The translations under genes and the position numbers were made by a program. Below are positions 1 through 64,000 of a stretch of DNA of 64,000 nt, piece by piece. Position 1 is the stretch's first letter. Every line of letters starts with the position of its first letter. A model generated the notes under the pieces. It worked only from the letters and a program-made list of their open reading frames with translations. It made no database searches and was not told the DNA's origin. Source of the stretch: Mucor racemosus (Eukaryota > Mucoromycota > Mucoromycetes > Mucorales > Mucoraceae). The stretch is taken from positions 4,712,001-4,776,000 of the forward strand of contig JAPEHQ010000001.1 of assembly GCA_027405735.1 (NCBI GenBank), in the 5' to 3' direction.

Positions 1-176
1 TTGCCGCTTCCAAGAACCAAAAGGATGAGATTACCTTGACTGGTAACTCTCTCGAGAACGTCTCTCAATCTGCTGCTGATATCCAACAATCTTGTCTCGT
101 CAAGAACAAGGATATCCGTAAGTTCTTGGATGGTATCTACGTTTCCGAACGTAATGTCATGGAAGAATCTGCTTAA
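1..176 (+). CDS. RPL9: 60S ribosomal protein L9 (uL6), C-terminal end only
   Basis: Partial gene cut by the window edge. The codons from position 3 run open for 57 residues to a TAA at 174-176. The translated tail contains [20 protein letters not shown] followed by [17 protein letters not shown], the strongly conserved C-terminus of eukaryotic RPL9. RPL9 is a large-subunit protein of the cytoplasmic ribosome, near the base of the P-stalk. C-rich codon choice (ACC, TCC, GTC, CTC) is typical of a highly expressed ribosomal protein gene and differs from the AT-rich DNA downstream. The start and any introns lie upstream of the window. Confidence 0.93.
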
Positions 177-841
177 ATTCTTTAATTGCGTTATATTTCT
201 TAATTAATAAAAAGGGAAAACATTCTTTTATTGTTGATTATTACACATTATTTATTATGTTATTGGGTTATTAGTTATTTGAAAGTGTGGACACAATGCA
301 AAGTAACTTGTATTCATCTTTTCGATCTTTGTAGGTGGCATTTCATTTGCAACAAGCCAAGGTGGAATCAAAAATCGTTGAGCAGCAGCATCAGCAGGAA
401 TTTTTAAACTCCGATAGCAAGATTTGGTTTCTTCAAAGGGTTTTGGAATGTATACAAACTATGATTATGAACCTATTTTTACTTTTTCATAAAAGTACAA
501 CCTATGGAATACTCGTACATATTTTTTGTTTCATACTGAAAGAACAAACTTATTATGTATGTTATATTAATACGAATGAACACCTTCACTCAAAGTTAGT
601 GACGAATCCTCGAAACAAAAATTGAATAACCATATTTGAGATACCATAGATACTCACTTTATTTTTTATTAGTAGAAATTCGTTGAGAAGTGCATACGAA
701 AATCCTTTTAAAGCTAATAAAAACGAAAGACTGGCTGCTGCTCTGGAGACATAAAATGCGATTTCACCTCCCCACTTTTTTTCACTTCTGATACTTGGAG
801 CCCACACGATTGAAGAAAATTTAAGCAGAATATTAAGCACG
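177..841. other. Intergenic DNA after RPL9, no supported gene
   Basis: This holds the RPL9 3' UTR (AATAAA-like signal near 207) and then AT-rich sequence. Two open frames of 84-96 codons exist (335-625 +, 586-840 -). At least the first starts with GTG rather than ATG, and they overlap or lie on opposite strands with no domain signal, so I do not call them genes. The stretch ends where the outer inverted-repeat arm begins. Confidence 0.6.
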
Positions 842-1247
842 ATTTCAATGTTTAAGTGCTAGAGTTTCAAATGAGTTCACAATACACTGTGAAGGTTACA
901 TATCTCGGTTTTGATGCCTCTGCTGACCTGGGGTATTTGCGATTTGACAAGTTGTATCTGTTATAAATGTTTAATTCTATAAATCAGATATATGAAAACA
1001 GGAATGAGTACTAATAATAAAGCTTTGGCTTGAAAACCGTTACTTGTAAACTAGGCTTAGTAACAGAAATATTGTTAGATCTACTTGCTGTATAATATAT
1101 CAGAATGATAAATTGCATGCAAACGACATAAAATGAGCGATGTATTGGAAGTACTAGAGTAGCCTTTATTGCTATGATGTACTGAGATTAAGCCTTTGCC
1201 ATTGAATTTGGAGTTGAACAGCTACACTCTATAATTAATGGACTTTA

Positions 1248-1391
1248 CACTATGAAGAAAAAAATCTCTTAATTCTCTTAATTGTGCCATATCAAGACGA
1301 AATTCAAAAAAAAAAATAAGCAGTGGAAATTTTCTTACTTTCCTTAATATGGCACAATTAAGGGAATTAAGAAATTTTTTTCTTCATAGTG
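1248..1391. mobile_element. CACTA-like MITE, left copy
   Basis: A 144-bp non-coding element. It begins CACTATGAAG and ends with the reverse complement CTTCATAGTG; the inverted repeats extend imperfectly over about 45 bp on each side. It is flanked by the 3-bp direct repeat TTA (1245-1247 and 1392-1394). CACTA ends plus a 3-bp duplication are the hallmark of the CACTA (En/Spm, CMC) superfamily. No transposase is present, so any movement would need an element elsewhere. Confidence 0.7.
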
Positions 1392-1519
1392 TTATTAACT
1401 TGCTCTTATATATACTATATACTCAATAAGTTAAGATGGATTTTGATATTTCTTTTGTAGGTGTATCTTTTGCTCGAGCAAAATTTGAATTTCAAAAAAT
1501 TGAATTTTCATAGTTTTCA

Positions 1520-2477
1520 ATTTTTCAAAATCGGAGCGTGCCCTTTTTTCTATAACTAACCTCATACTAAACGCTTTTTAGGATATACCTTAGATGCTGC
1601 TAAACAAATATAAATTGAGTGCATTATAATATCTATTCCTAAATTTATTTTATATCTCTCGAAAGACTCAAAAACAGGTAAAACCTTCTGCTTTTCCCTT
1701 GAAAAATGGGTCTAACTTTTCATCTCTGTTCTACTTTTTTTTTACTAAATGACACAAAACCAAAATTATATGTCAATGTACCCGAGATGTTCAACTTTAA
1801 TCTAAAAATGCATATCCAAAAATATCCTATTTCTAGCAGTTGGTATAACATTTTTAGTATTAATGTTTCAGATTTTTACAGGTATTTCACTGCTAAAGAC
1901 TAAAAACCCCGTTTGGCTCTTGGTGCAGCCCTTTAATTAGTCGATTTCTTTCCCCTCTTTCATAGTATAATCATTATAGCGACCTTGTTTACAGTAGGCC
2001 CACTTGTGGAGACCTCTCAATCTCTTTACCATGGTTTACGTTGTGCTACATGAAACTTTATTGTAGGAGGTTCATGTATATTAAGTCTTCACATTAAATA
2101 ATAATAAATAAAGTATATCCACTACGTTCTACCCTAAAAAAAAAATAAAAACTAAAAACTTTGTACCTTAATATCTCTGAAAACAATTAAGCTATACTGA
2201 CACTTTCTAATAATAAAACGTACTTGTTTTGAAGTGCTCTATAACATATTTTATTATAAAAAAATTCTGAGCACTTTTTTTTTATTACTTTTTTTTGACA
2301 TTTTTGTAGTAGATTACGAAATATTCGTTATATTGAGTAGCATTTTTTTTTTACATTCATAACATTGAGCTCGTTGAGCTCTACTGGATCCAATTTAGTT
2401 CTTTTTAAAATGTTGATTTTCCGTGGAGATATCCTCAAAAGAATTAGTGTCATATTTTGCTTCAGTTTTCCCTTGTA
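1520..2477 (+). repeat. X-family repeat, copy A (interrupted and truncated)
   Basis: Matches the X copies at 13375-14590, 21336-22515 and 61060-62125. This copy is broken by the 243-bp insertion at 1908-2150 and ends abruptly at 2477 inside the conserved part. The small frame kept open in the other three copies is shifted here and contributes the C-terminus of the ORF at 2395-2874. Confidence 0.75.
1908..2150 (+). mobile_element. Short retroposon (SINE-like or processed 3' UTR copy)
   Basis: A 243-bp insertion present in the left arm and absent at the matching site of the right arm (near 14190). It is flanked by the 9-bp duplication ACTAAAAAC (1899-1907 and 2151-2159) and ends in an A-rich tail of about 18 bp. 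Target duplication plus A-tail indicates LINE-mediated retroposition. The 5' end has a weak box-A-like TGGCTCTTGG, but I see no convincing box B, so a copied mRNA 3' end is an equal possibility. Confidence 0.75.
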
Positions 2478-2874
2478 TTCGAATGTCATCTTTTCTAAGA
2501 GCAAAATTTAAATCTTGAGTTCCCCTTTTCTTTTTCGTAAACTCTTTAAATCGCTCTTGCATTCTTTTTTGAATAATTTTTCTTGAAGAAATGGCTTTCT
2601 TAGGAAGAGGAGAAGGAGGAGGGGAAGGAGCATGATGCAAACGGTTTACAGTAGAATACCCAACAAGGGCAGCCTTTTCTTTTTCACGTTCTATCAACTG
2701 CTTTCGTAACCTTAAAATGCTACTCTTGCTGACTCTTTCTTTTTTAACCTTTTCGAACGGTGGCCTTTTGCCTTTTGCTTTTAATTTTAGCGCCATTGTT
2801 TTGTTAGATAAAAAGAAAAGAAAGTTTATTGTAACAAAGCATTTTTCGCTGTTTTTATATTGTAACCCCTCCAT
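2395..2874 (-). CDS. Lysine-rich hypothetical ORF fused to repeat sequence
   Basis: A 159-codon ATG ORF with a second ATG at residue 27 (MALKLKAKGKRPPF). The middle is basic and charged (KKERVSKSSILRLRKQLIER), then a proline patch (PSPPPSPLPKK) and another basic helix-like stretch. I do not recognise it. The last roughly 28 residues lie inside the X repeat, so the natural 3' end appears lost and replaced. It is more likely a gene fragment stranded in, or carried by, the repeat than an intact host gene. Confidence 0.3.
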   Translation of the reverse strand: MEGLQYKNSEKCFVTINFLFFLSNKTMALKLKAKGKRPPFEKVKKERVSKSSILRLRKQLIEREKEKAALVGYSTVNRLHHAPSPPPSPLPKKAISSRKIIQKRMQERFKEFTKKKRGTQDLNFALRKDDIRIQGKTEAKYDTNSFEDISTENQHFKKN

Positions 2875-2905
2875 AATGCTGTACAGAAACTAAAACTCAA
2901 AGTCA

Positions 2906-3290
2906 TATCAAAAGATACTATTATAAAAAATACTCTGCTTAAAGGTATATTTTATTAATTCATTGATGCTTTCTATTTATATGCTTTCTAAATAATTATA
3001 CGATTATCAACATAATCATATAATATGAAACAGAGAGAGATTATACAGGATGGAATATGTAAGATTGAGGTAATTGGAAAATTGGTATGTACCTGATTTA
3101 GATGTTAGCGATTATGGCTGTGTTTGTTGATATTTGTTATTAATGCTGACGGTTCGGCATAACATTTAGTATTAGCTAATAAATGGCATCTCATGTTGAA
3201 TTTCAATGATTGACATTGGATTTTAATAGATGTTCCTGAATTTATAATTGCTAAATTTTTGACATATACTTCAAACCCCGATACCCTAGC
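2906..3290 (-). mobile_element. LTR-H family copy (diverged)
   Basis: Similar over about 350 bp to the solo LTR at 54687-55050, starting with the shared TATCAAAAGATAC. The far end has diverged and I could not see a clean 5-bp target duplication. Confidence 0.5.
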
Positions 3291-3360
3291 TAAACAATAT
3301 CAGCAGTTTCATCTAGGGGGGTTGTTTGTGAAACTTAACTGTATAGCCTCTCCCCTTTCT

Positions 3361-3885
3361 ATTTAACGGCATCAGATATTCTAAAAAGGTAATGTTTCCC
3401 CTTTGCGTAAAGGTTAATTCTGAATTCAATAATTCCTAATTCCTAATTTCGAATTATCAAATATACTAATGCTTCACAAGAAAATGCGACTTACTCGTCA
3501 TATTTTCGTGGTATCATTATAAATAAAAGCTTTAAAGTGTAAAATACTTTTCTATCTGTATACTGCTTACTATTTGAAGAATTGGATGTTTGAATAATAC
3601 ATTAAATACGTAATATTATGGATGTTTACTACGCTAAAAATGCATAATTTTGACAGTTTCTTTTTTCACTGATCCTTTTAACAAATGTACATTCAAATTT
3701 GTTATTATAAATGATATGAGTTTATATGCATGCAAAAAAGCGTCTAGATGCTCTATTAGTGTTAAATAATCATCATATCAAGACGACATAAAACTTCAGA
3801 ATTCAGAATTTAATAATTCGGAATTTCCTTTTCACGGAAAGGGAAAATATCTATTTCTTGGACTGTTTTCTCTTTTATTTAACGG
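3361..3885. repeat. Possible inverted-repeat element with 9-bp flanking repeats
   Basis: ATTTAACGG occurs at 3361-3369 and 3877-3885. Just inside, the two sides carry imperfect inverted sequence (GCGTAAAGG...TTCTGAATTC versus GAATTCAG...CCTTTTCACGG). A 9-bp duplication would suit a Mutator-like element. However, the extreme ends do not match, and the direct repeat may extend outward, so this is weak. Confidence 0.3.
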
Positions 3886-3913
3886 TGATATATATCAGTA
3901 TGCGGTGATATAC

Positions 3914-6541
3914 CCAGCCCAGATGAGCAGAACAATGAGATCAGGGTTTTTTAGTCAATTTACTAAAGTATATCAATCATTATATAAGTAGTGTTTAATA
4001 TACACAATGAATAACTAGAGAATAAAGTTAAAACTAGATATATTTATTGACTATATTGTAGGTGAAAAAGATAATGAATCCGTCTCGAAAGACATCAGAA
4101 TTCAGGGCATTTATATGTTTTGTAAGCGCAGATATAGAGTCTACAATATAGAGTATATGAATGAATGATTTCATAACCTTGAGAAAATAGTTGATTACCA
4201 CATGATGATATTATAATAGATTAGCCAGAGCAAGTTTAGTAGGATACGACCAAGTTATGTATATAGAATAATATTCATGTTTGATTAACTTTAGACAGTG
4301 AATGTTTATACAAATGGAATAGCTGAATTCCATTTCCAGGAACGAATTCATGATTGGCTCAGCTTCAGGATCTCAGGCTACACCATTTCATTATAGACTA
4401 AATGCAACATAAACATAACTGAATGAAATAAAATTGCAATACATCATTATAACCTTATACTCATCATTCTATGCTAAGACGGATATCTTATCTTATATGA
4501 AGTTAGTATGTATCTTAAGAGAAAGCATAAATATAATGTTGCTTTTTCATGCAAAATGGAACAGTTGCCTTCTTGATAATGTTTATTATATTTAATAATC
4601 ATTTTAATTCATAAAGAAAGTTATAAAAATATGAAATCTGAAGATATACAAAAAAAAATAGGATATATATAGAAAATTAAAAAGATGTGAAAATTATAGA
4701 TATCCGTCTAAGAATCATGTCTAAATAACCCTTTGAGCACTTCTATTAGTAATACTGTACATGTACCCAGTCTAGTCTATGTCCTAAACAATTAGGAACA
4801 AAGGCAATTTGTGTCGTATATTTTTAGGTTTGATAAATAATACTTGAAAAAGAATGCAATTAAAAGAAAATGAGTAATGAATCAGTTCTTCCACTGTATA
4901 ATAAAAACAGGATTGAGAGTTACATGTAGATAACGGCCATGTCCAATACCAATACAATAAAATAAAGACTACAAGTAGTGATTATACCACGGAGAACGTA
5001 GGGTATTTATTATGAAGTTAAAAAAGGAAGCCAAAAACCATTAGGTTCTGGATTCTAAAAGTATTATTTATACCGTTTCAATTCCATTAGGATGACAGGC
5101 TCAATATGGGATTGAAATGAGATTTAACATTTTGGAACATTTCGTGAGTTTGTAGCCAGTTCTAGCTTTTCGCTGAGTAGATACACATATCATTGCCTTC
5201 GATTTGATCTAGTAATCAACAAGAAATAATACGTCAAATAATACAGTAGTAAATAATGATACTTGATCTTGGAATGCGGTTAAATAAAAGTATCAGTCTA
5301 TTATATAGCGACTGCTGCTACCTATATTAAAAAGCTTAGTCCCGTATGTGAGCATGCATATTCAGATAAAAGAAAAGAATACGAGCTTGATAGTCTGATA
5401 TGCCTTATCAAACGGTAAATACAGTATATCTTTGGAATAATATGAAAACAACAAAAAGAGAGAAACAACACACGTAGAAAAGGATTTTCAAGGCTTTAAA
5501 TTATTTAGTACAATTAAAACCCTGTTAAATTGCACATTTCAGCCAATGTAAAGGCAGTATTACAGCGCATGAATTATAAACTAATATATAAAATAGGCAA
5601 TATATGTTATCAAAGAAGCATATATTTTTCTACTACCAGAAAAACCGTCAGTCATATCATATATTCATTAAAAAATTACAAAAGCGATCCCGTAGAGCGA
5701 CGCCGTAATTGAGCATAGCAAGATCGAACGACTAAGTCTCTTAGATTATGGTATATATCCAAGGTTTAAATAAAAATGCGTTTTTTTTTTAACTTTTCTT
5801 ATATTTAACCACGTACGGTCTGAAAATTCAGACTTTGTAGCGGACATTTTTGGGCCTCATTTTATCCTTACCAACACTCATGATTTTGATCCAAAAAAAG
5901 AAAAATCAAATTTTGATACCAAAATCAACGTTTAAATATACAACATTGTGGGAGCAAATTGTAGCTATAACTAATACACATTTGATAAAAGCTTAATATT
6001 AAATGTTAAGTAATGAAACTTTGTACTTTTGTCCCAAAAACGGTTTTTTGGTTAAAGAATTTTCATGTAATATTTTGCAATAAAAATGTTTGTTATTTTT
6101 TATTGAGTAGATAGAGCACTAAATTCTGTATATGTGTATATTTTTTGTTTTTATAATTGGTAGTAAATTCACTCTAGATTTGCAAAATCAGAAAAAAAAA
6201 TTTAAAAAATGTCGAAATTGATGATCTGGACAAGAATAATTTTCTAAATTAATATTCCGCTTTTAAGCCTTGCAAGTCTTAAAAATAAGAGATTTTATAA
6301 TACTTGAGAACTTTTTCAAGGATCTACGATGCTGTACCCACTTGGTTCAAGCTTATTACTGTAAATATTTGTACATGATAATATTGTGTGGTAGTTTATT
6401 TGATGATAATATAGTCTTACTTTATAATTATTGCGCTAGAGGTAGCCTACATTAAATCTTAGTCTTACCCCTCCTCAAATATCATAAACATAAACATGGC
6501 CATCATCACTGACTGGAACCTAAGCTATTGCCACCTTTTTA
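3914..6541 (+). repeat. Inner inverted-repeat arm, left (no mismatch seen)
   Basis: Reverse complement of 9650-12277, with paired positions summing to 16191. I found no substitution where I compared blocks along it; similarity breaks down just past 6541. It includes an LTR-A, an R1 core and part of the dynein-like fragment. Confidence 0.92.
4812..5129 (+). mobile_element. LTR-A (318 bp), R1-flanking copy
   Basis: Starts TGTCGTATATTTTTAGG and ends GATTTAACA. The first 100 bp are shared with LTR-B; the rest is specific to LTR-A. Other copies are at 11062-11379, 60471-60780 and, shorter, at 8256-8489 and 52128-52362. It is not flanked by a target duplication here, as expected for an LTR still joined to internal sequence. 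Confidence 0.6.
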
Positions 6542-6716
6542 CCCTATTTGTTCCAAACCAATTTATTCAATAATGCTTTACCAGAACCAACTTAAGTACT
6601 TACAAATGGTTTCTCGGTATTTGCATTTGAATTCCATACATTAAACTGACTGGCTTTATCGACAGTAGTATCAAAAAACGTATCATCAGATCATCTGCCC
6701 GTCCTATGATAAATGT
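5130..6716 (-). mobile_element. R1 internal region, copy a (deleted form)
   Basis: About 1.6 kb lying between LTR-A and an LTR-B start at 6717. It contains the conserved 60-codon frame (5530-5712 +) and the dynein-like fragment near the right end. Compared with the complete 2.7-kb internal regions of copies d and f, it lacks the transmembrane-like frame, the motif cluster and the paired GC-rich boxes. Confidence 0.65.
6470..6695 (-). pseudogene. Dynein intermediate chain-like exon fragment, copy 1
   Basis: On the minus strand this stretch aligns with the copy at 27632-27843, which reads VDGTSQFNLWNLN, then VGSGKALNKLAW, and ends near HVYVYDIG. That order resembles the last WD40 blades of cytoplasmic dynein intermediate chain. 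This copy has extra bases and stops and cannot code. Confidence 0.6.
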
Positions 6717-6824
6717 CGATGTCGTATATTTTCAGGTTTGATAAATAATACTTATAAAAGAATACAATTAAAAGAGAATGAGTAATGAATCAGTTCTTCA
6801 ACTGTATAATAAAAACAAGATATC

Positions 6825-7172
6825 TGTTGTATCCACAGATCTGGGTGCATTCCTTGGTTAAGATTACGACACAGTTTGATATGTTAAGTTCTACATTGCT
6901 GTGTATTATGTTATGAAGCTCCATTTATACAGGAATATGGAACTAGTGTGTGTCACCTAGACTTAATTGGATATATGTATATATATAAATAGACTCATTT
7001 AAACAGGTCATATAATTAGAGAATGGGAATATAAAAGAAGATGGTTCGATCTTATAATAAAGTTCTTTAGTTTTAGTGTGCTCTTTCATTTTATAACAGT
7101 TTTCCTTTATTTTTATTAAATGATTTAGTACATATTTTAGCTTTGAGATTGATATTATCTCCTGGCGTAACA
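6825..7172 (+). mobile_element. Solo LTR-C in LTR-B
   Basis: A 348-bp insertion starting TGTTGTATCC and ending GCGTAACA. It interrupts LTR-B between ATATC (6820-6824) and AAATC (7173-7177); the uninterrupted site in other copies reads AAGATATCG. This is a 5-bp duplication with one later change. A related, rearranged copy lies at about 22510-23107. Confidence 0.75.
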
Positions 7173-7177
7173 AAATC

Positions 7178-7782
7178 GTTTATTTAGATATAAAAGCATG
7201 CCCTTTTATATTGATGTGACATTGAGATCCTGAGATGTAACTTAAGGCACTATTGAACCATTATTAGATTCGTTTGATAGTAATCTATGGTCTGAAATAA
7301 TGGATCCATCATAATTTAACCGTTTTTGCAGAGCTTGTGAGTTGCCTTGTTTTAATGCTGCGCTAAATGTGCTTGGATGTTGATTTGATAGCTACTTAAT
7401 TGATTAACCACTGGGATAAAATAATATGGTGCCATAATTGACGTCCAAGCGTCCTTGGTAATTACTGGATTAAACTTAGTAGTACGCTAGGAGTTTATAT
7501 GTAGTAAGCCAAATCTAAGATTATAGATGTTACTTTATCACTCATAAAATTTAAACAAATTAATCTCTTTTAAATTTGCTATTTTAGTTTACGATTGTCA
7601 GCTGTAGAAAAATTTGTTTTCAAGTATAGCTACGATCAAAACTATGGTTATTAGGTAAGATATTAGGTTATTTTTTTTGTTTCTATATCATTTGAATTTT
7701 ATTATTTTTCTGGAACATTTCGTGAGTTTGCAGCCAGTTTTAGCTTTTTATTGAGTAGATATAAATATTATTATTGCTTTCT
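7178..7782 (-). repeat. Truncated LTR-B joined to R1 internal sequence
   Basis: About 330 bp of LTR-B resumes after the LTR-C insertion, then jumps to the R1 internal part that elsewhere carries the transmembrane-like frame (about 7510-7700), and on to sequence seen near 25860. Confidence 0.5.
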
Positions 7783-8755
7783 ATAAATAATAGGCAAAAA
7801 CCTACGGTTTATCCAGAGATCTATAAATGTGTGGGAGAGCTCAGATCTATGAACATAAAAAATGATCCAAATTGTGATGCTTCGTCGACCTGTACGAAAT
7901 TGTTTTGTGGTGATACCTGGGGGCTCAAGTGTAATTTAGGTATTTAATTGTCAAATGTATCGAACCAAGATGAAGTTGGTTGATTGATGTAATGAATGTA
8001 TAAAGCAAAACTTACTTTTGAATGAAAGTACTAATTATTCTGATTAACATTAATATGCTCAAAAGCATAGTTAAGTACACTCATTGCTACCAGATCGCAT
8101 AATTTGATATGCAGAAAATCTTGAAGTATCCATTTTTTTTTGGCAGTGCTGCAAGTTATCGTTCAATATGATTGAATATTAATGAATTAGAGAAGATACA
8201 ACTGGTAAAAAAATTGATTCCCAATGTACATCAAGGTCAAGATTGATAAAAGGTGTGTAGGTTTTTGCCTATTATTTACGTCAAATCTCATTTCAATTCC
8301 ATATTGGGCCTGACATCCAAATGGAATTGAAACGGTATAAAAAATAATAATTTTAGAATCCAGGACCTAATGGCTTCTGGCTTCCTTTTTTAACTTCATA
8401 ATAAATACCTTACGTTCTCCGTGATATAATCACCTGTAGTCTTTATTTTATTTGTATTAGAAATAATCGTTATCTACATATGACTTTCAAGGTGTATGTA
8501 TTCATTATGTAGTAGAAATCGCAGCATTTTGATGGATAGAAATTACAGGACCAAGATGTTGTATTTGCCTCAGGATTTTTAAAAGGGTTTAAAAGCATAT
8601 TTTATCAACAAACTTACTTAGATATTAAATACTCGCCATATTATGCTATTAGTATCATCTTGCTTTTTATTTGATTGCTGTAGTATTAAAAATCAAGCTT
8701 TTCATAGCTTATAACAATGACAACGGGATGTTTCTAATTTTAGATTGACATTATC
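7783..8755 (+). repeat. R2 block: repeat sequence upstream of the dynein-like fragment
   Basis: Related to 27846-28230 (inverted) and 51541-52540 (inverted). It carries the solo LTR at 8256-8489. In the 51.6-kb copy one frame reads QDVVFPSGFLKGFKYILHQ and stays open for about 65 codons, so R2 may be a decayed coding sequence, but I do not recognise it. Confidence 0.5.
8256..8489 (-). mobile_element. Solo LTR-A variant
   Basis: A 234-bp insertion beginning TGTAGGTTTTTGCC and ending GACTTTCA, flanked by the exact 5-bp duplication AGGTG (8251-8255 and 8490-8494). The inverted R2 copy at 28000-28200 lacks it and supplies the empty site. Confidence 0.82.
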
Positions 8756-8756
8756 A

Positions 8757-8846
8757 TAAGGTGGGCTGATGATAATACATTTGATACTAACTATAGTAGA
8801 TGGAACCAGTCAATTTGGTTTATCTGATTTGAATGATAATACCGAG
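8757..8846 (+). pseudogene. Dynein-like fragment, copy 2, first part
   Basis: The fragment runs to ACCGAG, is interrupted by the 728-bp LTR-E, and resumes at 9575. It is full of frameshifts and stops. Confidence 0.5.
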
Positions 8847-9574
8847 TGCAGTAAATTACGATGTTAATTTACTAAAATAAAAAAAATAAAAAAATAAAAG
8901 CAGTAGAAATACAATTATAATCAGCTAAAGTTTTTATTACAAAAGATTTCTGAAGAGTTAAAATAATTGAAAAGTATGAGGGTATTTATAGTGATTTGGA
9001 GAACTTGGATACCATCAGACTTGAATGGATGTATGTTTAGTAATCTTCCAGTTTTGAGTACATTGTTATTGATTTGATATTTTAAGGGGTAAATTGTATA
9101 GAGCATTGACCATAAGGGATTGTATATCAAGTGTGACAATATCGACCTTTTGGGAAATGGTTGTTTTTGTTTATTTCTGTTATATCTATTTTATGTAACC
9201 TTGATTTTTAAGGGGTAATTTTTATATGCTTGAATCTTATTTATATTGATAGTGCAACTACGATATAGATGAGTAGTTGACTAAATTGATATCTTTGTTT
9301 ATTATCATTATTGATTTGGATAGAATCCTGTTTTGATATATATGTCATTTGTGTAATTGATTGCGCCGTGATCAAGGGTGCTATCATCTACACGACATGT
9401 ATGGTTCAAAAAAGGTATTTCATATTTTTAGCATGCGTTTGTTATTGTGTTCAATTGAAGCGTTTGTTTATTATCGTTGTTCACATTTCAAGTGGCATCA
9501 TATTTTATGAGCGACACTTGAAATTTAGGTTGTTTTATTTTTATCAAGCGTTTTTAGTATGTAATTCCACTGCA
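8847..9574 (-). mobile_element. Solo LTR-E, copy 1 (728 bp)
   Basis: Begins TGCAGTAAATTA, ends TAATTCCACTGCA, and is flanked by the exact duplication CCGAG (8842-8846 and 9575-9579). It splits the dynein-like fragment. The second copy at 59526-60126 is inverted and about 127 bp shorter; the missing piece lies between two TTAAGGGGTAA repeats in this copy. The roughly 12-bp inverted ends are long for an LTR. The 93-codon frame inside (9311-9592) shows no domain. Confidence 0.8.
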
Positions 9575-9720
9575 CCGAGGAATCATTTGTAAGTACTTAC
9601 GTTAATTCTTTTGGTAAAGCATTGAATAAATTGGTTCGGAACAAATAGGTAAAAAGGTGGCAATAGCTTAGGTTCCAGTCAGTGATGATGGCCATGTTTA
9701 TGTTTATGATATTTGAGGAG
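9575..9720 (+). pseudogene. Dynein-like fragment, copy 2, second part
   Basis: Continuation after LTR-E, including the GGTAAAGCATTGAATAAATT segment (GKALNK) and the HVYVYDI-encoding end. It is non-coding as it stands. Confidence 0.5.
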
Positions 9721-12277
9721 GGGTAAGACTAAGATTTAATGTAGGCTACCTCTAGCGCAATAATTATAAAGTAAGACTATATTATCATCAAATAAACTAC
9801 CACACAATATTATCATGTACAAATATTTACAGTAATAAGCTTGAACCAAGTGGGTACAGCATCGTAGATCCTTGAAAAAGTTCTCAAGTATTATAAAATC
9901 TCTTATTTTTAAGACTTGCAAGGCTTAAAAGCGGAATATTAATTTAGAAAATTATTCTTGTCCAGATCATCAATTTCGACATTTTTTAAATTTTTTTTTC
10001 TGATTTTGCAAATCTAGAGTGAATTTACTACCAATTATAAAAACAAAAAATATACACATATACAGAATTTAGTGCTCTATCTACTCAATAAAAAATAACA
10101 AACATTTTTATTGCAAAATATTACATGAAAATTCTTTAACCAAAAAACCGTTTTTGGGACAAAAGTACAAAGTTTCATTACTTAACATTTAATATTAAGC
10201 TTTTATCAAATGTGTATTAGTTATAGCTACAATTTGCTCCCACAATGTTGTATATTTAAACGTTGATTTTGGTATCAAAATTTGATTTTTCTTTTTTTGG
10301 ATCAAAATCATGAGTGTTGGTAAGGATAAAATGAGGCCCAAAAATGTCCGCTACAAAGTCTGAATTTTCAGACCGTACGTGGTTAAATATAAGAAAAGTT
10401 AAAAAAAAAACGCATTTTTATTTAAACCTTGGATATATACCATAATCTAAGAGACTTAGTCGTTCGATCTTGCTATGCTCAATTACGGCGTCGCTCTACG
10501 GGATCGCTTTTGTAATTTTTTAATGAATATATGATATGACTGACGGTTTTTCTGGTAGTAGAAAAATATATGCTTCTTTGATAACATATATTGCCTATTT
10601 TATATATTAGTTTATAATTCATGCGCTGTAATACTGCCTTTACATTGGCTGAAATGTGCAATTTAACAGGGTTTTAATTGTACTAAATAATTTAAAGCCT
10701 TGAAAATCCTTTTCTACGTGTGTTGTTTCTCTCTTTTTGTTGTTTTCATATTATTCCAAAGATATACTGTATTTACCGTTTGATAAGGCATATCAGACTA
10801 TCAAGCTCGTATTCTTTTCTTTTATCTGAATATGCATGCTCACATACGGGACTAAGCTTTTTAATATAGGTAGCAGCAGTCGCTATATAATAGACTGATA
10901 CTTTTATTTAACCGCATTCCAAGATCAAGTATCATTATTTACTACTGTATTATTTGACGTATTATTTCTTGTTGATTACTAGATCAAATCGAAGGCAATG
11001 ATATGTGTATCTACTCAGCGAAAAGCTAGAACTGGCTACAAACTCACGAAATGTTCCAAAATGTTAAATCTCATTTCAATCCCATATTGAGCCTGTCATC
11101 CTAATGGAATTGAAACGGTATAAATAATACTTTTAGAATCCAGAACCTAATGGTTTTTGGCTTCCTTTTTTAACTTCATAATAAATACCCTACGTTCTCC
11201 GTGGTATAATCACTACTTGTAGTCTTTATTTTATTGTATTGGTATTGGACATGGCCGTTATCTACATGTAACTCTCAATCCTGTTTTTATTATACAGTGG
11301 AAGAACTGATTCATTACTCATTTTCTTTTAATTGCATTCTTTTTCAAGTATTATTTATCAAACCTAAAAATATACGACACAAATTGCCTTTGTTCCTAAT
11401 TGTTTAGGACATAGACTAGACTGGGTACATGTACAGTATTACTAATAGAAGTGCTCAAAGGGTTATTTAGACATGATTCTTAGACGGATATCTATAATTT
11501 TCACATCTTTTTAATTTTCTATATATATCCTATTTTTTTTTGTATATCTTCAGATTTCATATTTTTATAACTTTCTTTATGAATTAAAATGATTATTAAA
11601 TATAATAAACATTATCAAGAAGGCAACTGTTCCATTTTGCATGAAAAAGCAACATTATATTTATGCTTTCTCTTAAGATACATACTAACTTCATATAAGA
11701 TAAGATATCCGTCTTAGCATAGAATGATGAGTATAAGGTTATAATGATGTATTGCAATTTTATTTCATTCAGTTATGTTTATGTTGCATTTAGTCTATAA
11801 TGAAATGGTGTAGCCTGAGATCCTGAAGCTGAGCCAATCATGAATTCGTTCCTGGAAATGGAATTCAGCTATTCCATTTGTATAAACATTCACTGTCTAA
11901 AGTTAATCAAACATGAATATTATTCTATATACATAACTTGGTCGTATCCTACTAAACTTGCTCTGGCTAATCTATTATAATATCATCATGTGGTAATCAA
12001 CTATTTTCTCAAGGTTATGAAATCATTCATTCATATACTCTATATTGTAGACTCTATATCTGCGCTTACAAAACATATAAATGCCCTGAATTCTGATGTC
12101 TTTCGAGACGGATTCATTATCTTTTTCACCTACAATATAGTCAATAAATATATCTAGTTTTAACTTTATTCTCTAGTTATTCATTGTGTATATTAAACAC
12201 TACTTATATAATGATTGATATACTTTAGTAAATTGACTAAAAAACCCTGATCTCATTGTTCTGCTCATCTGGGCTGC
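9650..12277 (-). repeat. Inner inverted-repeat arm, right (no mismatch seen)
   Basis: Mirror of 3914-6541. It contains the 60-codon frame at 10479-10661 (-), identical to 5530-5712 (+), the 61-codon frame at 9736-9921 identical to 6270-6455, and LTR-A at 11062-11379. The identity ends sharply at GGGCTG near 12277. Confidence 0.92.
11062..11379 (-). mobile_element. LTR-A (318 bp), mirror copy
   Basis: Exact mirror of 4812-5129 within the right inner arm. Confidence 0.6.
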
Positions 12278-12819
12278 CTGATCTGCAAAAAAAATTTTAT
12301 TCTGCCCATCTGTGCAGATCATTATGCTCATGGAAAGCACAGTTTGGCCGTAGTAAAAAATGTAAAGAGGAAGAAAGACAAATGATTCTACAAGGAATTA
12401 TAGAAAGATCTCCTTGTAGTATTTATTATAAGAATATTTGAGATGAGCATTACTGCTGTAAATTATTATAGTAATAATTTGATTCATTACAATCTAACTG
12501 TATGTGTGAGTTTAAGTTTACTACTCGGGTTAGTAGTATTCGTAGTGAACGAAATATCTTATGCTTCTTGATTTCTGCGAATTTTCTCTATGTACAGTAA
12601 TTTATGAAAGTTTATATCAAAAATATTAGTAGTATACACTAAAAGTATAAAATTTTATTGAGATAGGGTTTCTATTGTCGGTTTTTTACGTTTATAGAAA
12701 GTATATTTTAAATGGTTTTAGATGATTTATTTTTTGAATCTTTTCATTTAGCATTGAGTTGAATTACGACAAATTTTTAAAGAAGACGTATCTTTCCTCT
12801 TTCCTCTATGGGCCATTGA
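12278..12819. other. Unassigned sequence between arm and MITE
   Basis: AT-rich and not matched elsewhere in the window. A 61-codon frame (12256-12441) contains a charged stretch (KKCKEEERQMILQGIIER) that could be a gene scrap, but it begins inside the repeat arm, so I do not call it. The 8-bp flank of the hAT-like MITE is at 12812-12819. Confidence 0.4.
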
Positions 12820-13264
12820 TAGTGATATTAAACGAGCCGAGCCTTTTTTATGCAGCCGAGCTTTTCTCAAGGCTCGTTAAAGTTAGACGAGCTTACAAAA
12901 AAGCTCGTTTACCCCAAACGAGCTTTTTTATGCAGCGACTAAAACTCATCATCTCAATGCGAGCTTTATTTTACCTTTCCAGTGACAAATATCTAAAGTA
13001 AAGCAAACTTATGAATGTCAATTGACAATTATCTAAAGTAATAATGTCATAGCATTTACTAATTATTATTTAAATTTGAACTTTTTGAAAAGAAGTCAAA
13101 AGCTCGTCTTTCTCAAACGAGCTTTTTAAAAAAAAGTCAAAAACTCGTCTTTGTCAAACGAGCTTTTATTAAAGCTCGGCTCGAGCTCGAGTGATACAAA
13201 GCTCGGCTCGTTGTGGCGAGCTTTGGTCAAGCTCGTCCTAGGCTCGGCTCGTCTTTTATACTTA
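12820..13264. mobile_element. hAT-like MITE made of GAGCTC-type hairpins
   Basis: A 445-bp element flanked by the exact 8-bp duplication GCCATTGA (12812-12819 and 13265-13272). The ends are TAGTGATATTAA-ACGAGCCGAGCC and, inverted, TAAGTATAAAAGACGAGCC plus GAGCC. An 8-bp duplication with TA-starting inverted ends fits the hAT superfamily. The interior repeats CGAGCT-core palindromes; one near 12896-12930 is a stem of about 14 bp with AAAGCTCGTTT and AAACGAGCTTT arms. There is no transposase. Confidence 0.8.
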
Positions 13265-13374
13265 GCCATTGATATCTGTCCGAAAAGAAGAGCTAATACC
13301 AGAATATAAAAATTAAGCACCAAAATCGAAATTTCGAATTTTTGTACTCGCAAGAAGATAGATCCAGCTGAAAA

Positions 13375-14590
13375 TTACTCTATTTTTCTTGTTTCAGCGA
13401 AAAATATTGATTTTTCGCCGAGATAGCCAAAATAATAATCCAAATTACAGCTTGAAATCTATGTTAACTGAGTTCCAAAATCGATTTGTTAAAACGATCA
13501 GAAAACGATCAGAAAACGATTAAAAAAACAAAAGTGTTTAAAAGCTCATAAACTGCAAAGTAAATAGACCTAGCTTATTAAATAGTTTTCATACAGTTTT
13601 GAATTCTGCATCCATCTAAATAAAATTTAGGTAAATGTTTCACATTAAATTTTGCGTAAAATGCAATTGAAATTTTGGAGGTTTTTTGAAAATACACATC
13701 GTTTTTTATAAGTATGCTTCAAATATAAGTAATGGAGATAATGCGTACAAAAATAATCTATCAATCGAGCTATTGCTAAATCTTCTAGCGTTATTTTTTG
13801 TTGAGAAAACAAGATTTTTGTCAATTTTTTTTTCAAATTCAGAATTTTGGATGAGGGTATACAAGGGAAAATTGAAGCAGAATATGACACTAATTCTTTT
13901 GAACACATTTTTGAGGATATCTCCACGGAAAATCAATATTTTAAAAAGAACTAAATTGGGTCCAGTAGAGCTCAATGAGCTCAATGTTATGAATGTAAAA
14001 AAAAATGCTACTCAATTCAACGAATATTTCGTAATCTACAACAAAAATGTCAAAAAAATGGAATAAAAAAAAAAGTGCTAAGAATTTTTTTATAATAAAA
14101 TATGTTATAGAGCACTTCAAAACAAGTAAGTTTTATTATTAAAGAGTGTCAGTATAGCTTAATTGTTTTCAGAGATATTAAGGTACAAAGTTTTTAGTCT
14201 TTAGCAGTGAAATACCTGTAAAAATCTGAAACATTAATACTAAAAATATTATACCAACTGCTAGAAATAGGATATTTTTGGATATGCATTTTTAGATTAA
14301 AGTTGAACATCTCGGGTACGTTGACATATAATTTTGGTTTTGTGTCATTTAGTAAAAAAAAAAAGTAGAACAGAGATGAAAAGTTAGACCCATTTTTCAA
14401 GGGAAAAGCAGAAGGTTTTACCTGTTTTTGAGTCTTTCGAGAGATATAAAATAAATTTAGGAATAGATATTATAATGCGCTCAATTTATATCTGTTTAGC
14501 AGCATCTAAGGTATATCCTAAAAAGCGTTTAGTATGAGGTTAGTTATAGAAAAAAGGGCACGCTCTGATTTTGAAAAATTGAAAACTATG
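13375..14590 (-). repeat. X-family repeat, copy B
   Basis: An inverted X copy of about 1.2 kb. It keeps overlapping open frames on both strands: 13686-14066 (+, 126 codons, containing MRVYKGK and FLRISPRKINILK) and 13706-13984 (-, 92 codons, containing FRGDILKN and FPLYTL). Both recur in copies C and D. The left end meets the hAT-like MITE region. Confidence 0.75.
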
Positions 14591-15258
14591 AAAATTCAAT
14601 TTTTTGAAATTCAAATTTTACTCGAGCAAAAGATACACCTACAAAAGAAATATCAAAATCCGTCTTAACTTATTGAGTATATAGTATATATAAGAGCAAG
14701 TTAATAACACTATGAAGAAAAAAATCTCTTAATTCCCTTAATTGTGCCATATTAAGGAAAGTAAGAAAATTTCCACTGCTTATTTTTTTTTTTGAATTTC
14801 GTCTTGATATGGCACAATTAAGATAATTAAGAGATTTTTTTCTTCATAGTGTAAAGTCCATTAATTATAGAGTGTAGCTGGTCAACTCCAAATTCAATGG
14901 CAAAGGCTTAATCTCAGTACATCATAGCAACAAAGGCTACTCTAGTACTTCCAATACATCGCTCATTTTATATCGTTTGCATGCAATTTATCATTCTGAT
15001 ATATTATACAGCAAGTAGATCTAGCAATATTTCTGTTACTAAGCCTAGTTTACAAGTAACGGTTTTCAAGCCAAAGCTTTATTATTAGTACTCATTCCTG
15101 TTTTCATATATCTGATTTATAGAATTAAACATTTATAACAGATACAACTTGTCAAATCGCAAATACCCCAGGTCAGCAGAGGCCTCAAAACCGAGTATAT
15201 GTAACCTTCACAGTGTATTGTGAACTCATTTGAAACTCTAATACTTAAACATTGAAAT
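13857..15258 (-). repeat. Outer inverted-repeat arm, right
   Basis: Mirror of 842-2477 without the 243-bp retroposon. It has the second MITE at 14708-14851. The outer boundary is the ATTGAAAT matching 842-849. Confidence 0.9.
14708..14851. mobile_element. CACTA-like MITE, right copy
   Basis: Mirror of 1248-1391, 144 bp, with CACTATGAAG and CTTCATAGTG ends and TAA flanks on both sides. A few substitutions separate it from the left copy, so it was duplicated with the arm rather than inserted twice. Confidence 0.7.
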
Positions 15259-16513
15259 TACGCAGCATTTTCCTAAATCATTGCGCAATATTCTGCATAA
15301 ATTTAATAGCTAAGCCTAGGAGCGTAAAATAGTTTCGGAATATGCTTTGTTTCTTTAACCTTTAACAATTCTATTGGAGAGTGTAGCTCCAAGAATCAGA
15401 AATGTACCTTTAAGCTATGCAAATTTTGATACTGGGTTTAATATGCGAAACGATGAAATTAATACACCGTCCATAAGCCATTGTGCTGCACTGCACGTGC
15501 TCCGTTTGTACACAGTTGCTTTATTCTCACTACTTCTCAATTAGATTCTTCTAATAAATTATGAAATTTTTAACAAGATTCGAGTAAATATATAGCTCTA
15601 ATCTGATTAATTCGTAATAAAAAGAGAAAAAAAAAAAGAAATAAAGGCCATAAACTAATTGTGTAATTGTTTTCCGCTTATAAAATTCAAAAAGACTATT
15701 ATACATAGTTCTAGCTATTTGTATGTAATGATTGCTTGATAATTTTGTTTTTTGATAATTTGTATAAAGATGGCAAATAGAAGTTTTAGGGACGATTAAT
15801 TACATGATAAGATCTACGTACTTTTCAAATGACTAATAGTGATATCATTCCCACTGTTTCGATTTTTGGATTTTTAATATACACAGGTGAAAAATATACG
15901 GAAAAGCCTACTAAATGTTGCTGAATTGTTAAAGGTAATTATTGCATCTCTATGAGTAAATTACTTTCAATCTGAACATACGTTCTACAAAAATTATCCA
16001 TTTTAGGAAAAAAGAATCCCAAAAGTTTAGGGTGTTTGTACACATTAAACATTCTATAAAAAAAAAAGGCCCGAGTCGAAAACGCTGAAGAATTACTGAT
16101 ATATGAAACCTGCTTGATTGGCTATCAACTGCTTGGATTATGAATGATTGCCATCTGAAGGCGTTGTCTCCGATCAAAAAAAAAAAAGTTCCTTTTTATA
16201 TTGATATTGAGGCTTTTCTGCCCAAGGGATTATAGGGTAAGATGGTAAATTTTTTTCTGTACGCCGAGTAATTTGATATAAATACCTGCCATTTGGATCT
16301 TGCAATTTCCTTTCTTTTTGTCAAAAATCTGAAAAAAATTTTAAACAATATCCTACCTTGACATTCGTAAGCAAATCAGAAGAAAAGAAAAAAAAGAGAA
16401 AGAATTGAAACCATTTCTTTTTTACATATAAAAGAAAGCAATTTTACACTCTTATCTTTTCCCCCCATAGGAAATTACCAACAGAAAACTCTATCTCATT
16501 TTTTTCAATCACA
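15259..16513. other. Upstream region of the kinase gene
   Basis: There is no supported gene. The last 250 bp are a likely promoter and 5' UTR: TATA-like AGTAATTTGATATAAATACC near 16270, pyrimidine-rich tracts, and a CATATAAAAG box near 16426. A 75-codon frame on the minus strand (15950-16177) lacks any domain. Confidence 0.45.
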
Positions 16514-17839
16514 ATGGTTCATTTATCAAACATTTTTCACTTGTCCCAGCAAAAGTCTCATGGAAAGCCCAATTCTAGGATCTGTTCAACTCAAACTAGT
16601 CGAAGAAATTCAAGAGATTCATCCTCAGTAGCATCTTCGGCGGACACAACATTTGAAGATGGTAAAAACTGGTTGTTGAAGCAATTACATATTCATCATC
16701 AATCTCAGCAACAATCAAGATCGGACCAACATTTGAAACAAACACAGCAAGCTAAATCAATTGATGACATTTCCTCTGGTAGCACACCTGTTCAGTTATC
16801 TCCATCCCCTTCAAGACAAACGCTAACAACTATGAAGAGTAACGACTCTATCAGTGATTCTGCATCTGCTAGCACTAGTAGTAAAATACATCGTTTAAAT
16901 ACAACTAATCTTCGGGAATATGGTGAATGTTATAAAAGACTCGGCAAAGGTTCAACTGCCATTATCTCTGTTTGTCGCAGTAAAAAGATGATTCCATCAT
17001 CCTCACAGGGCAATAAATCTTCCAAGCTGTATGCCATCAAGCAATTTCGTAAGCGCAACAAGACTGAATCCGAAAAAGAATACATGAAAAAGTTGACTAG
17101 CGAATTCTGTATTTCCTCTACGTTTCGTCATGCTAATATAGTCGAAACAATCGACTTAGTGCTGGACGATCAAAGTCGTTACTGTACAGTGATGGAATAT
17201 TGTCCTGGTGGTGATTTGTTTTCTGTCATTATGTCGGAGCACATGACTGATATAGAACTGACTTGTTGCTTCAAACAAATGATGCAAGGTTTAGCTTATC
17301 TTCATTCTGTGGGTGTGGCTCATCGTGATATTAAGCCTGAAAACCTTTTATTGACTTTGGATGGTAAATTAAAAATCACTGACTTTGGTGTCTCGGATGT
17401 CTTTCGATGTGCTTGGGAAAAGACGGGGCGCAAGAGCCATGGTTTGGTGGGCTCTGAACCTTACATTGCTCCGGAGGCCTTTACAAAGGATCATGAATAC
17501 TGGGGCGCTAATGCAGATATATGGTCTGCCGGTATTGTTATGTATTCCATGTGGCGCGGTGGCCATGCTTGGATTCGTGCTGACAAGAAATCAGATCGTG
17601 AGTTTCGAAATTACCTTCGTCATACTACTACTCGAACATTTCCAAACTTCAAAAAGTTTCCTGATCCAATGCGTGGATTAATTTATAGCATGCTGGATCC
17701 AAATCCTGAAACTCGTATCACTGCTGAACAAGTCTTGCAAAATGAATGGGTTCAATCCATTTTGGTTTGCGAAAAAGGTATTGATGCCATGAATCGTGAT
17801 CATCATCATACAAACAATTCAAGTTTAAAGAAACAGTAA
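16514..17839 (+). CDS. HAL4/HAL5-like serine/threonine protein kinase
   Basis: Intronless 441-aa protein. Residues 1-135 are a low-complexity Ser/Gln-rich tail, and 136-416 form a protein kinase domain. Visible parts: Gly loop (LGKGSTA, 143-149), Lys176 in AIK, helix-C Glu197, HRDIKPEN (270-277, Asp272), DFG (290-292) and APE (319-321). The activation segment (VGSEPYIAPE) and the SAGIVMYSMWRGGHAW block resemble the fungal Hal4/Sat4, Hal5 and Npr1 group, which controls plasma-membrane potassium and nutrient transporters. Length is shorter than the yeast Hal kinases because the N-terminal tail is short. The start ATG follows a pyrimidine-rich leader. The exact paralogue is uncertain. Confidence 0.9.
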   Translation: MVHLSNIFHLSQQKSHGKPNSRICSTQTSRRNSRDSSSVASSADTTFEDGKNWLLKQLHIHHQSQQQSRSDQHLKQTQQAKSIDDISSGSTPVQLSPSPSRQTLTTMKSNDSISDSASASTSSKIHRLNTTNLREYGECYKRLGKGSTAIISVCRSKKMIPSSSQGNKSSKLYAIKQFRKRNKTESEKEYMKKLTSEFCISSTFRHANIVETIDLVLDDQSRYCTVMEYCPGGDLFSVIMSEHMTDIELTCCFKQMMQGLAYLHSVGVAHRDIKPENLLLTLDGKLKITDFGVSDVFRCAWEKTGRKSHGLVGSEPYIAPEAFTKDHEYWGANADIWSAGIVMYSMWRGGHAWIRADKKSDREFRNYLRHTTTRTFPNFKKFPDPMRGLIYSMLDPNPETRITAEQVLQNEWVQSILVCEKGIDAMNRDHHHTNNSSLKKQ

Positions 17840-18327
17840 ATACTCTCCCCTCACGTCTTTTTTCTCACTTGTTATCCACTACCTTATATATAAATCACAT
17901 TTCTTATTTGTAAATAATACCCCTCCTCAACAACAGAAACTCGCCTTTTTTTTTTTTTTTTTTTTTTACAATCATAATCATATCATTCCTTTCTTTTCAT
18001 TTGTATTATAAATAAAATTAAAAACATTTTCAAAACAAAACAAGAATGAATATAATTACATTGTGCTATAATAGTTCTATGAACTGTTGATAGTAAATAT
18101 ATTACACGCCATTCTCTGGAAATTTCTTGAAGAAGGTTGCTATCACAACAAATACAATTCATGATCCAACCACGCATCTCGATTAGAAAATTACCTTTAC
18201 ATTTCAGATATATTTTAAAAGAGCATAACTCATAAAACAACTGTTTTTATAACTTAATTATCTCGATAAGTATCATTTATTTATTAATTTATATGTTATA
18301 ATTATACAGCAAAATCTAGTTTTTGCA
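17840..18327. other. Convergent 3' region between kinase and ZZ gene
   Basis: Holds the 3' UTRs of two converging genes and a T-run near 17948-17966. No gene is supported; the 85-codon minus-strand frame at 17983-18240 lies beyond the ZZ gene's stop and has no domain. Confidence 0.6.
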
Positions 18328-20521
18328 CTAAAAACCCAAGTAGCTATACTCTCCTAAATGCTCAGGTGATTTGTAGTCATCATCAGCATAATAAGGTAGT
18401 GGGTTGGCGGTTCGCACTGCTTCGAATGTATGATCTAGTGTATGATGGTCTGAAGGAAAAATTAATATATATTAACAAAAAACGATTGTCATTGTAACCT
18501 ACCATTTGCAAATGTGCCTTTTTCCATACAATTACCACATAAATCAACTTCTTCACTTACATCACACATGGTACATTTATATAAAACACCTACAATAGGC
18601 TCTGCTCCGCAAGAATCACACTATGATTGGGAAATTAGTATAAATTATTGAATCAAATAATAATATCTTACAGCAAATCCTTCATGAACGACTAAATCAC
18701 TCACTTCTGTTGCTCCAGTAGTCGCCTAAACAATCAAAATTAGTATACTAATTCAATGATAGATAAAATAAAACCTAAGTTACATTTCGCATCATCTCCT
18801 TCACATTAGAATCTTCCTCATCATCCGACATATAAATAGCTGGAGGACCTGAAATATTGCCATAATATGCGCCAGAGATTCTTGAAGTGGTTATGCCTCC
18901 AGATACGGCAGTATTATAACCATTCCCCGATGTACGTAATGCAGGAGGAGGTGCAGACGGTTTAGTGATTCGTCCTTGGTTTTTTGGTTTCGGTTTAGAC
19001 TTGACCTTTTTCACCACATTGTCACCTTTAGGCATACAAGAAGGCTAATAGTATATATATATATATATATTAATACAGTTTTAGGAAGGTTGATTGAATG
19101 CATACTTACTGGAATAGTAATTCTACCAGGAACAGGTAAACCCATTTTGGCCAATTTTATAAAATACTTTTGAACTCTACTTGCCACTTGTCGTGGTGTA
19201 CGGGTTCCCAATGCTTTGGAAATCTTGTTAAATCTTTGAGCTTGAACAGGTTCATCTGGAAATGTGATTAACAATTCTTGTAAACGCTCCTAATAAAATA
19301 GCAAATGTCAGAAATATCTCGAGATGTTTTTCATTTTTTATTGTATAAAACTACCTGCTCTTGATCTGACCAAGGTTGTTTAAATGTCGGCGTCCGAGAT
19401 GGGTCATCCTACTTGCAATCAATATAATGAATTTAGAGCAATTCTTTATAAACTTACAGAGTTTGTTTCTGCAATGGGTGTATATTCATCGGGCGTACGA
19501 GGTTCAATTGATTGAAGTCTAGATATGATGGGACTAATGTGGCATGTATTTAGCTATGCAATTCAATTTTTTCTTGTAGCTGCATATTACCTTTCTGTTT
19601 CAGACATTTCTATAGAACTTGCCTGCAAGTCTCTTCCTGTCTGAATGGTTGATGTTCTTCTTTTTCCTTTGCCTTTACCAGAAACAATTTTCCTTTCAGT
19701 GGAGGAAACAATACCACGTATCGATCTAGGCGTTGTCTTTGATCTAGGCGTTGTTTTGGTTGCTACACTTTCTGTGTCATCTTCATCCTCAGAAAAATCT
19801 GAAACGGAATTGGCACGTGAGGGAATTTGATGTATGGCTTGTGTTGCCTTTATTAACTCTTGTTGAAGACTTTTTGCAGCGACAGGTGTAGTAGGGTTGG
19901 AGGTATATTCTACTGCTGTATCCAAAATATTCTACAAATAAAATATATATATATATATCAATACTTGATTCAATAAAAAAGTAAGCGTCTTATATAATTT
20001 TACGCAATAAGCTGATTTTTTGGCTTGCAAAATTAAATCATTTAAAGCAGCTTGCTGTTGCACGATTCTTGATTCAGGCAAAAAGCGGTATTTACTCCAA
20101 TTAATATCGGGCACAGCAACTACTTTCTGCAATTTAGGCAAATTCTTTTTCGATTTCTACAACAAAAACGATCAATTTTCTCAGAAAAAAAAATAACATT
20201 CAGTAAACTGATGTTCAACTTACTTTTCTTCTAAGATTATTTATAAATAAGTAAGGATCCTCAAGTGCTTCAGATTTTAGTGTTCCAAGGACCTGTACAT
20301 CTTTGGTAGCGATTGTCAATTGCTGTTTTAAAACTTGTAAAGCTTGTAAGACTGATTGATAGCTAGAACACAAGTGTTAATTTAAATCAAAAGCTTTTTA
20401 ATGGCTCTATACATTACTCTTCATTTTTATCTATATTCAAAGACTCTTCGGAGGGTTGTTCGCTATTATTTTCAGTTTCTAATGAAGATTGTGGAGGCGG
20501 TGTCGTTGTTGTACCAGGCAT
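18328..20521 (-). CDS. SANT/Myb plus ZZ zinc-finger protein, ZZZ3-like (11 exons, 533 aa)
   Basis: Spliced by reading, exons in coding order: 20521-20418, 20362-20224, 20156-20004, 19931-19591, 19533-19458, 19408-19355, 19289-19110, 19044-18784, 18725-18672, 18620-18503, 18449-18328. All introns are GT-AG and the 1602 nt stay in frame. A SANT domain (PWSDQEQERLQELL, then [19 protein letters not shown] and GLPVPGRI) is followed by a C-terminal ZZ finger with CDSC, CTMC and CGNC pairs and a final HHTLDH. The [14 protein letters not shown]...PVPGR block closely matches metazoan ZZZ3, a histone-reading subunit of the ATAC acetyltransferase complex. A nuclear chromatin role is inferred from that. 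Residues near 140-245 are acidic, then basic, and low-complexity. Confidence 0.85.
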
Positions 20522-21335
20522 TTTATAGTATTCATGTGCATGCAACTGATTAAGTTAGTAAAAGTTTTTTAATAATGAAGCACGATAGTCAAACAAAGAT
20601 ATCTCGAACTATTCTTTACAAATGATAAACAAAAAAAAAGCTTTTTTTTTGGCAAATAAGGTAGATTTAACCACAATGAAGGATTCACAAATCGCCTTAT
20701 TAAGATGAAAGGAGTCACCAAGCAGAAGAAACAGTACATTTGACCCGCAGCTGTAGGATGAAGAAGAAATCATGGCAAAAATAATTGATAAAACATATGG
20801 TTGGCTTTGAAAACCCATTATCTGATACATTGAACTACGAATTTATTTTTGGTGTATAAGAAACTTAAAGCGCTTCAATACCTGAAATCATATCAGTCGT
20901 TGTCTAGTGCCTATAGAATGCCCTGATATATAGCACACTTCAACCCATCAATAACATGAGATGCTGTTATTTGGAATAATTCTGTCAAATCAGAGGATGG
21001 TTTCTATTCGAAACCCAGTGTTAAAATTCACATATTCGTAGTAGATGTGTTTGCACATTACAATATAAATACCGTGTATCGAATATATAAAACCAAGAAA
21101 AAAAAACATCGGAAAATGCCTGAAATTGATCTTGACTCAAAACTCTACTTCAATTTTCTATATATATACATACAAAAATTTTAACATTTCACTAAATTGC
21201 AACTTGATTTGTTTGTTTATACCACTTTATAGTTGGCAAATCATTGGCTCTCTGTGGTATCTTGAATCATCGATCTTGGGAAAGTTACTCACCACACGTT
21301 AAAGTGGATTCCATTGAATTTTCAAAGTCTTCAGT
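20522..21335. other. Upstream region of the ZZ gene
   Basis: No supported gene. A 73-codon minus-strand frame (20609-20830) is hydrophobic and without a domain. The stretch runs into the X repeat. Confidence 0.5.
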
Positions 21336-22515
21336 CTCCAAAATCGAAACATGCCCCTTTTTCTATAACAAACCCGCATTAAAGGCTTTTAGGATACGAC
21401 TTCGACATTGCTAAATAGATATAAATGGGTGGCATTATGCTACCTATTTCTAAATTTATTCTATATCTCACGAAAAGCTTAAAAACATGTAAATTTCACT
21501 GCTTTTTCCTTGAAACTGAATCTCACTTTTCATCTCTGCTCTACTTTTTTTTCACTAAATAACGCCAAGAAAAAATTATGTGCCCATGTGCCTGAGATGT
21601 TCAGCTTTAATCTAAAAACAAGTATCCGGAAATATCTTATTTTTTGCAGTTGGTATAACGTTTTAAATACTAATGTTTCAGATTTTTACAGGTATCTCAC
21701 CGCTAGAAATTGACAACTTCGAGCCTTCATATCTCTACGAAATTTAAGCTATATTAATACTTTTTGATTATAAAACTTACTTTATTTGAAGTGCTCTATA
21801 ATATATTTTAGTATGAAAAAGTTCTGAGCATTTTTATTTTTTTTTTCTTTTTTTTTGAAATTTCTGTAGTAGATTTCAAAATATTCGTTAAATCAAGCAG
21901 CATTTTTTTAAAATTCATGTCACCAAGCTCGTTGAGCTCTCTTAGGCCCAATTTAAATTCTTTAAAAATATTGAGTTCTCGTGGAGATATCCTCAAAAAT
22001 GCGTACAAAGAAATACCCTCATTTCTAACCTCAATTTTCCCCTTGTATACCCTCATTCCAAATTCTAAATATCAAAAAAAAAAATTGGACAAAAATCTTG
22101 TTTTCTCTACGAAAAATGCAGCTAAAAGGTTAAATAATAGCTCAATCAATAGATAATTTTGCTATGCATAATTTCCATTATTTGAATTTGAAATATGCTT
22201 ATAAAAGGTGTCCTGTACTGTCAAAAAACCTTCAAAACTTCAATTGCATCTTGCGCAAACTTTTACGTGAAACATTTTTTTAAACTTTATTTAGATAGAT
22301 GCAGAATTTAAAAGTGTACAAAAACCATTTAATGCACTAGGTCTACTTACTTTGCAGTTCATGAACATTTAAGCAATTTTGTTTTTTGAATCATTTTTCG
22401 TTCATTTTTCAAATTAATTTTGGAACCCCGTTATGGTAGATTTTAAGCTGTGATATGGACTATTATTTTGATTATCTCGATAAAAAATCAATATTTTTTA
22501 CTAAGGCAAAAAACT
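21336..22515 (+). repeat. X-family repeat, copy C
   Basis: The most complete X copy. Both overlapping frames are present: 21808-22056 (-, starting MRVYKGKIEVRNEG and containing FLRISPRELNIFK) and 21917-22156 (+, starting MSPSSLSSLRPN and containing FPLYTLIPNSKYQKK). Flanked by the ZZ gene on the left and an LTR-C remnant on the right. Confidence 0.75.
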
Positions 22516-23107
22516 CAAAGTAACTTAAAATAAAGGAAAACTGTTCTAAAATGAAAGAGCACACTAAAACTAAAGAACTTTATTATTACAAGATCGAAAC
22601 ATCTTCTTTTATATTCACATTTTGTAATTATATGACTAATCTAAAATGTGTCTATTTATATATATATATACAATCACGTCTAGGTGACACATACTAGTTT
22701 CACATTCCTCAATACGTACAGTGTTTTATTCTAACATATATCTGATATGCTAGAATAATTAAAAATAATAAAACAAAGTAAAGTCTTGATAAATGTCAGC
22801 TTTCCAACTGTGGGTCAAACTAAGGGAAAAACTAAACTAATCCTTATTCTTTTATTCATGAGATGTGGTTTATATACTAATGACAGACTAGTAGATAATG
22901 ACTGCTTGAAGTGACATTATAAATTAATAAGGAGATTCATAGAGTGTAACCAAAGGTAGTGTGTATAGATAGTAGAAGGTGATAATTATACAACATACAG
23001 TATAAACTGAGAATTATAACATTAATACATAGCAATGTAGAACTTGTCATATCAAACTATATCGTAGTCTTAATCAAGGAATGTACACAGACTTGTGGAT
23101 ACAACAT
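22510..23107 (-). mobile_element. LTR-C relative, rearranged
   Basis: Inverted relative to 6825-7172. Both ends match (AATGAAAGAGCACACTAAAA and TGTGGATACAACA), but about 280 bp of other sequence sits in the middle. No clean target duplication is visible. Confidence 0.5.
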
Positions 23108-23371
23108 AAGGATACATCTTTGACACGCTGATCTCAAAGGACAACTTCCACAACCTACTGTATGTCGAGAAAATCATCTCCAAAGTGTATCAATAGCTTA
23201 CTACTTACTACGCACTTTTATTGAAAACAATTTAAATAAGATCTCTTCTATGAATACTGATCCAAATAATCTGCGACTCTTCGTGATGAATAAAGATATA
23301 AATAGGTATTACAAATATTTCAGACACCAACTTCTATGGGTCATTATGAATTCCGTAAGTTTGAACAACAA
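23108..23371. other. Unassigned sequence
   Basis: AT-rich, with a 62-codon frame (23250-23438) that runs into LTR-D. No domain recognised. Confidence 0.35.
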
Positions 23372-23641
23372 TGATTTATCGAGACTTTGTAAATTAAAAT
23401 CAACACAAAAAGTACTACCATTTATTAGAATAAATTAAATATGAGTTTATATAGTTATTGGGACTGTGCGATAAGGTCTAATTGACCCCTGTTCATTAGA
23501 TGTAACAATAGAAATTATTATTAATTGATAAATGTGTATGGATATTATACAGCATGTTATGTTTCAGTGGTAATAACGCTATACTATAAGCTTTGTTTTA
23601 TTACTAGTTTCTAGTTCCTAGATGACAAGAACCAGCTACTG
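23372..23641 (-). mobile_element. LTR-D, truncated copy
   Basis: Inverted match to the solo LTR at 31639-31948; cut at its end by LTR-B starting at 23642. Confidence 0.55.
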
Positions 23642-24175
23642 TGTCGTATATTTTTAGGTTTGATAAATAATACTTAAAAATAATACAATTAAAAGAGAAT
23701 GAGTAATTAATCAGTTCTTCAACTGTATAATAAAAACGAGATATCGTTTATTTAGATATAAAAGTATGGCCTTTTATATTGATTTGGCATTGAGGTCCTG
23801 AGATATAATTTAAGGCACTATTGAACCATTAGATATGTTTGATAGTAATCTATAGATTGAAATGGATCAATCATAATTTAACCGTTCTTGCAGAGCTTGT
23901 GAGTTGTCTTGCTTCAATGCTGCGCTAAATGTGCTTGGATGTTGATTTGATAGGTACTTGATTGATTAACCGCTGAGATAAAATAATAATATGGTGTCAT
24001 AATTGAGGTTCAAGCGTCCTTGGTAATTACTGTATTAAACTTGGCACGCTAGGAGCTTCTTATATCCGATATCAAGACTTTGCACTTCCATACATGTCAT
24101 AGTCAATAGATTATAAGATGTATTGATACTGTAGAAGGCGATAACATATGGTACAGTACTTGGTGGCATACAACG
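23642..24175 (+). mobile_element. LTR-B of R1 copy c
   Basis: About 530 bp, starting TGTCGTATATTTTT and ending in CATACAACG (ACAACA in other copies). It contains TATAAAAG near 23757 and AATAAA-like boxes. Confidence 0.65.
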
Positions 24176-24221
24176 TAGTATATGATTCATATTTTTGCCA
24201 ATGGTCACTCTTCCAAAAAAA

Positions 24222-24306
24222 GCCGAACAATCTCCAGAAGCGGTCATTTAATGGCATTTCCAAGCTTTAAATTTCTAGAAAAAATTACCGGACAGCCCGG
24301 ATGCGG
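24222..24306. promoter_or_regulatory. Pair of GC-rich direct motifs in R1
   Basis: GCCGAACAATCTCC-AGAAGCGG at 24222-24243 and ACCGGACAGCC-CGGATGCGG at 24287-24306 are degenerate copies of one motif, GC-rich against an AT-rich background. The pair is kept in R1 copies d (about 29909-29993) and f (about 56430-56510). Function unknown; a protein-binding site is a guess. Confidence 0.4.
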
Positions 24307-24589
24307 TTGTTTAAATATTCCAAGCAGCTATAAGATGCAGGTATCGAGATTTCATACAAAAATTAAGGTTCAACTGTATTGCTAGTAATTATCCAAAGGC
24401 TTATTTTAAGTAAAGCATAAATACAACCTACAACATTATTAGCTTAATAACGGATTTTATTTGAAAAGTATCAGATGATACAACCGGATTCAAAAAAAGT
24501 TCGTAAGATCACAAATTTAAAGGATTTATATATAAAAGCACTACGGCCGACCTGTGCTGCACAAAATGATTTTGTTGTGTCCAGGTGGG

Positions 24590-24890
24590 TTGCACACTAT
24601 GGCCTGATGAGTTGTGCTCGCTTAATATGGTTAAAAACATAACAATATATACATCATGGGCACAACAAAAGAAACTGCACACGAGCACAACGCTAAGCCC
24701 ATATGCGCAGAATTATAGATTCTGTCCGTGTGCATAACATTAATCCCATGTGTGCATTAATAGTAGAATTATTGCCCATAAGCAGCATATCAGTATCCCT
24801 ATTTGTACATAATAATAAAATCTGATCATGAGCATAATAATAAACTGATCGTATGGGCACAAATTGGTTTGTACATGAGTATCGTACCGT
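24590..24890. repeat. Cluster of GCCCATNTGCNCA-like motifs
   Basis: At least eight degenerate copies of a short CAT-centred motif (ATGGGCACAA, GCACACGAGCAC, GCCCATATGCGCA, CGTGTGCATAA, CCCATGTGTGCAT, GCCCATAAGC, CATGAGCATAA, TATGGGCACAA) in about 300 bp. The same cluster is found at about 30770-31105 and 55870-56180. Confidence 0.5.
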
Positions 24891-24910
24891 TCTCAAAATT
24901 CCATTTCATT

Positions 24911-25401
24911 TGCAGTAAAATATGGGTGTAAAAAGCGATAAAGAATACTGTTAAAATCCTTCTTTATTAAAATATGGATAATGAGCAATAAAATGGTTGT
25001 TCTACGTCTCTATTTATATTATTTAGGAATTATTTACTATCTTGCAATTGCATTGCAATTGTCAACGATTCCATTAATTTTGAGTATAAATGTTGGGTTG
25101 TTGGGTTGTTGGGTTATTGATTTGGTGGATCAAGAACGGTGTTTTAAATATAGTTTGTCAATCATGCTTTCAGAACAGCCCTTACTTGTTCTACTTGATA
25201 AGCATGTACTTTTTGTATTTTTTATTTGGGATATCCCACATTACTTTTGTATTTTAGCATCTCTTATTTGAGTATTATACCCTTGCTATCTTCATGCAAT
25301 TGTCTATTTACTATATAGTCTTATCTTTGATAGTATGGTTTCAAATGAGATGACATTTAATTTAGGTATTTTATGATGGGAATCTAGCTTAGTTCACTCC
25401 A
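24911..25401 (+). mobile_element. Solo LTR-J-like insertion
   Basis: A 491-bp insertion from TGCAGTAAAATATGGG to TTCACTCCA, absent from the matching places in R1 copies d and f. Flanks TCATT (24906-24910) and CCATT (25402-25406) are an imperfect 5-bp duplication. A related 5' end occurs at 62232. Confidence 0.6.
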
Positions 25402-26458
25402 CCATTTTTTACTGGAATGAGTTTTTAGATTACATTTGCTTTTATTAATATAGATTATATAAACAATAATACAATTCAATACGTTGTTGAAGTAGAGCAA
25501 TACATGCAAGAGCCAATATATTTACGATTACAGTATCATCATTTGTAAATATGTTTGCAGCTATAATATTTACAGTAACAATGATGGTTTTTGCTCGAGC
25601 ATGAACTTAAATAACGCTTACTGCTTAAATTTATATGCAAGCCAAATCTAATGTTATAGATGTTACTTTACCACACATAAGATTTAAACAAGTTAACCTT
25701 CTTTAAAATTACTATTTTAGTTTACGATTGTCAGCTGTGAAAAGATTTGTTTTCAAGTATGCAGTAGCAACGATTAAAACTATGATGGTTATTAGACAAA
25801 ACATTAGATTATTCTTTTTTTTTGTTTCTATATCATTTGAAATTTTATCATTTTCTGGAACATTTCGTAGGTTTGTAGCCAGTTTTAGCTTTTGATTGTG
25901 TAGATATAAATATCATTATTGCCTTCAATTTAATCTGGTAATCAAGAAATACGTCCAACAATAGAGTAGTAAATAATGATATTTGATCTTAGAATGCGGG
26001 TAAATGAAAATATCAGTCTCTAATATAGTAGACTGCTACCAACTATATTAAAAACAATATTAGTCTCTTGTGTTGGCATGATGCATGTTCAGATAAATGA
26101 GAAGAATACTAGCTTGATAGCCTGATATGCCTTACCAAACGGTAAATGATATCCTTGGAATATGAAAACAACAAAAAGAGAAAAATTACTCGCGTAGAAA
26201 AGAATTTTCAAGGCTTTACATTATTTAGTACAATTAAAACCCTGTTAAATTGCACATTTCAGTCAATGTAAAGGCAGCATTATTACAGCGCATGAACCAT
26301 AAACTAATATACAAAATAGGCAAAATATGCTATCATAGAAACATACATTCTTCCATTACTAGAAAAACCGTCTGTCATATCATATATTCATTAAAAAATT
26401 TCAAAAGTGAGCCTGTAGGGCGACGCCGTAATTGAGCATAGCAAGATCGAACGACTAA

Positions 26459-26890
26459 TGTGGAACAGGTAGAGATATTCACGGAAAAAAAGAATAAAAA
26501 AACATTAGGAATTCGACTAGATAACGTTAGGCTTTTATTCTCAAGTAGAACTTAATTGACTCTTCTTTGAAAGGAAGATGTCCTTCTATTTATACACAAT
26601 TTCTAATTTATATTATAAATTAATGAGAACAAATAGGAACATGCCATTTTCATAATCTACCCAATATCTTTAGGTCCTGATTTTATCATGAATGAAATCA
26701 GGCCATATTGAATAATGGTGTATTTATGATTCAGGTCAATAATTATAATTTGCTAGGATCCACATCTCGGTTATAAGATTACTTGCTGTATCAATCAGAC
26801 ATGTCAAATCAAAGTGATTCCTGGTTTATCCCAGCGGTAATTCAAGTTAGACACCAGATAAAATGGATATCTAAATGGATGTAATACACA
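26459..26890 (+). mobile_element. Solo LTR-F
   Basis: A 432-bp insertion starting TGTGGAACAGG and ending AATACACA, with the exact 5-bp duplication ACTAA (26454-26458 and 26891-26895). The empty site is read in R1-a as CGACTAAGTC. Confidence 0.85.
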
Positions 26891-27631
26891 ACTAAGGCTC
26901 TTAGATTATGGTATATATCCAAGGTTTAAATAAAAATGCGTTTTTTTTTTAACTTTTCTTATATTTAACCACGTACGGTCTGAAAATTCAGACTTTGTAG
27001 CGGACATTTTCGGGCCTCATTTTATCCTTACCAACACTCATGATTTTGATCAAAAAACACAAAAATCAAATTTTGATACCAAATTCAACGTTTAAATATA
27101 CTACATTATGAGAGAAAATTGTAGCCCTGACTAATACGTATTTTATAAAAGCTTAATATTAAATGTTAAGTAATGAAACTTAGCATTTTTGGCCCAAAAA
27201 CGATTTTTTGATTAAACGATTTTTATGTAATATTTTGCAATAAAACGGGTTGTCATTTTTTATTGAGCAAATAGAGCGCTAAACTCTGTATATGTGTGTA
27301 TTTTTTGTTTTTATAATTGGTAGTATAATTAACTCTAGATTTGCAAAATCAGAAAAAAAAAATTTAAAAAATGTCAAAATTGATGATCTGGACAAGAATA
27401 ATTTTTAAAATTAATATTCCGCTTCTAAGCCTTGCAAGTCTTAAAAATAAGAGATTTTATAATACTTGAGAAATTTTCAAGAATTTACAATGCTGTAACC
27501 ACTTGATTCAAGCTTATTACTGTAACCCTTTATACATGTTAATATTATGTGGTAGTTTATTTGATGATAATATAGTCTTACGTTATAATTATTGCGCTAG
27601 AGGTGATTTACATTGAGTTTTAGTCTTACCT

Positions 27632-27843
27632 CTCCAATATCATAAACATAAACATGGCCATAACTGGAACCCATTGCCGCCTTTTTCCTTCTTTGTACCA
27701 AGCTAATTTATTCAATGCTTTACCAGAACCAACTTAAGTATTTACAAATGGTTCCTTGGTATTTTCATTCAAATTCCATAAATTAAATTGACTGGTTCCA
27801 TCTACAGTAGTATCAAACGTATCATCAGCCCGTCTTATGATAA
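27632..27843 (-). pseudogene. Dynein intermediate chain-like fragment, copy 3 (best preserved)
   Basis: On the minus strand: VDGTSQFNLWNLN, then EPFVNT, a stop codon, VGSGKALNKLAW and YKEG, then a frameshift before a segment that should read HVYVYDI. The order and spacing fit the C-terminal WD40 blades of cytoplasmic dynein intermediate chain (LWNLN, then ALNKLAW, then DGHVYVYDIG). The stop after VNT sits where other copies also have TAA or TAG. Confidence 0.65.
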
Positions 27844-27845
27844 AT

Positions 27846-28230
27846 ATCAATTTGAAATCAGAAACATTCCACTGTCCTTGTTATAAGATATGAAAAGCTT
27901 GATTTTTAATAATAATACAGCAATTAAATAAAAGACAAAATGATACTACTAATCGCATATGGTGAGTATTCAACATCTAGTTGAGTTTAATAAAGAATGC
28001 TTTTGAACCCTTTTGAAAATCCTGAAGCAAACACAACATCTTGGTCCTGTAATTTCTATACATCAAAATGTCGCAATTTTCACCACACAATGAAAGCACC
28101 TTTTATCAATTTTGACCTCGTTTTACATTGAGTATCAGTGTTTTAGTTACCAGTTGTATTTTCTCTGATTCATTGATATTCGATCATATTGAACAATAGT
28201 GTATTAAATTAAAATCTACTGGTATACTGT
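27846..28230 (-). repeat. R2 block, copy 2
   Basis: Inverted relative to 7783-8755 and directly attached to the dynein-like fragment, where R1 copies d, f and g have an LTR-B instead. Confidence 0.5.
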
Positions 28231-28265
28231 TGGTAGTTTTTTGTTATCACTTTAAAAACTGGATC

Positions 28266-28266
28266 C

Positions 28267-28334
<68 letters not shown>
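28266..28334. repeat. (ATT)n microsatellite
   Basis: About 22 perfect ATT units. Confidence 0.97.
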
Positions 28335-28338
<4 letters not shown>

Positions 28339-28867
28339 TGATTATAATAATTATAAAACTGATTGATTCCTACAGTATATAATACTACTATTTTGCATTG
28401 GTAGAGATTATATAATTGATATCTGCATTTAACACTGGTGGATTGGAAAGTTGGCGTCTGTCTTTAGTTTGATGAATAATGCGTACTTTGGTTTTCCAGT
28501 ATAATTCTAGGTGTTTCTACACCTAAAAATTGAATTTTCCAATGCAGCCACATCTGTTGAATATCACTTGAGTTTCTGTGCGTTGTAGCTCATGTTACGC
28601 TGACTCCCATTTTGGCAAATATTGTTTTATATTCATCCATATTCAATTTTTGTGTTATACAGCTTAATATTAATGTACTAACATTGAGGTTTGTTTATAT
28701 CCATCACAAATTGGCATTTTTTTCTAATGATTTCTACTACCAATTTCTGGAAATCTCTATTATCATTTCCAAAAAGAAAAAAATACACCTTAATTTGCTG
28801 CATTTCCTAAATAGCAAAAAACTGACAAATACATGTTCCATGTACGGAGATTAAAACTGTAGACCAA
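28335..28867. other. Unassigned sequence between R2 and SINE
   Basis: No supported gene. A small hairpin (AGGTGTTTCTACACCT) is near 28510. The 80-codon frame at 28612-28854 does not start with ATG and has no domain. Confidence 0.4.
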
Positions 28868-29040
28868 AGGAGAGTGACAAGCTTAACGGGTAGCGCATGC
28901 GCTACAAATTGAGTGCGACACACATATTCGTGAGTTCAAACCCGCCAAAGGGGAAGCCCTTCGGTATTAGGATATGAATTTCGAAAGAGAATCTCCGATG
29001 ACCCTTACTTCTCATGGAATATGATCCTCCTTTTTTTTCT
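28868..29040 (+). mobile_element. tRNA-derived SINE-like element or tRNA relic
   Basis: AAGCTTAACGGGTAGCGCA (about 28878-28898) resembles a pol III box A, and GAGTTCAAACC (about 28931-28941) matches box B, at near tRNA spacing. An anticodon-like stem GCGCT/AGTGC can pair, but with an 8-nt loop, and the T-stem is mispaired, so it is not a working tRNA. A T-rich run near 29031 could terminate pol III. Confidence 0.5.
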
Positions 29041-29333
29041 TAATAAGTTTTGCATACAATTTTTTTCTTTTTCATTAAGGCATACAATATGCATACTAGT
29101 AAATTTGGCTAGCAAAACCCAGCTCGACACCAAAACTAGTATCAGCATCCATGGGTCATTGTATGTTCAGCCAGTTCGAGTAACAAGTTGGTTACCTGCT
29201 ACTTACACCTACTAAGATCAGCAAACACATCAGTTTTTCTCAACGAATATGAATCCAAATGACTTCCGTTGCAATGCCAGGTACTCCTAGCTCTGATTCA
29301 CAGAATTGCAAAAGGTTTATACTTGTCGTGTAT
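29041..29333. other. Unassigned sequence
   Basis: Nothing recognised. A 64-codon frame (29021-29215) has no domain. Confidence 0.35.
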
Positions 29334-29853
29334 TTTCAGCTTTGAGGAATAATACTTAAAAAAGAATACAATCAAAAGAGAATGAGTGATAAATTAGTTC
29401 TTCAACTGTATAATAAAAACAAGATATCGTTTATTTAGATGTAAAAGTACGGCCTTTTATATTGATTTGACATTGAGATCCTGAGATGTAATTTAAGGCA
29501 CTATTAAACCATTGGATCTGTTTGATAGTAATCTATGGATTGAAATGGATCAATCATAATTTAACCGTTCTCGCAGAGCTTGTGAATTGCCTTGTTTCAA
29601 TGCTGCGCTAAATGTGCTTGGATGTTGATTTGATAATAGCTACTTGATTAATTAACCGCTGGGATGAATTAATATGGTATCATGATTGAGGCCCAAGCGT
29701 TCTTGGTAATTATTGGATTATACTTAGTATTCTAGGAGTTTCTTATATCCGATATCCAGACTTTGGACTTCAATACATGTCATAGTCAATAGATTGTAAA
29801 ATGTATTGATACTGTAGAAGGTGATAACATATGGGACTTGGTGGCATACAACA
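29334..29853 (+). mobile_element. LTR-B of R1 copy d
   Basis: 520 bp, starting TGTCGTGTATTTTC and ending CATACAACA. The first LTR of the R1 copy that is later split by LTR-B, LTR-D and the LINE; that copy's opposite LTR survives only as about 20 bp at 38689-38708. Confidence 0.7.
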
Positions 29854-30126
29854 TAGTTTATGAGTCATATTTTTGCCAATGGTCACTCTTCCAAAAAAAG
29901 CCGAACAATCTCCAGAAGCGGTCATTTAATGGCATTTCCAAGCTTTAAATTTCTATAAAAAATTACCGGACAGCCCGGACGCGGTTGTTTAAATATTCCA
30001 AGCAGCTATAAGATGCAGGTATCGAAATTTCATACAAAAATTAAGGCTCGACTGTATTGCTAGTAATTATTCAAAGGCTTATTTTAAGTAAATCATAAAT
30101 ACAACCTACAACGCTATTAGCCTAAT

Positions 30127-30655
30127 TGTTGTATTCTACCTACTAGTATCATACATTATCACCTTTTACAGTATCAATACATCTTACAATCTATTGACTA
30201 CGACATGTATTGAAGTGCAAGTCTTGATAACGGATATAAGAAACTCCTAGCGTATCAAGTTTAATCCAGTAATTACCAAGAACGCTTTGACCTCAATTAT
30301 GACACCACATTATTTCATCCCAACAGTTAACCAATCAAGTAGCTATCAAATCAACATCCAAGCATATTTAGCGCAGCATTGAAACAAGGCAACTCACAAG
30401 GTCTGCAAGAACGGTTAAATTATGATTGATCCATTTCAATCCATAGATTACTATCAAACAGATCCAATGGTTCAATAGTGCCTTAAATTATATCTCAGGA
30501 TCTCAATGCCAAATCAATATAAAAGGCCGTACTTTTTTATCTAAATAAACGATATCTTGTTTTTATTATACAGTTGAAGAACTGATTAATTACTCATTCT
30601 TTTATAATTGTATTCTTTTTTAAGTACTATTTATCAATCCTGAAAATATACGACA
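30127..30655 (-). mobile_element. Solo LTR-B (529 bp)
   Basis: Starts TGTTGTATTCTACC, ends TATACGACA, with the exact duplication CTAAT (30122-30126 and 30656-30660). The uninterrupted site is in copy c near 24440. This defines the full LTR-B. Confidence 0.88.
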
Positions 30656-31638
30656 CTAATAACGGATTTAACTTGAAAAGTATAAAATGGTATAACCGGA
30701 TTCAAAAAAAGTCCATAAAATCACAAATTTAAAGGATTTATATATAGAAGCCACTACGGCCAACCTGTGCTGCACAAGATGATTTTTTTGTGCCCAGGTG
30801 GGTTGCACACTATAGCCTGATGAGTTGTTGCGCCCACTGAATAATAATGGCTAAAAAGATAACAAGATGCACATGGGCACAACAAAACACTATGAAGAAA
30901 CTGCACACGAGCATAACGAAAAGCCCGTATGTCCAGAGTTATAGATTCTGTCCGTTTGCATGACATTAATCCCATGTGTGCATAATAGTAGAATTGCCCA
31001 TAAGCATATTATTATCCCTATTTGGGCATAATAATAAAATCTGACCATGAGCATAATGAGCTGATCGTATGGGCACAAATTGGTTTGTATATGATGAGCA
31101 TCGTGCCGTTCTCAAAATTCCATTGCATTTTTTACTGGACTACTAATGGGTTTTTAATTACATTTGATTTTATTGATGATATAGATTATAAATAATACAA
31201 TTTAATACGTTGTTGATGAAGAGCAATACATGCAACTGCCAATATATTTACGATTAACATCATTTGTAAATATGTTTATAGCTATAATATCTGCAGCAAC
31301 AATGGTTTTTGCTCCAGCATAAACTTGAATAACACTTACTGCTTAAATTTATATGCAAGCCAAATCTAAGATTACATATTTTACTTTATCACTCATAAAA
31401 TTTAAACAAATTAACCTTCCTTAAACTCACTAATTTAGTTTACGATTGTCAGCTGTAAAAAGATTTATTTTCAAGTATACAGTAGCTATGATCAAAACTA
31501 CAATTATTATACAAAACATTAGATTATACTTTTTTTTTTTTGTTTCTATATCATTTGAAATTTTATCACTTTTCTTGAACATTTCGTGAGTTTGTAGCCA
31601 GTTTAAGCTTTTCATTGAGTAGATATAAATATCATTGC

Positions 31639-31948
31639 TGATCTATCAGAATTACAACATTCGATATATAGAAGATCTCCGGCAAATCTAGCAGATCTTA
31701 TCTATCCAGTAACTGGTTCCTGTCACCCAGGAACTACTAATGAAACATAACTTATAGCAATATTACAACTGAAACATAACATGTTATATCCATACACATT
31801 AATAATAATATCTATTGTCACATCTAATGGATCCCTGTCCATTAAATCTTATCACACAATTCCAATAACTATATAAACCCATATCTAATTCATTCTAATA
31901 AACGGTACTTTTTATGTTGATTTTAATTTATAAAGTCTCGATAAATCA
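31639..31948 (+). mobile_element. Solo LTR-D (310 bp)
   Basis: Starts TGATCTATCAGAATTAC and ends GATAAATCA, with the exact duplication ATTGC (31634-31638 and 31949-31953). The empty site ATCATTGCCTTCGATTTG is visible in copy a near 5185. Confidence 0.88.
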
Positions 31949-33119
31949 ATTGCCTTCGATTTGATCTGGTAATCAAGAAATACGTCAAATAACACAGTCG
32001 TAAATAATGCTATTTGATCTTAAAATGCAGTTAATTATAAATGAAAATATCAGCCTCTAGTATAACGACTGCTACCTATCTTAAAAACATTAGCCACTTA
32101 TGTTAGAATGCGTATTCAGATATAAGAAAAGAATACCAGCTTGATAGCCTGATATGCCTTATCAAACGGTGAATAATATCATCCTTGGAAGATGAAAACA
32201 AAAAGAGAAAAACAACACACGTAAAATTTTTTTTTTAAAGCTTTACATTATTTAGCGCATCTAAAACCCTGCTAAATTGCACATTTCAGCCAATGTAAAA
32301 GCAGCGTTACAGCACATCAACCCATAAACTAAGCAAAATAGGCAATATCTGCTATCATAGAAACATACATTTTTCTACTAGAAAAACTGTCTGTCATATC
32401 ATAGATTTATTAAAAAAATTCAAAAGCGAGCCCGTAGAGCGACGCCATAATCGAGCATAACACGATCGAAGGGCTAAGTCTTTTATACTATGGTATATAT
32501 CTAAGCTTTAAATGAAAATGCGTTTGTTTTTTTTTACTTTTCTTATATTTAACCACGTACGGTCTGAAAATTCAGACTTTGTAGCGGACATTTTCGGGCC
32601 TCATTTTATCCTTACCAACACTCATGATTTTGATCAAAAAACACAAAAATCAAATTTTGATACCAAAATCAATGTTTAAATATACTACATTATGAGAGAA
32701 AATTGTAGCCCTGACTAATACGTATTTTATAAAAGCTTAATATTAAATGTTAAGTAATGAAACTTAGCATTTTTGGCCCAAAAACGATTTTTTGATTAAA
32801 CGATTTTTATGTAATATTTTGCAATAAAACGGGTTGTCATTTTTTATTGAGCAAATAGAGCACTAAACTCTGTATATGTGTGTATTTTTTGTTTTTATAA
32901 TTGGTAGTATAATTAACTCTAGATTTGCAAAATCAGAAAAAAAAATTTAATTTTTTTTTTTTTTTTTGTTTGTAAGTATGAAGATTTATTAATGATTAAA
33001 AGTCTGGTTTAAAATGAATAAACTCATAAAATAAAAGAAATATTAATGGAATTAATAGGACTATAATAAAAAGGAGAGCGGGTGTAATAGTAAGTGACCC
33101 GTCTCGGGGAGGCAAAGAA

Positions 33120-36100
33120 CTATTTACAAAAGTTTAAAGACGATAAATGTCTCAAGTTGATCATGGCACGGTCCACAACGGATTGATTGTCAAAATCAAC
33201 TGAATCAAAATAATTGCGCCATTTGGCACGCCAGATGGCTGTAATCACACAAGTAACTGCTTCAAAAGTTGAGACCCGAAGAGGTGAGTCCAGGAGACGG
33301 TAATCAGCAAGATTGAGGGCCATTACGTCCTTGTAGAGCTTACCCGGATTGAGAGGTTCAGACGGTACGAAGACCAAAGCGAAGTAGTTCCGCCAAATCT
33401 CATAGTGAGCTGGACAGGTAAACAGCATATGGGAGGTTGTTTCCCGCAATCCACAGTATACGCACATTTCATCAGGAAGACGGAGGATATGAGCCAAATT
33501 TGCCTTGGAAGAGACTTTGTTATGTATCAACCTGAACCACAGGTTACGGGCTGCACTAGGCATTTTAGTGTGGAGAAAAGACGCCATCGTGAGTCGATTT
33601 AGATCCACCTGAGATCGGTTTATGGGAGGATGATCTCGCATATACATATCACGGAGCTGGGTATTAGTCATGGACAAGACCATTATGCCTTGGTAGTTTA
33701 GTTTGTGATAGAGGTACGGAGAAAAGTCAACGCCACCATTCAAAATATCCCTAGGTATTGGGCCAGAGGGAGGAACCAGATAAACCTGGAACTTGGTTGT
33801 AAACTGCAAAGTAGCAGAACTAATTGCTCTTGTAATCTTGTTCAGAAGGCCGGGATTGGAGCACTGGGCTCTTGACTTGAAGACTAAGGAATCCTGAAGA
33901 CGACTTGGTTCTAAAAAGTTATGCACCGGTTTTCGACGGATCAGATTATGTTGAGTAATGCTGGGTTCTGTAGTATCTTGTTGGCATAATGCAGTAAAAC
34001 GTAATTGTAACATAGTTTCCAACGATAATTGACAAGTATCCCAAGAGTCTTGAACGAAGAAAGCGTCCACCGAACGAAGAAGGGGAAGCAGGCAATGTAA
34101 ACCAGAAAGAGGAGAGCCTAGACGATAATTTCGAAACAACAGTGGCAGGTGGGGGTGAGAAGCCCCATAGCTCACTTGAATGAACGTGGACAACGTCTGC
34201 ATTAGAAAGTTAGGTATCGGGCGAGAGACGTTGTTGTCTAGAAGCAGGGCACGCACATATCGTTGTTGTAAAATGTGTTGTTGCACCGTAATATCAATGA
34301 CGGACAGACCACCTAGTTCCTTAGGGGAGTAGATAACTGCCTTCTTCATAGGAGGAAATATCTTGTAGCAAACGAATTGGTACACCATAGAGGAGATCTT
34401 CTTGATGAAGCTAAGAGGTAAAGTTGTATTCCGTAAGAAATGCCAAAAGCGAGCAAGGAAGAGTGAATTAACCATTCGGGCTCGACCATAAACAGAAATG
34501 TTTCGTGTCATATGCCTATCAAGGGAAGCCTGCATTGTTTGTAGTGTTTCCTGACAGAAAGCTTCCCGTTGATCACTACTGAACCAGATAGGGTAACCAA
34601 GGTATTTGATATATGATGGACTAAACGCATCATACCATTGAAATTGGAGCCTACGAGCAAGATGAAACAAATCGGGACGGACCAAGGACCTATTACCAGA
34701 GAGTGGAAATGCCACTGACTTGTGATAATTGACTCGGGCGTTGGACGCTCGACCATAACAAGAGATATGATCTTGAATTGCTTGCAGTTCCTCATTATTA
34801 TTGACGATGACTAACAAATCATCAGCATACGCCAGTAACTTGATAGGCGGAGGTGCCACCACTTGTAGAGGACAGCTTGGATTGACAGCCTTCGTATTAA
34901 GGGAATAACCTTTGATGGTTCGATCATTGATGATAGCCAGTAGCAGTGGCTCCAAAGCAAAGTTAAAGAGAACCGGCGAAATGGAATCACCTTGGCGGAG
35001 GCCGCGCTGTTGAACTACCGTATCAGTCATGAAACCGTTCATATTGATGACAATTTTACTCTTGAAAAACAAATTTTTAATAATCTGGATGAAGATTGAG
35101 GGAAATCCAAACTTGCTGAGGACTTTACAGATGTAGGTTTCGTTTACATAATCATATGCTTTGGCACTATCCACCGCGACACTGATAGCTCGGTTGGAAT
35201 GTAGTTTGGCATCTTCCATAAGGAGTTTCAGTGCCAGACCATGGTCGCCGATGAATCGATTAGGCATAAAACCAGCTTGATGTTGAGTAATAACCTTGTT
35301 GGCAGCACCAATAACCCGTGAATTCAAAATCCTAGTAAAGACCTTGCAGTCAGTATTAATCAGCAAAATAGGTCTCCAGTTAGCAAGATTCCGTAAGTCG
35401 CCTTTCTTTGGAAGAAGAACGATACATGTTTCCTGCCAGGAAGATGGAAAAACCCCTATATTGAGGGCATCATTGTACACAGCAATAACCAATTCTTTAC
35501 AATCCGGATGGGCTAAGATTAACCGAAGAATAGGGTAAGGTAGCCCGTCTCGTCCAGGGCTGCTGACCTTGGGGCATCTAGTGGCAGATTGTAAAATGTC
35601 TTCAATGTCGATTCCAGAAATAATATATTCAGCGTCGTCCACCGAAATAGTGTTCTGGATTCCTCGGAGCAACTTGTCCATTGAGTATCTATGAGTTGGT
35701 TCAGGAGAATATAGGACATTATAGAAGGAATGAACAGCATCTAGCTTGTCCATCGTAGTTGAGCAAGGTACGTTGGATGTTGGATGTGTTATGGTGTCAA
35801 AATTCCGCTGGGCCAACCGACGTTCTGCAGTCTGTTTGAGAAAGCCGACCGAATTTTCATTGTTGTCCAGCCATTGTTTACCAGCTTTCAGAGTTGCATT
35901 TATAGCAATTTCATGTTCAAGTTGGGCGATGGAGTGTTCAACACGCGGTAATTGAGCCTGGAGAGCCGTTTGGTCGTCCTTTAATTGACGTATGAGATGG
36001 TTCCTGGAACTTTGGAGGTCTTTGAGACGCTCTCGACGCCAAGAAGAGCGATTGCTGCAATAAGCTTTGGTCAGTTTCTTAATATAGCCTTTTAGACGAT

Positions 36101-37016
36101 CCCACTTGATCTGGCTACTATCTGAGGAATTAGCAAGAATTTTATGCATAAAGTGTCGAATACCCGAATTGATTTTCTTAACATAGGATTTGTGGTGAAC
36201 CAGGTTTGGATTTGCCCGCCATAATCCTTTACCAGTGTTAGACACCTGGAGACGAAATCGTACTGTCAATAAGTCGTGATCCGTCCATGCATTGGATGTA
36301 TATTCGATGTTATTGTCAAAATATAAATCCTTCAGTTGGCTACCGACCATAATGTAGTCAAGAGTTTTGATGACTTTACCCCGTCTAAAAGTAGGTAATG
36401 TCACAAAAAAAGTATCGCTGTAGTTGTTGTTGCAATCATGGAGGAAAGTATCCGTGAAAGAGACAAATGCTGTAGGTTGTTTACTTGGAGCATTACCAGG
36501 TAAACGTAGATCATATTGAAAGTTAAAATCTCCAGCTAAAATTAGGCGTTCCAAAATATCGGCATAAGAGTCGAGGGATTTGATATGATCGATTAACTTG
36601 TTGTAAAAAATGGTTCTGTTTTGAGGTGAATCCGCAGGAGCATAAATATTGAGAACATAAATGGGCAATAAATTTGGTTCTGCAGGTACAGTTAACTTTG
36701 CTAAAATAATTCTATCATCATCAGATATGTGAATCTTCTCCATATTAATATTTTTGTTGAAGTTGAGTAATCCACATTTTGATGACCATATACTTTGAAG
36801 GGATTGGAATTTTAGATTAAGCATTGCAATCCGATCGTTGAAATTAAGAGAAGGAATATTGGTTTCTTGGCAAGCAAAGATGTCTAAATCTTGCCCCCTT
36901 AAATGCCGAATAAAGGAATCAGATAGTTGAGGATTGTTAATTTTGAGTAGATATCGACAATTAAGTGATCCAAATTTGATATTTAAGGATTTACAATAAT
37001 TATTATGATCACTCAT
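33120..37016 (-). CDS. LINE ORF2: AP endonuclease, reverse transcriptase, CCHC finger
   Basis: A complete 1298-aa ORF from ATG to stop. The N-terminal endonuclease/exonuclease/phosphatase domain spans about 10-255 (CQET near 50-53, AGDFNF 161-166, TDHDLLTV 245-252). The reverse transcriptase is about 500-790, with LRQGDSISPVLF (673-684) and catalytic YADD (730-733). A C-terminal zinc motif CVYC...H...C lies near 1185-1201. The enzyme nicks target DNA and primes reverse transcription from the nick. No stop or frameshift was seen, so it could still be active in trans. It begins 5 nt after the ORF1 stop, suggesting coupled reinitiation. Confidence 0.95.
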   Translation of the reverse strand: MSDHNNYCKSLNIKFGSLNCRYLLKINNPQLSDSFIRHLRGQDLDIFACQETNIPSLNFNDRIAMLNLKFQSLQSIWSSKCGLLNFNKNINMEKIHISDDDRIILAKLTVPAEPNLLPIYVLNIYAPADSPQNRTIFYNKLIDHIKSLDSYADILERLILAGDFNFQYDLRLPGNAPSKQPTAFVSFTDTFLHDCNNNYSDTFFVTLPTFRRGKVIKTLDYIMVGSQLKDLYFDNNIEYTSNAWTDHDLLTVRFRLQVSNTGKGLWRANPNLVHHKSYVKKINSGIRHFMHKILANSSDSSQIKWDRLKGYIKKLTKAYCSNRSSWRRERLKDLQSSRNHLIRQLKDDQTALQAQLPRVEHSIAQLEHEIAINATLKAGKQWLDNNENSVGFLKQTAERRLAQRNFDTITHPTSNVPCSTTMDKLDAVHSFYNVLYSPEPTHRYSMDKLLRGIQNTISVDDAEYIISGIDIEDILQSATRCPKVSSPGRDGLPYPILRLILAHPDCKELVIAVYNDALNIGVFPSSWQETCIVLLPKKGDLRNLANWRPILLINTDCKVFTRILNSRVIGAANKVITQHQAGFMPNRFIGDHGLALKLLMEDAKLHSNRAISVAVDSAKAYDYVNETYICKVLSKFGFPSIFIQIIKNLFFKSKIVINMNGFMTDTVVQQRGLRQGDSISPVLFNFALEPLLLAIINDRTIKGYSLNTKAVNPSCPLQVVAPPPIKLLAYADDLLVIVNNNEELQAIQDHISCYGRASNARVNYHKSVAFPLSGNRSLVRPDLFHLARRLQFQWYDAFSPSYIKYLGYPIWFSSDQREAFCQETLQTMQASLDRHMTRNISVYGRARMVNSLFLARFWHFLRNTTLPLSFIKKISSMVYQFVCYKIFPPMKKAVIYSPKELGGLSVIDITVQQHILQQRYVRALLLDNNVSRPIPNFLMQTLSTFIQVSYGASHPHLPLLFRNYRLGSPLSGLHCLLPLLRSVDAFFVQDSWDTCQLSLETMLQLRFTALCQQDTTEPSITQHNLIRRKPVHNFLEPSRLQDSLVFKSRAQCSNPGLLNKITRAISSATLQFTTKFQVYLVPPSGPIPRDILNGGVDFSPYLYHKLNYQGIMVLSMTNTQLRDMYMRDHPPINRSQVDLNRLTMASFLHTKMPSAARNLWFRLIHNKVSSKANLAHILRLPDEMCVYCGLRETTSHMLFTCPAHYEIWRNYFALVFVPSEPLNPGKLYKDVMALNLADYRLLDSPLRVSTFEAVTCVITAIWRAKWRNYFDSVDFDNQSVVDRAMINLRHLSSLNFCK

Positions 37017-37021
37017 AATAA

Positions 37022-38173
37022 TTATTTACGGGAAGCATGGTTGGCAGATTGCTTCTTCATCACAGCAGATCCACCGGTGCGAGATCGAGTAGAAAGTCGT
37101 ACTAGATCTTTGTCATTTGACTTAGCAGCGTTCATCTTCGTCGGCTTCCTGAGATGAGTCCTCAATTTACATTTCATTGCTTTAACCACATCTTCTAGAG
37201 GAATTTTCGTAGCTTTAGCCTCCTTTTCTGCTTCTGCCATATCCACATCAATTTCATCATCATCCTCATCTCCTTCAGAATCTGACATCTCAGCATCCGA
37301 CTTCTCTTCCGATGACTGATTTGATATCTCATCATGGTCAGTTGCTGCTTCAATGCTCTTGTTGGAATCCTCGTAGACTATTTGTGAATCCTGAGGAGGG
37401 ACTGAAGTATCTTCTTCGGTAATGGTTGCTTCTGGAACTGAACTAATTGATGTTGGAGCAACTGGCGCCGAAACTACTATTAATGCCGCTGAAGTATCTT
37501 CCTTCTCAGTGGATGCCTGATGCACAGGCTTAGATTCATCAGGCACAGTAATGGGTGCAACTACCGTCTTTGTGGTAGCTTTTTGGTTTGGTGATGTGTG
37601 TTGAGAATTCAATTTAGCAGACTTCTTGCGCTTATTCCACCAGGCATCTGGACATTTAGCTTGTAGATGATCGGTTTTATTGCAGATAAAGCAACTTTTA
37701 AGTCTCTGGCCCATAACTGGACAGTTGCCAAGAACATGGTCAGTGACATGGCAACGACTACATATAGGTTTCATGCCAGTAAAAGTAAGCTTCAAGGTTT
37801 CCTTGGGTTCCCAGGAGTCAATTTGAGGTACCAATTTCTCATAAGATTTACCCGGAAGAAGGTTCAAGGTAACAAATCCTCGGCCAGTAAAGAAATGGCT
37901 GTGAGTAGTGCAAAGTAGACCCATTTCCAGAATCTCCCCGTATTTAACGAAGATTTTGGACATTTCAGCCTTCAAGATCTCTTCATCATCGTAAGGTAAA
38001 TTGCTAATGCTAACCCTAACAATGGTAGTGTCCTTAGGAAAGGTACGACTAACAATGACTTTCTTTCCTTCATACTGAAAATCTTTTTTCAAAGCTGCCT
38101 CTCTGGCTTCAGCTGTACGAAAATTAACTTCTAAATATTTAGAATCTTTATTGACATTTCGGGTACGAAGGCC
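37022..38173 (-). CDS. LINE ORF1: RRM-like plus two zinc knuckles, lacks its start
   Basis: The frame is open from the element's 5' end (38173) to a TAA at 37022-37024. There is no upstream ATG; a TTG at 38092 is only the first alternative start. Residues preceding it (SKYLEVNFRTAEAREAALKK) are coding-like, so the true N-terminus was lost by 5' truncation. Counting from 38092: an RRM-like region at about 22-77 (VRVSISNLPY ... RGFVTLNL) and zinc knuckles CX2CX4HX4C at 111-124 and 134-147. Then a long Ser/Thr/acidic linker and a basic C-terminus. ORF1 proteins of this kind bind element RNA. Confidence 0.88.
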   Translation of the reverse strand, partial: GLRTRNVNKDSKYLEVNFRTAEAREAALKKDFQYEGKKVIVSRTFPKDTTIVRVSISNLPYDDEEILKAEMSKIFVKYGEILEMGLLCTTHSHFFTGRGFVTLNLLPGKSYEKLVPQIDSWEPKETLKLTFTGMKPICSRCHVTDHVLGNCPVMGQRLKSCFICNKTDHLQAKCPDAWWNKRKKSAKLNSQHTSPNQKATTKTVVAPITVPDESKPVHQASTEKEDTSAALIVVSAPVAPTSISSVPEATITEEDTSVPPQDSQIVYEDSNKSIEAATDHDEISNQSSEEKSDAEMSDSEGDEDDDEIDVDMAEAEKEAKATKIPLEDVVKAMKCKLRTHLRKPTKMNAAKSNDKDLVRLSTRSRTGGSAVMKKQSANHASRK

Positions 38174-38194
38174 AAAAAAAAAAAAAAAATTTAA

Positions 38195-38708
38195 AAAATG
38201 TCAAAATTGATGATCTGGACAAGAATAATTTTTAAAATTAATATTCCGCTTCTAAGCCTTGCAAGTCTTAAAAATAAGAGATTTTATAATACTTGAGAAA
38301 TTTTCAAGAATTTACAATGCTGTAACCACTTGATTCAAGCTTATTACTGTAACCCTTTATACATGTTAATATTATGTGGTAGTTTATTTGATGATAATAT
38401 AGTCTTACGTTATAATTATTGCGCTAGAGGTGATTTACATTGAGTTTTAGTCTTACCTCTCCAATATCATAAACATAAACATGGCCATAACTGGAACCCA
38501 TTGCCGCCTTTTTCCTTCTTTGTACCAAGCTAATTTATTCAGTGCTTTACCAGAACCAATTTAAGTACTTACAACTGGTTCCTCGGTATTTGCATTCAAA
38601 GTCCATACATTAAATTGACTGGTTCTATCTACAGTAGTAGTATCAAACGTATCATCAGATCATCAGCCCGTCTTATGATAAATGTCAATGTCGCATATTT
38701 TCAGGTTA
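38195..38708 (-). mobile_element. R1 copy d, second part, with dynein-like fragment (copy 4)
   Basis: Continues R1 after the LINE. It carries the 61-codon region and, at about 38455-38680, the dynein-like fragment on the minus strand. It ends in about 20 bp of a truncated LTR-B (TGTCGCATATTTTCAGG) before unique sequence. Confidence 0.65.
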
Positions 38709-39337
38709 ATAACCCAATGTGAAATGCTCACAGAGCATAGTTTTTCAAACCTGCATACTTAATACACATTTATAGTCTCTATCAGTGGATACTCAGTTGC
38801 AAATTTGGACAGGGAAACTTATTGATTATGTCGCAATATACAAATATCACTTAAAAAAATCGTAATTTTCAGGAATTCTTTAAATAGCCAAGTTCGCATA
38901 CTGTAGACTTGCTTAGTATTTGATGGCTTGAGTACCTTGAAATATGTGATTGGTTTGCTTGCGATTACATGGAAGCTATGTGTAGCATTGTATCAAAGTG
39001 TTTGAATTGTTAGATCATACTAAATGAGCTTTGAATTCTATAATTTATCTATATCAAAGGAGCTTTTTGAAAGGTTTCATTTACGAATATTTGCTGGTAT
39101 TAGTATCTTTAATATCTCATCTACTCTGAAGTGATGCATTTTAACTTTACGTTTCATCTTGCATCCTTATTTTACAACATCGGCTATTCAATGTATATGT
39201 TCATTTTCCGTGACTCGAACGTTTTTACAAAGAAACCGAAAGATTACACAGCAAAGTTCAACAGCAAAATCATAAGCCAAACTTCTCTTTTTTTTTCTGT
39301 TGCTTATTTATTAATCGCGTATAACTTTAAATAAACG
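38709..39337. other. Upstream region of the AP-3 mu gene
   Basis: Unique AT-rich DNA, probably promoter and 5' UTR of the next gene. A 67-codon frame (39131-39334) ends four bases before the AP-3 mu ATG and has no domain. Confidence 0.5.
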
Positions 39338-40817
39338 ATGATCAACTCACTTTTTGTGATCAATAATCAAGGGTAAGTAATGCAAAAGACTATATCATTT
39401 TATTCATCTAACTCGACAAAACAAACAGCAAGATTATTATTGAAAAGCACTGGCGTGGCATTATTTCTAGACAAATTGTCGATGTATTCAATGACGAGTG
39501 CACCAAATTCAAAAACTCTTTACCTGGTTCCATGGAAGATAATAATGGAGGCAAAGGTTTATCGATGAAGGAGCCCTTTTTTACTCGAGACGATGTTCCC
39601 CCTGTGTTGGAATCAAACAAATATTGGCTACTAAACGTATTAAGAGATGATTTAACTTGGTTATGTCCAGTCGAGAGAGAAGGTTTAGATCAGTATAACA
39701 AGAATTTTTGCATAAAAACTTACACATGTTTTTAAAAATAGTCGACCCCATGCTAGTGTTCGAATTTATTCATCGTATCATGGATATTTTGACCGATTAT
39801 CTGGGTGAGGTATCAGAATCATCTATTAGAGAAAATTTTGTTACTGTATATCAGGTATGCAAACTTGATGGACTATATATTGAAAGACGTATATGCTTAT
39901 TTTTTGTGTTTGAAAGTTATTGGAGGAAATGATGGATTATGGATACCCCTTAACAACCGAACCAAATGCACTCAAGGAAATTATTATGCCACCTACAATT
40001 ATGAATAAAATGATGACTACAGTTGGTGCAGCAGCAGGGTAAGATAAATTATATAATGGATTTGAATAATCAGGTATTGATGTTTTTAATCTATAGTGTG
40101 GCGCCCAAGTTTCCTCAAAGTATGTCGAATATACCATGGAGAAAGGCTGGTGTTAAATATACGCAAAATGAGATTTATTTTGATATCATTGAGGAAATCG
40201 ATGCAACCATTGCAGCGTAAGTGGAACCAAGAATTTTAATATAATGATAAGATACTAATGCATTCATTAGTAATGGCACAGTTGTATCTTGTGAGGCTCA
40301 TGGCAATGTACAAGCTAATAGTAAATTAAGTGGTATGCCCGATTTGTCATTGAATTTTGTTAATGCAAAGGTCATTGATGATGTTAGTTTCCATCCTTGC
40401 GTGAGGTAAAAAAAAAAAAAGGCAATACTATTAATGGCCAATTTATTGAAAATTTGAGATAGATATCGTAAATGGGATAGCGAGAAAGTATTATCTTTTG
40501 TTCCTCCAGATGGGCAATTCAAATTAATGTCATACAGGTAGTTTATTAGCTTCATAATTCATTGATAGGATTAATGTTAATTGTGAGTAAATAACTAGAG
40601 CTACATTGTCACCATATCAAGCAATGCCATTACAAATCAAACCACAAATTATGCCTACTAAAAATGGAGGTCGATTCGATATTACTGTTCATCCTAGATC
40701 AACAGACGGAAAACCAATTGAAAAGATTGTTCTCACATTACCTATGCCAAAGAGTACTACCAGTGTCAATGCAACTTGTAATTCTGGGCAATACATGTAT
40801 GATCCTGTTAATAAGGT

Positions 40818-40881
<64 letters not shown>

Positions 40882-41167
40882 ACAATCAAAATAGCTGCTC
40901 ATGTTCTTAATATTCCTTGAATAGTCTATTCGATGGGAGATTGGTAAACTTTCACAAAGAGATAGAGCACCTGTATTATCTGGTACCTTTAGTACTAGTG
41001 AATCAAATCCAGAAGTTGGAATGAGTATAGGATTAGAATTTCAAATCAACATGTATGCTGTTTCTGGTCTTAAAGTCGATAGTCTTCGACTATTCCATGA
41101 AGGTTATAAGCCATACAAAGGTGTCAGAAGTATGACAAAAGCAGGCAAAATTCATATCAGAACATAA
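39338..41167 (+). CDS. APM3: AP-3 adaptor complex mu subunit (9 exons, 437 aa)
   Basis: Exons: 39338-39372, 39429-39682, 39742-39854, 39917-40038, 40097-40216, 40271-40405, 40463-40537, 40599-40815, 40925-41167. All introns are GT-AG and 1314 nt stay in frame. The N-terminus MINSLFVINNQGKIIIEKHW is the longin-like domain, and the mu-homology domain starts near NIPWRKAGVKYTQNE and contains LSGMPDLSLNF, DDVSFHPCVR and VLSFVPPDGQFKLMSYR. These match AP-3 mu rather than AP-1/2 mu. AP-3 sorts cargo from Golgi or endosomes to the vacuole; the mu chain reads tyrosine-based signals. It is about 20 aa longer than animal AP3M, mainly from an acidic insert in exon 2. The last intron holds a TA/TG microsatellite. 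Confidence 0.95.
40820..40876. repeat. (TA)n(TG)n microsatellite in AP-3 mu intron 8
   Basis: About 12 TA units followed by about 16 TG units, just after the GTATG donor. Nothing suggests it alters splicing, but length variation is likely. Confidence 0.95.
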
Positions 41168-41838
41168 TCTAATAGAAACTTCAAAATGTAATAATAAAAT
41201 TGTCATATTATACCTAAAAATAAACATGTCGTGCAAATTTTCCACGATGTCGAAATCTGTAATCTTCTCACTTCCAAATGGGGAGCTAATTAGCAAAGGT
41301 AAGTCCGTTATGAACCAATGCTTCCCTCAAAAGGTATAACGTTCTTAAAAAAAAGAAAACTTCTCGCGCTATGACATATGTCGTCTTACGAGCGGGTTTT
41401 TACATATCCATATTACTGTAAAATCTATCCACATGGAATAAGAATACGATTCTAAATGATAAGAGTGGTTATGTATCTAAAAAATTTACAATGAAGAAGG
41501 AAGGGCATCGTAAACATAAGAAAAAACTCATCTTTCTCTAATGGTTTATAGTTGGAAGTACTACTGAAGAGTAAATCTGTTGACCATTTGTATATAAGAC
41601 ATTTACTATAACAATATGTGGTTTTAGATTCTAAAACACTCTTTCAACTACTGTCCTTAATTAACATGGGTGGAGCATTTCTTTCAAATTTGACACTCAA
41701 ATGTAGTACTCAATTTTTGATTGCGTTATTATGATTTTTCAATAAATGCACTAAATGACACAACTCCGGTATTCTTGTGAGGAAAATGGGAAAAAGTTTA
41801 ATTTTGCATTACAACAGCATCAAATATCAACTGCGCAG
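41168..41838. other. Convergent intergenic region
   Basis: Lies between the AP-3 mu and BUB1 stop codons. It contains 3' UTRs; no gene is supported. Confidence 0.6.
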
Positions 41839-43854
41839 CTACTTTGTAAAGGCTCTCTCGTCAACCATGGATGCAAATGAATTTATAATAGCTTGAGGAA
41901 CATCCTGGCTTGCTTGTTGGAATTGAAAGCATAATTCAGATAGTATTTCTTTTTCATTAAAAGAACTAGGATTAAGTAGCATTTGATAGAAATCTGTCCA
42001 CACTTTTCTATGCCAGTAACGTCGAATAGCTTGCTGAATAGAATAAAATCCATTCTTATTTTTGAGTGTGAGCATGGGTGTACCATAAAGAAGTAAGTGT
42101 GCCATACTTGCTAATTGCCAAAAATCTGCGTGAAATGGTGGGTATTGCTGGTTTAACATCGGAAAGTCTGATTTTGGACAAGCAGGTGGCCAATTTGCTT
42201 TACATAAGGTATGCGGAGGTAATGCTGAAACATCTATAGAATAACCAAAGTCTATCATCATGATTTTTGGAAATCCAGCAGTTGTTTTCCTATTAGAAGA
42301 AGAGGAGGCGGAAACCAGCATGATATTTTCTAATTTAAGATCGTTGTGAACAATTTGAATGCGGTGTAACTTGTTTAATTCTTCAAGCAAATGCAGTATG
42401 ATTATTAAAACAATCGGTTCAGGCATGTAGCTCTTTAACGGTCTAAATGAATTAAGAGCATCCAATAATGTACCATTTTGAATAAAGTACATCAATAAAA
42501 AACTAGCATCACAGTATTGATAAAAATCATAAATATCCAATACATTTAAATTAGTTGATTTTCTGCTGTGTATTTGCGAAAGTATATAATATTCCCAAGG
42601 ATGAGGAGGTTGCTGTACTTTCAGACCGTAATAAGCAAAGGTTTTTGTATGTTGAACTAAATAAACATCAGCCATACCGCCTTGGCCTAGTTGACCCACC
42701 ACGTGAAATGTATCCTTGTCTAACTCAATCAACCTTTTTGGATTATGTTTGCTATTTCCTCTATGAAACCAATCCTTTAATTTGATTAAAATGTCGTTTT
42801 GTGCACTCTCTGTGTCTAGAAGGTGATAAGTCTCACGGTCTAGTACACCGCTAAGCATGAGTTGATGGGTAATAAAACCAGGTTTGTGAGGCAGTTGTAC
42901 TACATTATGTTGTTGATGATGATCATTCTCCTTTTCTTGAACCGGAATATTACTATAATGCGGGATAATAGTAGGATTCTTCGCGTAATAAAATGTAGAA
43001 CTCCGTATATTACTCCCCCCTTTTTTGATACCTTGACCCATGTTGGTTGTATTGTATATGAGACCATTATATTGAGCTTTTGCTTTTAATTCATCATAGG
43101 AGCATTGCTTTTTATAACATTGTCGAAGCATATCTGCGCGTTTGGTATGTTTTAATCTCAAATCAATCCATTTTAAATGATATTTTAAAGGATCATCTGT
43201 ATGAGGCTTCTATAAAAAATAAAAAAAATGTAAATCATGTTGTAAAATTCAACTGAAACTTTCTTTACTTTAGCTATATGCAAAGCATGTTTATCGATTT
43301 GAGCTGCTGCTTGATATGATTCCAATTTAAATTGATTTATATCAAATTGCAATGAGCCAGTCAGTTTAAATTCTCGTAAAGCTAAATTCAATTTGTTTAA
43401 TGGATAGGCTTCTTGTTTGATGCCAAATAAAAGCGTAGCTTCTACATCGTGATATCTATATATATAAAGATATATAAAGATATAAGATTGTTATCAGGTT
43501 GTATATGTTTTCAAAGCCTAACCTTCTTTCCTTTAATTGTTGGTATGCAATGGCTTCATACAACATGGCAAGCTTATCACCTATTTTCTTATCTATCAGC
43601 CCAAATAAAGTAGGATAAATAAGAGGTGTACGAAGATAGAAAATAAATGTAAGCCATAATCTTAGATAGCGAGGTGAATTAATGTATCGAATATCATGTT
43701 TGTAGATTAAAAGGACCTTGAGTAAATACGAATATATTCTACTTGTATCATTGCTATCTTGCATCAAATTTCCCAAGTATTGTTCGTGATGTGTTAAAGG
43801 ATCATCAGAATGATTTAAATCAGTTCTACAAGGCATGGATCGTGAGAGAATCAT
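41839..43854 (-). CDS. BUB1: BUB1-like spindle checkpoint kinase (3 exons, 629 aa)
   Basis: Exons in coding order: 43854-43523, 43455-43269, 43209-41839; GT-AG introns, 1890 nt in frame. The N-terminal Mad3/BUB1 region (about 15-150) shows YINSPRYLRLWLTFI, then KLAMLYEAIAYQQLKERR and REFKLTGSL. A KEN motif lies at 266-268. The C-terminal kinase has LGQGGMADVYL (347-357), Lys370, HNDLKLEN (462-469, Asp464) and DFG (493-495). The HND in place of HRD and the overall pattern fit Bub1. Bub1 works at kinetochores, recruiting checkpoint proteins and phosphorylating H2A. At 629 aa it is much shorter than the roughly 1000-aa yeast and animal proteins; the central region is small and I saw no clear Bub3-binding GLEBS motif. 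Confidence 0.9.
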
Positions 43855-43993
43855 TATAAGTATTGTGTTACAATTGCAAAAAGAGAAATGTTTGTGTGGT
43901 TTGTTTATTGAAGAAACATAAAAAGGTATGAAATTAATAAGGAAAAAAAATATTGACGAATGCTAGTAGTAATTGGAAAAGCTATGTAGTAGT

Positions 43994-44275
43994 TTATAAT
44001 GTGTTTCTATGTTCACTGTCTTGATAACCAGTCATTGAATCCCAATTACCAAGAGAAAAGTCTTCTTTTGAAGCAGTAGAATCGGTTGATTCTTCAGAGG
44101 TAGTGCTACTCGCTGATGCAGAAGAACGGCGCTTGTTTGTATTGAGCAATTTGGAGAATTCAGACCATGGCATGTCCATGAAACTTGAGTTCTTGGGAGT
44201 AGTAATACTTGGGTCCTCATTAATTAAGTTGGGGACAGTCTTGATGTGTTGAAGAAGCTTATAACCAGGATCCAT
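43994..44275 (-). CDS. Small Ser/Thr-rich protein of unknown function
   Basis: A 93-codon ATG ORF. It starts MDPGYKLLQHIKTVPNL, has a PWSEFSKLLNTNKRR segment and then a Ser/Thr/Glu-rich tail (SSASASSTTSEESTDSTASK). No family recognised. The PWSEFSKLL patch is the only likely ordered element. A TATA-like TATTTATAT about 100 bp upstream and its place between two real genes, divergent from the F-BAR gene, support a true small gene. The frame runs 6 codons further upstream without an ATG. Confidence 0.55.
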   Translation of the reverse strand: MDPGYKLLQHIKTVPNLINEDPSITTPKNSSFMDMPWSEFSKLLNTNKRRSSASASSTTSEESTDSTASKEDFSLGNWDSMTGYQDSEHRNTL

Positions 44276-45721
44276 TTTAGAAGAGAGAAGCAAGAGCGAG
44301 AAAGTTTTGTATTAATATAAGAGTTAATATGATAACCTGAAGATCATTTCTTGGAATTTCAATTTTCGATCCCTATTTATATGGATTCAGAAGCCGTGGG
44401 ACATTTTGTTCCAAATACGTCTTAGTTTAGCATGATAAAATGGGTTGGTTCATGTATGGTTTAATTGGTTGATACTATAGCAGCATGACTAAATTAAAAG
44501 GTGAGACTAAAAATAACATCTAAAAATGACTCACCCCGCAAAAAAATATTTATACACCTTACCCTTTGAGAAATCCTTATTTTTTCCGTAATACCTTTAC
44601 CCAACCAATCAATATGTAAAGAGTTGTATTATGGTTAAACCATGGACTCTTGGGTAAAAAGGAATACAACATTTGGGACACACTCTAGAACACCCATTTT
44701 CATATTTACAAATAAATGCTTTTTGTGGTATTTTGTCCTTTTGTTTATTTATATCATCCCGCGGGGATTTTACTTATCAAGGCCAAGATATATGATAAAG
44801 TAGCTCGGAATCGGTTCTTGCCATGGAAAAAGATAAACTCCCCCTGGCAACCAATTTCTATCATCATATTGCCATAGCAACCAAAACCTGGTTTAAAGTC
44901 CAGCTTTTGCAACAACTAAAATGTCAAAATTATATATATTTAACACATCATTTCTTTTTGTGTACATGTTGCTATTTCTAGCGAATTATGGCAAATAAAC
45001 ATAAGCATGGCCCAGAACAATTTGAAGAAAAGAACAAAGCCTATAGCTTTCTTTGCATTCCACAGCCTAGTCGAACTTTTTTTTTTCTCCCAAATGTTTT
45101 TTTTTTTTTGTATCGAATGTTTGAAATCAATTACATTGGTTGCGTCTCAAATGAAGGAATCTTAAAATGTAAAAACTGAGCAATGAATTATTGTGAACAA
45201 ATTTGATGGCTAAACTATGATGGGAAAATGAGGAAACTTTTGCATTTTACCTTTAATTCAATGGAAAGTTCAAATGATGTTATAAAAGAAGTAAACAGAG
45301 AGTTCTTTTCTTGTTGTTCAATCTCAGTAATTGTGAAAGAAAGACTTTCGATTGACATTATAGGAAGCGGCGTTCGCACGATATGTCTGGCTGACTTGCT
45401 TGGGCTGGCTCATTGACTGACCACAGACTATGAACCTGTCACCCTCACTGGAGTCTTTTTCACCACACCAACACACCACATCTGATATTCCCCCCCTTTG
45501 GCCCTTCATTCTTTCCTTCTTTCTCCTATTACTGTCGTCACTCGACTATTTTTTTTTTCTTTTGATTCGAAATCCTATTTATATAATTTCTTGGCTTCAT
45601 TTTCTTTTTTTTTTTTTAGCGAGTTAAAGTTTACTTATTCCATTGAAAGAAATCCCAATTCAATATTTTTCCCTCTATTAATTTTTTTTTCATATAAAAA
45701 AAAAAAAAAACATAATTTATT
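44276..45721. other. Divergent promoter region between the small gene and the F-BAR gene
   Basis: 1.45 kb with no supported gene; frames of 60-97 codons here have no domain. It contains an RFX-like X-box at 44868-44881, T-rich and C-rich tracts near 45100 and 45490, and a long pyrimidine-rich leader before the F-BAR ATG. Confidence 0.5.
44868..44881. promoter_or_regulatory. X-box-like RFX site
   Basis: ATTGCCATAGCAAC matches the palindromic RFX consensus RTTNCCATGGNAAC in both half-sites. Half-site-like TTGCCATGG (about 44818-44826) and TGGCAACC (about 44845-44852) lie just upstream. Binding is unproven. Confidence 0.45.
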
Positions 45722-48700
45722 ATGGCTTCTGGTATATCACATACACAGCAACAGCAGCAACAACATCAACAAATACCTAATCCTAGCATAAATTTTAAAG
45801 ATGCTTTTTGGGTAAAATATCATTTCCTTTGTTGTAATGAAAAATTTATTAATTTAATATAATAATCATTCAAAAAAAAAATAGGATGATCAAAGTAAAG
45901 GTGTAGAGATTGTATCTAGTCGATTAAGAAAGTCAAAAGATACTTGCGAAGAACTGAAAAAACTCTATCAACTGCGGTACAATTAAAATAGAAAAAGCTT
46001 TTATTCAATCAAATGCTTATACATTTATAATTTATAGTGCAAGCATTGAGCAAGACTATGGCGAACGTCTTTTGAAATTAGCTCAAACATCGAGAATAGG
46101 AGAGTTTGAAGAGAACAGTTTTGCCGAGACTTTATCACGAATCCCCTCTGCATTGGAAACAACTGCTCGTGCTCATATTGATCTAGCTCAACAATTAAAA
46201 GATCATCTTGAGGTACCGCTGGACGGGTTTTTGAGAGATCAAAGAGATGTTCGCAAGATGGTAAATGTTGTTTGTCTATATAAATTAAATGATCTATTAA
46301 CAACGTTATATTGTAGCAACAACAACATATAGAGAATTCAAAACAACTCAAGAACTTACACGAAACTGATGTAGCACGAGTAAATTGTTATACCAAAGAT
46401 TGCCTTTTGTTCTTTTTTTTTTTTTTTACTTATTATTTCTGTTACTATAGGCCAAAGATTACTATTCAAATGAATGTAATAAATTGAGATCAATGGAAAA
46501 CTATCGGAATGAATTAAATGCTAATTCAACAGATGAAATTATCAAGGTAGAAGCAATAATAATAAAAATTCATATCATCATTTATAATTATTTTGTCTAA
46601 CCATGTTTCTGATAGATTGAAAAGGAAATTGATGAACAAAAAAGAATGGTAGCAGTTGCTGGTAAAAGAAAAAGAAATCAGATTTAATATAAAAATGTTT
46701 ATTAACTGTTTCATATTAGATCAAGTTTATAAAAGATCTATTGACAATTATAACTCGGTTAATGAGAAATGGGTGAATGATTGGAGCTCATCCGCAGATG
46801 TATATCAAGAAATGGAAGTTAAAAGGCTTAGTTACTTGAGAAGTACACTATGGTCTTTTGCTAATATGATGACAATAACATTCAGTATTGATGAGGAATG
46901 CTGTGATAGAATACGCACTGCTTTAGAAATCACTGATGTTCAAAAAGATATAACTGCTTTTGTACAACGTTATGGAACAGGGAACAGAATACCAGGTACA
47001 TATTCATGATTAAGACTTACTCGATGATAATTTCCTAATTTTCAAATATTTATGGATAGCTCCAATGTCTTACGAAATGCTTTATAATACATCTAACATT
47101 CAAAATACAATGCCAACATCCGCTGCTGCAAATATCAATTCAGCCCCAGTAATAGCTGCTGCTGCTGCTGCTGCTGCTGCTCCTGCTGTTGTAGGAACAA
47201 TGGCAACAACCTCCATCTCTAGTAATTCAGATCAACCATTATCAGCCCCTTTACCTAAAACATCATCATCAGCAGATTCTTTGCCTGATGCCATTCCACG
47301 TGGAGCTTCTGAATCTACAGCCTCAAAGAAATTACCTCCTCACCCACCTGTCGCTATTTTAACCAACCCTGATGAAGAATTAAAATCTGTTGATCGTCAA
47401 CTTCAACAATTGGAAGTACAAAATACGACACCACAAAACGAAAATGAAAATGAACAGTTTAATATGATGACTTCTCCACAACAATTAACGTCTCATGATT
47501 TAGATGAAAAGAGGGAAATTGTAGATACAGAAGACCAACAACAACAACAACAACAACAACAACAGCCGCCATTATCTGGTGTAACAAACACAACAGATCA
47601 AAGTAATGGTCCTGTTAGTACAGCAATGAAAGAAGTTGAACAAATCTTGAATCAAAAAAACAATAGCCAAGAAGCTGTTGTTGCATCTGTTATCATCGAA
47701 CCAGCTGCTAGTAACAAAAGAGACTCTTATGCTTCTTCAACCAACACTGGTCATAAACAGACTTTACCTCCTATTATGATGTCTCGCTCTATAGCAGCAA
47801 CAGCAGCAGAGAAATCATCACCTTCTACACCACCTCGCCCTGCTTCAGATGACTTTTCTGGTAGCATTTACAATGCTTTAGGGATCAAAGAAGATCGAGC
47901 AACAAGTCAATATGATTTACACAAGGAGCAAACTGACAGCGTTACGAAATCCAATAATGCCGTTGAACTTGCACCTCTTTCATCTGAAACTGCCATTCTT
48001 ACGCCTTTTGATACTTTGGCAACTAGAAATGAATCTATGATCAGCAGTGATTCTAGTAAAGATATAAATCAAAAATACAAGCCAATGCCTAATCCCGTTT
48101 ATAACAACAACGGTAGTGTTGTAGTAGCAAAGGATATCCACTCTTCTTCCAAGAATGAAATGAATCATGTGGCTCCAGAGACGGTACCTAACATGAAACC
48201 TGTAGTTGGCGTCCGTACATCATCTTTATTACTCTCAAAAAACCCAACTTCATCACAAAATGGCAGTGTAAATTCTTCTTTGAATCGTGAATTAATCAAC
48301 AAGAATGATGATGATGAATATGAAGAAAATGAGGATGAGAAAGAATATCATAATAGAATGCCACGACCACCACCAAAGGATGAGAAATGGGTTATTTCCT
48401 CTATTCGCAGACCTCAACAATTACCTGTCCGTACAATGAATGCTAGAATGTTTGATGGAGCAACTTCTTCTCGAAATAGTATGGCCTCTCCAACACCTCC
48501 CTCTGCTACTGCTGCTAAAGTAATTTCATCAACAGAACATTCCCCAGCGGCTGATCTTAATACACCCTCTGCCGCTGAAATAGAACATAGTGAAGATGAT
48601 ATTCATCGCCATCCTAAACCTCATAGACCTACTGTTCCTCTTACAATTGATATTCCTAACTCTGTCAAACCTACACCAGATGTTGCTCAAAATGCCGCTC

Positions 48701-49861
48701 AACAAGTGATTGCAGAGGGCAGAAGACAATCACAAATGTCTCCTGTACAACAAAACATGGATTTACACCATCAACCTCAACTTCAACAAGCACAACCAAT
48801 AGATCGTAATGTTATACGGGGATATATCACTAATCAACAAAATGGAATGGAAGAAGGTGGTATCCGCCCAGCACCTTGGCAAGAGGAATTCAATACAGAT
48901 GATCATCGTGTAATGAGAGCACCTATGCCCAATAATGGTAGTTACTATGGAAACGGACATGCCAATTATCAACATGGTATGCCTGGGCCTAGATCATCAT
49001 CGATTAAACTTTCTGAACAGCAACAATTACAACAGCAGCAGCAAATGCTTCAACAACAACAACAACAACAACAGCAGCAGCAGCAGCAGCATTTCGAAGA
49101 AGAGAATAAGAAACGTTTCGGAAAGAATGCTAAACAATTTAGTGGTGAATCATCTGTTAAATCAAAGGAAAAGGAAAAAGAAAATAAAACTGGCAGATTT
49201 TCATTAGGTTTCTTTGGTGGCCATAAAAAAGAAAAGAAGAAGGAGAAAGAGAAAGGAAAGGAGAAAGAGAAAGAGAAAGAGTCTGCTGCCGCCGCTGCTG
49301 CTGCTGCCACTGCTGCCGCCATGTTTACTCAACAGCAACCAGATCCATCTTACATGCAGCAACAACAGCAACAACCTCAACCAAGGCCTCTTAGCCAACA
49401 AGTCGTGTATCAAAAGCAACCTTCACTTCATGAACTTTCGCAATCTGATTTAAAAAGTAATCATAGTGGTCAACAGCAACAAACATCTCAACCACAACAA
49501 CAGCAACAACAATTGACTCAACAGCAGCAATTACCTCAACAACAGCAATCTTCTGCACCATTTACTGCACCATTTACTGCTGATCGATTTATTGGATTTG
49601 CAAAAGCACAATGGCCATTTGAAGCTACTGTAAGTTTCTTTTTTTGTTTTTATTCATTGCCGTCTTTTTATTAACAAAGATTTGATTATATAGATTGATG
49701 GTGAGATGTCCTTCCAAGCTGATGAAGTGGTTGGTATTTTAAACAAACAAATGGACGGTTGGTGGGAAGCAGAACGATTAGGTCCAGCTGGGGCTGGTCA
49801 AAGAGGTTTAGTTCCTGGTAATTATATGATCGATAATCCTCCTCCTCCCTCATTACAATAA
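45722..49861 (+). CDS. F-BAR and SH3 scaffold, Cdc15/Imp2/Hof1-like (9 exons, 1207 aa)
   Basis: Exons: 45722-45811, 45885-45976, 46038-46260, 46317-46379, 46451-46546, 46616-46661, 46720-46995, 47060-49629, 49694-49861; GT-AG introns, 3624 nt in frame. The F-BAR domain (about 25-290) begins FKDAFWDDQSKGVEIVSSRL and includes RASIEQDYGERLLKLAQ. Then about 850 residues of low-complexity linker: poly-Ala near 328, Gln runs near 455 and 960-975, a Lys/Glu run near 1005-1035, and proline patches. The SH3 domain (about 1141-1200) shows AQWPFEAT, DGWWEAE and GLVPGNYM; its coding is split by the last intron. F-BAR/SH3 proteins of this class link curved membrane to actin at cell-division or septation sites. 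Which subfamily member it is remains open. Confidence 0.9.
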
Positions 49862-50470
49862 CAGCAACAACAATAACAATAACAATACTCATAATATAAC
49901 AGTATTAATATTATATTTCCCCCTTACACTCTCCTTAAACCAAGTTACTTTTTTTACACTATTATTATTACAAAATTATTTACGACTATTCTGTACATCC
50001 TATTTTTCTTCTACAACTTAAAGCTATTATATTATACATATTCTTATCTAATAAAAGATAACAAAAAATTTACAGTTTTGTCAAGCTTTCTAAGATCCAT
50101 CCTTTCCTGTACAACACTTATATATAGTATCTTGGATGCAGTAGCCTTCGTTGACAAATACAGTTGAAACAAAAGTTACTCACACATCCAAGGCTGCTGC
50201 AAATGCACTTTGAGGCAAACATTCTCGAACCCAAATAGTTTGGTGTACTGAAAGACTTTTAGGTCTCTGAATATATAACGATATTTATATTTTTCGACCT
50301 ATATGCTTCACTAATCGTTATATAAAATAAAGTAATATATAACTGGATCATGATAAACTATAAATTTACAAATCCGTTCCTGAATTGCCATTTCCATTAT
50401 TCAAATTCCTTCCTTCCCCCCCCCCCGTCCTCGCCCTCAGCATCAAAAATTTAAAATTTATTTCGATAAA
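49862..50470. other. 3' region of the F-BAR gene
   Basis: 3' UTR and intergenic DNA, with a C-run at about 50417-50427. No gene seen. Confidence 0.6.
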
Positions 50471-51540
50471 CAGGAACTGTGTTAAACTGTTTGTCATATC
50501 ATATATTCATTAAAAAATTGCAAAAGAGAGCTCGTAGAGCGACGCCGTAATTTAGCATAGCAAGATCGAACGACTAAGTCTCTTAAATTATGGTATATAT
50601 CCAAGGTTTAAATAAAAATGCGTTTTTTTTTTAACTTTCCTTATATTTAACCATGTACTGTCTGAAAATTCAGTTTTTTTAGCGGACATTTCCGGGCCTC
50701 ATTTTATCCTTACCAACACTCATGTTTTTTATCAAAAAACAAAAAAATCAAATTTTGATACCAAAATCAACGTTTAAATACATTACATTGTGAGAGAAAA
50801 TTGTAGCCATAGCTGATACGCATCTTATAAAAACTTAATATTAAATGTTAAGTAATAAAAATTTGTAGTTTTGTCCCAAAAACGTTTTTTTGGTTAAAGG
50901 ATTTTCATGTAATATTTTGCAATAAAAATGTTTGTTATTTTTTATTGAGCAAATAGAGCGCTAAATTTTGTATATGTGTATATTTTTTGTTTTTATAATT
51001 GGTAGCATAACTAACTCTAGATTTGCAAAACCAGAAAAAAAAATTAAAAAATGTCAAAATTGATGATCTAGACAAAAATAATTTTTAAAATTAATAATCC
51101 GCTTATAAGCCTTGTAAGTCTTAAAAATAAGAGATTTTATAATACTTGAGAACTTTTTCAAGAATTTACGATGCTGTATCTACTTGATTCAAGCTTATTA
51201 CCGTAAATCTTTATACCTGTTTGTATTGTGTGGTAGTTTATTTGATAATAATATAGTCTTACTTTATAATTATTGCGCTAGAGGTGATTTACGTTCAGTT
51301 TTATTCTTAATTCCTCTCCAATATCATAATAAACATAAACATGGCCATCGTTGGAACCTATTACCGCCTTTTTACCCTCTTTGTCCCAAGCCAGTTTATT
51401 CAACGCTTTACCAGAGCCAAACTATGTACTTACAAATGGTTCCTCGGTATTTACATTCAAATTTCATAAATTAAATTGACTGGTTTCATCTACAGTAGTA
51501 GTATCAAACGTATCATCAGCCCGCCTTATTGTAAATGTCA
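50471..51540 (-). mobile_element. R1 copy e (partial) with dynein-like fragment (copy 5)
   Basis: An R1 core running to a dynein-like fragment on the minus strand at 51315-51535. Here the fragment reads NTEEPFVST, a TAG stop, FGSGKALNKLAWDKEGKK, then GSNDGHVYVY. The WDKEGKK form matches my recollection of fungal dynein intermediate chain better than WNKEGKK in other copies. Confidence 0.65.
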
Positions 51541-52540
51541 ACCTAAAATTAGAAACACCCCATTGTCATTTTTATAATTTATGAAAAGCTTGATTTTTAA
51601 TAATGCAGCAATTAAAAAAAACAAGATGATACTAATAGCATATGTTGAGTATTTAATATCTAAGTAAGTTTGATGGAGTATGTATTTAAATCCTTTTAAA
51701 AATCCTGAGGGAAATACAACATCTTGGTCCTGTAATTTCTATCCATCAAAATGTTGCGATTTCCGCTACATAATGAATGCACCTTTTATCAATCTTGATC
51801 TCGATGTATATTGGGTAACAGTTTTTTACCAGTTGTATTTTCTCTAATTCATTAATGTTTAGTCATATTGAAGGATGATTTGTAGCATTGCCAAAAAAAA
51901 AAAAAAAAAAAAAAAATGCTCCAAGAGTTTTCTGCATATCAAATTATGCAAATTAGTAACAATGATTGAACTCAACTATGCTTTTTGAGCCTATTGATGT
52001 TAATCAGAATAATTAGTACTTTGTACTTTTATTCAAAAGTATGCTTTTCTTTATATATTCACATTCGCACATCTAATAAATGACATTGAATTTATTATTC
52101 ATCATATCAATCAACCAACTTTATCTTTGAGAGTTATGTGTAGTAGTGTAGATAACGATTATTTCCAATACAAATAAAATAAAGACTACAAGCGATTATA
52201 TCGCGGAGAACGTAGGGTCTTTATTATTAAGTTAAAAAAGGAAGCCAGGAGCCATCAGGTCCTGGATTCTAAAAGTATTTATACCATTTCAATTCCATTT
52301 GGATGTCAGGTTCAATATGGGATTGAAATGAGATTAACATAAATAATAGGCAAAAACCTACAATCTTGATTCGATACATTTGACAATTAGATACCTAAAT
52401 TACACTTGTAAGCCACCAGGTATCTCCACGAAACAATTCCGTACAGGTCGACGTTGGATCATTTTTTACGTTCATAGATCTGAGCTCTCCTACACATTTA
52501 TAGATCTCTGGATAAACTGTAGGTTTTTGCCTATTATTTA
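51541..52540 (-). repeat. R2 block, copy 3, with poly(A) tract
   Basis: Inverted relative to 7783-8755. It contains an A-run of about 24 at 51893-51916 and the solo LTR at 52128-52362. A frame of about 65 codons (QDVVFPSGFLKGF..., minus strand) is open across about 51540-51740. Confidence 0.5.
52128..52362 (+). mobile_element. Solo LTR-A variant, second insertion
   Basis: 235 bp from TGAGAGTTATGTG to AAAAACCTACA with the exact duplication ATCTT (52123-52127 and 52363-52367). The R2 copy near 7970 shows the uninterrupted site (CCAAGATGAAGTTGG). Confidence 0.88.
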
Positions 52541-52542
52541 TG

Positions 52543-52954
52543 GAAAGCAATAATAATATTTATATTTTTATTTACTCATTAAAAAGCTAAAAATGGCTAC
52601 AAACTCATGAAATGTTCCAGAAAAATAATAAAATTTCAAATAATATAGGAATAAAAAAAGAGAGTAATCTAATGTCTTACCTAATAACCATAGTTTTGAT
52701 CGTAGCTATACCTGAAGAAAACAAATCTCTCTACAGCTGACAATCGTAATAAACTAAAATAGTAAATTTAAAAAAGGTTAATTTGTTTAAATTTTATGAG
52801 TGATAAAGTAGTAACATCTATAAATAATCTTAGATTTGGCTTGCATATAAATTTAAGCAATAAGTATTATTTAGGTTTATGCTCGAGCAAAAGTCATTGT
52901 TGCTGTAAACATTATAGCTATAGTATAAACATATTTACAAATGATGATAATCGT
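52543..52954 (+). repeat. R1 internal fragment
   Basis: The R1 part that carries the transmembrane-like frame, in dynein-sense orientation, joined to LTR-B at 52955. Confidence 0.5.
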
Positions 52955-53483
52955 TGTTATATCCCGCCAAGTATCATACGTCATCACCTTCTACAGTATC
53001 AAGATATCTTACAATTTATTGACTACGACATGTATTAAAGTGCAAAGTCTTGTTATGGGATATAAGAAACTCCTAGCGTACTACCAAGTTTAATGCAGTA
53101 ATTACCAAGAACGCTTGGACCTCAATTATGACACCATATTATTATTTCATCCCAGCGGTTAATCAATCAAGTACTTATCAAATCAACATCCAACAAGCAC
53201 AATTAGCGCAGCATTGAAGGAAGCCAACTCACAAGCACTGAAAGAATGGTTAAATTATGATTGATCCATTTCAATCCATAGATTACTATCAAACAGATCT
53301 AATGGTCAGTAGTGTCTACATCTCAGAATCCCAATGTCAAATCAATATAAAAGGCCATACTTTTATATCTAAATAAACGATATCTTGTTTTTATTATACG
53401 ATTGAAGAACTAATTCATTACTCATTCTCTTTTAATTGTATTCTTTTTTAAGTATTATTTATCAAACCTGAAAATATATGACA
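52955..53483 (+). mobile_element. LTR-B, left LTR of R1 copy f (529 bp)
   Basis: Starts TGTTATATCCCGCC, ends AAATATATGACA. Same length as the solo LTR-B at 30127-30655. Confidence 0.75.
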
Positions 53484-56400
53484 TTGACATTTATCATAAG
53501 GCGGGATGATGATACGTTTAATAATACTGCAGATAGAACCGTTAATTTAATATATGGAATTTAAATGCAAATACCGAGGAAACATTTGTAAGTACTTAGG
53601 TTGGTTTTGGTAAAGCATTGAATAAATTGGCTTGGAACAAAGAGGGTAAAAAGGTGGCAATAGGTTCCAGTGATGGCCATCATGTTTATGTTTATGTTTA
53701 TGATATTGGGGAGAGGTAAGGCTAACATTTAATGTAGATTACCTCTAGCGCAATAATTATAAAGTAGCACTATATTATCATCAAATAAACTACCACACAA
53801 TATTATCATGTACAAATATTTACAGTAATAAGCTTGAATCAAGTGGGTACAGCATCGTAAATCCTTGAAAAAGTTCTGAAGTATTATAAAATCCCTTATT
53901 TTTAAGACTCACAAGGCTTATAAGCGGAATATTAATTTCAAAAATTATTCTTGTCCAGATTATCAATTTTGACATTTTTAATTTTTTTGTTTCTGATCTT
54001 GCAAATCTAGAGTTAGTTATACTACCAATTATGAAAACAAAAAATATACACATATACAAAATTTAACGCTCTATTTGCTCAATAAAAAATAACAAACATT
54101 TTTATTGCAAAATATTACATGAAAATCCTTTAACCAAAAAAACGTTTTTGGGACAAAACTACAAATTTTTATTACTTAACATTTAATATTAAGCTTTTAT
54201 AAAATGTGTATTATCTATAGTTACAATTTTCTCTCACAATGTAGTATATTTAAACGTTGATTTTGGTATCAAAATTTGATTTTTCTGTTTTTTGATCAAA
54301 ATCATGAGCATTGGTAAGGATAAAATGAGTCACCAAAAATGTCCGCTACAAAAACTGAATTTTCAGACAGTACATGGTTAAATATAAGAAAAGTTTAAAA
54401 AAACCCGCATTTTTATTTAAAACTTAGATATATACCATAGTAAAAGAGACTTAAGCATTCAATCTTGCTATGCTCAATTAAGGCGTTGCTCTACGGGCTC
54501 GCGTTTGAAATATTTTATTGAATTTATGATATGACAGACGGTTTTTCTAGTGGAAAATTTTATATTTCTATTATAGTAACAGATATTGCCTATTTTGCTT
54601 ATTAATATATAGTTCAGGCGCTGTAATGCTGCTTTTACATTGGCTGAAATGTGCAATTTAGGAGGGTTTTTTTGAATGCGCTAAATTTTTATATCAAAAG
54701 ATACTAATATAAAAATACTCTGCTAAAAGATACATTTTATTAATTCATTGATGCTTCATATTTATACAGTATGTTTTCTAGATAATTATATAATTATTAA
54801 TATTATTAATAAATTGCCAGGTATTCAGGTACTTGATATGATTTGGGAACAAATCATATACAATGGAATTTCTGGAATTGTGAATATGTGATTGTATCAT
54901 TTGGATAAGATGTAGGATTGCTTATGTTTCATTGTTGCCAAGTGTTCCTGGATGTTCCTGATAGTCGCTGTTAATGCTAGTGGTCATGTCATGTTGGATT
55001 TCAATAGTTGTTCCTGGATTTCTACATCTGGTTAAACTTCTGATATATCATAAATAATTTAAAGCCTTGAAAATCCTCTTCTACGTATGTTTCTCTCTTT
55101 TTGTTTTCATATTCAAGGATATGATTCACCGTTTCATAAGGCATATCAGTTTGGTATTATTTTCTTTTATCTGAATACGCATTCTAACATAAGGGACTAA
55201 TGTTTTTAATATAGTAGGTAGCAGTCGTTATATTAGAAGAGATTTATATTTTCACTTAACCGCATTCTATGATCAAATATCATTATTTACTACTGTATTG
55301 TTGAATGTATTTTTTGATTACCAGACCAAATCGAAGGCAATGATATTTACATATCTACCCAATGAAAAGCTAGAACTGGCTGCAACCCAAGAAATAGTCC
55401 CGGAAAGTGATAAAATTTCAAATGTTATAATAATACAAAAAAAGAATAATCTGATGTCTTGCCTAATAACCATAGTTTTGATCGTCGTAGCCATGCTTGA
55501 AAACAAATCTTTTTACAGCTGACAATCTGTAAACTAAACTAGTAAGTTTAAAGAAGGTTAATTTGTTTAAGTTTTATGAGTGATAAAGTAACATCTATAA
55601 CCTTAGATTTGGCTTGCATATAAATTTAAGCACTAAGTGTTATTTAAGTTTATGCTCTAGCAAAAACCATAGTTGCTGTAAACATTATATCTATATAAAC
55701 ATATTTACAAATAATAATAATCGTAAATGTATTGGCTCTTGCATGTATTGCTCTACATCAACAACGTATTGAATTATATTGTCTATAATCTATATTATTA
55801 AAAGCAACAAATGTAATTTAAAAACCCATTCCAGTAAAAAATACAATGGAATTTTGAAAACGACACGGTCCCATGTACAAACCAATTTGTGCCCATTCGA
55901 TCAGCCCAATATTATGCACAAATAAAAATAATGATATACTTATTATGGGCAATTCTACTATTATGCTGCACACATGGGATTAATGTTATGCGCACGGACA
56001 GAATCTATTATAATTCTGCACATACAGGCTTTTTGTTGTGTTTGTGTGCAGTTTCTTTTGTTGTGCCCATGTGCAGCACCTTGTTATCTTTTTAGTCATT
56101 ATTCAGTGGGCGCAACAACTCACCAGGCCATAGTGTGCAGCCCACCACCTAGGCACAACAAAATCATCTTGTGCAGCACAGGTCGGCCGTAGTGCTCTTA
56201 TATATAAATCCTTTAAATTTGTGATTTTATGAGCTTTTTTTGAATCCAGTTGTATCATCTTATACTTTTCAATTTCAATCCGTTATAAGGCTAATAATGT
56301 TATAGTTGTATTTATGCTTTACTTGAAATAAGCCTTTGAATAATTGATAGCAGCAATACAGCCGAAACTTAATTTTTGTATGAAATTTCGACACCTGCAT

Positions 56401-56558
56401 CTTATAGATGCTTGTAGTATTTAAACAGCCGCTTCCGGGCTGCCCGGTAATTTTTTATAGAAATTTAAAGCTTGGAAATATCATTAGATGGCCGCTTCCG
56501 GAGATTGTTCGGCTTTTTTGGAAGAGTGACCATTGGCAAAAATATGACTCATAAACTA
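53484..56558 (+). mobile_element. R1 internal region, copy f (complete, about 2.7 kb)
   Basis: Runs LTR to LTR. In order: dynein-like fragment copy 6 (53490-53718), AT-rich core, 60-codon frame (54474-54656, -), solo LTR-H (54687-55050), transmembrane-like frame (55298-55522), motif cluster (55870-56180), GC-rich box pair (about 56430-56510). After removing LTR-H it is about 2706 bp. There is no gag, protease, reverse transcriptase or integrase frame, so this is a non-autonomous (LARD-like) arrangement. I could not identify a convincing primer-binding site or polypurine tract. Confidence 0.7.
54687..55050 (-). mobile_element. Solo LTR-H (364 bp)
   Basis: The insertion ends TGATATATCA at 55041-55050, with the exact duplication TAAAT (54682-54686 and 55051-55055). 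The uninterrupted site is GCGCTAAATAATG as in the inverted copy near 32250. Confidence 0.8.
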
Positions 56559-56747
56559 TGTTGTATGCCACCAAGTCCCATATGTTATCACCTTCTACAG
56601 TATCAATACATTTTACAATCTATTGACTACGAAATGCATTGAAGTGCAAAGTCTTGATATTATCGGATATAAGAAACTCCTAGCGTACCAAGTTTAATGC
56701 AGTAATTACCAAGAACGCTTGGACCTCAATAATGACGCCATATCATT

Positions 56748-56939
56748 TGTTTTACCAAAACTAATAAGAATTATACAAGAGTAAACGGTGTAGTTTTATT
56801 CAATGTAGAGAATGAGCTAGCGAGATTATATATCAGAAGAGATTATCAAGTGATACAGCAGCCGTTAATAGTGTAACAATAATAATATTCTGATAATACA
56901 ACTACTGTTGTAAGGCTATATCTAGATTCTGATATAACA
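56748..56939 (+). mobile_element. Solo LTR-G (192 bp)
   Basis: TGTTTTACCAAAAC to GATATAACA, flanked by TCATT and TTATT (one mismatch; the uninterrupted LTR-B reads TTATT). Confidence 0.65.
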
Positions 56940-57138
56940 TTATTATTTCATCCCAGCGGTTAATCAATCAAGTAGCTATCAAATCAAAAACATCCAAGCA
57001 CATTTAGCGCAGCACTAAAGCAAAGCAACTCACAAGCTCTGCATTAACGGTTAAATTATGACTGATTCATTTCAATCGATAGATTGCTATCAAACAGATC
57101 TAATGGTTTAACAGTGCGTGCGTTAAATTACATCTCAG

Positions 57139-57754
57139 TAAATTGTCAAAGAAACAATATAAAAAGAATAACAATTAGAAAGAACAAAAATGATCAGTTT
57201 CTCAACTGTTATAAAAAATCAGAATAATGATAAAATTTTATTAAGAAGTAAAATATGGTTGCTTTTATATGTTTTAGGTGTTATGGTTATCTCAGACACC
57301 ATCACACTATTATAATCCTTTTAATTATATCATGGGAATAATCATCAAATTATGCCTTAAGGATTATTCATCAATAATCCAGCCAGCACAAATCCATACG
57401 TTGCGATATTTGTGTGATGGTGTAAACGATATGGAAATTGAGATTATTAACACTGTGGGAATTGTCTTCTTTGAGCGTTGTGAGAATTAGTCTTTTGTTC
57501 ATGATTATAAATGTGAGAAATAAGTTTGAATTATACTGTAGTATTACGATAGAAGGAAGTGGACAAATATGGCCGAATACAAACCACTGTTTATAGAATT
57601 TATAAGGTGTAACACATATGGACTATGTCGTGGAGGTAAAATATACCATTTATGGACATGTTGAATTTAGAGTTTCAATGTTACTTCAAATGTTTCAATT
57701 TGGATCTGGTAGTTGTTAACATTGTAGAAGGCGGCATATACAATTGACACAACA
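57139..57754 (-). mobile_element. Solo LTR-I (616 bp)
   Basis: The insertion has inverted ends TAAATTGTCAA and TTGACACAACA and the exact duplication CTCAG (57134-57138 and 57755-57759). The 70-codon frame inside (57278-57490) has no domain. Confidence 0.75.
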
Positions 57755-57915
57755 CTCAGGATCTCAATGTCAAATCAATTTAAAAGGCCATACTTTTATA
57801 TCTAAATAAACGATATCTTGTTTTTATTATACAGTTAAAGAACTGATTCATTACTCATTCTCTTTTAATTGTATTCTTTTTTAAGTATTATATATCAAAC
57901 CTGAAAATATACGAA

Positions 57916-59515
57916 ATTGACATTTATCATAAGACGGGCTGATGATCTGATGATACGTTCGATACTACTACTGTAGATAGAACTAGTCAATTTAATGTAT
58001 GGATTTTAAATGAAAATACCGAGGAACCACTTGTAAGTACTTAAGTTGGTTTTTCTGGTAAAGCATTGAATAAATTGGCTTAGAACAAAGAGGGTAAAAA
58101 GGTGGCAATAGGTTCCAGTGATGGCCATCATGTTTATGTTTATGTTTATGTTTATGTTTATGATATTGGAGGAGGGGTAAGACTAAAATTTAATGTAGAT
58201 TACCCTAGCGCAATAATGATAAAGACTACATTATCATCAAATAAACTACCACACAATATTATCATGTACAAATATTTACAGTAATAAGCTTGAATCAAGT
58301 GGGTACAGCATCGTAAATCCTTGAAAAAGTTCTCAAGTATTATAAAATCTCTTATTTTTAGGACTTGCAAGGCTTAAAAGCGGAATATTATTTTAGAAAA
58401 TTATTCTTGTCCAGATCATCAATTTCGACATTTTTTAAATTTTTTTTTCTGATTTTGCAAATCTAGAGTGAATTATACTACCAATTATAAAAACAAAAAA
58501 TATACACATATACAGAATTTAGCGCTCTATTTACTCAATAAAAAATAACAAACATTTTTATTGCAAAATATTACATAAAAATTCTTTAACCAAAAAACCG
58601 TTTTTGGGACAAAAGTACAAAGTTTCATTACTTAACATTTAATATTAAGCTTTTATCAAATGTGTATTAGTTATAGCTACAATTTACTCTCACAATGTTG
58701 TATATTTAAACGTTGATTTTGGTATCAAAATTTGATTTTTCTTTTTTTGGATCAAAATCATGAGCATTGGTAAGGATAAAATGAGGCCCAAAAATGTCCG
58801 CTACAAAGTCTGAATTTTCAGACCGCACGTGGTTAAATATAAGGAAAGTTAAAAAAAGACGCATTTTTATTTAAACCTTGGATACAGTATATACCACGAT
58901 CTAAGAGACTTAGTCGTTCGATCTTGCTATGCTCAATTACGGCGTCGCTCTACGGGATCGTTTTTTCAATTTTTTAATGAATATATGATATGACTGACGG
59001 TTTTTTTTAGTAATAGAAAAATGTATGTTCCTATGATAACATATATTGCCTATTTTGTATATTAGTTTGTAATTCATGCGCTGTAATACTGCCTTTACAT
59101 TGGCTGAAATGTGCAATTTAACAGGGTTTTAATTGTACTAAATAATTTAAAGCCTTGAAAATCCTTTTCTACGTGTGTTGTTTCTCTCTTTTTGTTGTTT
59201 TCATATTCCAAAGATATACTGTATTTACCGTTTGATAAGGCATATCAGACTATCAAGCTCGTATTCTTTTCTTTTATCTGAATATGCATGCTAACATAAG
59301 AGACTAATGGTTTTAATATAGGTAGCAATCTATTAAGTTAGAGACTGATATTTTCATTTATCCGCATTCTAAAATCAAATATCATTATTTACTACTCTAT
59401 TATTGGACATATTTCTTGTTGATTACCAGATCAAATCGAAGGCGATGATATTTATATCTACTCAGGAAAAAGCTAGAACTGGCTACAAGCTCACGAAATG
59501 TTCCAGAATGTTAAT
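57916..59515 (+). mobile_element. R1 copy g (partial)
   Basis: Starts exactly where copy f's internal region starts (TTGACATTTATCATAAG), carries dynein-like fragment copy 7 and the core, and stops near the LTR-E insertion. Confidence 0.65.
57925..58175 (+). pseudogene. Dynein-like fragment, copy 7, with expanded hexamer
   Basis: Contains GKALNKLA, KEGKKVAIGSSDGHH and then five GTTTAT-type units coding VY repeats before DIGG. Other copies have two or three units, so the coding hexamer has expanded. Confidence 0.6.
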
Positions 59516-59525
59516 GATTTATCAA

Positions 59526-60126
59526 TGCAGTGGAATTACATACTAAAAACGCTTGATAAAATAAAACAACCTAAATTCCAAGTGTCGCTCATAAGATATG
59601 ATGCCACTTGAAATGTAAACAACAATAATAAACAAACACTTCAATTGAACACAATAACAAACGCATGCTAAAAATATGAAATACCCTTTTTGAACCATAC
59701 ATGTCGTGTAGATGATAGCACCCTTGATCACGGCGCAATCAATTACACAAATGACATATATATCAAAACAGGATTCTATCCAAATCAATAATGATAATAA
59801 ACAAAAATATCAATTTAGTCAACTACTCATCTATATCGTAGTTGCACTATCAATATAAATAAGATTCAAGCATATAAAAACTACCCCTTAAAATATCAAA
59901 TCAATAACAATGTACTCAAAACTGGAAGATTACTAAATGTACATCCATACAAGTCTGATGGTATCCAAGTTCTCCAAATCACTATAAATACCCTCATACT
60001 TTTCAATTATTTTAACTCTTCAGAAATCTTTTGTAATAAAAACTTTAGCTGATTATAATTGTACTTCTACTGCTTTTATTTTTTATATTTTTTTTATTTT
60101 AGTAAATAACATCATAATTTACTGCA
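59526..60126 (+). mobile_element. Solo LTR-E, copy 2 (601 bp)
   Basis: TGCAGTGGAATTA to TAATTTACTGCA with the exact duplication ATCAA (59521-59525 and 60127-60131). Inverted relative to copy 1 and lacking about 127 bp. Confidence 0.85.
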
Positions 60127-60131
60127 ATCAA

Positions 60132-60470
60132 AATATGTTTAGGTTAAATAAAAACTAGAAATTTAATCTAGTAAAGAGATATCGTTTATTGGAATGAAAT
60201 TATTAGGGTTTATATACTATTTGATTTGGGGAATTAATGATGTGATAAGGTAGTTTAGATGTTATTTAATATCAATGTGTCATGTTGGTATATCATGTTG
60301 GAATATCGAACTGGCATATTATGCTTTTGTACCATGCTTCTATACCATGCTTTTAGGAGCATGGTATAATTAATATTCAGTTAAGTAACTTCCGGTTCCG
60401 AATCTGTTATTGTTTACTTTTTTGGGTTTGACATGATCCGGTTTAAGAATGATACATCAGTTAAATCTCA
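60132..60470. repeat. LTR-like AT-rich sequence
   Basis: Resembles LTR leader sequence (AGAGATATCGTTTATTGG). It contains a palindromic ACCATGCTTTTAGGAGCATGGT near 60340-60365. No boundaries could be set. Confidence 0.35.
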
Positions 60471-60780
60471 TTTCGGTCCCATATTGAGCCTGACATCCAA
60501 ATGGAATTGAAACGGTATAAATACTTTTATTAGAATCCAGGACCTAATGGCTTTTGGCTTCCTTTTTTAACTTAATAATAAATACTACCTTACGTTCTCC
60601 GTGATATAATCACTACTTGTAGTCTTTATTTTATTGTATTGGTATTGGACATGACCGTTATCTACATGTAGCTCTCAATCTTGTTTTTATTATACAGTTG
60701 AAGAACTGATTCATTACTCATTCTCTTTAATTATATTCTTTTTTAAGTATTATTTATCAAACATAAAAATATGTGGCACA
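60471..60780 (-). mobile_element. LTR-A copy
   Basis: Inverted LTR-A, from the TTAAATCTCATTTCGG end to ATATGTGGCACA. It is not joined to R1 internal sequence and no duplication was found. Confidence 0.55.
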
Positions 60781-61059
60781 GCAGGTGGTTTCATTGGACA
60801 GAAATATCATGTTTTGCTGATGGTTTTCTCAATTCACAGTGATTTATTGAGAAAGTAGAAATATAAATTTTATGCAGGATATATTTAAATCTATCATCAT
60901 GTATAACTGGAGATTAATTGGATTAATATTCACAAGAATGGGGGTTTTTTCTTTGATTTCTGCAGTTGTACATATTAGTTTATTATTTTGTAAAACTTAA
61001 AACTCATTATCCAGGGCTTAATTTCTGTATTCACAAGATAGGTCTAATTGATTGCTACT
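60781..61059. other. Unassigned sequence between LTR-A and X repeat
   Basis: AT-rich; nothing recognised. Confidence 0.35.
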
Positions 61060-62125
61060 CTGCATTTTTTGTTTTAGCAAAAAATATTGATTTTTCATCG
61101 AGATAACCAAAATAATAGTTTTTACCACAGCTTAAAACCTATCATAACGGGCTTCCAAAATTTATTTTAAAAAATGGGCAAAAATGCTGAAAAAAACAAA
61201 ATTCTTCTAAAGCTCGTGAATTGCAAAGTAAATTGACCTAGTGTATTAAATGATTTTTGTACAGTTTTAAATTTTGCATCCATCTATGTAAAATTTGAAA
61301 AACTTTTTCACGTAAAATTTTGCGTAAAATGCAATTGAAATTTTGGAGGTTTTTTGAAGATACACATCACTTTTTATAAGCATATTTAAAGTACAATTAC
61401 TGGCAATAATGTACAAACAAATCATCTATCGATTGAACTATTGCAAAAAATTTTAGCTGCATTATTCGTAGAGAAAACAACATTTTTGTCCGCATTTTTT
61501 TCTGTTTCAGAATTTGGGATGAGGGTATATAAGGGGAAAATGGACGCTAGAAATGGAGGTACCTTTTTGTATACATTTTTGAGGATATCTCCACGAAAAA
61601 TCAATATTTTGAAAAACTCTGAATTGGATCTGAGAGAGCTCAACGAGCTGGATGACATGAATGCAAAAAAAATGTTGCTCAATTTAATCAATATTTTGAA
61701 ACCTACTATAGAAATGTCAAAAAAAATGAAAAAAAAATAAAAGTGCTCAGAATTTTTTTATATTAAAATATGTTATAGAGCACTTTAAAACAAGTAAGTT
61801 TTATTATTAAAAAGTGTTAATATAGCTTAATATTTTCTGGAGATATGAAGCCTCAAAGTTTTCAACCCGTTAGCAGTGAAATACGCGTAAAAAATCTGAA
61901 ACCTTAGCACTGAAAAATTAATACCAACTGTAAAAAGTAGGATATTTCCGGATACTTGTTTTTAGATGAAAGGTGAACATCTCAGGTACATTGGCATATA
62001 ATTTTTTCTCGATGTTATTTAGTGAAAAAAAAAGTTAGGTAGGGATGAAAAGTGAGACCCAGTTTCTAAGGAAAATGCAGCAGATTTTACGTGTTTTTGA
62101 GCCTTTCATGAGATATAAAATAAAT
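61060..62125 (-). repeat. X-family repeat, copy D
   Basis: Inverted X copy. Both frames are kept open: 61441-61740 (+, 99 codons, MRVYKGKMDARNGG ... LRELNELDDMNAKKML) and 61422-61691 (-, 89 codons, SSLSSLRSN ... FPLYTLIPNSE). Confidence 0.75.
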
Positions 62126-62524
62126 TTAGGTATAAGTAACATACTATGTTGAGTCGAGTAATGCCTATTAGTGCGTTATAGAGCCATGTGCCAAATGAAT
62201 AATTTACCTGTTGATTGGGCCTGCAGTAAAATGGGGAGTGAAAAAGCGATAAAAGAATACTGCTGTTAAAATCCTTCTTTATTAAAATATGGATAATGTG
62301 CAATAAAATGGTTATTCTACTTCTCTATTTATATTATTTGGTGATTATTTACTATCTGACAATTGTGTTGCAATTGTCAGTGATTCCGTTACTTTTGAAT
62401 GTAAAAGTTAATTTATGCTTTCCTTTTTCACGCAATGTTTGTGAATTCCTTTGTGGGTTTAGATTTCATTTGAATATTTACTAGTAATGTGATATGATTT
62501 TTATTGCATTTCATATATTACTCT
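62126..62524. repeat. LTR-J-like 5' end and gene-flanking DNA
   Basis: From 62232, TGCAGTAAAATGGGG and the following 170 bp match LTR-J at 24911. The far end does not match, so the element is partial. The rest is 3' flank of the protease gene. Confidence 0.45.
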
Positions 62525-64000
62525 TTAAAAATTATAAATACATATAGATAAGATGAAAAGTACAATTTGATATAATGTACACGAGCAGAAATATCTACTT
62601 GGTGTACCAGCGGAAATATATATATGACCATCTTTACTGGTAATATTTGCAGAATTATGATGATGTTGATGCTTTCTTCGAAGGCCATGTTGATTAGAAG
62701 TCTGCAACTCATTCATGACAATATCAGTCATGCCTTGTTGTTGATAAATCAACAAAGGGGGAATTGTATTAGGACTATTTATAGTCGAGTAGCCTAATTC
62801 CTCGAAGACTTTTAAAAGCAGTGGTCCAATAGGCCCATTGTCTCCTCCACCTCGTTTGATGGCTTCTGCTAATGTCATGCCACGATCTTGCATAAATCGC
62901 ATCAAAAATTCGGGAGATTTAGTGTACCTTTTGTAATCTACATGAGATATAGAAGAACCAGGTTGAAATGGTTGTAGAGCTGTTTCAAGAACAATTGGAT
63001 CCAATTCGGATGAGATGTCTAATCCAAGCGACCCTGATTTAGTAGCAAGATACCCCATTTCTTTTGCAGAAACAAACCCCGGTGCTTTTGTCAGATCAGA
63101 AATAGTCGCAGCATGGATTTTGTTCAACTGGCTTGTATACTTCGACACAGACATGGAAGAGCTTATGGGAATATTGTCATTGTCGTACTCAAGCACAGTC
63201 ATCAATCGATCCATGGCACTTTCCAGAAACTGGTATGGGTGCAATGCGCTGGTAGATGTAGGGTTAAGCATGCTTATGAGTTGATTTGCTAAAAATGGGG
63301 AAGGGTCTGGAGTTATTGCTTTGGTGGAAATATATTCATTCCATCCCGAGTAAAAGCCTAATCCATGCATGAATTCATGCTGTGTGTTTAAGAAAATGTT
63401 AGAATCAGATATAAAAAAAACTGATTATATAATATTTACAAGTATAACAAACGAGAAATCCGCTTGATTTGAGTCAATTGGAGCTCCATCTTCCTATATA
63501 ATGTACTGTCAGTAAGCTGGATCAAAATGTTAATTACTATAGAAATATACTTCAAACCAAAAAGGGGCGTCAGCATTAAAAACACTGAGTATATCATATT
63601 CTGCAAATGGTAAATGATCTTGAAGCATATACTGTTTGACAAGAGCCTGAGGATGTAAGCGCAATAATCCATCATCATTTAATAGTGGCATTGCTCGTGC
63701 TGGTGATGATCCACCTAGAGTCATCATATTTTTACCGCACTCATCGCCCATTTTACAGAACGATGCCAATGTAGCATTTACTTTGATAGGCTCCCGAAAT
63801 AAAATTACACTTGATATCATATCTCCTGCTTTTTTGAAGGCTCTTTCCGCCTTTTCGCATACATTTTTTGGCGCATGGAAGCATTTAAATGAAATTTCAA
63901 TTGGTGCAGATGTAGGTGGTATTTGCTGGTCTGTGGTAGATAAAAATCGGAGATATGAAGGGTGATCTTTGTCTGCTTTTGATAATACATTATCTTCCAT
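62525..64000 (-). CDS. Zinc metalloprotease-like protein (3 exons seen, 5' part may be missing)
   Basis: Exons in coding order: 64000-63551, 63493-63440, 63379-62525; GT-AG introns, 452 codons in frame. Joining exons 2 and 3 creates HEFMHGLGF, a metzincin-type HExxHxxGF zinc site (H169, E170, H173). Upstream, AFKKAGDMISSVI and VNATLASFC fit the strand-helix pattern before the active site in secreted metallopeptidases. The first codon at the edge is ATG, but there is no signal peptide and the C-terminus is hydrophobic (LYQIVLFILSICIYNF), like a membrane or GPI anchor. A signal-bearing exon therefore probably lies beyond the window. The specific family and the third zinc ligand are not resolved. 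Confidence 0.75.

Follow-up and report, generated by a model that had tools for sequence, protein, structure and literature searches.

A 3' fragment of a dynein intermediate-chain gene, captured with an intron and multiplied in non-coding mobile DNA of Mucor racemosus

The 3' end of the dynein intermediate-chain (DIC) gene of Mucor racemosus, with an intron and 3' flanking DNA, has probably entered a mobile unit and multiplied in stages. In the first of these (D copies), the unit would have extended from a mid-exon start at host 2410 (host positions are gene-sense coordinates of the host DIC locus) through the intron, the last exon, the 3'UTR and the flank, with some 240 bp repeated directly, before the unit and at its right end. 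A deletion at a short homology would then have removed the last exon and the 3'UTR of the D unit together with most of its intron. In a third stage, a shorter piece would have come to lie inside B, a non-coding element about 4.4 kb long whose terminal inverted repeats read CACTACGGCC and which has reached well over 1,000 places, presumably by cut-and-paste with a transposase acting in trans. Finally, a B copy within the 3' part of a retrotransposon of the LTR-B family may have lost its left part, which would have brought the left LTR up against the start of DIC; the resulting unit (type A) has reached at least 19 places, including positions 53484-56558 of the window. The window is the whole 64,000-nucleotide stretch analysed (contig C1, bases 4,712,001-4,776,000, of a 53.2-Mb genome in 54 contigs), and is AT-rich, with 28-44% GC in 2-kb steps.

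The likeness to DIC, proposed in a sequence-only reading of the window, is real. A 68-residue composite, merged from the window copies with an X at one stop, matched cytoplasmic dynein 1 intermediate chain 2 (E = 5.3e-14, 55 bits), about 10 bits above the next-best WD40 protein (44 bits). Neither of the contrary outcomes named in that reading, a lack of any DIC match or a match to an autonomous element's own protein, occurred. A search of the genome with the Pfam Dynein_IC2 profile gave no match, and is uninformative because 14 controls likewise gave none. The segment had been claimed at seven places in the window, and all seven were located:

6447-6717, minus strand: DIC fragment, with the LTR junction at 6719/6720
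8745-8846 and 9574-9744, plus strand: DIC fragment of a B copy, a single copy split by an insertion at 8847-9573
27606-27850, minus strand: DIC fragment of a B copy, continuing upstream into B
38433-38688, minus strand: DIC fragment that retains some 19 bp of LTR upstream
51314-51541, minus strand: DIC fragment of a B copy, continuing upstream into B
53484-53740, plus strand: DIC fragment abutting the left LTR-B, the first segment of the internal region
57917-58201, plus strand: DIC fragment abutting an LTR, at the start of the second tandem unit

The further claim that every copy stands next to one LTR holds for four of the seven (6719, 38688, 53484 and 57917) and fails for three (8745, 27850 and 51541), which run upstream into element B.

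Across the genome, a DIC-exon 24-mer allowed up to 3 mismatches found 1,606 matches (763 + 843), a total that counts the donor and D copies too, and its reversed-pattern control found 0. A search with the DIC fragment returned at least 150 matches (the best 150 of 2,359 first-look candidates), one of which is the host exon at C4:386017. The aligned part is free of stops in 30 of these best 150 rows, the host being one of the 30, and the host CAA at host 2577 reads TAA in 28 of the 44 B and A copies compared. Three DIC copies of equal score (C6:2843407, C20:4987 and C49:5428), two of them about 5 kb from the contig start, are perhaps a subtelomeric duplication. A protein search with one open copy returned eight relatives, of which P0002-P0006 look like pieces of relatives' intact genes. 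P0001 and P0008, on short contigs, bear the signature of the repeat (DGTSQFNLWNLN or GTSQFNLWNLN) where the host has DGTGQFDLWNLN, so the repeat seems present in other public records.

The host DIC gene is still present on contig C4, where the exon ending in YDIGE precedes an intron, the last exon (VATPKPDDWSLLQKNISEMISNQENPNGAK, stop) and the 3' flank. It was located with the upstream WD40 part of the protein as query, and the frames were then read. Finding the host gene and aligning introns had been proposed as a check, and intron-bearing repeat copies do align to this locus. Within the best 40 of 1,569 candidates, 33 of 52 non-self rows start in mid-exon at host 2405-2420, and none starts earlier; of the 52 listed, 21 stop at host 2708-2711 and 9 continue past the 3'UTR. 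Two copies (L043 and L044) run from host 2418 or 2410 to host 3838, including the intron, the last exon and the 3'UTR, and the first part of the intron is kept in L034, L041 and L030. Processed, mRNA-derived copies would have no introns, and the intron is present in L043 and L044. Its retention therefore argues against capture of spliced mRNA and for that of unspliced RNA or genomic DNA, and DNA is favoured as the probable source because the captured sequence reaches far beyond the 3'UTR.

These shared non-coding parts bear directly on whether the whole pattern could be chance WD40 similarity or an assembly artefact. WD40 motifs are common, and many copies lie in near-identical inverted pairs, but the margin of about 10 bits, the non-coding flank and intron shared with the same gene, and the occurrence of copies with different flanks on many contigs leave this explanation a negligible chance; chance similarity in particular is refuted because the homology extends to non-coding DNA.

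Shared deletions link the longer captures to the shorter ones. L034 and L041 are without host 2711-3043, and at the ends of this deletion AATGTAAATCAA (intron) and AATATAAATCAA (flank) are nearly alike; a short-homology deletion is likely because these 12-mers are near-identical. L030, which we take as a B copy, shares the 2711-3043 deletion and has lost more of the 5' part of the exon. In a tree of host 3043-3781 (44 sequences, after five shorter pieces and most inverted twins had been removed from the 53 gathered), the D copies L034, L036, L040, L043, L044 and L046 fall outside the B and A group, with split support of at most 0.68, and L041, which is D by structure, falls among B copies. Mean divergence is 0.164 for D copies (L041 included) versus 0.090 for B copies, and the host flank lies at a distance of 0.12 from B, versus 0.16 among D copies. 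The stage order that we infer rests mainly on the shared deletions, because the split of D from B and A is weakly supported and L041 is misplaced.

The ends of the D copies raise the question of which came first, the gene piece or the element. Just before host 2410, with a gap of at most 8 bp, L036 and L044 carry host 3813/3816-4046/4050, and parts of the same segment precede the DIC start in L034, L040 and L041. The repeat of about 240 bp is found at the right end too in L040 and L041, after about 325 bp not in the host; the host locus holds a single copy of the repeat and is without the 325 bp. Degenerate short tandem motifs (TCTCGCTACGCTCG...GTCGCCCTGCGGGCTC), recurring about every 100 bases, were observed at L041:2280-2892, at L044:2900-3300 and in the host 3' flank. 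It is possible, if somewhat doubtful, that the element came first, lying just downstream of the DIC gene (from host ~3043 on), and gained DIC by read-through or through a circular or tandem intermediate; on this view, the direct repeats of 240 bp in D would represent small LTR-like terminal repeats or a circle junction (host 4050 joined to host 2410). The passage from host 4046/4050 to host 2410 within 8 bp in L036 and L044, the second 240-bp copy at the right end of D in L040 and L041, the lone copy in the host without the 325 bp of D, and a host flank-B distance not above that between D copies all agree with such an order, but the 240-bp repeats show no TG...CA ends, and the DIC-less L046 resembles a 5'-truncated D and not an older element (among the best 40 of 1,577 candidates).

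For the staged capture of the DIC 3' end, which we prefer, the main carrier is element B, which is non-coding, about 4.4 kb long, and holds the DIC cargo between its inverted ends. Measured along locus L030 from the DIC start (position 0), the homology shared by copies stops at -2005 and +2352; both ends read CACTACGGCC into the element, and the DIC piece at 0-257 lies between these termini. The flanks differ at 13 left-end rows (11 independent loci) and at 10 right ends outside LTR context. A 19-mer fitting both ends with up to 2 mismatches has 1,689 genome matches (877 + 812), and its control has 1. Three termini of B copies in the window were identified by terminus match:

12296-12355, minus strand: left terminus of a B copy (TACTACGGCC...)
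24539-24598, plus strand: right terminus of a B copy, in LTR context
30752-30811, plus strand: right terminus of a B copy, in LTR context

In L030 the longest open stretch that B contains, of 94 codons, is the DIC piece itself, and eight of the longest open stretches of L030 and L019 contained no other domain, with only sub-cut-off WD40 scores in the DIC stretch. Transposase_21 (PF02992) has two genome matches, both with stops and neither linked to B, and cut-and-paste movement by a transposase encoded elsewhere is what we infer for the spread of B. CACTA (EnSpm) transposons make a 3-bp target site duplication. A 3-bp duplication (TTC) surrounds B at L019 only, one of six two-ended loci, and none was found at L018, L020, L023, L025 and L030, several of which are rearranged or in LTR context. 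B may be called CACTA-like by its CACTA-type termini, its membership being unproven. At B position -345, two unrelated upstream sequences adjoin shared B (window 28197, L016, L021, L027 and L028), so a second structural form of B exists; there is no terminal motif where the alternative sequences join. With a host gene fragment between terminal inverted repeats and replicated across the genome, B corresponds to transduplication as defined in PMC3538342.

Other structures were observed around B copies. One B copy is interrupted at window 32951-38180 by a LINE (RVT_1, E = 2.7e-29), flanked by duplicated A/T-rich sequence some 13-15 bases long. Members of a further repeat family, each about 1.1-1.2 kb long (13337-14600, 21313-22522 and 61020-62143; 78-82% alike), also occur beside B copies elsewhere. 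Large inverted duplications, with arms at 97.5-100% and spacers of at least 0.9 kb, were seen at window 842-15258 and at L013-L018, L021-L025, L031 and L032, and their arm ends differ by locus. The best 150 DIC rows include 13 inverted equal-score pairs (26 of 150 rows), and two of the seven loci not chosen for pairing (L026-L032) have arms of at least 1 kb at 99% or more. These duplications may be real structure or an assembly effect. The arms of the inverted pairs were also considered as terminal inverted repeats of B, and were rejected, since their ends are not alike across 11 loci and the window palindrome.

The unit at 53484-56558 shows how the same cargo is carried between LTRs. The LTR-B ends described earlier are genuine: the family is 529 bp long with TG...CA ends, and two solo copies have a 5-bp target duplication, namely the one in the window listed below and L025:8688-9220, with CATCT on both sides. 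The remaining seven of nine full-length LTR rows had no such duplication. The relevant features of the window are as follows:

30127-30655, plus strand: solo LTR-B inserted within a B copy, starting TGTTG and ending CGACA, with CTAAT on both sides
52954-53483, plus strand: left LTR-B (52970-53483 = LTR 19-529; TGTTATATC at 52954)
53484-56558, plus strand: internal region between the two LTRs, a 5'-truncated B and about 364 bp before the right LTR
53525-53700, plus strand: DIC exon fragment with stops and indels (host 2504-2673 = 53525-53696)
53731-54480, plus strand: homologue of the host DIC 3' flank (host ~3043-3781), by sequence match
54687-55050, plus strand: insertion present in few copies, by comparison with other copies
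56136-56194, minus strand: right terminal inverted repeat of B (CACTACGGCC...), by terminus match
56559-57914, plus strand: right LTR-B in three pieces (56559-56748, 56942-57164 and 57755-57914) with two insertions, shared with the next unit
57915-60772, plus strand: second tandem unit with the same LTR/DIC junction, partial LTR at 60678-60772, right limit tentative

Position 53484 is the first base past the left LTR and 56558 the last base ahead of the right LTR, giving an internal region of 3,075 bp. The standard internal length of about 2.7 kb given before is recovered by subtracting the insertion of about 364 bp at 54687-55050, which is matched at two other places only among those scored, and retroviral genes are absent from the region, as had been said. 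The second unit directly follows the right LTR, so we read 52954 to about 60772 as two tandem units with a shared LTR.

A 200-bp query across the LTR|DIC junction returned 41 rows, at least 19 of which cross the junction at 81-100% identity (best 40 of 2,805 candidates). Three of the 19 are the window's own, and the window copy at 38688 is additional to them. The 22 rows ending near the LTR end are 88-97% identical to the LTR query, so the LTR family has members nearer this LTR than the junction copies. None of 20 DIC loci examined (13 for paired hits and 7 from high rows) coincides with a junction place. The relation of DIC to the LTR, held to be constant, is thus repeated as the same junction at 19 or more places and is absent from three of the seven window copies. 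The left LTR of type A meets the interior of B at B position 0 and runs directly into TTGACATTTATC of B. No primer-binding site was recognised by eye after the left LTR, and no target duplication was seen around a complete type-A unit, so that reverse transcription of A is only presumed. At 11 places compared, the right terminus of B is followed by CTTTTATATATA or a variant of it, some 364 bp ahead of LTR-B in the window copy; many copies therefore inherited a B that had inserted into an LTR-B element.

The sequence-only reading had taken the pattern as transduction of a host gene into a non-coding retroelement that then multiplied. In the form that a non-autonomous LTR retrotransposon transduced DIC through RNA and multiplied it, the LTR-free copies being remnants, we consider this improbable. 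It would account for the constant junction at 19 or more places and for a genuine LTR-B, but those junctions compare with 1,606 DIC matches, the captured piece holds an intron and 3' flank, copies without an LTR share defined CACTACGGCC termini, and the junction lies inside B sequence, which extends upstream in other copies. What stands of the claim is that a fragment was captured and multiplied in non-coding mobile DNA, one carrier being a non-autonomous LTR unit; capture by the LTR element is unsupported. By the same counts, the LTR element is a minor carrier of the fragment, and probably a late one.

We additionally compared codon positions between the host and its copies. With copy-branch changes scored using L043 and L044 as references, the two intron-bearing copy branches have 22, 21 and 12 changes at first, second and third positions, and neither copy shows any sign of coding constraint. 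On the host branch, 20 of 120 third positions had changed, together with 5 of 241 first and second positions and 58 of 1,048 neighbouring non-coding positions. The difference between third positions and non-coding DNA (P = 4.5e-5), like that for host-specific sites across the copies compared (17 of 59 third positions versus 31 of 739 in the flank, P = 4e-9), is optimistic in its P value because the copies share kinship. Third positions of a conserved gene are expected to change no more than non-coding DNA, and a simple single capture followed by neutral drift does not fit the excess. The rate is highest in the exon shared with B, which does not differ significantly from the other coding parts (13/60 versus 7/60 third positions, P = 0.22). 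Gene conversion from repeats into the flank of the host gene, constraint acting on that flank and selection on codons are each possible sources. C-to-T decay of the copies was judged an unlikely cause, because the host-specific differences in the exon number 17 at third positions, 4 at first and none at second. Domains of RNA-dependent RNA polymerase occur at three genome loci, so silencing is possible. As a long shot, the DIC repeats might feed host RNA silencing, and the essential motor gene might answer with synonymous codon changes; if true, a captured gene would be escaping transposon-borne silencing through synonymous change.

The donor, intron-bearing captures, two deletion stages and both TIR and LTR forms coexist in one genome, where one can follow in the sequence how mobile DNA takes up a host gene and remodels it, and where a cargo passes between two classes of mobile element. 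The genome also offers a test case of whether a housekeeping gene with about 1,600 decayed homologues is silenced, converted, or evolving to avoid them. Among the open-licence papers listed, none reports, by title or opening abstract text, a fungal mobile element that carries a piece of a dynein gene. Transduplication in fungi is already known and the DIC case is unusually large; this case is set apart by the intron-bearing capture, the terminal motif, the surviving intermediates, the number of copies and the entry of the cargo into an LTR unit.

The closest precedent is histone H3 in hAT transposons of Dothideomycetes, where the gene was transduplicated in Pseudocercospora fijiensis and relatives, to 784 copies in P. 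fijiensis, with an 8-bp duplication, a hAT transposase, intronless capture and decay by RIP (PMC6710886). There as here, a piece of a housekeeping gene exists as hundreds of decayed copies in a TIR element beside one intact original, whereas in Mucor the capture holds an intron, the ends read CACTACGGCC, no transposase is linked, 1,606 matches are found, and the cargo entered an LTR unit. The histone H3-like transduplication of Pyrenophora tritici-repentis, termed there the first fungal case (PMC3538342), likewise places a host gene between the TIRs of a DNA transposon, but in tens of near-identical copies with a transposase, unlike the diverged, non-coding copies described here. Turmoil-1 of C. 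elegans, a transposable element, holds two host coding pieces (PMC2572040), and these lie within the inverted repeats, whereas the DIC piece lies between short termini. Soybean CACTA elements are reported to carry host gene fragments (PMC1947982), a likeness in both ends and cargo that is qualified by the unproven CACTA membership of B. In rice, miR820 in CACTA elements is described as co-evolving with OsDRM2, their pairing being maintained (PMC3459959); this case of a host gene facing a transposon-borne small RNA is background for the escape reading.
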